From NCBI GenBank assembly GCA_920105625.2, contig OV050030.1, positions 182,656,315-182,720,314 on the forward strand: a stretch of 64,000 nucleotides of DNA, written 5' to 3'. Numbering within the stretch: position 1 is the stretch's first letter; every line of letters starts with the position of its first letter. Origin of the DNA: Clusia tigrina. Lineage: Eukaryota; Arthropoda; Insecta; Diptera; Clusiidae. The notes under the pieces were generated by a model. That model saw only the letters and a program-made list of their open reading frames with translations, searched no databases and was not told the origin of the DNA. Positions 1 to 64,000 of the stretch are shown piece by piece. Position numbers and translations under genes: made by a program.

Positions 1-277
1 TAAATTTTAACGATGTTAGATTTACGCTGCGGTCTCTGTTCGGATAAGAATTATCTATATGTCAATATTGTGGCCATATTAAGTTTGAACAGTGCAGACG
101 TGTTTAAGCTCGCTCCGCAAAAATTAATTCTTTAATACAAATTTATTAAGTTAAAGTAACTTAAGTTGTAAAGAAAAAGTGCAATAGTGCAGTGATCGAG
201 TAGAACGAATCTACCGGTCACTTACTGGGACACATCTTTGAAAATAGAATAAAATAAGAACAAATCACAAATTTATA

Positions 278-1905
278 ATGAGTGTGGCTGACACACTTAA
301 ACAAAAAACAGCAACAAAAAGAAACGCATATTTTTCTTTCGTCTCAAACGAAAACAACGGCAACTCCAAATTGCCGGTCGAAGTGACAGAGAGCAGAGCA
401 CGATCTTGCTCTCCCGCTCTACTAGGTGCCAGCAATTCCCTACCTTGGAGTGTCCAATGCGCGACTCCCACTATGGAGTTTTATCCACCAGTTACTACTT
501 CAGCAACCACAATAACAACTCAAAGCTCCTCTACCACAACTGTAACACCGGTGACTGCGACGGTAACGATTAGCTGCAACTCACCAATAATGGCAATCGG
601 AACAAAACCAATTTCATCAGCAAAAACAAACACGCAAGTACAAAATGTAAATATTAAAACCAGTAATAAAATTACCGAAAAAAAAACACAAAACGATTCC
701 GCGAAAAACAATCGCCAAACAAGTTAAATGAACAAAATACTAGTAACAAAAGACCGAAAAATAAAATGTTCAACACAACACAAACATCACTCCAAAAATA
801 TTGGCTGAGTAAGCCTATCCCTCCAAACACAACAAACAGATTCGAACTGTTAGCAATCAATGACAAAACGGACTCTCAAGACAACAGGGAAGAACAAAAC
901 AACAGTGGGACAAATGCGAACATTAATATACAAAAACCAATTGCGCAACGTTTACAAAAACCGCCTCCTCTATATGTTCAGAATGTTGAAAATATAAAAG
1001 CCTTATCTGAAGCACTAAATTCCATGCCAAATATATTGTACGAAATGAAAATTCTAAGCAACAACGAAATAAAAATTCAACCAAAAGAATCCACACACTA
1101 CACAAAAGTAATTGAATTATTAAAGCAAAAAGGGACAAAGTATTACAAATTTCGACCAAAAGATGAGCGAGGATTTAGAGTGGTATTACGAAATATGCAC
1201 CATTCAAACGACACAGAAGACATTAAAAACGAATTAGCCGAACTAGGCCATGAACTGACAAGTATCCATAACATCCAAATAGCTAATGGTGCCACTTTCA
1301 CTATTTTCATTTCAATTGAAAATAAAAGATAACAATAAAGGCATATACGACATTACTCACCTCCTACACTGCAAAAGAGAACAATTCCCCAATGCACAAA
1401 TTGCCAAAAGTACGGCCACACAAGAAACTACTGCCAGATAGACCCGGTGTGTGTCAAATGTGCTGGAAAACACAAGACAAACATGTGCACAATTAAAATC
1501 GACGATGATAGAGTAAATATTAAATGCGTACATTGCGGTGAAAACCACACGGCAAACTACAGAGGATGTGCGATACATAAAGCTCTACAAGTCCAGAGAT
1601 ATCCTACACTTCGCAAGAAAGAAACAAATGGACAAATCAATATTGAAACAAACCAAAACAATCCCAATACAAAAATAAATGGCCAGAAAATCATCTCTCG
1701 TATTTCATACGCTCAAGCTGCACAAATGGAAACAATATCACAGGAGCCAAATCAAATAAAAAGCAACAGCACATATGAAATAATATCAAACAATGACGAT
1801 CTATCTGAATTAAAAACAATGATGAAACAACTAATAAATCAAATGACCAGTATGATGAACATAGTAACTATGCTTGTATGCAAAATAGATGAACGCAGTA
1901 AATAA
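278..1905 (+). pseudogene. Jockey-like ORF1 (gag-like nucleic-acid-binding protein), frameshifted
   Basis: ORF1 proteins of this clade coat the LINE RNA and help target it. Three reading pieces follow one another: 278-727, 766-1332 and 1447-1905. The first is Ser/Thr-rich and low in complexity. The second ends in a folded segment (VVLRNMHHSNDTEDIKNEL near 1180) like the region before the knuckles in other Jockey ORF1s. Three zinc knuckles follow at about 1400-1570: CTNCQKYGHTRNYC, CVKCAGKHKTNMC and CVHCGENHTANYRGC. The frame changes near 727-766 and again around 1330-1376, where sequence before the first knuckle seems to be missing. The last piece ends at TAA 1903-1905, inside the start of ORF2, which is the usual overlap. 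It is clearly not translatable as one protein. Confidence 0.8.
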
Positions 1906-4560
1906 AATAAATTTGGCAATATGGAATGCAAATGGACTGTCGCGCCATGAACTAGAACTAAAGACTTTCCTAATAAATAATTCAATAGATGTGATGTTAA
2001 TCTCGGAAACACATGCTACAGACAAAACATATGTTAAATTCCCTAACTTTGACATCCATTACACAAATCATCCTGACAACAAAACGCACGGTGGAACGGC
2101 GATCATTATAAAAAAAATATGAATTACATTGAACTTGACGCATATAAAAAAGAAAACCTTCAAGCAACCACAATAGCACTAAAAGACTCGAAAGGACAAA
2201 TCGTAGTGTCTGCTGTATATTGTATAAAATATAACAAAACAACAGAAAAATATCTAGACTATTTAAAAAAAACTGGGGAATCGCTATTTAGACGGAGGTG
2301 GCTATAACGCTAAAAATGTTTTATGGGGATCAAGGTTGACAAACGCAAAAGGACGCGAGTTACTTAAAGCTATACGATATAGTAATGGTCGATTCCTTAG
2401 CACTGGTGAACCAACATATTGGCCAACAGATTCAAAAAAACAACCAGATTTAATAGACTTCTGCATCACAAAAAATATTCTTCATAAACAGCTAACTATT
2501 AAATCATGTTTAGAACTATCCTCAGACCACTCCCCAATCCTAATGACTTTGCTAGGATCAATAGAGACAAGACTTTTCTCAGGCATCTATAAAAATAAAA
2601 CTGACTGGAATAATTTTCGTCTAGCACTGGAAAAACAACTAAAAATAGATATACGATTAAAAACAAAAAATGAATGAATTCAATGATAGCGTCATCGAAA
2701 CAATCACAGCTTCAACACCAAAGCTAACGTTAGCAAATACGGACACTACACCAGCGTTCATCAAGGGAAAAATTAAATGGAAATGGAAGCTCCGGAAAAC
2801 ATGGCAAATCACTAGGAATCCGGAAGATAAACGCAACCTAAACAAAGCAACAAATGAATTAAAAATTTTACTTCAGAAAAACAGAGAATAGGAACTAGAA
2901 AAACATATGCTGAACTTGGGAACGACCACATCAACAAATTACTCTCTTTGGAAGGCTACGAAAAAACTCACTGGTGCAATAATACACAAACCTCCTATCA
3001 AAACACAAACCGGTACATGGGCGAAAACAAGTAAAGACAAAGCCAACACACTGGCCAAACATTTCCTTGAAATATTTACAAGCGAAATGGACAATCAAAC
3101 CACTCATCTTGACAATGTAATAAATATCCCGCAATCCAAAACAAAAAAGACGTCAGTAGCAGAAATCAAAAACAAAATTAAAAAATTAAAAGACAAAAAG
3201 GCGCCAGGATATGATCTGATAAGCGGGAAAATGCTAAAAGAAATGCCTGATATAGCTATAATATATATCCGAAATATATTTAACTGCATGCTAGAAACTA
3301 AGTATTTCTCTCGCTTATGGAAAGTTGCAGAGATAACAGCCATCAGCACGCCAGGAAAAGATGCCACCAAAACAACTTCTTACCGACCTATCAGTCTATT
3401 GCCAATACTATCGAAAGTATTTGAAAGGATACTACAGGACAGATTAGAGCCAATCTTAACAACAAAAAAATTAATACCCAGCCATCAGTTTGGATTTAGA
3501 AGACAACACTCAACTGTGCAACAGGTCTACAGGGTTGTAAACAAAATCCTTGAAAGTATAGACAACAAAAAGTACTGCGTAGATGTATACTTGGATATTG
3601 CAAAAGCATTCGACAAGGTGTGGCACAAAGGACTTCTATATAAACTTAAGCGAATATTTCCACAAAATTATTATGACATTTTAAAGAGCTATATAAGCGA
3701 ACGACAATTCTACATAAAATATAACGAGGATTGCTCAGACATCCTACCAATGACAGCTGGAGTACCACAAGGCAGCGTATTAGGACCTCTACTATACTTA
3801 ATATTCACAGCAGATATACCAATTCCAACGAAAAGCAATGCGATGATAGCAACATTCGCAGACGACACAGTTATAATGGCATCACACAATGACGAAAAAA
3901 AGGCAACAAATGCAATCCAACATATATTGGACAATGTAGTAGCATGGTGTGACTTATGGGGAATAGAGATAAATAAAGACAAAACTGTACAAGTTGTATA
4001 TACAAACAGAAAATCGACAAAATACAGCCTTGCTATAAAGGGCAAAAAAAATAAAAACTCACTCTGCTGCAAAATATCTTGGAATAACCATAGACGAAAA
4101 ATTGACTTGGAAGCAGCACATCATTAACAAACGAAACGATGCAAAAAATAAGTACCGACAATTAGGCTGGCTACTTGGACGAGCATCTAGACAATCTCTC
4201 TACAACAAACTAATAATATACAAGACAATAATAGCACCTATCTGGAAATATGGAATCGAGATATGGGGCACAGCTAGCTTATCAAACTTAAATTTAATAC
4301 AACGAATGCAGTCAACAATACTACGAACTATTACAAATGCTGAATGGTATATCCCGAACGAGGTTATACACCGTGACCTACACATTGAAACCATCACGGA
4401 CACAATCACAAAATGCAGCACCAAACATATACACCGACTGAGAGGCCATCAAAACCTGGAACTGCGTAGTGCAGCAGACACGGAGGGTGCAACTCCAAGA
4501 AGATTGAAGCGAATTACCCCTGCAGAACTTGCAGGAAGGTTTAAAAAAATAAATACATAA
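1889..4560 (+). pseudogene. Jockey-like ORF2: AP endonuclease plus reverse transcriptase, broken
   Basis: This encoded the LINE replication enzyme, which nicks target DNA and primes reverse transcription there. The start at 1889 overlaps the ORF1 end and reads INLAIWNANGLSRHELEL, the usual endonuclease opening. It is followed by LISETH and, near 2300, GGGYNAKNVLWGSRL, where the expected acidic residue of GGDYNAK is now Gly. SSDHSPI (about 2520) is the terminal endonuclease motif. The RT (2907-4127) shows APGYDLISGKML, YRPISLLPILSKVFE, HQFGFRRQHST, DIAKAFDKVWH, AGVPQGSVLGPLLY and the catalytic FADDT near 3856. The frame changes at about 2120, 2290, 2670 and 4100, and a TAG stands at 2889-2891. 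The C-terminal part (4102-4560) holds the thumb-like region (APIWKYGIEIWGTA). No RNase H domain follows. Confidence 0.85.
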
Positions 4561-4770
4561 CAATAACAAAATAAATAATTAATTATATACATAAATAAAA
4601 TGATGGATAAATAAAGAACATTTAATAAACAAATAAATAAAAGAAGTTCTTTTGGCATTGGCAAAAAGAGCATATTCAATCCAAACCTGCACAAAATATT
4701 ACTTAATATTATTGTTATAGATTGTAATATATAGAGGAAGAAATAAAAAAAAAAAATATATATATATATA

Positions 4771-5115
4771 TTGTGGTGTATTTGCTTTGCACGTGAATCA
4801 AAGAGAATATGATTTACGGGTCTACCTAGCCAAGAAATAAACTCTCGGAATGCGTTTTCTCTGTGTTTCCTATTGAGAGTAGCAGAAAGTGAACTGTCTA
4901 TACCGGAGTTGATAATGACTTTATTTACAATAACCTTTTTATAATTCATCATAGAATGATGTCCCAAAACGGAAAATTTGAAAGGTTTCATGCACAATCG
5001 AAACGAGTTAAAACGAGTTTGAACTGGAGGACTGCTTTAATCGAGTAATGCTTACAGTACCATTTATTTTGTTTCTTATTCTGACTATAGCTTCATAATA
5101 ACGATAACTTTTTTA
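4771..5115. other. Spacer between the Jockey-like LINE and the hAT element
   Basis: No coding sequence, terminal repeat or RNA gene that I can recognise. Short open frames here on the minus strand are chance readings across the LINE tail. Confidence 0.5.
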
Positions 5116-5699
5116 CGGGGCTAAAAATGCTGAGGCCGAATTAATAAATTTACTATGCTTCTGTAGTTGTCATGCTACAAAAAAATTGATGTGCTGCAGC
5201 TGTGACTTTCACAAAAACCAATAGTAGCAACGAACATTGCTCCGAGCATTACAACTCGTTCCTAAAATTTTGAAAAGTAGAAGGAGTAGAAAGCAGAAGA
5301 ACACGATTGGGTTGCTGTTTGATGCGTAGAATTGGTGATGTATTAAAAAAAAAAGCAGAAGCACGAAATCAGCTTTTGCTTTTTATTGCTTTACATTGCT
5401 GATATATGAAAAAGCAAATCAGATTTTATTGCTTCCTTTAATTCATTCGATAATTACAATTCTATTAAAATTGTAATAAAGTCCATTCAGTAAACTGTTT
5501 ATAATCTGTGAATATAAATATAATATTGTAAAACTTTAAAAATAAAATAGAAGAAGGGATTGCAATATGCAACATATTTGAAATCAACGCACAGTTTATT
5601 ACAGAGCGTAAAATAAATTTAAGAATTCTTGGAATGGTGGAATTAAAGGGAATTTGAGTACATTTAGAAACTTAGGCACAGAAATTCTGAAATGTTAAA

Positions 5700-7262
5700 G
5701 CAACTATGAAATTAGTTTGAATCAAATAGTGTTCATCACGTCTGATAATGGCGCCAACATGTTAAAAGTCACGAAAATTGTGTCACATTGCAGGTGTATA
5801 GAAGGTTGCAACCAAGACGATGCAGAGGTGAAAAACGATGTCTAAATGCAGAATATTAGTTCATTTGATGATTTTCTTGATATTCGCGTTGGCGAATATA
5901 TTCCTTACACCATAATTAATTATGAGTGCAAGGTGTTGGGGAAATGAGTACTAGCTACAGAGGCTTTCGACTCCAAGAGAAAAAGATTTTAAAGAAAGAA
6001 CCATTTTGGAGACCAAGCACGTGGCAGGATTGGCGAATTATAAAATTACCGATGCGTTGCACAACAACCCAACTTTAATCATTCGATGCCACAAAAGACG
6101 TAGAAATGAAAGAATATTTACTAAACTGCTGTAATTTGGCAAAGTTTAGTATAAAAAACTCCAATGGCTCTCGAAAGATCTTCGAATTAAAAAAAATGAG
6201 AATACTGTCGTAATAGATGGGGATCAACTTATAGCATGTTGAATGACTTAATAGCGGCTAAAAATATTTTAATAAAACTAGAGCCAATTATATATAAATA
6301 TACAGAGGACAGTGACATATTGTAGGAGTTAATTGATAGCATTGAATTGCATTGAATTCTTCAAAAAAAACTATTATCAAACTCCAAAAATATCCAGTAA
6401 CACTATAACAATTTTTATGCGCAATGGCAAACATAAAAAAGTTCCACTAAAAAAGTAGTAGACAATGAGAAAATACAAATTCTTGTATATATAAAATAAG
6501 AAACAGCATTTTCCAAGCACTTGAAACCAGAAGCAAAATCCTTATGTGTACCGAAAACTTGCTTGCAACATTATTTCTAGATTCACGATTCCACCATACT
6601 TTACATAAAAAAAATTACGTCATTACTTATTAAAAAATGTATGGAATAAAGTGAAATCGGAAAATGACGAGGATATACAACCATCAACTACAAATTGTAG
6701 CTTTTCCAATTTATTCACTGGCGATATTATTGATGAAGAAGATTTATTTTTAAATGAGTATTGGCGAATGTGGTCCATACTAGTAGATTTAATGATGTAT
6801 ATACAGAGATTGAAAGGCTTCAACTTCCATTTTTGCGAAGTGATACCAATGTATTGAACTTTTGGAAATAAAATGTATAAAGCGACACCGAGTTAAATTC
6901 TCTGAGTGAAATTTATTTCGGTATACCACAAACGAATGTAAACTTATAGGTTTAACTTGATAGAACTGATACGAGTATATAGTTATATATTAAAAGACTT
7001 TGTCTTATGTTATAACTTTAAACAATAAATTGAAAATTGAAATTGAAATTGAAATAATAACAAAATCAAAATTTTTTTTTTTTAGGTGACAATTGCCTTT
7101 TACAGTTTAAATCATACTATACGAGAACAGAAATCGTTTAAGTGAAACTAGGTGGGAAAATAGTTTGTCGGTCAAATTGAATCCATCATATGTAGACGAT
7201 GTCATTAAAAATTTATCTCTATTCGAAGAAGAGGAAAATTTCAAATTAAAAAATATTTTGTT
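5700..7262 (+). pseudogene. hAT transposase remnant
   Basis: hAT transposases cut and paste the element using a DDE/RNase-H-like fold. Pieces appear in order with frame changes: SDNGANMLKVTKIVSH near 5733, matching the DNGANM block; RWGSTYSMLNDLIAAK near 6218, the RW-TY-ML block; LATFLDSRFHHTL near 6565; and the C-terminal dimerisation region EIERLQLPFL then TNVLNFWK near 6800-6870. It continues as LSEIYFGIPQTNV (about 6902) and, after the inserted LINE scrap, ENRNRLSETRWENSL then YVDDVIKNLSLFEEEEN to about 7254. Numerous stops and shifts show it is long dead. The N-terminal BED-type finger expected upstream was not recognised. Confidence 0.7.
6976..7055 (+). mobile_element. 80-bp 5'-truncated 3' end of the CR1-like LINE family, inside the hAT element
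   Basis: This stretch matches 61936-62014, the very 3' end of the LINE at 58.5-62.0 kb, almost base for base, and ends in the same ATTGAA-type short repeats. It sits inside the hAT transposase reading, between the PQTNV and NRNRLSE blocks, so it inserted after the hAT element was in place. Extreme 5' truncation is normal for LINE insertions. I could not identify its target-site duplication. Confidence 0.85.
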
Positions 7263-7438
7263 ATAAGCTTTAAAATATTTAATTAACTGCTGCTTCAACT
7301 TTTCAAAATTCTAGCAACAGCAATATAAATTTGATTTAGCGCAAGAAGTTGCAATGCTAGGAGAAATGTTTTCCAAAAAAATTCATGTATTGCTGTTGCT
7401 GCAAAAGCTACGAAAGTATTTCAGCATTTTAACCCCTG

Positions 7439-7829
7439 CTTTTTTCATATAATTCAAAAAGTTTCTGTGAAGCAAAAATGGCCTGTTCAGCTTGGTCTCC
7501 ACTGAATTCGGGCAACGTTTTTATAACTTCAAGACACTAATCATACCTCTTGTGTGTATGCAAGTGTCTAAACTAGATTTTACCGGTATAACTCTACAAA
7601 TTTAAATTTAACAAGTTCTGCAATATTTAAGTATATAATGTCTGAATATTATGCTCACACAATTTATTTCAAATTTTACAGCTTAACAAGCGTATTATGC
7701 TAACACAATTTATTTATAATTTTATATTTATTATATGCTATGCGTTTTTTAATTTGTAGTTTTAAATTTTTATTAAAAATTTTCGTTTTAAGTTTCAACT
7801 ATTTAAAAAAATATTTTCTTTTGTATATA
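7439..7829. other. Unassigned AT-rich spacer
   Basis: About 390 bases between the hAT right end and the mariner left end. It contains no open frame or repeat that I can assign. Confidence 0.5.
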
Positions 7830-7858
7830 CGAGGTGTGATCAAAAAAGAACCGTTATT
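7830..7858 (+). repeat. mariner left terminal inverted repeat
   Basis: 29 bp, 27 of 29 positions identical to the reverse complement of 8739-8767; preceded by TA. Confidence 0.92.
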
Positions 7859-8001
7859 ATGTGATCAAAAAATAAAGTATTTATTTATTCATCAACAACT
7901 ATCTTGTCCCCTTTAAAGTGATTCCCCTCAGATATAATACACTTATGCCAGCATTTTTTTCAATCCTCGAAACACTTCTGAAACGCTTTTTTTGGTATCG
8001 C

Positions 8002-8563
8002 CTACAGCTCCTGTTTCGATTTTTCTTTTATCTCCTCAATCGTAGCAAAACGCTTTCCTTTCATCGGTGTCTTCAGTTTTGGAAAGAGTAAAAAGTCAGC
8101 GGGGGTCAAGTCCGGTGAATACGGTGGTTGAGGCATGATAACGGTTTTGTTTTTGGCCAAAAACAGCTCCTGAGCGATGTCCATGCAACGTTGTTTTTGC
8201 TCAAAATTTAGCAATTTTGGAACAATCTTCGTTTCATGCCTAAAACATCCGTAAAGATTGCTTCGCATGAGCCGAACGATATGCCAACATCATCAGCAAC
8301 CTCTCTGATAGTGATTAGACGATTATCCAAAATAATTTTCTTCACTGCGTCAATGTTTTCATTGGTTGTTGACGTGCTCGGGCGACCAGGACGAGCATCG
8401 TCATTGACATCTTCTCGGCCTTCTTAAACCGGTTATACCACAATTGAACTTGTGTTCTGCTCATAGTAGACTCGCCAAAGGCCACAGTCAACATTTCAAA
8501 TGTCTTTGCGCATTTAATTTCATTTTTTACACAAAACTGAACACAGTTTCTTTGATCCATTTT
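8002..8563 (-). pseudogene. mariner transposase, catalytic core deleted
   Basis: The start is MDQRNCVQFCVKNEIKCAK at 8563 (minus strand), followed by the paired helix-turn-helix region: SRTQVQLWYNRFKKAE, then the linker DARPGRPSTSTTNENID and ITIREVADDVGISFGS. The reading continues KIVPKLLNFEQKQRCMD and then jumps at about 8170 to KNKTVIMPQPPYSPDLTPADF, the block holding the third catalytic Asp (PDL). The expected segment between, with the first two aspartates of the DD34D triad, is absent. A further frame change lies near 8250-8340. The protein could perhaps bind DNA but not cut it. Confidence 0.88.
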
Positions 8564-8738
8564 TTCGAATAGTACAAAATCGAAGAGCACACCAAAACAC
8601 GACTAACCTTTTTATCTGTCAAAAACAAACTGACAATCCAAAATAGTTGGTATTGCCAACATATATAACAGACATGTGTACCAACATAAAAAAAAAAAAA
8701 TGCGTACATCGAACATACGTAACTCACGAAAAGATGAA

Positions 8739-8767
8739 AATAACGGTTATCTTTTGATCACACCTCG
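8739..8767 (-). repeat. mariner right terminal inverted repeat
   Basis: 29 bp partner of 7830-7858; followed by TA. Confidence 0.92.
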
Positions 8768-9239
8768 TACATGGGTTTTCATATGCAAATGTTCCTTTTT
8801 CAAATTGTTGACGTCTTGGAAAGATTGTTACAATATCTTACGACACCGATGCTAATTTTTAGAAAGTCGAACTGCAGAAAAGCGTTTTGAAAACAAAGAA
8901 CGTGTTATTTTGGAAGGATAATTTCACATCACTTTGCGTTTTAAGACAAGTTGCACTCATTGTACCAATACTGAGCACTTTCTATCGAATTATGACATAT
9001 TATTGGCGATACCAGATTTACAGAGGTCCGAATTTGTAAAAAATTCTGTATTATACATACATTTTTTGCGTAAAGGATATAATGTGTCTAAATGCTAATC
9101 TCAATCTCGCTGCCGAGTTTTTCTGATAACACTGCTTTCGATATTAGGGGAAAATTTGATTTAAAATACTCCGAAGAGTCACCTGTAATTTGGGAATTTC
9201 AACCGATCAATTATGAAATTCTGATAATTCTTCTATCGT

Positions 9240-9990
9240 TTCTGGGAGGTTGAAGAATATAAAATTTGCTCAACTGAATTCTCAGAAGAGGAACTACGAT
9301 GAGAGCGACATTTTATTGAGAATGTATCAGGCCTCACTGATTATATCATATTCGAAACTTCACGGAAATGATTTCTTTCTCCCGAACCCAGATTTCACAG
9401 CAATCCGTTGTTAAAGAAAATGCATGATGAATTAATGGATGAAAATGAGGCTCTGAGTCATATGTCTTCAGTTCCAAATAACTTTCCTGACTTGCACTAG
9501 TGCATACCCCATCAGTGAGTACTTAATCCACAAAGAACAACAACAAGCATGCTAGTCATATTCAACGCTTCGGCTCGCCCTATTACGAATCGTTCGTTGA
9601 ATGATATTTTCATGGTTGGACCGACCATTGAACAAGATTTAATAACAACGCTTTTTTCATTTCGTCTGCAAAAATTTGCTTTAACTGCAGCTATTTATAA
9701 AAGGTATCGACAATCCATTATTGATGAAAGCAACCGAAAATACCAACTCATATTATGGCGTAAAACCCCTAATGAGCAGCTTTTTAACTAAATACGGTCA
9801 CATATAGACTTTCCTCAGCTCCCTTTCGTGGCATTGGAAGCCTATTTCATATATCTGAACTTTACAATAACACTCATCCTGTTGGCGCAAGCATTTTACG
9901 CCAATATCTTTATATCGATGACATTTTAACTGGATCAAATATAGGGGAAAGAAATGCAACAGAAGAAAAAAGAAGTTTCGACAATTTTGG
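9240..9990 (+). pseudogene. BEL/Pao reverse transcriptase remnant
   Basis: Reading pieces include SEEELRCERHFIENVSGLTDY (9279 on), the segment before the RT typical of BEL/Pao. MHDELMDENEALSHMSSV (about 9420) follows, and then 9549-9791 with LVIFNASARPITNRSLNDIF, VGPTIEQDL and FALTAAIYKRYRQS, the first RT blocks. YIDDILTGSN near 9918 is the catalytic YxDD block. Stops and frame changes separate the parts, and sequence between blocks is missing. Family identity is good; function is lost. Confidence 0.75.
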
Positions 9991-10949
9991 CATCTTGTTA
10001 TCTTACCTTCACAAAATTGAATTCAAATAAAGCAGACATATTTGAAAATTCACAAACATGAAATTAAAATGAGAGCCAGTGAGGATTTTAGGGCATAAGG
10101 TATATCCCGGAAACAACAAGAAAACATATTTGGTTTTCAATATGATTTACCTCAATTTTTAACAACTACCAAACGATCAGTATTGTCGGTGGTTGCAAGT
10201 ATTTTTGACGTGGTCTCAATTTTGAGTCCTATAATAATTCGGGTACAAAACTGAGATAGGACGAACCTCTTGCGCCTTTGTTACTCAACCTTTGGTTAAA
10301 AAGTAAAGATAATTTGATACACATTAACTCAATAAATATACTATGCTTCGTTTTAATATCAGCTAACTAGAGAATTGTGATTTATGGCTTCGCCGACGCA
10401 TAACAGCAAGCATATGGTTGCTGCCTTTAGATGAGGTATAAAATTAATAGCTCATTTAAAACGATATTGCTTATTGCCAAATTAAAAGTTGTACTGTGTA
10501 ATATTTGGCACACAATTAAGCAAAAACTATCAAAGCACACAGACACAATATATGTTTGAACTGATTAAAAAATTTGTTTTCAGTGGCTCAAAAAATATTC
10601 ATCTACGTTGAAGTGTTTCATTGCTAATCGATTTTCGGAGTTGAAAGAAAAACTCAAGGAGTAATGTTCCAACAAAGAATAACCCAGCTGACAATCTCTC
10701 CCGAGGTAGCAGTGCTCTACTATTACTGGATACGATGTGGTTCACTGGTCCCTACTTTCTTGTGAAAGAGCAATCTGAATGGCCAACGAATGAAGCTTAC
10801 AATAGCAGCGAATCTGGCAATCTTTAATGTTGAAAAACAATTTCTTTCAAATGCAGTATCAGGGCCATTAATCGTTGACGATATTATTAAACGTATTATT
10901 ATGTTCGTTTCCTTCGCATCACTTCACGTTGATTTTCTTCATTGAAGTC

Positions 10950-11640
10950 ATATGCAGGCAGGCCCAAAATCTATTATTGGCTTACTGCGTATTGGCTTGA
11001 GTTGTAAATGCTAGGAGCCTTGCTACAAAATTTGTGGTTATCTCAGTGTACCGCTTCCATTAGAAACCAAAGCTCATGGGACAAACAATGGGCAACTTAC
11101 CAGTAGATCTTCTCAAATTACAACGCCTTTTTTTGATCAGTGACATCGATTTTTGTGGATTATTTAATTTATCATACCGAATTCGAGGAAAGCCGCCATA
11201 TAAAGCGTACGTGGCTGTTTTTGTATGTTTTGCATCAAAGGCATTACATATCTCTGAACTATCAACTAATACATTTGTTTTATGTCTTAAATAATTTAAA
11301 AGTAGACGTGGAATACCGCAAACATCTTTTTTCACAACAATACGAATTTTGTTGGCGCCGAAACCACGCTGCAAAAATTGCAAGAATAATTTGTAACTCA
11401 AAATATGATTGATGAGATGCTAAATTTTAGCAGCAAGGCAGGCTTCGTTTTCAACTTCATTCCTCCTCGCTCTCCGCATTTTGGAAAGTTATGGAAAGCC
11501 ACAATAAAGTCTACAAAAACTTTGTCGAAGTGGAGGTGATATTAAACTCGCGCCCCATCGCACCGATGTCAGATGACCCAAATGATGGATGGCGATATGG
11601 CGATATTAGCAACATAAAACAGCATTTAACGATTGAGTTT
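10950..11640 (+). pseudogene. BEL/Pao integrase remnant
   Basis: MGQTMGNLPVDLLKLQ (11076) is the stretch leading into the integrase core of BEL/Pao elements. It is followed by DIDFCGLFN and KAYVAVFVCFASKALHISEL, then, in another frame, NFIPPRSPHFGKLWKA (about 11455) and VEVILNSRPIAPMSDDPND (11527 on). These are characteristic BEL/Pao integrase signatures. The core between about 11290 and 11440, with the second acidic residue, is scrambled. The reading fades out after 11590 and passes into a Gypsy remnant. Confidence 0.78.
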
Positions 11641-11799
11641 GGAGTTATACATTTGGATGATCCTGGTCGGAGTAGTAGTAGCTTTTGGCGGCACAAGCAA
11701 ATCGACACTTGGTTTCGTTAAACTTGGCACCGAAATAGAGGGTGTTCGAAATTATGATATTGTCCCCGACAGTTGGATTAGTGTACATATAATACTAAG

Positions 11800-14127
11800 C
11801 AAAAACATCTTACAGCATGCATCGATTCTGATCGAAAATGGGAGTCCCATAGTACTGGCGCGTAAGAAGGATGGCACTCATCGGCTCTGTATAGGCTATC
11901 GAAAACTAAATTCAAATGTTATACGCGATAGATATCCATTGCCAAATATAGATGAAGTACTGGAAGGTCTTTACGAAGTACGATTTCTACTACACTGGAT
12001 TTGAGGAATGGGTTTTTCCACGTCGACGTGGACAAATCGAGCATGAAATACACATTCTTTGTAACCCCGGATGGCCAACTAGAATTTCGGAAGGCACCAT
12101 TTGGTCTTTGCAATTGGCCTTCAGCATTTCTACTATTCATCAATACTATTTTTAAAGATCTAATAAGAGGTGGCGTCGTACTTGTTTACATGGACGATTT
12201 AATAATACCTCCAAATAACGAAGGAAATAGTGTCGATAAATTCAAAAGTGTTACAAGTTAGTGAGGATCGTGGTTTGTTGATAAAGTGGGTCAAGTGTGC
12301 ATTTTTGGAAAAATACGTAGAGTTTTTGTGCCATATAGTTGAAAATGGATCTATCCGCCCTTCCGAAGCAAAAACAAAGGCGGTAAAGAAATTTCCAGCG
12401 CACAAGGACACACACGGCATAATGAGTTTTCTAGGTCTTACTGGATTTCTCTGAAAATGTGTACAAAATTATGCTCAGCTGGCGAAACCATTAACCGACA
12501 TTACCAAAAGAGATGTAGCTTTTAGATGGGGCGAAGCCGAAAATGAAGCGTTCATTTTACTTAAAGATCATCTTAGTGCGGAACCTGTACTCTTTAATCA
12601 AAAGCTGCCTACATAACTTCACACAGACGCTAGCAAAGAGGGATACGGTGCTGTATTGCTGCAAACACATGACGATTATCACCCAGTTTTTTATTTAAGC
12701 TACAAAACGACAACTGCCGAAAGAAATTACCCCAGCTACGACCTAAAAGTTTTGGCGACGATCAAAGTGTTGAAACTACTTAGAATTTATTTGTTGGGTC
12801 TAAAATTTTATATCCTTAGAGATTGCAAGGGATTTCAGCTGACAATGTCGAAGAAGGCACTCAACAGCACATTTGGCTATGCAGATTGAGGAATTTTATT
12901 GCGCCGTAAAACATCGATCAGACAGCTGCTTGCGTCATGCTGTCGTACTAAGAGTTGAAGATGCTGTCCTCATTCCGTCAAAATATCACAAGCTGAGATG
13001 TGTCAGAGATAACGCTACTAGAGAGTGGAGAATATGAGAATTTCCAAATGCGATGCGGTGTGCTCTGTAAATTTGTAGAAGGTGCTTACCTTCCGGTCTT
13101 ACCAAAGTCAATGAGAAATGAGCTGATCTGAAAATTACAAGAAAGACGACATTTAAATACCAGCGAGGCGTTAGTCAAACAAGAATATTACGTACTGAAT
13201 GCTAGGAAGTATATTGAGAGAGCTATTTCGAATTGCATTCTTTTTCTACTGCAAATCGAAAAGCTGGCAAGGATTTGTTAATCCAATCGAGAAAATCGAC
13301 GTACCTTTACACACTTTTCACATGGATCAAATCAGGATATTGCCTCAACAGCGAAGTTTTACAAATATTTGCTCGTAATCATCGATGCATTTATGAAATT
13401 TACATGGATTTTTCCAGTAAAGGTGCTAAGCAAGGTGGAAAAGATAAGTGAAATATTCAGAAATCCCTGCCGCATTATAACCGATAAGGGGGCAGCATTC
13501 ACAGCAGGCCATTTCGCAGAGTATTGCAACATTCACAACATCAGTCCTCACGCTATAACCACAGGGGTTCCCTGAGGAAATGGACAGGTGGAGCGAATGA
13601 ACAAAATTATTATAGAAATGTTAATAAAATTGTCTCTCGATGACCCGCAGAGATGGTTTAAACATGTAAGTCGATTGCAAAAGGTGCTGTTTGGTACAAA
13701 AATGTTTTCTCGTGAGGACCTAGAGCTAAGCCGTTAATTTGAGGAGGCGGTTATTAAAGACTTCGAGCAAGAGAGACAAGAAATGCGCGACGATGCAAAG
13801 CAGGAACTCCAGAAAATTCAAGCTGAGAATAAGAAGCAGATCGACAAAAAGCGTAGATCAGCAAACACTTACAAAGTCGGTGACTTAGTCACTATTTGGC
13901 GTACCCAGTTTGGAGTTGGGCATAAATTAGTTCCTAAGTACCTTGGTCCGTACGAGATTACAAAAGTGATGCGAAATGATCGATATGAGATGCGTAAAGT
14001 TGGCAGGCAAGATGGACCGAAGCACACCTCAACCACCGCAGATTATATGAAACGAAAGAAGCACTATGAAGACGAGAGTTATGGAGAGTCGTCTGAGACA
14101 ACCGACATTCAGAATGGCCGAATGTAG
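11800..14127 (+). pseudogene. Gypsy pol remnant: RT, RNase H and integrase with C-terminal domain
   Basis: The RT begins at about 11820: PIVLARKKDGTHRLCIGYRKLNSN, YPLPNIDEVL, NGFFHVDVD, FRKAPFGLCNWPSAF and the catalytic VYMDDLI near 12190. Connection and RNase H follow: MSFLGLTGF (12422), LHTDASKEGYGAVLLQ (about 12615, after a stop) and NYPSYDLKVLATIKVLK. The integrase shows LLVIIDAFMKFTWIFPVK (first Asp, about 13370), IITDKGAAFTAGHFAEY (second Asp, 13474) and GNGQVERMNK (Glu, about 13577). The last piece, 13783-14127, is a charged C-terminal domain with YKVGDLVTIWRTQF and KYLGPYEITKV. At least ten stops or shifts are visible. Confidence 0.85.
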
Positions 14128-14460
14128 GAATTATAGACATATTTACCAATATTTCGTAGTAGTACTCATAATTTCATAAGTCAGTCGTAAAGCGGTTGTC
14201 AAGCGGTTAAGTCGTAAAGCGAATGTCAAGCGTTTAAGTCGTAAAGCGAACGTCAAGAGGTTATGTCGTAAGGAAACGCGTAAAAGAATGCAAACAAAAG
14301 AAATTGTTAAGAGAGTCGTGTTTTATTTTGTATATAGACGTTTTTGTTAATCAAACATGAATACTCTTCTTATTTGCTTGACTAATATTGAACTGAAACT
14401 GAATTGTAATAAATTTGATTAATTTTAAATTGTTAATTTGGTTTTATTTATATCCACATA
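14123..14460 (+). repeat. Putative 3' LTR of G1
   Basis: Begins TGTAGGAATTATAGAC right at the end of the integrase frame. The junction GCCGAATGTA resembles GTCGAATGTA at the LTR start of G3 (minus strand, 20375). It holds a 27-bp tandem repeat and AATAAA-like sequence near 14409. The 3' limit is a guess, since no partner LTR was found. Confidence 0.5.
14184..14283 (+). repeat. 27-bp tandem repeat inside the G1 LTR
   Basis: Three units, at 14184-14210, 14211-14237 and 14238-14264, each start GTCGTAAAGCG and contain GTCAAG. A partial fourth unit begins GTCGTAAGG at 14265. Units differ at a few positions. Confidence 0.9.
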
Positions 14461-16874
14461 CATATATAGAAATATTTGGTTTTTGAATTTTCAAACGAAG
14501 TGTCTACGTTTGCATAAAGTGAGTAGAGAAGGACAAAATAGGTTCACAAAATTTATTTAAACAATATTGTTGAAATCTGTATACAAATTGTTTCGATATT
14601 TATTTGTAACAATATTTATTTCAAAATATATACATGCTTTCCCAGATGTTGACTTTGACTATCTGATTGTTTTTTTTTTAATCTTTCAAAAATGCTCTTT
14701 AGTTCACAAAGTGGATGTGGTCTTAGTGTAATGGAAAATTACATAAACTTACATGTCGGAAAACGATAATATGCAACAAAAAAAATAATATAAGAATATA
14801 TAGAGTATGTTTGGCAAGCCGTCTTTTGATTGATACAACGGAACTCAGCCATATGTATTCCATATACCTGACACTGGTGAACATTTTTCGAAATATTAAT
14901 TTATTGGTCTTGATGTAATGCAATGACTACGATATTTACATATCTCATAGTCGCATCAAAAAGATTTTATTTAGTCCACAATGCAACCGGCCATCATTGA
15001 AGCGAGCTATTATACCAATACCCTACATTTGTTGTATTAAGGTATATTAGGTATATTAGTATGTTATGCACCACTGCTAAAAGCTGGCGAAATTGGCTGA
15101 ATGCCTAAATTTATGGAAGGCTTGGTAATGTAGTTCGGTAATGCAATTATCCACCTGGCTGTATTAAAATTCTGATGCTGGTGCTTTCTCGAGTAGACTA
15201 ATAACACAGCCCAACAAGGGAAATGTTTCGCATTGAAAAATACCTGATTCTTATGTATTTTCATTTGCTGAATTAAAAAATAACCACAAAAATTACAGAT
15301 TATTTCTTATTAGATTAGTACAAGTGACATTTTATACAACAATAATCTAGTTGTTTGAAGGTTATAACTCAGGGCTTCCCGAATACGTTGTTGTAAAAAA
15401 AACCAAACTATCCCAAGAAGAGCTCCAATTTTAGGGAACCAAGATTCGTCGCTTCTACTTAGATGTTTACAATTAGGTTACAACAAAGACACTGCTTGTG
15501 TAATAAGAGTTGAAAGAGCTCGTCAAAACTATTCTTGCAGATGTGTTAGTTACTAGGAATTTCAACAACAAAAATTACATACAGTTTGTTTATTTTAGTG
15601 CTATAGCATGAGCGTGTTATTAAAAACCGAATTTTTTATTTTAGAAATTGTGCACTTGCTCCTCTGATGCATATGTAAACGTAAAGACTATTGCTGAGCC
15701 GGTAAATTTCATAGTATTTCTGTTATATACATTTGATTTTCGATTTTTTTTATATGAAAGGTGCTGACATATAGATTTGCAGAGACAATTTTTCTCGTAT
15801 GCTGTCATTAACTGGGAAAATATCTGGTTCAAAGTTTCCCATATACACAACAACAGCGCCCAGAGTATTATAAAAGAAGAATTAAAAAAGACAGTCAATT
15901 CCCTCCATTCTTATTTACCGTTTCGACCATTTTTTTTGGTCAGACGTATAGAAAAGTAAAAATATTCCATGTCCCTGTAGTGAAAATTATAGGCAGTCTT
16001 CAAAATAAACTATTAAATTTAATAGTAAAAAATCAAGTGGTTCATTTACTAGTTCAAAACTTATCTATATGTTAGCCAGTTTCTGACTTCTGCGGCACTT
16101 CATTGCGGTGTATACTAAATTTCTCCTTTCTTGTCAATTTAATAGAAAAGGAAGTAAAGACAAAGATTGGAATTTGAAGAAAAACAGTGGTTGTAGTATT
16201 TCAAGTGGATCTGACAAAGTAATAAAAAACGTTTAAAACTTGATTTAGTTGACTGTGCTCTTAATCTTAAATTTATTTAGATAAAGTTTCTGATGGAATA
16301 GGCAAAAGACGAAAATAAGAATATTAAAATATTAACACTAAATTTTGCAAAATAGGTGTTTTGTGCATAATTATTCTTTATTCGGATAGACTCAAAATAT
16401 GTTTGATCACATGCTGCTAACGCGAAAATATGAAATATAAGATCGAAAGAGTAAATTGTGCTGATATTTGTCCATACTGAAAACATTGAAATATCCAAAA
16501 TTTCATGAAAAATTAAATTCTAATTTTGCTTCACTTTATATTTAAAGAAGCCACACCGCACATCATACAACAAAAACTCTTATACGAGAAAAGACGCTTT
16601 TATTTTCTTTCATTTCATTCTTTTTATGGCACAATTCACTGCCAGCCAAAATGATCAAAAGACATGTACGAGTATGTATGTATATGATTTGTCAAGGTTG
16701 AATTTCATAATACTCCACCGTTTCCAGTCTTCTTCTATAACAGGCATGAAATAATTCTGCTCTAGTTTTGGTACAGTAGAATGATATAATACTGGTTAAT
16801 TTATGGAAAATAGTAAAATACTTTTATTACTATTTATAAATATTATTATTAATTTGAAAAAAAAATTTGATGGA

Positions 16875-16946
16875 ACATTTTGCTGGGGCTCGAACCCTAA
16901 GCCATAAAAACTATAGACCAACGAGCAAACCATTGAGCTAAAGACA
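16875..16946 (-). ncRNA. tRNA-like sequence with A and B boxes (tRNA pseudogene or SINE head)
   Basis: On the minus strand an A box, TAGCTCAATGG, is followed about 40 bases later by a B box within GGGTTCGAGCCCC, the spacing of a tRNA gene. The 3' side runs into T-rich sequence that could end Pol III transcription. The anticodon stem does not fold cleanly, so this is a tRNA pseudogene or tRNA-derived repeat rather than a working tRNA. It shares GGTCTAT and TTTTATG between the boxes with the copy at 17998-18064. Confidence 0.5.
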
Positions 16947-17997
16947 CTCATACTATTTTTGTTGATTTTGGAGTACATTAGAGAGTCAAAGTATATGCTG
17001 GTGCAATCCTGAATTAACTAAAATTTCTATAATTTTGTATATAGCATTCCGCAAAAAATAACTTTTAGTCTTCTGCTGGTGCAGCCATGAAGTTTTGATT
17101 TGCAATTCGTTGGTGGCTTTTTTGGGGATAAAGTAATAAATTAAATAAATACATATTATTATTTATTAATTTTATACACCAATTTTTTCTCTTTTTTTAC
17201 TAATTTACAATAACAATTTTAAAAATATTCCCATTATTAGTTATAGAAATATACATGCCTAGCTACGTAAATAAAATTATTCAAATGCAATAAACTTACA
17301 TACAGTAGTACTAATATTTACAAAGGAATTTTTAAAAAAAATATATATTGTAAAGTGCATTAATTTCAATATTAGTTTAAAATTTTTTGGGATTTTTACA
17401 AATTTTTTTTTTGTAATTAAATTAAATCTTTTCCTGAATACATTTAATATTATATACTGCCGAATAAGAACATTTGTATAATTATATATCTGATTAACAT
17501 GTGTGCAGGCGTTATCAAAGTCGACTTGGCTGATTGCTTCTTTTTCTACAGCCACTCAAAATGCATGTACCAAAAATAATATACAGAACGACCTGTCATT
17601 GCTCTCTTGAGTGAGAATCAACATATTGAATTGTATGGCAACCACATTGGAATCATGATCGGCAATTTCACGAAGCAATCGTGAATATGTATCCATCGTC
17701 AGCTACACACATGGCTATTGTTGTTTGCACATTCGTATGAATAATTTAGTGTGTGTGTGTGTGTGCTTACAGCAGAAGCGTATGATTTGAAATCAAATTT
17801 TTATTTTCTATTTTGTGTGGCTGGGGTAAAATACACAAGAATGAATTTTCTGTATGGCAAAGGTTTTATATACGGGAAGTGGGGCTTAAAACAAGGCATT
17901 TGTGTTTTTGCATATAAAAAAGATTTGCCATGTGATGAGAAAGCATAATGCGTGCATATTAGAGCACTTGACAATATAAAATAAATACGCATGCATA

Positions 17998-18064
17998 GGA
18001 TAGCGCAAGTGATAAAGCGGTGGTCTATCGATTTTATGATGCCGGGTTCAAGTCCGCTGAGAAA
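17998..18064 (+). ncRNA. tRNA-like sequence, second member of the same family
   Basis: A box TAGCGCAAGTG and B box GGTTCAAGTCC with normal tRNA spacing; GGTCTAT and TTTTATG lie between them as in the inverted copy at 16875-16946. The anticodon arm fits only with wobble pairs and a six-base loop, so a functional tRNA is unlikely. T-runs follow. Confidence 0.5.
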
Positions 18065-18329
18065 TATGTTTATTTTTATATTTTTTTAATTGTTCATTCT
18101 TTTTTTGAAAGCAAATTAATAATTATTTTTATAAAAAATAATAAGAATAGTTTCTACTTTAACATAAATTATCTTGTCTTGAAGTTGCGCGCGACGTAAT
18201 CTAGCCAAATAATCATCGTTGATAAAAAAACTGCTTAACGGCCAAGGGAAACGTTCTTCATTTAGGTGCCCGTCCGATGCTCCACTTCGTAGGAGAATCA
18301 AAATCCATCGAGCGACTCTGGTGCATAGG

Positions 18330-19626
18330 TTTTTTTTGTCTAATGTCTTAGTGAAGGCATTGCAGACGGTTACTGGTTTGAAATGTAGCCCTAGTAGATA
18401 AACGAGAATATTTTTTAGAGTCTCTATAACCGCCAACTTGTAGATCATAGCTCGTTAGTTTCAGCCTCCGTTGTGTTTTTAATCATGTTTTGCAGTAGCA
18501 CAACTCCATACCCATAGATGAATGCGTCAGTATGAACCTCAGTGTGAAATTTTTGTTAAAAGTGCTTAGAACCGGTTTTTTGCTTAGACATTTCTTTAGG
18601 GTATTAAACGCAACGATGTCTCTGTTCCTCATTTCGAACTTCACATTTCGCTTCGTCAGGTCACAAAGCGGCTTTACTATCCCCACGAAATTTCGAAAAA
18701 ATTTTCGAAAATATCCAGCAAGACCCAAAAAACTTTTCAACTGTTAAAAACTTTGAATTATCATCTTCGTTGTCATATTCCATCGTTTCATATGCAGCCT
18801 GTCGCGGTCTATTTTTACTTCAGCGTAAGTCTAAAAGTTCTCCCCGATTACCACTTCACAATCTAGGAACTTTGAAAGTATAACCAGAAAATATATTTTA
18901 TATATTTCGCCGTCAATCTCAATTTCGTGCATCAATGCACCTATAAGCTTTAATGCATTTTTAGTTTCACTATCACCGACGCCGTATAGTGAAATATTAC
19001 ATTCTGTTAGATGGGGTCTGTTCAACAAATTATAATTACACTATCAGTAATAAGACTAAACTTAGTACCAGTATCAAATAAAGCTATTAATCTTTTATCA
19101 TTCATTATTATATCTTTGTTCATTACGCCATGTTTTGCTGTGACTAGATGTGGTTCGCTGAGTGTCTTTGTTTATATTCTTGCTGTGTGTGTATAAATAT
19201 GACCATACTTATTGCACTGAAAAACTATTTCCCCTTTTCTTTACCCTCATAATTAACACTTTTGTCGCCTTTCGCAATTGTAACATTTAAGTTTGCTTCT
19301 TTCGTTTTTCTTACCACTGCCTATTTTTCTTCGAATTCGTTTACCCACACATCTGTTGGCAATTTGTCAGTACCAAAAGCCTTACTGAGGCCTTACTGAA
19401 TCTTCGACCTCGTGAAAATTTATTGCGAACCGCGACATTTGTATTGGCAGTTCCTTGTCGTTACCCACAGTTGTGCATACACTCGTATCTCTTTCGTATT
19501 CGATACGCCCTGTTCTCCGTCGTTCAGCGTTGTATCGTCGTTACATCTCCTTCGACGTTCTGCGCCGTTGTAGCCGTTGGCAGTCTCGTCTTCGCTGCTA
19601 ATATTTGCTTTCATATTTCCCACCAT
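18330..19626 (-). pseudogene. G2 gag-protease-RNase H remnant
   Basis: Minus strand. Gag begins MVGNMKANISSEDETANGY at 19626 and soon shifts frame. A single degenerate zinc knuckle (CNKYGHIYTHSKN) lies near 19200. The protease region reads ALFDTGTKFSLITDS (about 19080), then CNISLYGVGDSETKNALK. The RT core is absent. At 18740 the reading resumes with MKSFLGLAGYFRKFFRN and PLCDLTKRNVKFEM (RT connection). RNase H pieces follow, then VYLLGLHFKPVTVCNAF and LCTRVARWILILL (18420-18340). The deletion removed the catalytic RT block. Confidence 0.65.
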
Positions 19627-19841
19627 GCTCGCGAATCTCGAATCCGCTGAATTCCCGTATCCTTTTTCGATTTCCCCTTCTTATTGAAAGATACATTTTT
19701 GCAAAGCGACGATGGTTTCACTTCTACCGCACTTTAGAACAAGATCAAACGCTCGAACAAGATCAAACGCTTGTAAATCCGACATTACTGCTTTCGTTTT
19801 TATTTTTAAATTAACCGAATAATGTCAGGCACGAGCCGCCA

Positions 19842-20375
19842 AAATATGGGTCTGTGTGTTTAATTCACAAAGATTAATTATAATTTACAATACAAATGAA
19901 GTTTTTAAAAGCAATTAATTGCAAATTTCTATGAACACTCGTTGGCTCGCTACTCGACCGTCTTCGCCGGAATATAAAACGCATCTCTCCTCTGCTTACT
20001 CTCGAAATTTAAACTTTTTCCCTGATTGTCGATGTTGTCAACCACGGTTGCGAGGACTACTCAAGTGTGATTAGGGTATATATCATTCCCACATATAATT
20101 TATATATACTCGTATGTATAAATATATATATACGAGTATATATAAATTAGACAAATTTATAGTTATAAAAAGTAAAGAGTTTATTAAAACTTAAAACAAA
20201 GAGTTTAGATTCTAATTATATTAAAGTTAAATGTAAAATGAATAAAAGAAATGTGACTTCTCTCAAAACGATTGATTCGGCTGACAACTGACTGGACTCG
20301 CTACTTGTCTTCCTTCTATCGTTCACAGCGTAGGGATGCCGCATCGCAACGCATGAAGAGGAATGCTATATTACA
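19842..20375 (-). repeat. LTR shared by Gypsy pieces G3 and G2
   Basis: On the minus strand it starts TGTAATATAGC just after the G3 C-terminal coding part and ends about CAGACCCATATT before TGGCGGCTCGTGCCTGAC, a plausible 18-base primer-binding site (19841-19824). It contains the palindromic ATATACTCGTATG/CATACGAGTATAT region (20105-20150). Limits come from the homologous G1 junction and the primer site only. Confidence 0.5.
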
Positions 20376-20413
20376 TTCGACCATCCTGTTCATCATCACC
20401 CCAGATTACTATT

Positions 20414-21435
20414 CTAAAAAAGCGTTATCACCGCTTTCGTCGACACAACAAAAAAGCTTAATGTAGTTGATGTCTGAAACGGGCCGGTAAATTCTGCTGC
20501 TTTTTTGACGTCATACCTATTGTTCCGCTTTATTTTGACTATCTCGTAAGGACCGATGTGCTTTCTTGCCAGCTTTTGTCCCGTTGTAAATTGCGTGAAC
20601 TTTATAGCTACTAAGTCCTGCATTTGATACCCATGATAGTACATGTTCGATTTTATGGTTGGAACAAAATTCTTTAAATAATTTTGACGTAAAAGCCGCG
20701 CCTTTGTCTCTGATTATGCGTAATGGATTGCCAAATATAGTGACCCTAGACTCAAAATGTTTGACAACCTCCTGCGCATCTGTTGATTTAGTAGGGTATA
20801 TCCACGTATACTTCGAAATCCCGTCTGTTTTACTCAATATGAATTTGTAGTTCTTTGCCGTTGGGTCCAGCGTACTCAAGTAATCGAAGTGCAGTGTAGT
20901 AAGTGGAGTGTCGCCCTTGTCGATGCATTGTAAAAAGTCTTCCTGCTTACCCAACTTTCTATTATGTATGATACATTCGATGCAGTTTGTGATGTACTGA
21001 TTCACCTTCTTCTGTAAATGTGGTATGAAGTAGTCTTGGCGAATCCTATGCATAGTCTTCTGCGTGCTCATGTGACCAAAACTATGAGCCTTTGCAATTA
21101 TCTCTTTCTCCATTGATATTGGCAACAACAAATCCTGCCCTTCGATTTGCTTATATATCACGTGGTTCTCCATTTTGTAATCATTATATTGATGTTGCTT
21201 TAGATTTTCCGCAACCGCAGTTAAATGCTCATCTCTTTCCTGTGCTCGACGGATTTGTGTGTTTACCTCTAACGATACAGTCATAAAAGGAAAGCGACTC
21301 AGACTATCGACGTACTTTATGCTGTTACTGGCACGAAGCTCTATTTTATAGTTGAAATCTTGAAGGTACATCAGCCATTGCACAACCTCGCGTGGGTCCT
21401 TTTTCTTTTTCGTTAAAAATGTTTATACTATTCAC
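20414..21435 (-). pseudogene. Ty3/Gypsy remnant G3: RNase H end plus integrase
   Basis: Minus strand. It starts within the RNase H/connection region (KKKKDPREVVQWLMYLQDF, about 21415) and runs on as one frame of 288 residues. SNSIKYVDSLSRFPF marks the end of RNase H. The integrase zinc finger has HSFGHMSTQKT and CIECIIHNRKLG. The core has LHFDYLST (first Asp) and IIRDKGAAFTSKLF (second Asp). After about 20590 the frame breaks and the Glu block is damaged. A second frame (20644-20414) carries LARKHIGPYEIVKIKRNNRYDV, the C-terminal domain. The 5' end of G3 is cut where the I-like LINE tail begins (about 21440). Confidence 0.82.
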
Positions 21436-21439
21436 GTAT

Positions 21440-22290
21440 CTTGTATATATATATTTTTTTTATTTTATGTTTATTGGTATAATTAATTATACAAACAACT
21501 TAACGTTAAGCTTAAAGCTAAGGCTCTAACGAATAGGGTTTTCGGCCTATATTTTATTTTATTGTAGTTGATGTGTTAAATTTAAAAAAATATTACGGAG
21601 GATCCTAGTATTTTTATGAATATTGAGATGTTTTCGCTTGTTATGTTGGTTATTAATTCTTTTATTGTTTTATTATATTTGAGACATGTGGGGTCTGTTA
21701 TGTTGCATTCTGATATGATGTGCTGGAAGGAGATGGTGGATTGGTTGCTAATTGGGCATGGTGGTGGGCAATACAGTGTAAATGGATGGGATTGGGTTAA
21801 TCGCGTATGTCCCTTTCTGAAGCGGATGTACTTTTGCAGATATTTTTTTTGGAATGTTTAAAGGATATGTGGGTGCTTTTCCGGATGGGTTTATTAATTT
21901 ATACCGATGTTGGTAGTTTTGCCACTCCTGTTCTTTCTTCGAGATATATTCGATATTGCATACATGATGTCCATTTCGTGTTGGGTTGATTTTTTTTCAT
22001 TGGAGCTGTGGCGCTAAATTTTGCTAGTTCATCTGTTTTGTTATTTCCTTGAATTCCAGCATGCCCGGGAATCCCCATTAGTTTCATTTTGTTTGCGTGT
22101 TTTGTGAGAGAATATCATGGATTTCGTAAATAGTATCATTTTGGTGGGAAGTGTTTATAATGGCTTTGATGCAGGACTGTGAGTCGGAGCAAATGAGGTG
22201 CTTGCTTTTCTGATTTTTGAAATGCTTCACAGCATCAAGCACCGCTTCTGTTTCGGCAGTAAAGATTGAGCAATTATTATTGAGTTGTGT
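21440..22290 (-). mobile_element. I-like LINE, 3' part: RNase H end and 3' UTR
   Basis: Continuation, on the far side of Gypsy element A, of the LINE at 45402-48700. The RNase H reading runs 22290 to about 21900 (minus) and a UTR follows to an A-rich end at about 21460-21440. The break at 22290 falls inside the RNase H domain. The 4-bp duplication GTGT stands at 22287-22290 and 45402-45405. Confidence 0.85.
21899..22290 (-). pseudogene. I-like LINE RNase H domain, C-terminal part
   Basis: RNase H in I-clade LINEs follows the RT and removes RNA from the hybrid. Read on the minus strand: NNNCSIFTAETEAVLDAVKH holds the Glu, HLICSDSQSCIKAI the second Asp, and MGIPGHAGIQGNNKTDELAK the block with the last catalytic Asp. 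One frame change lies near 22085. The N-terminal strand with the first Asp (YTDGSK) is on the other side of element A at about 45475. The two halves join in frame when A and one copy of GTGT are removed. Confidence 0.85.
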
Positions 22291-22676
22291 TTTTTGAGTT
22301 AGAATCAAGCTACCTACGAGTAGTTGACTCACAGCATCGACTCCTAAAAGATGCCACACTCTATGTGGGATTAGCTGTGCTAAAGTTGTTTAAGAGTAGC
22401 ACATACTTTTAGTGTAATGATTATGTAAACTTTTAGGGTGTTACAGTTCCGCAGTCGAGTCGGCGAAGGGCATTGTAATTTAGAATTTGCAAGAGATGAT
22501 TGTTGAGAAATAGTATATAAGAACTAGTATTTGTAAGAATAAATCTTCTTGTGATTTGATCTTTGAACATAAAAAGTGGTCTGGTGTTTTTATTCAAGAG
22601 AGTGTTCTAAAGTTTTCAGCTACGCGCACAGCAGAACCGGAAGGACGTCCCACGACGAGCAGCAAGGACCCCAACA
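22291..22676 (+). repeat. 5' LTR of element A
   Basis: Matches the 3' LTR (44903-45401), from GAGTTAGAATCAAGC to GACCCCAACA. It lacks about 100 bases and about 30 bases present in the 3' LTR, and has 12 extra bases near 22600. A TATA-like TAGTATATAAG (22511) and AATAAA (22538) are present. The first bases (TTTTTGAG against TGTTGTGAG) are altered. Confidence 0.9.
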
Positions 22677-22692
22677 TTTTGGCGCAGCCGGT
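22677..22692 (+). promoter_or_regulatory. Primer-binding site of element A
   Basis: TGGCGCAGCCGGT starts 3 bases after the LTR end; it resembles the complement of a tRNA-Ser 3' end with one or two mismatches. The same site, altered, follows the LTR of A2 (52017-52032). Confidence 0.6.
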
Positions 22693-23774
22693 CTAAAGGA
22701 CCTACAGGAGAAATCCCTGAGCAAGGACCCCTGTAGCAGGGAAGCATCCTGCAACAAATTCAAAGAGGAGATGTCTTCGAATGCAATAATGGTGAATATG
22801 CTTATATTAGGACATTTTAGTATTTAAGTGTATTTTGTCGACGATTCTTCGGTGGCCGTGTGGGCGCTTTTGCGCCGGTCATACAGAAGAAGCAGCATCG
22901 CGGCTGAATAGCGGTTAGGTGACACTAGGTTGATTCGCAAAAATTGTTAATGGCCAGGTTTTATAGGTTTGTTTCACTGAGATTAGGCTCATATTTTTAC
23001 TTACTTCTTATTTCAGCATTCTCGGGGGGTGTGAAACGTGTGAAAATGAGTCTAGAGGAAACAAATTTCCCCGCGGGTTACTAACCCCTATTGTATTGCG
23101 AACTTGTGCGTACCGGTTGGTTTGGTTCGGAGAGAACGTGCCCCGGTATAGGGTTCATGCATTCATAATAGGGGATGGTGTTCTTTATGCTCGTCTCGCG
23201 GAATTAGAGTTTGATTCTTTTGTCCGTGTCAAGTACTTGAATAAAGTTAGGTTCACTTTTTGGGGGCGTTGCGAGTATTCGTTCTACAGCGTGTTTCGTG
23301 GCTGCGATTAAGATATATTAAATTTCGGTGCGTATATTAAAATTGGAAATTGAAAACATTTAAATGCTATTTTTACGTGTCGCATACGTTACGGGTTTAT
23401 TTTTAAATATGGATTCAAATTTCCAGGAATGATTCAAGACACTTTTGCCTGTAAATCAAATTTCGGTTTTTACAAGCATATGGCATTTTCTATGGATTTT
23501 TGGGAGTATTAAAAATGGTGAGAGGAAATCAAGGAGTAACTGTGAGGAAGTCAAGGACCAATTTACACTGATGCAGGACTTAATGGACGCCAGTAGACAT
23601 AGGATATGGAACTTATGATGGAAGTTAAAAGAATATTAAGACACAAAATTTACGGTGAAATGTTTTTTAATAAATTTGTATTTATCATTAAGTAAGATGA
23701 AATAAAAAAAAATTGGGACAAGTTAATAACAAGTTTTAACAATTATTAGGTTTTATTTGTAAATTGTTTTGGTA
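22693..23774 (+). other. Long leader of element A before gag
   Basis: About 1.1 kb without a recognisable protein. A stretch TTACTTCTTATTTCAG at about 23001-23016 looks like a splice acceptor, so a leader intron is possible. A 71-codon frame (23096-23311) has no family I know. Confidence 0.45.
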
Positions 23775-25900
23775 ATGGGGATGCGCCAGCTGTTCTGGGA
23801 TATGACAAAAGAAGCGCAAGTATTATTGCTGATGCAGGAGCAAATTGGAGAAGCGATTGAAAAATTGGTCCGTAATTTTAAGAAAGACGGCAGGTTACGT
23901 AAGGACAATGTGTATTACCGCAAGCGAATAACACAGTTGCAAAATCTGGGGAGAGAGTTCAACAATAATCATGGGCTGTTCTTGCCTCACGCAGTTGAGT
24001 ACGGCAAGGGAAAAAATTTTGCGGAAAATTACGCAGACTACATAAATAGTCTGGTCAACGAATGGGCAGATACATTTAGTTCTGAATTAGAAGGACTAGG
24101 GCAACAAACAGTGAGTTTGGTTTCGCCAGACGAGGAAGTAAGGAACATATTGAAATCAATGCAGTCAGAGGTGGAGCTGTTTACTGGGAAAATAACAGAA
24201 GAAAAGTTGTTCAGTTTTCATAAGAAAAAAGAAGATTGGAGAGCACAAAAAGAGTATCTTGAGAATAAGGTAAAGGAACTTTCTCAGAGATTGACGGAAA
24301 CAGAGGAAGCAGCAGCGCTGTTGGAGAAGGAGTGTGCAGAATGGAAAAGAGGACGGGCGACCAATAGTAACGCACATAAAAAGGAGAGATCAAAATCAGC
24401 ATCGGCTGGATTTACACAGACAGTATTGACATTGCCTCCGGAAGTACGTTGGCCGGAATATTTAACACCAGAAGGGATAAGCCGCATGGTAAAGCCAAAA
24501 TTTTTCTCCGGGAAGTCCGATAAATAATAAAAATCAAGGATATCCGCCAAAGGAGCCGCAAGCAGTAACAGCGCAGCAAATTCCCGATACTGTGAACAGT
24601 ATTTCGCCTGTACGAACAAACGATCGAAGACTAATTAGTTTGAGTCCGTCACTGGCCAATTACCTTTCAAATCCGGGAGAAGCGAATCTGAAAAAATCCC
24701 ATGAAGATAACGTTCGAATTTTACCAGCCATAAGCAAAATAAAATTAAGAAAAATGGGCATTCTGGAAGTTGCTCATGTGGTGGAGAAGTTGGTGCCCAT
24801 GTTCTCAGGAGTCGAGTTGTATGATCTGAGAACTGAGATTAGGCGCTTCAAAGCAGGTTGTGAGCTTGCGCAACAGACTCTTCCGGAAGCGGACGGGGAA
24901 CACTTAATAGAGTGTATTAGGCAAAGATCCACAGGTGATGCGTTTGATTTACTGGTGCATAGCTCAGTAAGCACCCTGGCGGAATTTTATGCACTTTTGG
25001 ATCGGATATATTCAAAACAAAAGTCGTACGACTGTCTCGTTCGGGAAATTCAGGAATCAACTCAGAAACGCGGGGAGGAATTGAGTGCCTGGGGACGAAG
25101 GCTCCAGTCTCTGGGAAATGCTGCTGAGATGGAAGCCAACAGGCAGTTTCCAGGAAACGTTGCAGCATACAAGGCTCAAGTAGAATGAGCTATGATTTCT
25201 GTGTTCAAGGCAGGCTTGATAAATGGGGACTTAGCTAATTATACTCTTACCCTCATGCCGAGGAGCATGACAGATCTAGTGGAAGCGGTCTCTTTAGCTG
25301 AAGCAGCAACACAACAGCGAATGAGAACAGGTGGAATCTGCTGGACTGATGCGCCTGCAGAGGTAGGACCGGTACAGCAGCAGAATCCAAGTGGAGTCGG
25401 CAGATTGATGGGCCAAGTTCCGCAACAAAGAGATATAGAATTGCTGGTTGACAGGTTCCAGCCAAGGAAACCCATTGGCTCATTCTGTCATAAGCCAGGG
25501 CATACAAGGGATGAATGCGTTACACGCAAAAACACGCCCTACTGTATGAAGTACTTATGGTCATGAGGCAAGTATACAGTGCCTAGGAGACACAGAATGG
25601 ATTCGGAATAGAAGGCAGCCAGCTTCAAGGCGCCTGGATCCACCCTGAGGAACAGCAGGGGTAACTTCAGTAGACCCCGAGTTAATTCAACGGAAGGAAT
25701 TAATCAAGGAAGAAACCCTTTCAAAACTGGGAGTGGTCAGCAGCGACCAAACTGGGATAAGCAACACCAAACAGGGGTTAAGATGCTTCTCATGTGGACA
25801 GATGGGACATCGGGCAGCGGAATGCAGGGATAGACAATCCCAACAAAGGAACCAGGGAAACTTCCAGCGGCCCAGTCAAGGCCAGTAGACTGGAAAGCCA
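23775..25900 (+). pseudogene. Element A gag with coiled coil and zinc knuckles, broken
   Basis: Gag packages the element RNA. I take ATG 23775 as start. The first part (to a stop at 24527) is largely helical and charged, with a coiled-coil-like stretch at 24225-24350 (KEYLENKVKELSQRLTETEE). The second part (about 24530-25188) reads HEDNVRILPAISKIKLRKMG and TLAEFYALLDRIYSKQKSY, the capsid-like domain. After a TGA at 25186 it goes on (25192-25566) to FCHKPGHTRDEC, a knuckle whose first Cys is replaced by Ser. A second, intact knuckle, CFSCGQMGHRAAEC, is near 25789 in another frame. The stops look like decay rather than programmed frameshifts. Confidence 0.75.
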
Positions 25901-26025
25901 AGAGAAAGAAAGTAATAATTAGGCCGGCAGTACGTGTACGTAGTAATGAAGAAACTACAGTCCAGGAGAAGGAGGAGCAAGAGGCTGTCCAATATCACGA
26001 AGAGTTAGGAAGTGGATACGCTTCC

Positions 26026-26533
26026 ATGTTGCGAACAAAAGGACATTGCTTCGTTATGAGCAGGGTAGGTGATGCCTTCATCGAGATACCTTGCAAGGAA
26101 GCAGCTAGTGGAAGACTAGTGCTTTTAGTAGATGCAGGGGCGGATACCAGCCTCGTAAGATCTAGTGTTTTACGGAAAGGGCTGGATATTAATCAAATGG
26201 ATGTAAGAACGCTTAAAGGAGCGTTTGGAGGTTGCATCAGAACACTGGGATCGCTCAGAATAGGGCACAGTGGAGCTAAGGGAATGAGCTTTAGAGTGCA
26301 CGCAGTGGAATTGGATAGGGAAGGTATCAAGGCCGATGGGATAATAGGCCGCGATAATCTTTGGGGCCGCACCATACTGGATTCGCTCGAGAAACAGTTA
26401 TCATTCTATGATAATAATAAGAATATAATACTTACTCTTCAATTAAAGTCATGGCAGGAAGGAACCGTGAATAGGGTTAAGGATTTGTATGGAAGTAGTG
26501 AATGCAAGATCAACCAGAGTAGTTACTATGCAT
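26026..26533 (+). pseudogene. Element A protease (retropepsin-like), cut by element U
   Basis: Retropepsins process the polyprotein. The frame shows LVLLVDAGADTSLVRSSVL, where the expected active-site Asp-Thr-Gly is Asp-Ala-Gly. The flap and C-terminal half follow, with IKADGIIGRDNLW (the I-G-D/N block). The frame continues to 26533, where element U starts. The continuation lies at 34041 (EGVYIWDKPYVDKGKVY and so on). Either the Thr to Ala change or the insertion would inactivate it. Confidence 0.75.
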
Positions 26534-26945
26534 TGTAACGACTCAAATTTATAGCTGAGGTAAAACTCAGCGGCTCCAGGGGTCGTTACAGGAAATTACT
26601 CGGGCGTTGTATTTTTCAGTTTTCTTTATTTAATATTTATGCTTATCACTAGGCTTACACGTTACTACACAGGAATGATGGGCTTTATGAAGGCCGCTCC
26701 TGAACTTGGTGCTGTGCCGTCCTGTCTCCAGTCTCGACGGTGGTGGATTGAAAAACCACTTCCACTGGTTTGACCCGCTTTCGCCGTGGTTTTTATTGGT
26801 GCGAAGGTATTCTAAAAATTAACATTAAGTGTTGATGGGGCCGCGCAAGCTGATTGGTTACAGCACTCAAACTTCTTCGCACGCGAGTGATGCTGGCGGT
26901 CCATTATTGTGCGAGTAAAATTAATAAATAATTTTGCTCGTCACA
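26534..26945 (-). repeat. 3' LTR of element U, with about 1.06 kb deleted
   Basis: The first about 245 and last about 165 bases match the 5' LTR (32568-34040). The middle is missing, joined at GGTTTGACC/CGCTTTCGCC near 26771. It lies directly beside the polypurine tract. Confidence 0.9.
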
Positions 26946-26958
26946 TGCCCTCCCCACT
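26946..26958 (-). promoter_or_regulatory. Polypurine tract of element U
   Basis: Minus strand AGTGGGGAGGGCA, directly before the LTR start TGTGACG; primes plus-strand DNA synthesis. The Ulp-like frame ends at TGA 26961-26959, immediately upstream. Confidence 0.8.
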
Positions 26959-28132
26959 TCACCGGCGACGAGAAATGGTTATCCCGCTGCGATGTATTGT
27001 GACTCGGTATGGGTGTCTATCGTACCGGATTCGTCTGCGGGTTACCGGCTTGGCTGCCTGGCAAATTACCTCCTGGACTAGTTCCACTGGTAGGTGAGCT
27101 GTTGCTTCAGCAGTCAATTCACTGGTATCTTGGCAGACAAAATCCTTCCAGCCGGATTCTTCGGCTGGTAGTTGCGTAGCCTGGTCCTTCCTCTGGCGTT
27201 TCCAGGTGCCACTGTGCGTGTCGTCGGAGCTAGTGGAATCGCAGCGCTGGGATTCACGTGGTGTAGCTACACGCGGAACTTCTGTCTGGGTGGGCTTCCT
27301 GGTTGTTAGCTGTCGTAGTAGGTGTTCAATCTCCTTGCGTTTCTTGGGAATCTTCTCGGCCGCATATCAGATCCTTAGATATGTAGACTCCCATGTTTCC
27401 CCACGGATTGGCTCCGTAAAGGAGCTCTCCACGTTCTGCAGCACGAACACGCCACAGTCTGTCTGGTTAGTTTGCTTGGGCGAGCTCAGTGTGTGTGCCG
27501 GTATGTCACGTGCGTCATAGGGCGTGGTCGGGGCTGTTGGCAGCCGTGTCTTGCGCTCCACGTAGAGATATTGGCGCAGTACCCCTGCTTCTTCGTTGTG
27601 TGGCTTCTTCTTTAGAAAATCGAAAAATATAATGGTGGTTCCCTTTCGGCCTGACGCAAAAGCTGCTGGGAAACAGATGATGGCCACGTACCAGTGCAGG
27701 TGCTGGTTGATGGGGACAATGATAAAGTCGTACTGAAACACATCTTGCCCCTTCGTCCATCGTTTGACTCGTGTGTGCTGGTCCACCGGGGTGCCCGGCC
27801 GTTGCGTTATTTGTGAATAGAAATGAGTGGAGAACACATAAACGGGTGTCCGCTGCTTGTATGGTACGCGATTTAACTGGATCCATTTAAGATAAAAGTC
27901 CAGGATGACATCGTTCAGGAGACATCCCTCTTGAAGACACTCGATATCGCAGTTCCTGACGGCAATTCCCCCTTTACCCTGTGGATACACCACGAGCTCC
28001 ATTCTCCTCCACTTCACTCTCGCTCTCGCTACTCAGTAGGAGGGGCACTATTTGTTTTCCTTTGCCTCCATCTCCTAGCTCCAGTGGATACTCCACGATG
28101 ATTCGACTAACGCTGACGTATTGCGGTGCCAT
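26959..28132 (-). pseudogene. Ulp/SENP-like SUMO protease (peptidase C48) carried by element U
   Basis: Proteases of this family cut SUMO from its precursor or from target proteins. The core frame (28017-27367) opens VVYPQGKGGIAVRN, then DIECLQEGCLLNDVILDFYL (the LND block), RVKRWTKGQDVF and FIIVPINQHLHWYVAIICF with the catalytic His (codon at 27696). FFDFL holds the Asp (27621) and PKQTNQTDCGVFVL the Gln and Cys (27456). The layout resembles SENP6/7-type enzymes. An ATG at 28132 (MAPQYVSVSRIIVEYPLEL) opens an N-terminal part in the next frame, needing one base change near 28025 to join. Past TGA 27369-27367 the same frame stays open for about 135 further codons to TGA 26961-26959, at the polypurine tract. 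So the gene has the place of env, one frame slip and one stop. Host origin is inferred. Confidence 0.9.
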
Positions 28133-28328
28133 GACTCTATTTTTGATCTTTTTTTTCCATGGATTTTTCTTCCGAAAACTTCCTGGTGTACTTACGTTTA
28201 GTTTGGTGACGAAAAGAAAGTTTTAGCGTGCATACTCTTGCTTTTATACACTTTTTGTAAACTTTTGTAACGGTAGTCCTTTTCCTTGTTCCTTCTTCTT
28301 TATACCGTTGCGTCAGTGACCCCTACAC
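28133..28328 (-). promoter_or_regulatory. Gap between U integrase and Ulp-like gene, with TATA-like box and splice-donor-like site
   Basis: On the minus strand TATAAAAG occurs at 28248-28241 and GTAAGT at 28195-28190, both upstream of the Ulp-like ATG at 28132. Either an internal promoter or a spliced subgenomic RNA could express the gene; the sequence cannot decide. No convincing acceptor was found. Confidence 0.4.
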
Positions 28329-29544
28329 CTACTCTCGAATCCCTCCCGACAACGCTATAGGTTCGGGCCGATCATCCGGCGCGCAGAAAAGTTTTAATTC
28401 GCTGATGTGGGCGGTCCTCTCAGTTTGGTGTCCTTCCAGTGTCATCGTGACTATAACCGGCGAAATGAAATCTTTGACACGAAACGGCCCATCGTAGCGG
28501 GGCGCTAGTTTCGCGGCGAAATGGTCTGTCGCTTTTGATAGGTGGTGTTGTTTTACCAATACGAGCTGTCCTATGCTTGGCTTCCACGCTCTGCGTCTTA
28601 GGTTATGGTACCTTCGCTGGTCTTGTGCTGCCCTCTCTAGGTTTCGTTTCACTAGCTGGTATGCCTCCTTGAGCTGTTCTGAACGTTCATTAGCTGTTTG
28701 TGGTAACGCACCAGTACCCAATGTCGTTTCGTCATACAACGCTTTTGGGAGTCTTAGTTCACGTCCTTGAACTAAATATGCCGGGCTATATCCGGTCGTC
28801 TCCGAGACACTTGTATTCATGGCCAGCGTCAGTTCCGGGGCAGTTCATCCCATCGTCGCTGTTCCTTGTTGGCAAACTGAGCAATCATAGTTTTTACGGT
28901 GCGATTGGTGCGTTCAACTGCGTTCTCCTGTGGCGTATACGGTGCGGTAAACTGGTGTCGCATCCCGTAGTCTTCAGTGAATCGTCGGAACGCCCTGCTA
29001 GTAAACTGGGACCCATTATCGGAGACTAGAACCTTTAGCACCCATTGTAAAGTCTCGGTAGTGGCTTTCCGGAGTGGCGCCATTTCAGTCCACTTAGTGT
29101 ACTTATCATGGAACACTACCAGCATAGTGCTCCCATGCGCTGACCGTGGAAGAGGTGCACGAAGTCGACACACAGAACAGCCCACGGCTCCTCTGGAATC
29201 TGTGTGAGCATTTCTCCGGCCGGTTGTTGTTGGCTGCATTTATACAGCTGGCAAGGCTTGCACCTTCGTACATAGCGACTGGTATCCCGGAGGAGTCCCG
29301 GCCAATAGTAACGATTTGCGATGCACGCTATGGTCTTCCGGATGCCTAGATGCCCCGCTGTTGGTGCGTCGTGGTTCTCTCTCAAGATGCGTTCCCTAAG
29401 CGCAGTCGGCACACAGAGTTTCCAAGGAGCACAGTCCTCGTCGCCTGATCGATTTGGGATGTACCGGTAAAGCTGTCCGTTCTCGAGAGAGTAGTCTGCG
29501 AACTTGGCCGGCTCGGCCATCACCTCTGCCCTCCGCTTCTCCAC
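28329..29544 (-). pseudogene. Element U integrase
   Basis: Integrase inserts the DNA copy. Minus strand: zinc finger with HLGIRKTIACIANRYYW and CKPCQLYKC (about 29340-29240). In the core the first Asp falls in LCVDFVH (29160), near a frame change. Then come VVFHDKYTKWTEM, LVSDNGSQFTSRAF (second Asp) and PYTPQENAVERTNRTVK (Glu). Near 28825 one base change moves the frame to 28820-28329: MNTSVSETTGYSPAYLVQGR, then SIGQLVLVKQHHL and KLAPRYDGPFRVKDF, the C-terminal domain. Part of the link to RNase H (29540-29600) seems deleted. All three catalytic acids are readable. Confidence 0.88.
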
Positions 29545-31313
29545 CAGTTACAGTCCTCATCCGGCTTCTTCTACGATACTGATCCTCAAACGAGTGCTGT
29601 TGGAGTTCCAACGCCCATCGAGCTATACGTCCTGAAGGGCTTTCGATTGAGTTAAGCCACTTCAGGGACAAGTGATCCGTTATGACCGTAAATTGATAGC
29701 CTTCTAGGTATGGCCGCATCTTACGTATACCCCAGACGATGGCTAGGCACTCTTTCTCCGTAGGAGAGTAGTTTCGCTCTGCTGCATTCAGATGCCTGCT
29801 GGCATAGGATATCACCCGCTCTGTTCCTTCTATATCTTGGGTGAGCACCGCTCCCAACCCGTAATCACTAGCATCTGTCTGAAGAGTAAACTTCTGTGAA
29901 AAGTCTGGACATGCCAGGATTGGCGCCTCGGTTAGCTGCCGCTTCAACGTTTCGAAAGCCTGCTGTGTAGCGTCGTCCCACTCAAAATGCTTCCCATTCT
30001 TCAGGAGTGCAGTCAGCGGCTGTACGATTTTCGCAAAATCGGGGACAAAACGCCGGTACCACGAGGCTATTCCCAAGCAACGTCGGAGCTCTCTTACGTT
30101 CTGTGGTGGTTTTAGTTCCCGTATGGCCGCGACTTTGTCGGGATCCGGATAGATTCCCTTTTCACTCACCACGTGGCCCAAGTATTTTAATTCCTTCCGG
30201 AAAAATGCACACTTCTCAAGATTGAGTTTTAGATTAGCCTTGCGCAGTCGATGAAACACCTTCCCCAGATTTTGTTGATGCTCCTGCAGTGTTCTTCCAG
30301 TGACGATGATGTCGTCTAAGTAAGCAAACGCGTGTGGTTCCATGTCGTGGCCAATTACCTGATCTAGTGCTCGCTGGAACGTTGCTGGTGCGGAGTGTAA
30401 GCCAAATGGCATGACTCGCCACTGAAGAGTCCTCTGCCGGGTACGGTAAACGCTGTATACTCCTTACTCTTCTCCTCCATCGGGATCTGCCAATAACCGT
30501 TTTTAAGGTCCAGACTACTAATAAACTTGGCTTCGCGTAAGCGCTCCAAAATGTGCTGAATACGGGGTAATGGGTACGCATCGGGGATGGATCTCGCATT
30601 TAATTGGCGATAATCCACACACAGTCGCCACCTCCCGTCCTTCTTCCGAACTAATAAGATTGGGGCGCTATGGGGACTGTGGAAAGGTTCTATGCAGCCT
30701 TTCGCCAATAGTTCGTCTATCTCTTTGCTGATGAGCGCTTGTTGTGCCGGGTTCCTGGGGTAATACCTTTGTTTCACTGGCCTCTCGTCCTTCATCACGA
30801 TTTTATGACTAGTTAAGTTGCACACGCCTGGAGTCTCGTCAAACTTACTTAGCTCGGCAGCGAGAAATGTGTCGATCATAGCCTCCTCGGAGATAGCCTC
30901 AGATTGCGATGTGATACCCTGTGATTGCACGCCATTGGCCTGTGGTCTCAAATTCACTACTTGATCCCCACACCTTATAGTAGTTCCCTGTTTCGTCAGA
31001 AAATCTAAACCCAGAAGCAAGTCGTCGGTGGAGTCAGGCATCGTAAGTAGTTCCATTTGGCATACCGGTTCTCCAAGCCTTACATTGATCACTAGCGCCT
31101 CCGTTATGTCTCGAGTTCGTCCGTCAGCCATACGTGCTCTAATGAGTGTAGGGACAACCCTACCGGTGGTAGTACGTAGTTGACGAGCGAGCCGCTCGCT
31201 AACGAAGCTTCGTGTAGCTCCCGTGTCGATCGTTGCTGTTATTTCGTGTGCCTCTAGGACGACCGTTGCACATATACGTTGCCCATCGCTCGCAACGCGC
31301 TTATTGATGATGA
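29545..31313 (-). pseudogene. Element U pol: protease, reverse transcriptase, RNase H
   Basis: Minus strand. The protease has EITATIDTGATRSFVSERL with an intact DTG (about 31240) and LLLGLDFL. RT: VKQRYYPRNPAQQ, HSPHSAPILLVRKKDGRW, VDYRQLNARSIPDAYPLPRI and LDLKNGYWQIPM. At about 30420 one missing base moves the frame to VMPFGLHSAPATFQRA and the catalytic FAYLDDIIV (about 30320). RNase H: FTLQTDASDYGLGAVLTQ, RNYSPTEKECLAIVWGI and FTVITDHLSLKWL. After YRR (about 29570) the end of RNase H is truncated. Apart from one indel and this deletion the polyprotein is well kept. Confidence 0.9.
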
Positions 31314-32488
31314 GGCGTATTGCCGGAGGACTGCGCCGTGCCTCGCTCCTGGCGGCAGCCCTGCCCGTTTCCCCCTGATGCCCTGCAGCACTCCACTGTT
31401 CTTACATTTCTCCTTCCGCACTCCCAGCAGAACAGCAATTGCGCATTTCGGCAGTGTCGCGCAAAATGCCCCGCTTGACCGCAGCGCCTGCAAGCTGTGC
31501 GTACATCTATGTGTCCCTCTGTTCCCGCATGAGTAACTGGTGCCACTTGTCGATGGATTGTCTCACGTGGTTGTCTACGCTCGACTCGCGATTGCACAGG
31601 GTTTACTCGGTGAGTGTCACGATCACCACGTAGGCCTTCGAGATCCTCAGCCATCTCCACCAGCTCCTCCAGAGTCCCAAAATCTTTGCGGCGTACATGC
31701 CATTGGTACTCTTCCAAACTATTCCGAAGGATCCGTTCCAGTTTCTGTGCTTCGGAGTACCCAGCATGCCGCATGAGATTTTGTATTTCCACAACGTATT
31801 CCTTAAACGTCTCCAGTGGTTTTTGACGCCTTTGCCGTATCTCATCCTCTAACTTCTCCAGGTATCTGGCAGGCAAGAAGAATTTTACGAAATCCTTTCG
31901 GAACATGCTCCATGCTGTCCAGGAACGATTGTTATTGCGATACCATAGAAGCGCACGATCTTTTAGGAGTTCCGGCATGGTACGCGGCAGCATGTTCCTG
32001 TTGATCCCATACACCTCCGAAAGCTCCTCCACCCGTTCAAGAAATGCCAGCGGGTCACGGCCACCAGCGAACTTAATCGACCACTTTCTTACGTGATCAA
32101 TGACCACTGAATATGGACTGTTTCCACTCCGGGGAAAGTCCGGCGCCATACTTTGTAAGGTGTCCTGCAGTGGTCCGGGTTGTTCGCCCCTACATGGTGA
32201 TAGCGTATCTCTTCTTATGTCTATCGACACACTAGCAACCTCTGTCCGCTCGATGCCATGGGCTGTCCTGCAAGTCAAGCTTGTACCTGGGGACAAGCTT
32301 CTCATGTGATAGGCCTGCAATTCAGCCACTCGAAGCTGCTGATCCTGGCTAAATTCGGTGGCGACAACCCACTCCGCCCATCGCTTACGGAGCTCTTCAA
32401 TTGTTCCTGTTGTATCTTGCTTGAACTCAGTGCAGTAGGCCACCAATTGATCTTTCCTCAGCGAATAACCCCAACCCGTCTTCACCAT
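31301..32488 (-). pseudogene. Element U gag
   Basis: A 395-residue minus-strand frame starting MVKTGWGYSLRKDQLV, with ATG 32488 shortly after the primer site. The capsid region reads SIKFAGGRDPLAFLERVEEL, ALLWYRNNNRSWTAWSMFRK and TFKEYVVEIQNLMRHAGYS, a classic Gypsy capsid pattern. It is followed by CRRCGQAGHFARHC (zinc knuckle, 31475) and a second Cys-rich piece, FCWECGRRN. The frame ends at 31301, overlapping the protease frame (-1 relation), as is usual for Gypsy gag-pol. It looks intact or close to it. Confidence 0.88.
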
Positions 32489-32548
32489 CTTATCACCACG
32501 TTGGTTATGGCAAACGTAGCTTGGGCGTTAGATTTCCTTATTTGTATA

Positions 32549-32566
32549 GTCCCTGCTCGGGCGCCA
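32549..32566 (-). promoter_or_regulatory. Primer-binding site of element U (tRNA-Lys type)
   Basis: Minus strand TGGCGCCCGAGCAGGGAC, one base after the 5' LTR. It is one mismatch away from the 18-base complement of tRNA-Lys(UUU). Confidence 0.85.
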
Positions 32567-32567
32567 C

Positions 32568-34040
32568 TGTAACTACTCAAATTTATAGCTGGGGTAAAAC
32601 TCAGCGGCTCCAGGGGTCGTTACAGGAAATTACTCGGGCGTTGTATTTTTCAGTTTTCTTTATTTAATATGTATGCCTATCACTAGGCTTACACGTTATT
32701 ACACAGGAATGATGGGCTTTATGAAGGCCGCTCCTGAACTTGGTGCTGTGCTGTCCTGTCTCCAGTCTCGACGGTGGTGGATTGAAAAACCACTTCCACC
32801 GGTTTGACTCTGAGAAGCAAGCCCTGGTTTTCTATGAAGGTGGATTGAAAAACCCAGCGTTCGTAGCAAACTCAGTTCTTCTTAATGTCTCGGTCTGTGC
32901 CTTTAGTCTTTCGTTTCAACGGTGGTGGATTGACAAACCACTTCCACCGTGTCTAACGTTGACGAACAAACTCTGGTTTATTATGAGAGTGGATTAAAGT
33001 CCAGCACTCGTAGTAAATGCAGCGCTTGTGTGTGTGTGTGTCCTTTGGTAATGTTTCCTAGTCTCGTGGCGTCTATGCGGCAACGTTCCTACAGTACTTA
33101 CTTGCGCGATGTCTTAGCAGGAAAAAGAGACCGTATGTCAGGGTGCAGGCGCTTTTATAGCCACCTGTTGAACTTCTAGTTGTTGTTCCAGTCCCGCTGG
33201 CCGTTGCTCCGACTACCGCTTCCTGTTGCTAAGGCCAAGGCATTGTTGGTGTTTTCCTCTTGACCTTAGGCGACCCTCAGCGTTTTCCTGGAAAAGGTAG
33301 GCTGTTGTCAAGCGCGTAATAGTTGCAGCGGCACGTTGTTGCTGTTGCACGCCCTGTTGTTGTTGTTGCACGCCCTGTTGTTGTTATTGTACGCATGATT
33401 TCTTTCTGCTGGTGGGTAGTATTATTTAAATTATCCACCAGCGTTTGAAAACTATTTGTGCGTTTCTCCTTTGTGTGATGTCCGCGAAGCTTGTCTGCAC
33501 AGCGATTGTTATGTCGTTCTCTCTTTCCGTTTCATTCGTTCCTCGTGTTGTTGTTGTTCTATTTCCCGAGCTAACGCCCTCGGTAAATTCTACCGAGTCG
33601 TGTTGTTGTAATTAACGACGTATTAATTGAAACCTGCTAGCAGTGTTGTTGTTGTTGTCGATCAATGCAAACGGCTGGCTTGAGTTCGCCAAGTCTGTCG
33701 GCGCATTCGTGTTGGTATAATTCACATGCAATTCCTTTTCCTTGTCTTACGCAAGCGGCTGGATTGGCTTTGCCAATGCTGCTGTTGACTTTCCGCTTGC
33801 GTAGTTGTTGGTGCAATTTGCATGTGATTTATTGATCAACGTTTATTATTTTGTGCATTTCATGCGCTCCCGCTTTCGCCGTGGTTTCTATTGGTACGAA
33901 GGTATTCTAACAATTAACATTAACTGTTGATGGGGCCGCGCAAGCTGATTGGTTACAGCACTCAAACTTCTTCGCACGCGAGTGATGCTGGCGGTCCATT
34001 ATTGTGCGAGTAAAATTAATAAATAATTTTGCTCGTCACA
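32568..34040 (-). repeat. 5' LTR of element U, full length (1473 bp)
   Basis: Bounded TGTAAC...GTCACA. The outer parts match the shortened 3' LTR. It contains a roughly 110-bp direct duplication (about 32771-32880 and 32920-33025, each starting CGGTGGTGGATTGA) and several GTTGTT runs at 33340-33660. Confidence 0.9.
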
Positions 34041-35646
34041 GCCTGTAAATACGAGACTTAGGACTGTTGTTTTGCACAAGCAGCAGCTAGCGGAGGGCGT
34101 ATATATGGGATAAACCATACGTTGACAAGGGTAAGGTGTACACTTGCGTACTCAACGCATCAGAAAAGGACTACCAGATGGATGAAGATTTTAGGCCTAA
34201 GTTCACTATTTATGATAATTTTAAATAACCGAACCACAGATTGGTTAATCAGATTAAGCAGGTAGATATAAGGAAGAGAATGGAGAGAGTGCTAGAATCA
34301 TTGAAGTTAGACCCAACCGTAAATTTGGAAGAAAAGGCGTCAATAGAGGCCATTTGTACGTCATTCCAAGACATATTTTTGCTGGAAGGAGACCAGTTGA
34401 CGTATACACCAGAGGTAGAGCATGAAATACGTACTAGAGTGGATCAACCACCAATTAACCAGAAGCAATACAGATTGCCACAAGCTCACAAAGATGAGGT
34501 AAATAGACAAGTGGAAGGAATGTAAAAGGATAACATTATTTCACCGGGTATCTCGCCTTGGAATTCACCAATAATTTTGGTGCCAAAGAAGGGAGGCGTT
34601 CAGCACCGGTTTAGGGCATTATGAGTTTAACAGAATGCCGTTTGGATTAACAGGAGCACCGGCTACCTTCCAACGGCTAATGAACCATGTGCTAACAGGC
34701 TTGCAAGGGTTAGATTGTTCTGTGTATCTCGATGATATTGTAATTTATGGGAAGAATTTGCAGCAGCAATCGCAACGCTTATGCAAGGTGCTCCAGAAAT
34801 TACGAGAACACAATTTGAAATTGAACACGGAGAAATGTCAATTTTTGCGAAGAGAGGTGGTTTATTTAGGACATCGTTGGTCAGAGGCAGGAGCACTGCC
34901 TGATCCGCAGAAGGTGGAATGCGTTAAAAATTTAGCGATTCCTAGAAATAGAAAGGAAGTGCAAGCATTCCTAGGACTAGTGAACTATTACAGAAAGTTC
35001 GTAGAAGGACTAGCCGAAATTCAAAATTTAAAGGAAATAATTAGCTCGCCACCGATTTTGGCGTACCCCGAATTTGAGCAAACTTTTTTGTTGACCACTG
35101 GTGCTAGCATTAGGGGCAGTATTGTCACAAGGGGAAGCCGGTAATGACCGACCAATAGCTTTCGCAAGCAAAGCGCTTAGTGAGACCGAGAAAAGATACT
35201 CCACAATAGAGAAGGAATTTTGAGCCATAGTGTGGGCTACGAAGAATTTTAGAGCATATCTGTTATGTCGTCCATTTAAAATATATACTGATCATCAGCC
35301 GTTGAGAGGCATAGCCAATTTGAAAGACAAAACGTCTAGGGTAGCCAGGTTCAAACACAAGTTGTCTGAGTATTATTTTGAAATCATGTACAAACCTGTG
35401 AAAAAGAATCTGAATGCGGACGCACTCAGCAGAGTACCACATGCACAGAAGGTGTCAGTAGTGCAAACGAGGGCCAAAGCAAGGTCAGATAAGGAAAAGG
35501 CCGAGAGAGTGCAAGAACATAAAACTGATGCAACAAGAAATGTTAGCAATGCGGGTTTAGATGCCAATGAACAAACAGCCAGTAATGTGGAATGGCTGGA
35601 GGATAAAAAAGATATCCAGGCCGTGTTAAAGGGTTTCCATGATTAA
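34041..35646 (+). pseudogene. Element A RT and RNase H, with internal deletions
   Basis: Continuation of the A pol after element U. It reads VDIRKRMERVLESLKLDP, KQYRLPQAHKDEVNRQ, a stop (34525), then SPWNSPIILVPKKGG. About 70 residues of the RT palm, including the first catalytic Asp block, are missing at about 34610. It resumes HYEFNRMPFGLTGAPATFQR, SVYLDDIVIYGK (about 34715) and FLGLVNYYRKFVEG. Near 35026 the connection is shortened. RNase H shows FLLTTGASI where TTDAS is expected, so the first catalytic Asp is Gly. After a shift come RYSTIEKEF, a TGA at 35221, FKIYTDHQPLRGI and NLNADALSRV. It cannot work. Confidence 0.85.
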
Positions 35647-36125
35647 CCCCAAGGTGGACACCAGGGATTCTGGAAAACCCATGACAGAATTAGACGCGTA
35701 TTCGGATGGAAAGCTATGCTCCGAGACATAAAAAAGTATGTAAAGAGTTGTCCAAAATGTCAGGCCAAGAAAAGTTCAAGGCTGACAAAGATCCCAATGG
35801 TGTTATCAGACACACCAAACCAGCCATTTGATAAAGATCATATGGATATTATAGGTATTTTACCTGAGACAGTTTCGGGAAATAAATACATGTGGACGCT
35901 CCAAGATGATTTCTCAAAGTATATGGCGTGCGTGGCTATACCCGATGCTGAAGCAGGTACGGTAGCCAAAGCATTATTTGATGAAATTATAGCGCGATAC
36001 AACATACCTAAGGTCTTGATAACCGACAATGGTTCAAATTTTGTATCAAAACTATTCTCAGAAACGTGTAAGCTGCTGGGAATCAAAAAATTGCATATAA
36101 CAACATATCATCCACAGGCAAATGG
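35647..36125 (+). pseudogene. Element A integrase, first part
   Basis: After a stop at 35644 the zinc-finger region (GGHQGFWKTHDRIRRVF, CPKCQAKKSS) leads into the core with FDKDHMDIIGILPET (first Asp) and VLITDNGSNFVSKLFSETC (second Asp, about 36020). The reading is cut in YHPQANG at 36125 by the LOA-like LINE and resumes at 41862. A2 has the same protein, cut about 130 bases earlier by another LOA-like LINE. Confidence 0.88.
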
Positions 36126-36644
36126 GGGTGTAATGTAGACCGCCTCCACGCGGTGCACCCTGGGTTACGCTAAATGGTCTACACTCCCCCCAGGTGCTGC
36201 TGTTTTCTTGCACGGGAGTTCAGTAGCACCAATTGGCACGACCCCTATCCTTCGTCCCCGGACTTCTCTTTGGACCAATGTAACTGTTCTGTCTGCCCTG
36301 GGCTGGTAGCTGTAATTTTCTGGACCTAGCTGTCTTTTGTCACGGTAGCACGAAGTGAAACTTGAGTGTGAACGGCTCCAGTCTAAGGTTGCAGCTGCCC
36401 CCGTCCCGTTAAAACCTTGGCAGCCCTCAAAGTACGTTCGACGTCTGTTACCGTTAGGTCGGTAGTGTGGGTTCGGTTGAGTGGAACTCCCGATTAGCAC
36501 TGGTCTGGCTCTGAGCACTTGACCCCATAAGGGCTTGTGCCAACCCTCGCATGGCCTCCCTGCTTGCACAGATAACCATGGGACCATATTTAGTGACCAC
36601 ACGTTCGGACTGAGATAGCGGCTTTGAGTGGGGACCCTTATTGC

Positions 36645-38091
36645 ATGGACACAACAAAAAATAAAAACACAAACCCAAACAAAATTTCCGCGCATATCCC
36701 CTCAGGGACGCGTAAAACCCTGGCTAGGCAAATGCCCACCAGCAACACCCCCGCCCTTGGTTCGAAGACAAGCAGCATAAGCACTGCCCCTTCAACAAGC
36801 ACCACAGCTTCGGCAAATAAGCCACCCAAGAGCTCTTCACTGTCCCCAGGCTCTTCAGCGGCTGCTAAGGTATTGACTCACAAACCAGCAGCAGTCGCTC
36901 CGCCTAAGCCCTCTTCAGCAAACGCCTCGATATTGCCTCACAAGTCGATGGTAACTGCTCCCCGTACCGCTCCTCCTTCAGGTGCACCTACCAACGTGAA
37001 CCCGAGTACAAGGGCGTACAGGACGCGTAGAGCGGCTTACCGTATTTTGACGAGGCTCAACGCTTCAGAACCATCTCAACTGTCAGAATACGACAAGGGC
37101 AAAAGCACACGCTGATGTGCGTGTCCACTCCTCCACTGCACAAGCAGCCGGTAACCCCAAGAGGCAGAGATCGCCGATCGCCCGGGCCAATCCACCCAAA
37201 GCATCCCTAAGCGCGTAAGGCTGGCTACTCCCAAGCCTAAGCTCTCCAAACCGCTTAGTGAGATTGTGAAAGAGAGCCTCACATGGGCTGTGGTCGACTC
37301 TGCCAATGCCGATGGGACCATAACTCCTGCCAATTGGAGACAGGTCGAAATGGCACTGTTACCAATATTCGTTGAGGTTACGTCCCTCAACCCTGGTCCT
37401 TCACCCAGCTGCCGTGACGCAGGGTGGTATCAAGGACATATTAAGATCGTATCTTGCTCGGACCAACGCTCGGCGGATCTATACAAGGTAGCGATCAATA
37501 GAGTAGGTGAGATATAGCCGGGTGCACAGCTCAACGCTGTACCTTTGGACCAGGTTCCCCAACGCCCTCGCTTAAAACATGGCTTCCTGCCGAGCCCTCT
37601 GATCCCGAGGCAATCTTAAACATCCTCAGCTCAGCAACACCGATCTTCCCACCGATGGCTGGAAGGTCGCGAAAGTTGGTGACCCCAAAGGCACTTTGCA
37701 TGAGGTCACCATCATTTTGAACGAGCAATCCCTTGTTCCCATCAACTCCCGCGAGGGGGTGATTAATTATGGCTTTGGAGCTATCACTCTCCGCATCTAC
37801 AAGTGCGATGCCCAAGCCCCCCAACAGCCTCCCCCAGCTGGTGCTGTCCCACAAGCCACTGCCAAAGAGCCTAGCTGCTCGGGCCCGGCTCTCACCCCTT
37901 TGTCGGGTAGTGACAATGAGAGTATGTGCTCCGTTACAACCAGAAGCAGCCGCTTCTCAACTTCCGAACTGGTCGGAGAATTCTTCGACCACATGGACAC
38001 GGATGCGGCTGGTGGATACATCTCTCCAATGTCAGAAGAGGAGGAGTTGAATTCCACTATAATCACTCTTCCAGACAATGCTGAAGGCTGA
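36645..38091 (+). pseudogene. LINE 2 ORF1 (RNA-binding protein), frameshifted
   Basis: I take ATG 36645 as start (MDTTKNKNTNPNK). The first part, to 37115, is rich in Ser, Pro, Ala and Thr. The second (37240-37517) reads SEIVKESLTWAVVDSANADG and WYQGHIKIVSCSDQRSADLY. The third (37696-38091) has HEVTIILNEQSLVPINSREG and NYGFGAITLRIYKCD, then an acidic tail. The later parts resemble the small folded domain found in ORF1 of insect LOA-type LINEs (DUF4780-like, from memory). At least two frame changes are needed. The stop TGA 38089-38091 is in the same frame as ORF2 and directly precedes its conserved start. Confidence 0.7.
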
Positions 38092-41000
38092 AGCCTTCAG
38101 CTTTCGAAAACTGCCTCGGCAGCCCTGCTTCTCCGCCTCTTGGATATAGGGGTGGAGCTCATTCTCGTCCAAGAACCTTGGGTCATAAATGACCGGGTTT
38201 CTGGACTCAATGCATACGGATGTCGTATGGTATATATCGAGGATCAAGGTAAACCAAGATCCTGCATTCTGGTAAAAAACAGCGTTAACGCTCTTTTAGT
38301 CCCTAGATTCAGTGACAAAGACAATGTTGCCATGGTCATTGAAATGGGTCCACGGACTTTCTGGATCTCCTCGAACTACATGGCTCATGACTATGGCGAC
38401 TCCCCGCCACCAGACATACTGAAGCAAATGGTTGCTGTAGCCCACCAGAAACAGATTCCGGTAATTATCGGCGCCGATGCCAATGCCCATCACGAAATAT
38501 GGAGCAGCTCCGGCACAAATGATCGAGGTGAGTGTCTTTTCGACTTTATCATTTCAAATAACTTAGGCATTGCTAACCGGGGAAATGAGCCGACCTTCCT
38601 TACATCCGTCAGGAAGGAAGTGCTTGACATCACCCTCGTCAGCGATAACTACTCCAACATGATACGCAATTGGTTCGTCTCACAGGAATGCTCCTTTTCG
38701 GACCACTGCTATATCACCTTTGACATTGACTTGAGGGAGACTACAGGCAATACAGAATCTCTTAAACCAGTCAATAGAAAAAACACGAACTGGCCTTTTT
38801 CCGGCTCAAACTGGGGTCATGCTTAGCAACGACTCCCCCTATTATCCACAACTGTCCCGACATTGATCAGGCGGTCGACGATCTGACCACAGCTTTTAAA
38901 AAAGCCACTCATATTTCTTGCATCACTCCCGAACCACGGGGCAAACCTAAACCTCCGTGGTGGAACTCGGAAATTGCAATTCTTCGCAAAACTTGTAGAA
39001 TGCTTTTCAACAAAGCTAAAGTTACAGCTGATTGGGCCCCTTTCAAAAATAAACAAAAAGAGTTGAAATACGCCATTAGGCGAGGGAAACGAGCGTCATG
39101 GAGGGAATTTTGCGAAAGCATTGAATCGACGTCCGAGGCTAGCCGTCTATTTAAAATTCTCCACTCCTCTAACAAAGCCCTTGACTGTATCCAAAAACAA
39201 GATGGCAGCTGGACTCACTCAAGCGCCGAAACCCTTGATATCCTGCTAGACACCCACTTCCCAGGGAGTTTAGCCTCAGCGGATCAAACACTCTACCAGG
39301 TGGGGCAGGTTTCCCATGATAGCCTCCCCACATTCCAAGTGACAAAAAGTCACCTTGAGTGGTCCATTCAAACCTTTAAGCCATACAATTCCCCCGGACC
39401 GGACGGCATCATTCCTGCCGATATCCAAAATGGGGAAGAGATTATCCTTCCATGGCTGCTTCAAATATATAATGCAAGCCTCAGATTGCAATACATTCCC
39501 TTACGCTGGCGCACGGCTCGGGTCGTCTTCATACCAAAAGTTGGGAAGGCCTCGCACACCAAACCTAAGGATTACAGACCCATAAGTCTAACATCCTTTC
39601 TTCTTAAGGTTCTAGAAAGAGCTCTTGACCTACATATCAGGACATCGATCAACCCTTCTCTTCTCTCTGTATCTCAACACGCTTACTCTAAAGGCAAATC
39701 GGTTGAAACAGCACTTCATTCTCTCATTTCCCAAGTTGACAAATCCTTGGCGTACAAGGAATTCACACTTGCCATATTTCTGGACATCGAGGGAGCATTC
39801 CACAATGTATGCCCCAACGCTGTCATCTCCGCACTCTATAATCTTAACCTGAATTCAGGTCTTCTTAAATTTATAGAGCTTCTACTAAAATCTAGGATCA
39901 TCACTTCCACGATCGGCAGTGCCCAATCCAGGAGGGTGGTTAACAGGGGCACGCCACAAGGGGGTGTTTTATCACCCCTCCTCTGGAACCTGGCAGTTAA
40001 CACACTACTGGTGAGATTGGAATCTACTGGATGCAAAGTGATAGCCTATGCGGACGACATAGCAATCGCGGCATCCGGCAAATTCCCCCAAACACTTTCC
40101 GAAAAACTGAACTATTCACTCTCTATTGTGTTGAACTGGTGTCGCAAATTCGAACTTGGGGTTAACCCATCCAAAACCGAGACTATGCTTTTCACTAGGA
40201 AGTACAAAATTCCAAAGTTTACAATGCCTAGTCTAAACGGCACTCCGCTCTCTTTGAGCACACACGTTAAGTACTTAGGCCTGATTCTCGACCCAAAGCT
40301 TAATTGGAAAGCCAATCTAGCTGAGAGGGCACGTAAGGCAACATGCGCTATATACTGCTGTAAAAGAGCAGTTGGTGCACGATGGGGACTTCGTCCTCGA
40401 GTCGTGCTCTGGCTCTACACGGCCATCGTTGAACCAAACCTGTTATACGGGTCGGTCTTCTGGTGGCAAGCTCTCGAAAAAGCCTGTAATATCAAACCCC
40501 TTGATAAAATCAGAAGATCCATTGCTCTACTGATCACTGGCGCTCTTCGTAGCACACCTACGAAAGCCCTTTTTCCCATGCTGCATTGGCTCCCCTCGGG
40601 GATCCTGGTTAAGCAACAAGCCAAGCTGACAGCGATTAGACTTAATGCTCTTTCGCACTGGCGCATAACCCTGACAGGCCATGCTTCAATTCTGAATCAG
40701 GACCCACCTGTCCCCAACTTTATCGATTATATATCGGTCTATCCCGATTTGAACAGGGAATTCGACCTCACTATTCCAAGTCGAAGCGACTGGACCTCAG
40801 AAAACCGAATCGTCGGTGAAACAGTCGAAATCTACACCGACGGTTCCAAGCTTGGAGGTAGAGTCGGCAGCGGTATTTATTCCGACAAGCTGGACTTAAA
40901 CATCTCCCTACGTCTCCCAGACCATTGCAGCGTTTTTCAAGCTGAGGTCATGGCCATTTACCACGCAGCCAAATGGATGCTGAGTAGTGATATCGGCGCA

Positions 41001-41672
41001 GTCGACATATCTATCTTCTCAGACAGCCAGGCCGCCATTAAATCTCTTTTTGGCTCCACGGCCACATCAAGACTAGCTCATGAATGTCGAACATCTTTAA
41101 ATGAGCTCGCAAGTTACTCTCGGGTGCACCTAGTCTGGGTTCCCGGACACAGCGAAATCCCGGGAAACTGCGAGGCGGACGAGCTTGCCAAGGCAGGCAC
41201 GCTAATGCACGACATTCACCCCTCTGTAAACATCGGCATTCCACTGGCAACAGCCAAGCTCGAAATCAAACGGAAATATCTGGCTGACGCCTACAAATCC
41301 TGGGCTAACGAGGAATCCTGCCACACGGCTAGACTAACTTGGGCAAGCATGGACAAAAACAGAACCAATCAACTTCTTCGACTTGATCGCGTATCACTGT
41401 CGACAACTGTGTCGGTTTTGACCGGCCACTGCATAATGGGACAGCACGCAGAAAGACTGGCCCTACCCTCAAATGACTTTTGCCGAGGCTGTGGCTTCGA
41501 GGAGGAGGACGAGACGGTTTTCCACCTCTTATGCCACTTCCCATCCTTGAGCAGAAGAAGAATTCGCACTTTTGGTGCCCCATTTCTTACAAGCCTCACA
41601 GAGCTGTCATCCATTAATATTAGGGACATAGCCAGGTTCATCAAAGTATCAGGATGGTTTCCTGAAACATGA
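38092..41672 (+). pseudogene. LINE 2 ORF2: endonuclease, RT, RNase H and terminal zinc finger; one frameshift
   Basis: Begins SLQLSKTASAALLLRLL right after the ORF1 stop, with no own ATG visible. Endonuclease: LILVQEPWVIN, PVIIGADANAHHEIWSSSGT and CSFSDHCYITFDID. One shift at about 38800-38825 leads into the long frame (open through 39000-41672). RT: SPGPDGIIPADIQ, DYRPISLTSFLLKVLER, LDIEGAFHNV, RGTPQGGVLSPLLWN and AYADDIAIAASG (40045). RNase H has all four acids: EIYTDGSKLGG, CSVFQAEVMAIYHA, IFSDSQAAIKSL and GNCEADELAKAG. Near the end CRGCGFEEEDETVFHLLC is a CCHC-like motif. With one indel it is close to intact. Confidence 0.9.
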
Positions 41673-41827
41673 CGGGGGACTCGTGCCTTTCCAGGCGCTG
41701 TCCTTGCGCTGACTATCACCATCCCAAGTATGGGAACCTTTTTAGTCAGTGCTTGAACGGCGCCACACCGTGGTATCACAATGGGCCATTATGTATGCTC
41801 AAGTGTGCCTTTGCAAACTGGGCGGCT

Positions 41828-41849
41828 ACTCCTACCTACCTACCTACCT
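41828..41849 (+). repeat. (CTAC)n tail of LINE 2
   Basis: About five units of CTAC directly before the right-hand target duplication; serves as the 3' end instead of poly(A). Confidence 0.85.
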
Positions 41850-41861
41850 ACAGGCGAATGG

Positions 41862-42390
41862 CACGTTGGAACGTAGTCACCGGCCTCTGGCCGACTACTT
41901 GCGCAGTTTTGCCAAGGAAGACGACTCGAATTGGGATCAATGGTTGACCACTGCAAAGCATGTACACAATAATACTGTGCATGTATCAACGAAGCAAATT
42001 CCGTTTAGAACAATCTACGGGTTTGATTTCAACATGCCAGCGAATTTGAAGCGCAAATATGCGCCAATGTACAATGCTGATGACCCCAATAAAGTGCAAA
42101 AATATCAGTTACAGCTATCGCACGAATTGGTCAGAGAAAACCAGGAATGTGCTAAACGGGTAGCGAGGGAAGCCTATAGCAAGGTACTAAATCCAGTAAT
42201 CTTTCATGTGGGTGATCAAGTACTCATGAAGAATCAGGCTAGGAGAAACAGATTCTCACCTGTGTGGATAGGCCCGTATTCAGTAGCAGAAATCCGCAGC
42301 CCAGTTACAACAGTCGTAACGATTAAGAGCAAGAATAAAAAGCTACATAATAATTTGTTGAAATTATTCCATACAAGGCAACACAATTAG
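41862..42390 (+). pseudogene. Element A integrase, second part
   Basis: Resumes with GTLERSHRPLADYLRSFAKE, holding the Glu of the DDE triad, then WDQWLTTAKHVHNNTVH, VLNPVIFHVGDQVLMKNQ and RFSPVWIGPYSVAEIRS, the C-terminal domain. Stop at 42388-42390. With the first part (to 36125) and one copy of the 12-bp duplication the integrase frame is continuous. All three catalytic acids are kept, unlike in A2. Confidence 0.88.
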
Positions 42391-44690
42391 AGACATGTGT
42401 TGGCAGTGTTTTACAAGTGCAAACACGAAATAATAACGTAATCAAACTGATATCGGGTATGTATATCAAATAGCTCGGTTCTGACGTTCAAAGTCAAGGC
42501 AAACAGAAATGTGTCAATTAAACGCTGGCGAGTATAATTGACGTAAGAAAAATGTGGTTATTAGGCACTATGGCCGAACGAAGCACAGTAGAGGAAAATA
42601 TATTAAATAATAAAAAACGGGTTCATTGGACAAAATTTTAAAAAATAAAATTTTAAGACAGTCGTGGGTAAGTAATTTAAACAAAACACACAGCGGTTAT
42701 TGAAATGAAATACGATGCGTAAGCAGTAGCGCCGGCACCGTTGGTGAAGTAAGTATATACTCGTATGTATGTAGCTGTATAATGTACAGAATGAATGTAC
42801 GAAGGCATATTTAAGCAAGTAAGTAATTTTGTTAATAGGAATGGGTATGGCCATATAAGCAAGTATGTTGGGACATGTGATTAGGAATTGGGAATTTGCA
42901 GATACTGCAGCAGGCTATATGTAAATATACATAGGTTTTTACTGTTTATTGATTAGGAAATTAGCGTATGGAAAATTGATGAAATGTATAGGTTGAGATA
43001 TAAAAAAAATATGTATAGGTTAATTGGGAAAATAACGTTAGCAATTAATTCTAACTAATTTAAATCGCTTCGAATGTATGTATATAACCGAATATACTAG
43101 CTAATTACAGGGTGGAAAATACAATCGTTAATGGATATATACATACCAGTTTATTATTAAATTTAAAGCCAATAAAATGAGTGAATGCAATGAAAAATTG
43201 GGTAATACAATTGACAAAGTTTTGACATAAACGGGTTTATCTTATTTAATCTTATTTTAGTCAGGTGGCAAAGCAATTTGCTGGAAATTTAAATGAGTGA
43301 CAACTCATATTTGAAAGTAAAGCATGAAAAAGTTAAACAAAATAGTCTGATACCCTATAAAATACAAGTGGACGTAAGTTGAATGATATAGCATTCAACG
43401 GTAGTATAAGCATATTAATTATAAGTGTTATAATTAATTATTTAAAAATCCGAATTTATGCTAAATAGGAAAATTGTCCACAAGAGTATATATGGTATAC
43501 GAGTATATATGGTATATTTATTTAATTATAATATGTTGTTGAAGTTGGTTTGTTAAATTAACTTGTGAAATGTTAGATTAAACTAAAATGTTAACAAGAA
43601 AACTAAGAAAATGAGGATAAGGATTCAGCTCTGATGATATGAACCGAAGCAGGAAGTTCCAGGAACAGCGTATTTCGGAAGACGCTGCAGGCTAAGGGAC
43701 CAACGTAGTATTCGGAAATATGTGTTTTTGAAAAACAGGGATTTCTGGCAGCTATCCAAGGTTTGGGAATTCGGTTGTGACCGCAAGGATGCCAACATAT
43801 TGGATTGGGGATGAATGGCGACGGATTTATTTTTCTTTGCGTAACGGCATATGGCCGCAACATTTGAACGCGTTGTGCAAGAGTTATTGACAAGCAACGA
43901 AAAATAAACAAGTTTCCTTGCGGAGTCATGTTTTGCATTGGACAGTTTTATATTACAATGTCCACCCAGTGTATCACAATCTCAGCAGAATCGATTTTGG
44001 ATAAGTTGAAGATGGGTAAAAGCTTAAGGTGGGTGACTGAAACCACCACCAAATATAATAAGCAGAAGAAATTTGGCTCGCGGAAGTTAATTGCTTCATT
44101 GAAGTATATGTCCAATCTAGAGTATGAACATACGAAATGTGATTTACATATGAAATATGATTTAATACAAGAGGACACAGAGACTGGTACCCGATCAGAG
44201 TACACAGATTACGTCATTAAGCGTGTATCTCAGGGAAATACCGATAGTCTACACATCGAAGGCAACGAAAGAAACTTCAATTATGAGAAAGCTAAAGAAA
44301 AACACTTCCACCATAGAACGCATTGCTGCAAAGTAAGAAGGAGTATTGTAATCTTTCATGTATTCCAAATGCTTTTTACAAGCTGAACACTATAAACAGA
44401 GAATGAAAAGAAGAAGGCTACTACAAGCGAAATTTTAATGGTAACCCAAAATGCCAGTCTAGAATATCATACATACCGGCCGAGAAAGAAGGGAGGGGTA
44501 TGCAGAGTTCATCGAGGGATTTCACTCCGACAACGACGGCCGGCATCCAAATCAGCAGAAAGCAGAGGACGCAGTATATTATAAGATCTGAAATATAGAA
44601 TTGAATTGTATTATCACTAGTTGTTTAAGATTGTTTTTACGCCAGTGAGAAAAGAGTCAATAAAAGACCAAATTTAAAAAGGCGAATTTA

Positions 44691-44721
<31 letters not shown>

Positions 44722-44889
44722 AGAAATTCCATAATAGAACCCAAGTAAGGCGATTTAAAAAAAAAAGAATCTACACATATGTACTATAGGTTTAAGGAAA
44801 TGTATTTGATTTGATGATTGTTTCAAGTGCAGAAGAGAGAAAAAATATTGTAGATTCATTAGAAGTTAGTTGCACTAACTTCTTTTGGA
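42391..44889 (+). other. Long 3' region of element A
   Basis: About 2.5 kb between the integrase stop and the polypurine tract. The first 230 bases align with 58104-58330 in A2, so this is element sequence. It is AT-rich with no env-like protein. One frame of 152 codons starts with ATG at 43928 (MFCIGQFYITMSTQCIT). It matches nothing I know and may be chance or a relic third ORF. Purine-rich A/G runs lie at 44685-44770. Confidence 0.55.
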
Positions 44890-44902
44890 AAGAGGGGAGG
44901 GA
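44890..44902 (+). promoter_or_regulatory. Polypurine tract of element A
   Basis: AAGAGGGGAGGGA directly before the 3' LTR start TGTTGTGAG. Confidence 0.85.
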
Positions 44903-45401
44903 TGTTGTGAGTTAGAATCAAGCTACCTACGAGTAGTTGACTCACAGCATCGACTCCTAAAAGATGCCACACTTTATGTGGGATTAGTTGTGCTAAAGTT
45001 GTTTAAGAGTAGCACATACTTTCAGGGTCTAATTATTGTAAATTAATAGTATTTATGTAATGCTTATTATGTAAACTTTTAGGGTGTTACAGTTCCGCAG
45101 TCGAGTCGGCGAAGGGCATTGTAATTTAGAATGCACCGTCGATACTTTTGCAGTGGGTCAGTTGGCTTAACCGACTGACACCAATTAGCAGGTGCGGAAC
45201 TGGAACACCAGAAAGGTCAGTTCGCAAGACTGAGATGATTGTTGAGAAATACTATATAAGAACTAGTATTTGTAAGAATAAATCTTCTTGTGATTTGATC
45301 TTTGAACATAAAAAGTGGTCTGGTGTTTTTATTCAAGTTTTCAGCTTCGCGCACAGCAGAACCCGAAGGACGTCCCACGACGAGCAGAAAGGACTCCAAC
45401 A
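44903..45401 (+). repeat. 3' LTR of element A
   Basis: 499 bp, TGTTGTGAG...CCAACA, with TACTATATAAG (45249) and AATAAA (45280). It matches the 5' LTR with some eight substitutions and three indels by eye. GTGT follows at 45402-45405. Confidence 0.92.
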
Positions 45402-48177
45402 GTGTTAATTGTGCGGCCTTGTAGTTACTGTTAACAATTCCATAGCCAACACCAGATTCAGATTTCGACCCATCGGTGTAATGAAAAAGCCGGTTGTTTG
45501 CTTTATGCGTTTCCATTATATTGTTGAAAGCTATTTGATAGGCTAGGTGACTTGTGGTTTGCTTTGCGAGGTGCATTAGAGAAGTGATAATGCTGCTTTT
45601 TTGGAGGAACCATCATGGTTGGTAAGGATTAAACTTCATCCGTGTTCTTGGATCGAGCTCGATTTGGATGATGAGGATAGCTTGGGTTATTTTATCCTCA
45701 GTCGACATTATTTTTTTGATTTCGTTTTCTGTATCGAATCTTTGCGGACGCTATATTTGTAGGGTAGAAGTTGTAGTTCCGTTGGGATTAGTAGTTTTGT
45801 TGCAAGTTTCATTGTGCATACATTTATTCTCTCGCGGAGTGTGCCTAGTCCGGATTCTGTTTGTAAAATTTTCAGCTGTATTGTTCGAAAGGCACCTAGT
45901 CCATATCGTGCATCGGCGTTGTAGATTGTTTCAATTTTTCAGAGGTTTGCTTTAGAAGTATGTCCGTAGATCGCAAGTCCATATTCGATTTTGGAAACCA
46001 ATATTGATTCTATGATGTTTATTGTAGTATTTGGGTGAGCATTTCTGTGATAACTGCTAATACATTTGATTAGGTTTAGTCGATTAGTTAGTGCTTCTTT
46101 AAGATAGTTGATATGTTTTGTAAATTTATATTTAGTGTTGAATATAATTCCCAGAATTTTGAGATCATTTACGTATTTAACTTTGTTGGTATGTATGTCT
46201 ATAGGAGTGCATTTTTTTTCTACATATATGAATGGCTTTAGTTTTAGATAAGGAGAGTTTTGCTCCCGTGATATTGCCCCAGCTTGTTATTTAGGCAAAT
46301 ATTGTAACATGCCTGATTTTTGTGATTTATGATGATGTATAGATCATCTGGGGAGATCCCTGTGGGATACCATTTATCAATGGAATGGTTTTGGAGTAGT
46401 AGCGGTTTATTCTTACTTTGAATTTTCTGTTTGATAAGAATGATGTTATGAAGTTCAATATTTTAGGGCCCAATTTCCATTCTTTTAGTTGATCAACGTT
46501 AACGTGGGCTCCGATGCGATCAAAAGGGATATGTGATTTTTGGATGAGAGGTTTGTTGTTATTTGATGGTCTATAAAGAGGAGAGTGTCTGCTTTTCCTC
46601 GTTTGAAGGCGACTTGTTTCGGACTGATCAATTTGTTTCTTTTTAGGAACCAGCAGATACGTTTACAGATTATTTTCTCCATTATTTTGGCAGTACAGGA
46701 TTGGAAAGAGATTGGACGGTATCCTTCAATGTTGTTTTTGGGTTTGCCCGGTTTTGGTATTGGGTTGGTCGTACTGATTTACCATTCTTGTGGTATAGTT
46801 CCACTGTTGAAAAGGTTGTTAAACAGTTTGAGAAGAAAATTTTTTCCAGATATAGCAAGATGTTTTAACATTGGAAAACATATTCTGTCGGGGCCCGGTG
46901 TTTTTCCTTTTTGCTTCGAGAGCGTTTCGTTAAGTTCTTTCAGGTTTATATCTGTTTCGATGAATTTGGGTGTTTGGTGAGGATGACAAATTATATGTTT
47001 GGGAAAGTTTTTTTTTGCGGATAAAAGTGGGAGAAAAGTTTGAGTCGTCAGATGCTTTTCACTAGGTATGAGCGAAGATCGATGCTATCTCGGCTTTGTC
47101 AGAAATTACTTTATTGGTGGGATCCAGTATATTAATTATGGTGGTAGATGTGTTTTTCCGTATAATCTATTAACATGGTGCCATAAAGTATGCATGGAAG
47201 AGTTGTTATTTATTTTGGATGTAAAATTGTAAAATGAATCGCATTTTGCCTTTTTGGTTTCTCTTTTGAAAGGAACGTTTACTCTTTTGTAGGCTAGTAT
47301 TTTTTCAGTACTTATACTGTTTTTAAAAGAGTGCCATAATATTTGTTTATTGGCTCTTAATGTCGGAAGGTTTGGGTTCCACCGGAGTTTGTCCGTTTTG
47401 AAGAAGAAAGGTGACGATTTTTTTATTGATTCGTTAGCAGCAGCTATAATGCATTTTTTTAATACCGATGCATCTTTATTAATGTTTTTGGATGTGTTAT
47501 ATTTCTCAAAATTTTGCTCGGACTTCGTTGTGAATTTTTTCCAATTTGCGGTGGCAATTATCAATGTAGGAGCATTTAAGGCTTTTGTTCGGGTGTGTCT
47601 GTTTTGAGTTTTGTTGTAGGTGATAAAAATTGGAAAATGATCGCTGCCACTGAGAGATGAGCTGATTTCCCATGAAAGAAATGGATATAGATCGTCTGAA
47701 GCGATAGAAATGTCGACATGGATGAACGTGGAATGCGTAGAGAAGTGAGTTGGAGAGTGGTTATTGGTTATTGGAATTGTACAACGATCTTGCCGCGATT
47801 GTTAGTTTTTGAGGATCCCCAGAGCGTACTGTGCGCATTGAGGTCCCCTAGAAGCAGGGTTGGTGTGTTTGTGCTCTCGAAAATTGAAGACAGGTCGCTG
47901 GTTGTGAATTTGGTTGTTGGGGGAATGTAATTTTTGTTTCCTTTGAGAAGATCACCCCGGCGGCACAAATATTTGTTGATGGTGTGAAGAAACCATGATC
48001 TATGGATTGTTTGATGATTATTGCTGTTCCACCTTTTTCTTGTGTTGAATTTGTATTGTTGACGTAGGTTTCTTGTATTGCTATGACATCTGGGTTTTTG
48101 TGGTGAATTAATGGTTGAAGTTCGTGCAAATTATTTTGGTAACCGTTCGTATTCCATTGGATAATATTTACGACCAT
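45402..48177 (-). pseudogene. I-like LINE ORF2: endonuclease, RT and start of RNase H
   Basis: Starts MVVNIIQWNTNGYQNNLHEL (48177, minus). Endonuclease: DVIAIQETYVN, GGTAIIIKQ, LLLGDLNAHSTLWGSSKTNN (about 47850) and SGSDHFPIFI (about 47655). The linker and RT start lie in 47564-47136. RT: GPDRICFPMLKHL, EGYRPISFQSCTAKIMEK, FDRIGAHVNVDQLKEWK and NGIPQGSP (about 46370). Immediately after comes DDLYIIINHKNQ, so about 50-60 residues between the PQGSP and ADD blocks are deleted and the catalytic Asp pair sits in a shifted frame. The RNase H start FHYTDGSKSESGVGYGI lies at about 45480 and stops at the element A junction. Confidence 0.82.
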
Positions 48178-48296
48178 AAAAATCCGATAATATTGCTATT
48201 GCAGTGATATGGGTGTATCATAGAAAGTTATGTGTCATCATAGATTGAATTTTGTTTTGATTCTTTCTTCTTTGTTTTTGGAGAGCTGTTAAATTT

Positions 48297-48690
48297 TCAA
48301 ATTGTGGGTATGGAGTCTGTTATTACGTCTTTGGTGGAGACTGTTGTATAGCTGAATGGCTTTTGTTGATTGTATGAAATGTATGAATTTTGAGATGTTT
48401 GCATCAGTTTAGTTATTGTTGTTACTTTTCCTGTTGATTCTTGTGTTTTATATTTTTTAATAAGTTCAATTCTTTTGTTTTTTTTCTGTTGCTTCTTTGA
48501 GTGTTTCTTTGGGGATTTTGATAGTTGTTGTTTTCCGGTCATTAATAATTTTTGTTGCTTCGTTGTATGTACATTTTTGAAAGAATTTTGTTTTTATAAT
48601 TTCACGTCTCTTTTGTATACTTGGGCAATCTTTTGTAACGAACTTTTCAGAGCCGGAGTAAAGCTCATCTACTGTAGGGCTCGTCAACAG
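48297..48690 (-). pseudogene. I-like LINE ORF1, C-terminal part
   Basis: Minus strand. SEKFVTKDCPSIQKRREIIK and FFQKCTYNEATKIIND match the end of the third zinc knuckle and the following helix of I-type ORF1. A Lys/Thr-rich tail follows (48542-48297), with one frame change near 48540. The first knuckles are missing, so the insertion is 5' truncated. Confidence 0.6.
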
Positions 48691-48700
48691 AAAAAAACTT

Positions 48701-49595
48701 CCTGGTTCGCAATAGTTTTCGGATTTATTTAATTATATTATTATATATTTAATCCTCCTTGTTTCGTATTTTACCCGAAGATTGGATTATTTGAACTTTC
48801 AAGCAAATTATGGCACGGTTGATGCTCCTTTTGATGCCTCTGCCTGTCAGTTGATCCTGTAGTCACTGATGTAGTCCAAGTTGCTTATGTTCCTTATGTC
48901 AGCTGTGCTTAATACGTCGAAAATTATTTATGCTCCTTAACAAATTTCGAATACTTGTTTTCGATTTTGAATGTTTGTTATTCCACTTTGAACGCTTGTT
49001 GTTCCACACACTGAAAGATTCTGAATCACTATTTAACCTACTGAAAGTTTGACTAGATTGAGAATTGGTTTCATACAAAAAGAGGAAACAAACGAATCAA
49101 AATCTGACTCGCCTACTTTGAGTGTTTTCATATTTTGAACAACCAAGATTTTGTGTGGGTGAAATTTGTCAGTGGACAAATTTCATCTTCACAGTTTTTT
49201 ATAACCTAAATTGTACTGTATTTGGAATAAGTAATTAAGTGACACTGTGAAAATGAAATTCCTTTACTATGTAGTTTCATTTTGCGGACACTTATTTTCA
49301 TTTTAGGCCTATAACAGTATAATTCTAAAAAGAAATGAGTTTTAACAAAAAATTCCGAGGAGCATTGTTCCACAAAAAAACAGTTGAAAGTGAGCAAAAA
49401 GGAGAAAATAAAATCCACATAACAAGTTTTTTTGTTCTATCCTGAGTCTACTGAAACTGGACACTCACATTCCAAAAATTTTTTATCCGGCGGAAGAAAA
49501 ACCCGGAACGAAAACAATAATCAAGGACAATCATCAGTGTTTGAGTCTCACTCTTTTACCAAATCTGACACTACTAAGCCTACACTCTTCTTGAC
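48701..49595. other. Unassigned spacer
   Basis: No recognisable coding sequence. A 21-bp degenerate tandem repeat lies at 48944-49005. Its relation to the truncated LINE start or the following hAT element is unclear. Confidence 0.5.
48944..49005 (+). repeat. Degenerate 21-bp tandem repeat, three units
   Basis: Units at 48944-48963, 48964-48984 and 48985-49005, of the pattern ATTTTGAAtGTTTGTTnTTCC, each with several changes. Confidence 0.7.
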
Positions 49596-51580
49596 AGTGG
49601 CTTAGTGTTGGAGGACCCGGGTACATGGAATACAAAAGACAATGTCCAAAATACTTAACTCAAATTTTTATCCAGACTTAGAAATAGATTTTTCTAATAC
49701 TGAACCTTCTTGTGAAGGCGTCACAATTAAACGCAAACTTTCAACAAATTTATATTTTCTCAAGCTACCGAGTGGAGAGAAGTATAAGAGGGAATGTCTC
49801 TTCTATTCAAAATCGAAATGTCCGATATTTTGTTTCTATTGCCTTCTCTTTCAGCTTGAGGGAAAACGAATTTCTTTAGCAACTTACTGAAAGGATTGGA
49901 AGATCGCTTTCGCGCTTGCTTCTCAGCAAGAGAGGTCAAACGACCATAGAGCAAATGTGTTAACTTTAAAGTTAACAAAAGAGAGCTCAGGCCCCAGTGC
50001 ATCCCAAAATCAATATGCCAAAGAGGTGAAGTATTGGCGATATCTCCTTATTAGTGTTACCTCTGTTGCAAAACTTTTGTCGCCAAGCAGCCTTCCATTC
50101 ACGGGCGACTTGACCTTATAAATGAGTTTGAACCGTTTCTTTCCCAACATCTTACAAAATATGGCAAGAAAGGTAAAGTGACTACATCTTATCTGTCATC
50201 TGATATTTGCAACGAGTTCATAGAGGTAATGGGCAAAAGAGACTTGCAAGAAATCTTAAAAGAGATCAAACTAGCACGTAACTTTTCACTCATTATTGGC
50301 CCTAGACCCCACTCTTCACACACCGAGTATTTGGCTGTAGTACTTTGATACATGTCTGTCAGCAAAGCCTGCGACAATGAACGCCTTGTACGAGTGCTAT
50401 CAAGCGTCTCTCATAAAGCTCAAGGTATGGGAGAAGCAGTTCTCAAGACTGCGCTGCAGCTACTGTATTCTTTTCTTTTGTACAACGACTTTTCAGTTTT
50501 TTTCATCATCTAGTCATAGATATTAAGATATGATGTGCAAAGAAGCAACGAACAAAAGCTTAAAACTAGATTTATTATGTTGAAATCGTTGAGTGAAACT
50601 TATCTATAAGGGCAGATGTTCTCAGAGCTCAAGTTACAAGTCTTAACGAAATCAAGCACGCAATTGAAGACAATACTCAAACAACTGACACTCGAGTCAC
50701 AGCTGTAAGATTTTACAAAACACTACAAAAGTTTTCAACCAACTTTATTAGAGGTGATTTGGGACGAAATCTTACAAAGGGTTGATAAAATCAGTGAGAT
50801 ACTACAAAAGGAATTGCTTGATCTCCTGGGCACTATTAAGTTACAGGCGCCATCTTTGTTTTTATCTTAAAAAATATCCAACTTTGATAAGTACGAGGCA
50901 AGAGCATTGCAACTAGCTAGCGTGCCTGGGCCAAGCTATGAAAAAATCAGAAGAAAGTTGTTTCTTTCAGATGAGAAAAGAGACCCAGATTTTGAGAAGA
51001 TGACTCCAAAAGGGAGATTTCGAGCTGTATTTTTCTTACCAATTATTGACAATCTTGTAAGACAATTAAACAAAAGAAAGGATTGATACGAATTTCTCAA
51101 CACATGATTCCAAATATTCAGAAATCGACATGAAAAGGATCAGGAAGTTTTGACAAAGCAGGCAAAATACTTGGCTCAAATCTACACCAAAGCCATCGAT
51201 GAAAAACAGTTGTGCAAGAGTGTCAACATTTCAAAATGTTTTATGAAGATGGAAAATAACAACAACTAAGGGAAGCTTTTCCAACATCAAGCAAAACAAG
51301 TTGGAAAGAACCTTCCCAAATTTAAAAGTTGCATGACTCTTCCTGTGAAAAACTGTAAAGCAGAGAGAAGCTTTTCTGCCATTAAGAGAGTAAAAACTGA
51401 AATAGGATATACTATGCAAAAAAAAGCTTAACAATTTGATGTTGCTATGCACTCAAAATAATATTACATTGGAAATTGATTACAAAGAATTTATGAATGA
51501 TTTTGCAATGATCAAAGCTCGCAGTACAATTGCAGTGACTCAACAAAGAATCAGGATGTATAAAAGTAAAATAAGGTAAA
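49596..51580 (+). pseudogene. hAT-type transposase remnant (ZMYM/DUF4371-like group)
   Basis: The reading begins MSKILNSNFYPDLEIDF (49642) with FCFYCLLFQ, the cysteine-bearing N-terminal finger of this group. It continues in other frames: PFLSQHLTKYGKKGKVTTSY and LSSDICNEFIEVMGKRDLQE (about 50130-50240), the DUF4371-like block. LPVKNCKAERSFSAIKRVK (about 51339) is the hAT C-terminal dimerisation block, followed by EIDYKEFMNDFAMIKAR. Many stops are present. A possible left end is CAGTGGCTTAGTGTTGGAGG at about 49597; no convincing right end was found. Confidence 0.7.
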
Positions 51581-51699
51581 GCGATAAGCGGAAAAAAGAT
51601 GATAATTAACAAGTTGAAAACAGTGCATGAAGTTATGTATACTCTATACGGTAATTGCAAACAATTTAATTAATTTACTGTACTAATTTCCAAAATGGG

Positions 51700-52016
51700 T
51701 GGTCCGAGATACCGTAAGGTAAATGATAAAGAGTGAGAAACCATGCCAGTATCAATTCTTACGTCTGCCGGTTGCCAGTCCGTAACACGGTGGGTCCATA
51801 AAGGAAAGGTCATTACCTAGACTGTAAGTGTTCATTGTAAATAGTATATAAGACTGATGATTTTAAGAAATAAAGCTCTTAGCTCTTGTCTTTTAAAAAC
51901 AGAACAACACGATGTTTCTCTTGTTTGGAACCTCCAGGTACTCGTCTACGCCCACGGCTATTACCGGCAGGAAAGGGCGCCACCACCACTAGCGACGACA
52001 AGCACAGGCTCCAACA
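51700..52016 (+). repeat. 5' LTR end of A2
   Basis: The 3' half aligns with the LTR of A: TAGTATATAAGACT (51843), AATAAAGCTC (51869) and the end GGCTCCAACA, followed by TTTTCGGGCAGCCGGT (primer-site relic). The start is uncertain. Confidence 0.65.
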
Positions 52017-52084
52017 TTTTCGGGCAGCCGGTAGGATGTTAAACGGTTAGTATTTAACACAGAAGCAGCAGAAATAAAAGAAAC

Positions 52085-52526
52085 GAATGACGAATAATGC
52101 AAACAGCTAGCCAGTAGTTTGGAATGGCTGGAGAATGAAAAAGATATCCAGGCAGTATTGGAGGCTTTCCATGATTCATGTTTCGGTGGAAACCAGGGAT
52201 CTTGGAAAGCCTACGAGAGAATCAGACCGGTATACGCCTGGAAAGGCTCAGAGACATAAAAAAATATATAAATAGTTGCCCAAAATGTCAGACCAATAAG
52301 AGTTCGTGGCTCACAAAGATGCCAATGGTGTTAACTGATATACCGAAACAACCATTTGATAAAGTCCACATGGATATTGTAGGTATTTTACGTGATACAG
52401 TTTCGGGAAATAAATTCATCCTTACGTTTCAGTATGACTTTTCTAAATACATTGTGTGCGTGGCTATACCCGATGCTGAAGCAAGTACTGTAGCCAAGGC
52501 ATTCTTTAACGAAATTCTGGCACGAT
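52085..52526 (+). pseudogene. A2 integrase, first part
   Basis: Aligns with A from SSxEWLE and DIQAVL onward. Frame 52178-52526 holds CPKCQTNKSSWLTKMPMVL and FDKVHMDIVGILRDTVSG (first Asp). It is cut after the ARY codons by LINE 3, within the 9-bp duplication TGGCACGAT (52518-52526). The zinc-finger part upstream is frameshifted. The jump from primer site to integrase removed gag, protease, RT and RNase H. Confidence 0.82.
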
Positions 52527-52539
52527 TATTATTATTATC

Positions 52540-55500
52540 GTTAAAGGGATGTTGCACTGCGACCTTTAAGATCTATTGTGCCCCCTTCGTGGACTAGAGT
52601 ATTTCTCTTAGCCCAATTCCCCCGATGAATTGCAGCATTGGTCCTACTTCACAGAGTCTGAGTTCGTCATCGAGTATTATGAATACGCCAAGGTGCTTCC
52701 TTCTCTTGTGCATCAGGGCGGAGCAAGTTCCTAACACATGTTGTGCGGTCTCGTCCTCTTCCTTGCAGAATCTACAAAGAGCCTCAGGGAAAATTCCCAG
52801 TTTTGTTAGGTGATAATTCAACCTACAGTGTCCTGTTAACAGTCACGTAATGATTCTCAAGTTATTCTTCGTTAGATTCGTACAGTCCTTGTAGCGTTTT
52901 GGGTTGTATGTCTCTAGCGCTAATTTGGAATGTGATAAACCTGCTAATTTTTCCCAGTATAATCTTCTTCCCAGATAATACGGGAGATGTTACCTGATCC
53001 TAATCCACAGAATGGTTCGGGTCCTACAAATGGAGATGATGCACCTTTCCTGGCAAGTTTGTCTGCCATCTCGTTTCCATTAATCCCTACATGCCCCGGA
53101 ACCCTGATTGAGTTGGCCTAGGATGTTCAACTTATCAATGTATTCCATCACCAGTTTTGATGTAACTTGATGAGATTTAAGTGCTTTGATAGCTGCCTGG
53201 CTGTCAGTCAGTATTGCTATTCTGCGGTTCCGATAGTTTCATTCGAGATTAAAGTGCGCACATCTATCTATCGCGTATACTTCCGCTTGAAAAATAGAGG
53301 TGTTCTTACCTAAAGGTTCAGAGTATTTTCCTGGTCCAAATACACCCGCCCCGGCTCCATCCTCAGTGAGTGAGCCGTCAGTGTACCATGTCATCATGTA
53401 CTGGTCTACCTTGTATGTTTCTGATATACCTTCCCAATCTTTTTTATTACTAAGCTCAGTTTTAAAATGTTTCTTAAAGCTGAACGTTGGGAGTATGGAG
53501 TCCTTTGGCATCGAGATTTCAGGAAGTTACTTAATGAGAAGTTCTGTCTTCCTTTGATTAAGATAACTACTTGTGCTGGTGTTGTTTCCAGCCACCCACA
53601 AAATCGCCCTCCTCGGGACTGGATATAAATATGAAGAGGAGTGAGATCCAAGAGTACCTCCATTGATGCCGTTGCACATATTCGCATAGATCCCGTAATA
53701 CATACACATACAAGTCTTTGTAACTTGCTAAGGGTGTTAATCACTGTCTGCTGATACGTGCAATTTTCCCAGACTAATGCTCCATAGGTTATCATTGGCC
53801 TGACAATTGCCGTGTATATCCATCGCAGGATTTTTGGTGTACAGCCCCAACTTTTGCCCGCAATAGTTCTACCCGTCATGAAAGTTTTGATAGCTTTCTG
53901 TTTAATTTGCTCAATGTGGGTTCTCCACAGTAATTTTTGGTCTAAGAGGATACCCAAGAATTTTGCTTCTTTCCGAAGTTCTATCTCTATACCGTACGGA
54001 TAGGTTTAAAATGCGTGAGTTTATACTTTCTTGTGAATGGTACTAAAGTTGTTTTTGCTGGATTAATATTCAGCTCAACCTTGGCGCACCATCTCTTCGT
54101 TAGTTTAAGTCCTAGCTGAATTCTATCACATAGAGTATCCTCAAATTTACCTATACAGATGATGACTATGTCGTCTGCATAGCCCTGAAATGACAAACCA
54201 TTGTTTTCTAATTCTACCAGTAGCTCGTCTACTACTATACTCCACATAAGTGGTGATAGCACATCTCCTTGTGGGCAACTCCGTGTGGTGTTAGCGATTA
54301 TACTTCCTGTACTAGTTGGTATCTCCACCTTCCTGGTATAAAGCATATTGCTCATCCAAGAAGCTAGAGTATTGTCAACCCCTCTTCTTGTAAGCACTCT
54401 TCTGATAGCGTCATGTGAAGTATTGTCAAAAGCACCTTCTATTTATAGGAAGGCGAATAGCGCCGTTTCCTTCTTTTCTAAGCTTTCCTGCAGTAAGTTC
54501 GTCAGTTGATATAGTGCAGTTTCAGTGGAATGCCCTGCTCTACATGCATGCTGACAGGAGTGCAGCGGGTTCCGTATTAAAACCGTGGTCCGGATGTAGT
54601 TGTCTACTACCTTCTCCACAGATTTTAGAGCAAACGATGTTAGGCAGATTGGCCTGAGGGATTTAGGATGGTGGGGGTCCCTCTTACCTACATTCGGCAA
54701 AAATACCACCTTTGCCCTTCTCCAAATCTTAGGTATACAACCTAGCGCTATACTGCTTCTTGCTATTCTCGTCAATGGACCTAATAGCTGCTCTATAGAC
54801 TTCTGGAGTAGGACAGGAAAAATTCCCCCTACCCCAGGTGATTTCAATGGTTTAAAAGTGTTAACTGCATATCTAATCCTAGGTTCCGTGCAAATTTCGC
54901 TTGAAATGACCCATTCATTCATTCTTATTCATCCCAGATTTCTAGTATATTCTGTCCCTACTGCCACAGATATTGAAGGTCCTGGGAAGTGTGTGTCAAG
55001 AAGTAATTTTACTCTATCTTCTTCATTTTCTGTAAAGGAACCATAATCTGTTTTAAGGTTGGTGGATTATATACTACTGCCTTTGGCAATCACTTTATAG
55101 AGTTTTGAAACCTCAGTGGTGTGCTCAATACTTTACCGAAATTTCTGAAAATTATGCGTTTTGCTTCTCTAATCTCTTTGTTGTAGAGTGTTCTGTATTC
55201 AGTCCAATCCGCGGTAATTTTTGATCTATTAGATACCCTACGAAACTCAGTTCTTAGTTTCTTTAGATCATTGTTCCACAAAGGTACGAGTACGTCCTTG
55301 GTAGAGCTTACCTTGCTTATTGGACAGCTGTCTTCGTATGAATCAATAATTGCTATATTGAGACTTTCTGCCGTAGTTTCTAGTTGTATTTCGTTTCTGA
55401 TGCAGTCGCCTTATTTTAGTTGCCTTAGGTTTGCATTCAGATTGTTTAAATATTTTTCCCAGTTTGTTTTCCTCGGATTCCTTAGAGTTCTTTGCGTTAA

Positions 55501-56182
55501 TGGCAACCCCTCTATGTCAAATCGTAGCATCCTATGATCGGACATTGATGGTTCGTTGGATATTATCCAATTCTTAACAAGACTAAAGCCCCAGGTATTT
55601 CCTAAGGTTATGTCTAAGTGTTCTTTCCGCACGCTAGTTACGAAAGTGGGTGTGTTATCCACATTGAGAATTTATTACTAATGATAAATTCAAGCAGGTA
55701 CTCACCACGCTTGTTGGTGTCTGGGCTGCCCCATACCTCGTTATACGCATTGGCGTCACATCCAAGTATTAGAGGTTGCTTCTTCCTTTCACAGTACTTC
55801 ACCAGTTTCTAGACAAGCTCGGGTGGGACCCGAATATCTTCCCCTGGTAGGTATCCTGATGCAAGTACAATTTCATGTATACACCCTTTGGTGTTGATCG
55901 GGATCGACACCGCTACAAAATCTCTAGAGTGAAACTCTGGAAGACACAAGTATTTCATATTTTTCATTAGTACTATGCAGGCTCTTGGATTATCACAGCT
56001 GATGTCCCATATTACTGCGTATAAGATGTAGCCAAACCTCTGATTTGACCCCTGAATACCCAGGGTTTCTGGGCCAGCACTATGCTCAGGTTGGACCTGA
56101 GTGTTGATCTAGCGATGACTGCCGAGCCGGCCTTCGCATGATGGAGATTAATTTGACCAATTATAATGCTGGCCATCTCCAC
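52540..56182 (-). pseudogene. LINE 3 ORF2: endonuclease, RT, RNase H, CCHC; heavily broken
   Basis: Starts MASIIIGQINLHHAKAGSAV (about 56180), overlapping ORF1. Endonuclease: NTPTFVTSVRKEHLDITLG and SMSDHRMLRFDIEG (55660-55500). RT: SPGVGGIFPVLLQKS, LRPICLTSFALKSVEKVV, HACRAGHSTETALYQL, SCPQGDVLSPLMWSIV and FQGYADDIVIICIGKF (about 54180), then ILRWIYTAIVRPMITYGALV. RNase H: TWYTDGSLTEDGAGAGV, SIFQAEVYAIDRC (53280) and ILTDSQAAIKALK (about 53215). The end has CRFCKEEDETAQHVLGTC (about 52760). At least eight shifts or stops. Confidence 0.85.
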
Positions 56183-56710
56183 GTTCCTGTCTGGATTGCT
56201 TCTCCTTCGCATCGCACTCCGCCAGGGCATCATCGATGTCTGACAGGAGTACTTTGTCAGAGTCATCTACTTCGGAGGTCAGTTTTAGCGCTGTGAGGTT
56301 GATGGCATTGATGTCTTCGTTTTCGAGAGCTAGAACGCTGGCTTCGGCTGCAGGCCTTTCTTTGGCCACTTCTTCCTGGCCACTTCTTTTGCCACCTCTT
56401 TTAGGATCTCCTCTGCGTCGGCTGAGTTTTGCTCAGTTGTGGCCACTGCGTCTGGATGATTACCTATTACACGTCCTTTGTGTAGATGGACGGGGATCTT
56501 GCCAAATCTGTAGGCCACTCTACAATCCTTGGCTTTGATCGCTCCAAGCGATCGGTCATCAATGCCGATCGTTAATAGCTTGCCGTTCTTCTCGTCCTTA
56601 CTACTGAAGATTCTCAAGAGATTGGTCCTCAGCGCTTTGTTCTGAGTTACCATCAAACCGAGGAGTTTCTTGTCGTCGGTACCAGCTGCTCGAGGAAGGT
56701 ATACCGTCAT
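56148..56710 (-). pseudogene. LINE 3 ORF1, C-terminal part
   Basis: Minus strand. MTVYLPRAAGTDDKKLLGLM and NGKLLTIGIDDRSLGAIKAK, then FGKIPVHLHKGRVIGNHPDA in the same frame, resemble the ORF1 fold domain; compare the third part of LINE 2 ORF1. A second frame (56369-56148) gives an acidic tail (LLSDIDDALAECDAK), whose end overlaps the ORF2 start. Sequence from 57465 to 56710 should hold the leader and ORF1 start but is too broken to read. Confidence 0.55.
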
Positions 56711-57465
56711 CAGATGTACACCAGGGATAGCATCTCATTGATATAGCGCAGATACCATTTAGTACCCGCCCCACTCAAACCTGTCTTTTTTCTGGCAGCG
56801 CTGTAGCCGGGAAGCTGCCTCGTCTGTTCTGTACTCGTCGAGGGCTGTGTATTTGGGCCTTGGATGTCGAAGCACCCTCAGCACCCACAGTTCCCCGACT
56901 TTCCTTCAATTTCACGGGTCCAGTTGCCGTCCATGGCGCAGGCGCAGAGTTGTTATCTCTCTTACCTTTGCCCTCAGTATGTCATTTCCGGTTAGGAGTT
57001 AGAACGTGGGGTTCAGTATTTAGTACATTACGTTCCACCTGATTCGCCAGTTGAGTTGCAGAATGTGTTCCTGATAGTTTATTAGTTTTGTTTAAATTGG
57101 GTGTTTCCATATTTAAACCCACGATTGTGTGGGAAAGTAAGTTCGCCGTATCATAGCCGACAGTAACACAGTACCCACGGTTACTCACTGAGGCGGGCAG
57201 GTATCATTGAGGTGCGACGCTAAAATACAGTATGATAACCCCTAACTACAAACATCAAGCTGATGGACGCGTGATATTCCGGCTTAGGGGGGGTGTTTAA
57301 CGACCACCCAGTCGTGTACCTAATTGTGTCTTACGTCTCCAGGCTGACCTCTCCATCATGGGTGACCCTACCGAATTGCATAAGCAGTCCGATGGCACAG
57401 CCCAGCCCTTTAAAGACGCACACAAGCACTACCACCGCGTCAAGGTAAAGGTACGTGGAGGGTTG

Positions 57466-58103
57466 TGGCACGATACAACATACCAAAGGTTTTGATAAAC
57501 GGCAATGGCTCAAATTTTGTGTCGAAATTATTCTCGGAAACTTGCAAAATGCTGGGAATCAAGAAATTGCACATAACACACAGGCTAATGGCTCATTGGA
57601 GCGTAGTCATTGACCTCTCGTAGTTTTGCCAAGGAAGATGGCTCGAATTGGGATCAATGCTGCAACACTGCAATGCATGTACACAACAATACACTACATG
57701 TAACAACAAAGCAAACTCCGTTTAGAAAACTCTACGGTTTGATTTCAACATGCCCGCAAATTTTAAGCGCAAATATGCTCCAGAATACAATACTGATGAT
57801 CCAAATAAAGTGCAAAAATATCAGATACAACGACCGCACGAGTTGGTTAGAGAAAACCAAGATTGTGCTAAACGGGTATCCAGGGAAGCCTCCAACAAGG
57901 TACTAAACCCAGTAGTCTTTCATCTGTGTGACCAAGTACTAATGAAGAATCAGGCTAGGATAAACAAATTCTCACCTGTTTGGATAGGTCCGTATTTGGT
58001 AGCAGAGATCCGCCCAGTTACCACGGTGGTAACGATTAAAGGCAAACCCAAAAAACTCCACAATAATTTTTTAAAATTGTTCCATTTGCGAACTAACAAT
58101 TAA
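57466..58103 (+). pseudogene. A2 integrase, second part
   Basis: Resumes RYNIPKVLINGNGSNFVSKL, where the second catalytic Asp is now Gly. About 11 bases are missing at the YHPQANG block (57578). Frame 57610 reads SFAKEDGSNWDQCCNTAMHV and the last frame (57750-58103) MPANFKRKYAPEYN through KFSPVWIGPYLVAEIRPV, the C-terminal domain. Clearly dead. Confidence 0.85.
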
Positions 58104-58336
58104 AGACATGTGTTGACTTTGTTTTACAAAAGGGAACAGAAGAAGAACAACAAAAATAAGCTTTTATCACGTACGTATATCAAACATAACAGTTCCGGCT
58201 TCCAAAATCAATGGCAACAGAAGTGTGCCAAGTAAACTCGGGCTATAAAAAATGATGTAATATAAGTTTGCTCATTACGTACTATAGCCGAATGAAGCGC
58301 AGTGAAGCAAATAGGAGAAAAATATTTTTTAAATAA
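58104..58336 (+). other. 3' region of A2 up to the Helitron
   Basis: Aligns with 42391-42610 of element A (AGACATGTGTTG near the start, AGCCGAATGAAGC against GGCCGAACGAAGC). Ends at the Helitron insertion point. Confidence 0.8.
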
Positions 58337-58529
58337 TCTATATATATTAAAATGAATGTCTGTTTGTTAGTGACGCTAAGGCTCGACAACGGCTTGACCA
58401 ATATTGATGGAGGTTGTTCGTTGTGGATCTGGGAAGGTTTAGAAATAAAAAAACCTTATACTTTTCCTGGAGAAAAGTCGGAAAATTTAAAAATTCCAAA
58501 AAGGAGTTTTTTTTTTACAAAATTTTTTT

Positions 58530-58975
58530 GCTGGCTGCATGGGATGAGCGGTTGGTTAAGCTCGAAGAGAGCATTGTCACAAAGCTTAACGGGTCTGTGA
58601 AGCTGCTTGAGGATCGTGTTGTGCAGAAAATGAGTGAGTTGGCCGGTGAGTTGTCTAATATCAAGAGAGATTTTAGGCAAATTGAGTCTAGACTGTCGGG
58701 AATTGAACGATCCATCACGGAGGTTTAAACACTGAAGTCAAATGTGCACTCTCTGCAATCCCAAGTGGAAAAATTTGAAGGTGATACTGTCTCAACGGAT
58801 ATTTTAATTAATGGAATACCTGAGACCGAGAGTGAGAGATTGGGTGATACATTTAATAAAATCTGTCAATCGGTCAAATGTGACTCGCCGCGGGTTCGGG
58901 AAGTATTCCGTCTGCGCTCGAACCGTAGCCAATCTCAAAATGGGCACGTATTTTGTAAAGGTATATGGTTATTGG
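58530..58975 (+). pseudogene. LINE 4 ORF1: coiled coil plus RRM-like segment, truncated
   Basis: WDERLVKLEESIVTKLNG to IKRDFRQIESRLSGIERSI is a heptad-rich coiled coil (58545-58720). After a TAA (58726-58728) it continues SNVHSLQSQVEKFEGD, then DILINGIPETESERLGDTFN and REVFRLRSNRSQ, resembling the domain after the coiled coil in CR1/L1-type ORF1s (also likened to FP-type proteins). It ends abruptly at about 58960 (NGHVFCKG), and sequence before ORF2 is lost. The N-terminus is missing too. Confidence 0.65.
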
Positions 58976-59066
58976 TTAATTTTTATAATTTATTTTATAA
59001 ACCTTATTGCTATGGTTTACTATTTAATGTTTGAACTTGCAGTCCTAAGCCTGGCTTCCACTTGTT

Positions 59067-61658
59067 GTGGGTGGTATCGGAGACAGTGCGGATGATGTTA
59101 ATGAAAATCATAAAGTTCTCATTGATATATTGTGCAGGCAGCGTAGGGGTCTCAATATTGTGCATCTTAACGCTAGGAGTCTGAATTCAGAGAAATTAGG
59201 TTACTTGAGATATATTTTTGAGGGCTCTTTAGTGGATGTTATATGTGTCTCGGAAACACGGTTTCAGGATGATGTTTTGGATGCCCATTATGGCATTAAA
59301 GACTACAAGTTAGTAAGGAGTGATGGGCTGAATAAGAGAGGGGGTGGTGTAGCAATATATTGCAAAACTTACCTATATATTGAGTTGTTAAGCTTGTCGT
59401 GGTGGTACAAAAATGTTTCTATCTTGTGTATATAACCCTAATAGAGCATATCAACTTGAACCTTATTTTTCTGAGCTGTCCAATAATTTGGCTGATTATG
59501 ATCGCTTTGTGATTTGTGGCGATTTCAATGTAAATCTGCTGTGTGATAGTAGTGCTAAGAATAAATTATATGAGCTTGTAGCAGCTGCTGGGTTATCTGT
59601 GGTAAACTCGGGTGTACCTACTCGTTATGGAAATAATGTCAACCCTAGTTTGCTTGATTTCTTTCTGGTATCTGATGTCTCATTGATTAGTTTTTTTGAT
59701 CAAATCTCTTTTATTTCCGATCATGATTTAATTTTTTGTACCTTAAACATAACAAGTTGACTTTAATGCTATTGCTTACGAATCACTATTATGTGAGATG
59801 AGTCGGGTGCATTGGGATGAATGATGGTGTCAAACCTCTGTGGATGATAAGTTGGACTTGTTTGTAGGTTGCATTGACAGGATTTTTAATCAATATGTCC
59901 CCATTCGTTCAGTGGCAATTCAGAATGTTTCTTGTCCATGGTACTCTAAGCAAGTTAAATTGGCCATTAGGAATCGAAATAAATTGCATGCTAAATGGAA
60001 AAATAAGCCTACTGTGGATAATTGGAATCGATTTAGGATTGCTCGAAATAAAACTGTATTTATTGTTCGTCAATCCAAAAGAAATGTTTACAATTCCAAG
60101 TTGAAAAGTTGCCTTCCTACCAAGCTACTTTGGAGGAATTTGAGGAACCTTGGAGTGCGTAGTAGTGATAATACTATCTGCAAGTTGGATCCCAGCATTA
60201 TGTGGCTCGGTTTCTCAGCCTGCTCTTGGAATATTTTGTTCTGCAACATTATTAATCATTGCTTTACGACTTCGTGCTTCCCCAGTGCTTGGAAAGTTGG
60301 TATCGTTATTCCAGTAGCTAAGAAATCCTCTGCATTGGAGCCAGGTGATTTTAGACCTATTAGTATTTAAACTTCTCTATCAAAGGTTTGTGAATCACTC
60401 ATGGCTGAGCACATTTCAGGTTACTTTAATCAAAACAATCTTTTCTCTCCTTTGCAGTCTGGTTTTAGATCGGGGTACAGTTGTGCGACTGCTATGCTTA
60501 AGGTTATGGATGATGTTCGGGAAATGTATGACCAAAGTCTTCTTACTTTTCTATGTCTCCTGGATTTCCCCAAGGTTTTTGATAGCGTTAATCATTCGTT
60601 GCTTTGTTTAAAATTAAAGCGGTACTATGGGTTTTGTGACAGTGCAGTTGGCCTTATAAATAGTTATTTAACAATGAGAATACAGCGAGTAAAGGTGGGC
60701 ACTATCTATTCTGATTATAGGCATGCTTTTTCGGGTGTTCCACAGGGATCGATTCTTGGCCCACTCCTGTTTACTATATTTTCAATTCACATATCATCGG
60801 TGTGTAAATACGTAAATATACATGCATATGCTGATGACCTACACATTTATCTTTCTCGGCGCATGGAGTATATTGATGACTTGAGTCTTAAAATGAACGA
60901 AGATCTACATTCTATATTTGATTGGTCAAAAAGAAATGGACTCTTCCTAAATCCGTTAAAATCCTACGTTTTACCAATCTCGAGGAAGAAAGTAGAATTG
61001 GACAAACTTCCTTTGATATATATTGGTGGCGCTCAGCTGAAATTCGTTGAGAGATCATGTAGTTTGGGCTTTCATATTAATTCTTCTTTCACTTGCACTG
61101 ATCAAGTAAATAGTATTGTGAAAAAAGTTTTTTTTGTGCTGAGACAGTTACGGATGTCAGCAGAGTTTACCCCTGTCGAGACTAGGAGAATGTTGGTTAA
61201 GCAGCTGGTTGTACCGATAATTTGCTATTCAGAGCTTGTATATAGTAAGTTGGATTCAAACTCCCTACATAAAATACAAGTTGTGTTTAACTGTTTACAA
61301 GTTTTATGCCACACGATATGTGTTTGGATTACGTAGGTTTGACCATATAACTTCCTGGAAGACAAGTGTTCTTGGATGCAGTATTGAGAACTACTTGCGG
61401 ATCAGAAATTGTATTTTTCTTCACAAGCTGATTCTCACGAGAACTCCTAATTATCTCTTTGAGAAACTTCAGCAGAGCCAATCAAAAAGAAGTCGGTGCA
61501 TGATAATACCTAAGTTTGCCTATTCTAATTCAACTCGATACTTTTTCCTTAATGCCATCAGGATCTGGAATTCGCTGCCTCCAGCTGTGAGAGGCGTGGC
61601 AGGGATTAGTGAGTTTAAGCATTTAGTGATCCAGTACTCTTGTCGAGAGCTACCATAG
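59067..61658 (+). pseudogene. LINE 4 ORF2: endonuclease and RT (CR1-like), broken
   Basis: Endonuclease: GLNIVHLNARSLNSEKLGYL, VDVICVSETRFQDDV, then, after a shift at about 59400, FVICGDFNVNLLCDSSAK and FISDHDLIFC (59715). RT: FRPISI and a TAA at 60368-60370, SPLQSGFRSGYSCATAMLKV, LLDFPKVFDSVNHSLL (Ala-Phe-Asp normally, here Val-Phe-Asp), SGVPQGSILGPLLFTIF and HAYADDLHIYLSRR (60824). The C-terminal part (61236-61658) has YFFLNAIRIWNSLPPAVRGV, the W-N-x-L-P block that closes many CR1/Jockey-type ORF2s. No RNase H. Four or five shifts or stops. Confidence 0.85.
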
Positions 61659-61734
61659 AGCTCTCTAAATTTTTACCCTTGAAAATAACCAACTATCTCT
61701 TTTATTACTCTTTTCTGTCTGTATTATTTTATTT

Positions 61735-61854
61735 ATCATTGTATTAATTTATTTATTTATTTATTTATTATTTATTATTTATTTATTACTTATTTACCTA
61801 TTCATTTTTTATTTTTTTTATTTATCTATTTAATTAGTTGCTAATTTAATTTAT

Positions 61855-61927
<73 letters not shown>
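61735..61927 (+). repeat. (TTTA)n and (TA)n runs in the LINE 4 3' region
   Basis: TTTATTTA-type repeats (61735-61810) followed by an almost pure (TA)n run (61855-61925). Confidence 0.9.
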
Positions 61928-61931
<4 letters not shown>

Positions 61932-62597
61932 TTGATATATAGTTATATATTAAAAGACTTTGTCTTATGTTATAACTTTAAACAATAAATTGAAATTGAA
62001 ATTGAAATTGAAATAGTATCGGTCGGCGTTCCCGACGTACAACGGACCAGCCTAATTATACAGCACGTACGGAAGAGGAAAATGCTACTGCAAGGGAATC
62101 TGCTCGAATCGGAATGATTGAACATCGTGCGCCACAAACACAAGAGGCTCACGAAGCTTACAATGAGTAACAACGATTGAGAAGAAGAAAAGTTCGTGCT
62201 CAGGAAATTCATGACGCAAGAGAACAATGTTTGGCTGCTCGCCGACAACGCCAGCAACAACAACGATTGCCTAATTTGAATATCGAACGTGCAGCCTTTC
62301 GATATGAGCCGGACATTGAATACGGTGCGCACGCATCAGTTCGATTTGGTTCGATGTCTGTCGTTTGCCCGCATTGCGATGCACTGAAATTTCCAAAAGA
62401 ACCGTCCGGATTGTGTTGCGCAAGCGGAAAAGTGAAATTACCAGAGTTACTTCCTCCACCAGAGCCATTGCGGTCGTTGCTTTACGGTGAATCACCAAAT
62501 TCGAATAATTTTTTACAAAATGTATAACGATTGTTTTCAAATGACGTCGTTTGGTGGGGAAATTGTTAATGAACATAATTACAATCCCACATTCAAG

Positions 62598-62676
62598 GTT
62601 AGTTCACCAACAATCTAGCACTTATTATCTCGCCAATAAAATACAGAAATTAACATATTTGTCTGCAACTATACAG
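62598..62676 (+). other. Predicted intron 1 of the Helitron gene (79 nt)
   Basis: GTTAGT at the 5' end and CTGCAACTATACAG at the 3' end. Removal joins NPTFK to ILGQIYLL in phase 0, as the protein family expects; unspliced it holds stops. Confidence 0.75.
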
Positions 62677-63156
62677 ATTCTCGGGCAAATTTATCTTCTT
62701 CCTGGATCGCTGTTGCCGCATCCTGATCAAGATCACAAATATGTCCACATATATTTCCTTGGAGATTCAAATGAAGAAGTGAATCGACGTTGTGCAATTT
62801 TCAATGCGACGAAGAGAGAAATTGTGCAGCAATTGCAAGCCTACTAATTCTATTATTCAAAACTTCGTTAGAAAGGTTGCCATCTGATGATCACAAAATC
62901 GTCATAAAAGCGGACAAACGACCAGCAGGCACTCATGAACGGCAATATAATGCACCGACGGCCGCTGAAATATCAATTGTTGTTGTTGGCGATAATTTAG
63001 AATCCCGTGATATTGTTATTAAACATCCAGCTGGAGATGCATTAGAGCGAATCAGTGAAACTCATCAATCGTATGACTCACTACAATATCCGCTTATGCT
63101 CTGCCGTGGTGAAGATGGTTATCACTTCAGATACAACCTGATCAATCCTGCCAATG

Positions 63157-63214
63157 GTTAGTAAAAGAAAAACAAACACTCTTGATTGCAACTTCGTTTT
63201 TTGTTAACTTTTAG
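63157..63214 (+). other. Predicted intron 2 of the Helitron gene (58 nt)
   Basis: GTTAGT...TTTTTTGTTAACTTTTAG. Removal joins NPAN(G) to VDTNKKVSGMN in frame with the glycine codon split. The size is typical of short fly introns. Confidence 0.8.
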
Positions 63215-64000
63215 GGGTCGATACAAATAAGAAGGTCAGTGGAATGAACTTTTACGCGTATTGATTGATGATTCGCTAAGGAATTGACAACCATCTCTTG
63301 AGATATCGCCGATTATTTCCACAGTATGCAGTTGATGTGTACGTGACGATGGAGACAGAACGTTTCAATTTTATTCATTTCAATCAGACCAAGCTTCGAT
63401 CTGAAGAGTATATTCACTTGCGAGATGCGGTCAATAGCGACGAAGATGTGACAAACCTTGGCCGACTCACGATTTTGCCATCAACATACATTGGCAGCCC
63501 AAGGCACATGCACGAGTACTCACAGGATGCGAATACATACGTGCGGAATTATGGATGGCCGGATTTGTTTGTTACATTCACTTGCAATCCAAAATGCCCA
63601 CAGATAACGGAATTACTGAATCGCGGTCAATCAGGAAGCGATCGTCACGATGTCACAGCACGAGTTTTCAAACAACAGCTACGATATTTGATGGACTTTA
63701 TCGTGAAGCAACGTATATATTGTGCTGTTAGATGCTGGATGTACTCTGTTGAGTGGCATAAAAGAGGTTTGCCGCACGCACACATTCTTCTTCGGATGGT
63801 GGACAAGATTACACCAGATCAAATTGATGACATCATATCTGCGGAAATTCCTGATAGATCCAGAATTATACGAAGTGGTGAAAACCAATACGGTTCATGG
63901 ACCTTGCGCACACTACAACCCCACTTCGGTTTGTATGTGTGACAATAAATGCACGAAACACTATCCACGTGCTTTTCGTTCGGAAACGCATACTGGAAAT

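What the first reader, a model, noticed from the sequence alone, without database searches (positions are those of the whole stretch)
26959..28132. SUMO-protease-like gene in the env position of an LTR retrotransposon
Element U carries, between its integrase stop (28329) and its polypurine tract (26946-26958), a frame with the full Ulp/SENP active-site set: His in HLHW, Asp in FFDFL, and Gln and Cys in QTNQTDCG. It lies in the same orientation as pol, inside both LTRs, and its last codon touches the polypurine tract. It is as well kept as pol (one slip, one stop over about 390 codons), so it was probably part of the replicating element, not a late insertion. Ulp domains are known in some DNA transposons; I do not recall one described in a fly LTR element. 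A retroelement that removes SUMO could act on SUMO-dependent silencing of transposons (inference).
Basis: partly seen in the sequence, partly recalled or inferred. Interest (0 to 1): 0.93.

Follow-up and report, generated by a model that had tools for sequence, protein, structure and literature searches.

The report
Retrotransposons carrying a swappable SUMO protease
A large group of jumping genes in this animal's genome carries, where an envelope gene would sit, an intact-looking gene for an enzyme of the kind that strips the SUMO tag from proteins, with signs of its own promoter and of exchange between elements as a unit, which may help the elements escape host silencing.

Summary
Window 28032-27367 (-) is a peptidase C48 domain (Pfam E 1.2e-19; best solved relative SENP7, 1.3e-34) between integrase and 3' LTR of a Ty3/Gypsy-type element. 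In the host genome (1.21 Gb, unnamed) all 150 scored rows match; 57 rows (56 frames) are open for 380 aa or more. In 18 of 20 copies fetched, the gene directly follows integrase. Catalytic His, Asp, Gln and Cys are kept in 21 of 21 copies, although other subfamilies are 39-56% identical to U; dN<dS in 6 of 6 pairs. Three of three copies checked have exact 4-bp target duplications and 99.4-99.9% LTR identity.

New here: a promoter-like module before the gene in 5 of 7 subfamily representatives; a SUMO-interaction-like N-terminal motif in 7 of 11 frames (4 of 7 subfamilies); and a cassette swap, elements 98-100% identical over most of gag-pol carrying proteases with saturated synonymous divergence. 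Most likely it is a self-expressed, nuclear, de-SUMOylating counter-silencing enzyme: the anatomy is shown, the activity and target are inferred. Listings from an open-access library showed no LTR element with such a gene.

The parts
32568..34040 (-). 5' LTR of element U (about 1.47 kb, TGTGACG...GTTACA) with TATA at 33159 and GTAAGT at 33101
32549..32566 (-). primer binding site (tRNA-Lys type by recall, not tested)
   Evidence: sequence; same motif directly after the 5' LTR in L032, L046, L049
31304..32527 (-). gag (Retrotrans_gag; weak zinc-knuckle matches below cut-off)
28329..31401 (-). pol: aspartic protease, RT, RNase H, integrase; broken into several frames in this copy
28133..28328 (-). 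spacer with promoter-like module: CCGTTA box, TATAAAAG at 28248, GTAAGT at 28195; the arrangement recurs in other subfamilies
28013..28132 (-). start of ORF3 in another frame, with SIM-like IVPLLLSSESESEVEE
27367..28032 (-). ORF3 peptidase C48 domain (SENP6/7-Ulp2 type by best match), catalytic H, D, Q, C present; ends at an in-frame stop of this copy
26959..27366 (-). ORF3 C-terminal tail with basic end; matched in 19 of 20 fetched copies (29-98% per stretch), not in L050
26946..26958 (-). polypurine tract directly after the ORF3 stop
26534..26945 (-). 3' LTR, internally deleted

Best explanation
Element U belongs to a large, recently active group of Ty3/Gypsy-type LTR retrotransposons whose third gene is a SENP6/7 (Ulp2)-type SUMO protease of about 375-411 aa. 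SHOWN: position, domain, kept catalytic residues, purifying selection, transposition as one unit with the LTRs, and exchange between elements of a segment made of integrase C-terminus, spacer and ORF3. SUPPORTED BY PATTERN: its own TATA promoter-like module, and an N-terminal SUMO-interaction-like motif in about half of the subfamilies. INFERRED: the protein is made from its own transcript, enters the nucleus and removes SUMO (chains) from factors needed for silencing of the element (in flies the Piwi-SFiNX/Su(var)2-10 heterochromatin pathway needs SUMOylation), so that the element is expressed. Fast divergence and cassette exchange would then reflect a contest with changing host targets.
For: C48 in 8 of 8 ORF3 frames scanned; best solved relative SENP7 in 3 of 3 queries; catalytic residues 21 of 21; dN<dS, p 0.025 or less in 6 of 6 pairs, some sharing a copy; ORF3 next to integrase in 18 of 20 copies; exact 4-bp TSD in 3 of 3 copies checked and LTR identity 99.4-99.9%; promoter-like module in 5 of 7 subfamily representatives against 0.005 expected; SIM-like motif in 7 of 11 frames against 0.61 expected; cassette swap. 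[quoted passage not shown] Lower SUMOylation is proposed to derepress Ty1 in yeast (PMC8585004, passages). Ulp1-carrying VANDAL (KIU) elements escape silencing in Arabidopsis (PMC13317346, passages). U keeps matches to its own aspartic protease, so Gag-Pol cleavage does not need C48.
Against: No activity, transcript, localisation or target data. The promoter-like module is missing in L050 and only TATA is present in L047; it was seen in the LTR side of U, L032, L034 and L049 but not of L042, L044, L047, L048 or L050 (an AT-rich match in L046 is probably chance). Whole-LTR against spacer similarity in U alone was not significant (20 of 200 shuffles reach it). The SIM rule is not met in L042, L043, L049, L050. 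Motif rules were set after looking at sequences. No relative among 42 and 131 protein candidates. In the yeast paper Ty1 rises in mutants of the SUMO protease Ulp1, read by its authors as lost SUMOylation, and for KIU elements the function of the Ulp1 domain is called unknown, so both precedents are indirect. Whether related elements without ORF3 exist here could not be asked. Host lineage and its silencing pathway are not established.
Confidence: 0.55

Rival explanations
1. The protease serves the element's own particle or replication complex: it removes SUMO or another ubiquitin-like protein from Gag, RT or integrase, or trims the polyprotein, rather than acting on host silencing.
For: Cysteine proteases of the Ulp1 type occur in nematode non-LTR elements NeSL and Utopia (PMC4640811, passages) and in Polinton-type elements (PMC10175614, passages). 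The swapped segment includes the integrase C-terminus, so the two parts may work together.
Against: An aspartic protease is present upstream. ORF3 is a separate frame, mostly with its own promoter-like module, and SIM-like motifs point to SUMO conjugates.
Confidence: 0.25
2. The enzyme is specific for another modifier (NEDD8, ubiquitin or a divergent SUMO), and the benefit is blocking turnover of element proteins.
For: C48 includes members with other specificities (recalled). ORF3 domains diverge to 39% identity to U.
Against: Best match is SENP7 in 3 of 3 queries.
Confidence: 0.12
3. The gene helps spread between cells or nuclei in place of env, for example by altering nuclear entry.
For: It occupies the env position; ORF3 types of unknown role occur in bdelloid elements (PMC5408684, passages).
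Against: Only C48 was found in 8 of 8 frames at E 0.01 or less. Membrane segments were not looked for with a dedicated tool.
Confidence: 0.06
4. A passenger: a host protease gene or retrocopy caught once, without function, or a host gene family lying near elements.
For: One strong C48 match (172.6 bits, C3:177602926-177603456) may be a host gene, so a host donor may exist.
Against: Same site in several subfamilies, catalytic residues 21 of 21, dN<dS, unbroken frames in young copies, TSDs outside the LTRs.
Confidence: 0.02

Closest known systems
KIU (Kaonashi) VANDAL / MULE DNA transposons of plants with a Ulp1 domain
   Same: A mobile element carries a SUMO-protease-type domain, and KIU elements escape silencing (PMC13317346, passages).
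   Different: DNA transposons in plants; the domain is in VANC-type genes, its function is called unknown and the reported effect is on DNA methylation. Here an LTR retrotransposon, a third ORF with a SENP6/7-type domain, and a host that is probably an insect (inference).
Ginger1 DNA transposons with Ulp1 or OTU domain
   Same: Gypsy-like integrase next to a Ulp1 domain (PMC2836005, passages).
   Different: There it is the C-terminal domain of a cut-and-paste transposase; here a separate ORF after gag-pol inside LTRs.
NeSL / Utopia non-LTR retrotransposons of nematodes
   Same: Retrotransposons with a Ulp1-like cysteine protease (PMC4640811, passages).
   Different: N-terminal domain of the protein of a non-LTR element; here a separate third gene in an LTR element.
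CryptonF and CryptonS elements of oomycetes with a C48 peptidase
   Same: C48 peptidase encoded besides the mobility enzyme; in some CryptonS elements as an additional protein (PMC3212892, passages).
   Different: Tyrosine-recombinase DNA transposons.
Bdelloid rotifer LTR retrotransposons with enzymatic ORF3 (GDSL, DEDDy)
   Same: Captured enzyme gene in the env position; the DEDDy type was acquired at least twice (PMC5408684, abstract and passages).
   Different: Different enzymes; the terms Ulp and SUMO do not occur in that paper.
Maize Grande accessory gene
   Same: Accessory gene in the 3' internal region, said to encode a nuclear protein and to use its own promoter (title seen only in reference lists).
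   Different: Plant element (recall); no protease known to me.

Membership tests
Peptidase C48 (Ulp/SENP), SENP6/7-Ulp2 branch | Pfam PF02902 over its cut-off | tested here: met
   71.4 bits for U; 8 of 8 other ORF3 frames
Peptidase C48 (Ulp/SENP), SENP6/7-Ulp2 branch | Catalytic His-Asp-Cys with oxyanion Gln | tested here: met
   21 of 21 copies
Peptidase C48 (Ulp/SENP), SENP6/7-Ulp2 branch | Closer to SENP6/7 than to SENP1/2 or Ulp1 | tested here: met
   by score only: SENP7 122.9 bits, Ulp2 68.9, SENP2 64.0; SENP7 also first; no tree was made
Peptidase C48 (Ulp/SENP), SENP6/7-Ulp2 branch | Cleaves SUMO conjugates or chains | not testable with these tools
   needs a bench assay
Ty3/Gypsy LTR retrotransposon | gag, then PR-RT-RNase H-integrase order, inside LTRs | tested here: met
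Ty3/Gypsy LTR retrotransposon | Short target-site duplication outside the LTRs | tested here: met
   exact 4 bp in 3 of 3 copies checked; U itself GCAT/GCCT, one mismatch
Ty3/Gypsy LTR retrotransposon | Membership of a named clade (e.g. Osvaldo/Ulysses, mdg3, gypsy) | not tested
   no named reference pol set was compared
Env-bearing insect retroviruses (errantiviruses) | Third gene is a fusion glycoprotein | tested here: not met
   by Pfam only: just C48 found in ORF3 at E 0.01 or less
KIU/VANDAL antisilencing elements | DNA transposon of VANDAL/MULE type | tested here: not met
   LTR element with RT; a VANC gene was not searched for beyond the Pfam scans

The most novel reading that the evidence does not exclude
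These LTR retrotransposons carry a self-promoted counter-defence cassette, a SIM-guided SENP6/7-type SUMO protease, that disarms SUMO-dependent silencing, and subfamilies compete by exchanging whole cassettes, as retroviruses exchange env.
Probability: 0.45. Interest if true: 0.94.

Novelty: new variant of a known kind. Interest (0 to 1): 0.88.

Why it matters
SUMO is required for piRNA-guided heterochromatic silencing of transposons in flies (PMC8733420, passages). Counter-defence genes are known for viruses and a few plant transposons, but I know of none for animal LTR retrotransposons (recall). A conserved, fast-diverging, exchanged de-SUMOylase in a young and abundant family gives a direct handle on whether retrotransposons fight SUMO-dependent silencing, and on which SUMO targets matter.

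Tried and rejected
Late insertion into U: no direct repeat beyond chance (200 of 200 shuffles reach it) and no significant inverted repeat (68 of 200) around the gene, and the gene is at the same site in other copies. Host gene copies near elements: rejected by LTRs, TSDs and position. Splicing from the LTR to an acceptor before ORF3: by my simple rule no pyrimidine-rich acceptor in 8 of 13 spacers; L042, L043 and L049 have one candidate each, and the spacers measured for L034 and L036 include coding sequence. So splicing is not excluded, but an own promoter fits better. LTR-to-spacer similarity in U alone: not significant. Folding: the single-sequence model of P0001 had mean pLDDT 34 and was not used. 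NCBIfam: no match. Continuation of the C48 domain across the stop, which I thought I saw from recall, was not detected by sequence search. Viral and prokaryotic collections: no C48 relative; pol relatives there were absent or distant (38-45%). A bacterial promoter scan is irrelevant here.

Full report
What the window holds. On the minus strand, element U runs from its 5' LTR (34040-32568) to an internally deleted 3' LTR (26945-26534). Pfam finds gag, aspartic protease, RT, RNase H and integrase in order. The frame 28032-27367 matches Peptidase_C48 at E 1.2e-19 and, among solved structures, SENP7 first (1.3e-34), then Ulp2 (4.1e-18) and SENP2 (1.2e-16). The rest of the frame (27366-26959) has no Pfam or PDB match. 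U probably sits inside another LTR element of the + strand: a weak protease match below cut-off lies at 25834-26538, RT matches follow from about 34.6 kb, and the flanks GCAT and GCCT differ in one base. The retained LTR parts differ at 12 of 416 positions. Simulated neutral decay at that level gives about 0.4 new stops in the C48 piece and 0.25 in the tail, so one stop is unremarkable for a frame that was open on arrival.

Copies in the genome. The genome search was busy for eighteen tries and then answered. It scored 150 of 571 candidates and all 150 matched at E 1e-3 or better, the window's own copy included. By hand count 57 of 150 rows (56 distinct frames) have an open frame of at least 380 aa and no stop. 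Besides the window copy, 15 rows are 86-93% identical to U; some shorter rows are 66-84%; most of the rest are 40-59%. A PF02902 search scored 150 of 343 candidates, all over the cut-off. Its best row (172.6 bits, 206 aa) stands apart and may be a host gene; it was not examined. That search also shows a further group with frames of 437-444 aa.

Anatomy of copies. I fetched 20 stretches, chosen because they carry C48. In 18 of 20 the C48 match starts 304-380 nt after the integrase match; in L035 the two are 2.5 kb apart and L040 has no pol match. 17 of 20 have RT as well as integrase upstream. Direct repeats of 100 bases or more lie on both sides in 15 of 20, some partial or within arrays; those of L040 look like tandem repeats and are not counted. 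Frames from the first ATG are 375-411 aa in 12 of 20 (L032, L033, L039, L040, L042, L044-L050); in L034 an upstream ATG lengthens the frame, and L031, L035-L038, L041 and L043 are shorter or broken. The three copies I checked for it (L032, L046, L049) have exact 4-bp duplications (ATTG, CCGT, ATTT) and 1, 6 and 9 LTR mismatches in 1494, 1784 (with one gap) and 1583 positions; in all three the ORF3 stop abuts the polypurine tract. So the gene moves with the element, and recently did.

Selection. The catalytic His, Asp, Gln and Cys are kept in 21 of 21 copies, U included; the Trp after His in 19 of 21. Synonymous change exceeds amino-acid change in 6 of 6 tested pairs, p from 0.025 to 2.4e-30; some pairs share a copy. 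Of 22 pairs computed, C48 dN/dS is 0.28-0.49 in U-subfamily pairs, 0.26 in L042-L043, 0.10 and 0.30 in L044 with L046 and L045, 0.08 in L047-L048 and 0.17 in L044-L049; the rest have saturated synonymous sites. RT gives 0.07-0.35 where it can be computed, except 0.60 and 0.90 in the two L044 pairs, which have very few changes.

Cassette exchange. RT of L042 against L044 has dN 0.003 and dS 0.040, while C48 has dN 0.338 and saturated dS. In 250-base windows L042 and L044 are 98-100% identical from about 2.35 to 5.85 kb, 45-75% from there to about 8.1 kb, and 95-98% beyond; L043 against L046 gives the same picture (96-100%, then 50-77% after a 91% window, then 96% and 71%). BLAST places the return of high identity in L042 at 8012. 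The segment holds the integrase C-terminus, the spacer and ORF3. Both states occur at more than one locus among the fetched copies (L042, L043; L044, L045, L046), so a misassembly is unlikely. The RT tree groups L042-L046 (100/100), while the C48 tree puts L044-L046 with L049 (93/94) and L042-L043 apart (18 of 21 copies used, those with a long RT match; RT bootstrap not settled; L036 is a long outlier in the RT tree). C48 identity to U (39-56%) is far below RT identity (76-84%) in other subfamilies; exchange as well as fast change may cause that.

Promoter-like module and N-terminus. In U the spacer before ORF3 has TATAAAAG (28248) and GTAAGT (28195), as the LTR has (33159, 33101). On seven subfamily representatives, TATA followed by GTAAGT 51-56 nt later (allowed 40-70) was found in 5 of 7, with a CCGTTA or CCGTTT box 20-36 nt before the TATA; dinucleotide shuffles give 0.005 of 7 for the pair; L047 has only TATA and L050 neither. 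Distance and box were set after looking, but the pair was first noticed in U alone. The same pair is found on the LTR side of U, L032, L034 and L049, not of L042, L044, L047, L048 or L050; one AT-rich match in L046 is probably chance. A pyrimidine-rich stretch lies where a start site would fall (inspection). The GTAAGT may be a splice donor; its role is open. N-terminal hydrophobic-acidic SIM-like motifs meet my rule in 7 of 11 frames (0.61 expected), that is 4 of 7 subfamilies; L042, L043, L049 and L050 fail it.

What it does. The anatomy argues for a trans-acting enzyme, in most subfamilies made from its own transcript. U keeps its aspartic protease, so a maturation role is not needed. [quoted passage not shown] Panx function has been tied to SUMO (PMC13195609, outline and abstract); lower SUMOylation is proposed to raise Ty1 expression in yeast, though seen in mutants of a SUMO protease (PMC8585004, passages). 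A de-SUMOylating counter-silencing enzyme is therefore my best reading. Every step from enzyme activity onward, nuclear entry included, is inference.

Prior art. Ulp1-type domains are reported in MULE/KIU, Ginger1, Crypton and nematode NeSL/Utopia elements (passages), and captured enzymes in the ORF3 position in bdelloid LTR elements. In insect Metaviridae, env as third gene is reported for 17 lineages (PMC12992720, passages). Nine searches on LTR retrotransposons with Ulp1, C48, SUMO, Osvaldo, Ulysses or related terms showed no LTR retrotransposon with a SUMO protease in titles, abstract starts or the passages I opened; several listings were cut (for example 25 of 268 papers, 30 of 169). 'Peptidase C48' with 'LTR retrotransposon' gave 0 papers. 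The library is open-access only, and repeat databases were not searchable, so a described consensus elsewhere is possible. No protein relative was found among 42 and 131 candidates, although the same database holds many pol relatives, fly ones included (2742 of 5212 candidates at E 1e-20, 120 listed).

Limits. Host species unknown; element clade not assigned; copies examined were chosen by having C48; pol copies without ORF3 not searched; host SENP not compared; no expression or activity data.

Noticed in passing
G000 C1:377923353, 377930890, 377938427; C4:120392143-120419566; L034/L038; L047; L050: Head-to-tail arrays of related elements spaced about 6.7-7.5 kb, with matches in LTR-internal-LTR order.
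   Followed up: partly
window 26774 junction, compared with 33869-32808: The 3' LTR of U lacks the stretch that holds the TATA and start region in the 5' LTR, with no obvious repeat at the junction (by eye).
   Followed up: no
window 25834-26538 and 34575-35144 (+): U seems to interrupt the PR-RT linker of another Gypsy-like LTR element.
   Followed up: partly
G000 C4:57027689, C2:13775466, C3:17590037 and others: A group of 437-444-aa C48 frames with nearly equal scores on several contigs, possibly another young subfamily.
   Followed up: no
G000 C3:177602926-177603456: Highest PF02902 score in the genome (172.6 bits), a candidate host Ulp1/SENP gene.
   Followed up: no
window 38092-41669, 63280-63939, 20520-21422: The window is dense in transposons: a non-LTR element (endonuclease, RT, RNase H), a Helitron-like N-terminal domain, and another integrase on the minus strand.
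   Followed up: no
window 41902-42600 / 57619-58313 and 35577-35998 / 52109-52526: Pairs of repeats about 80% identical within the window.
   Followed up: no
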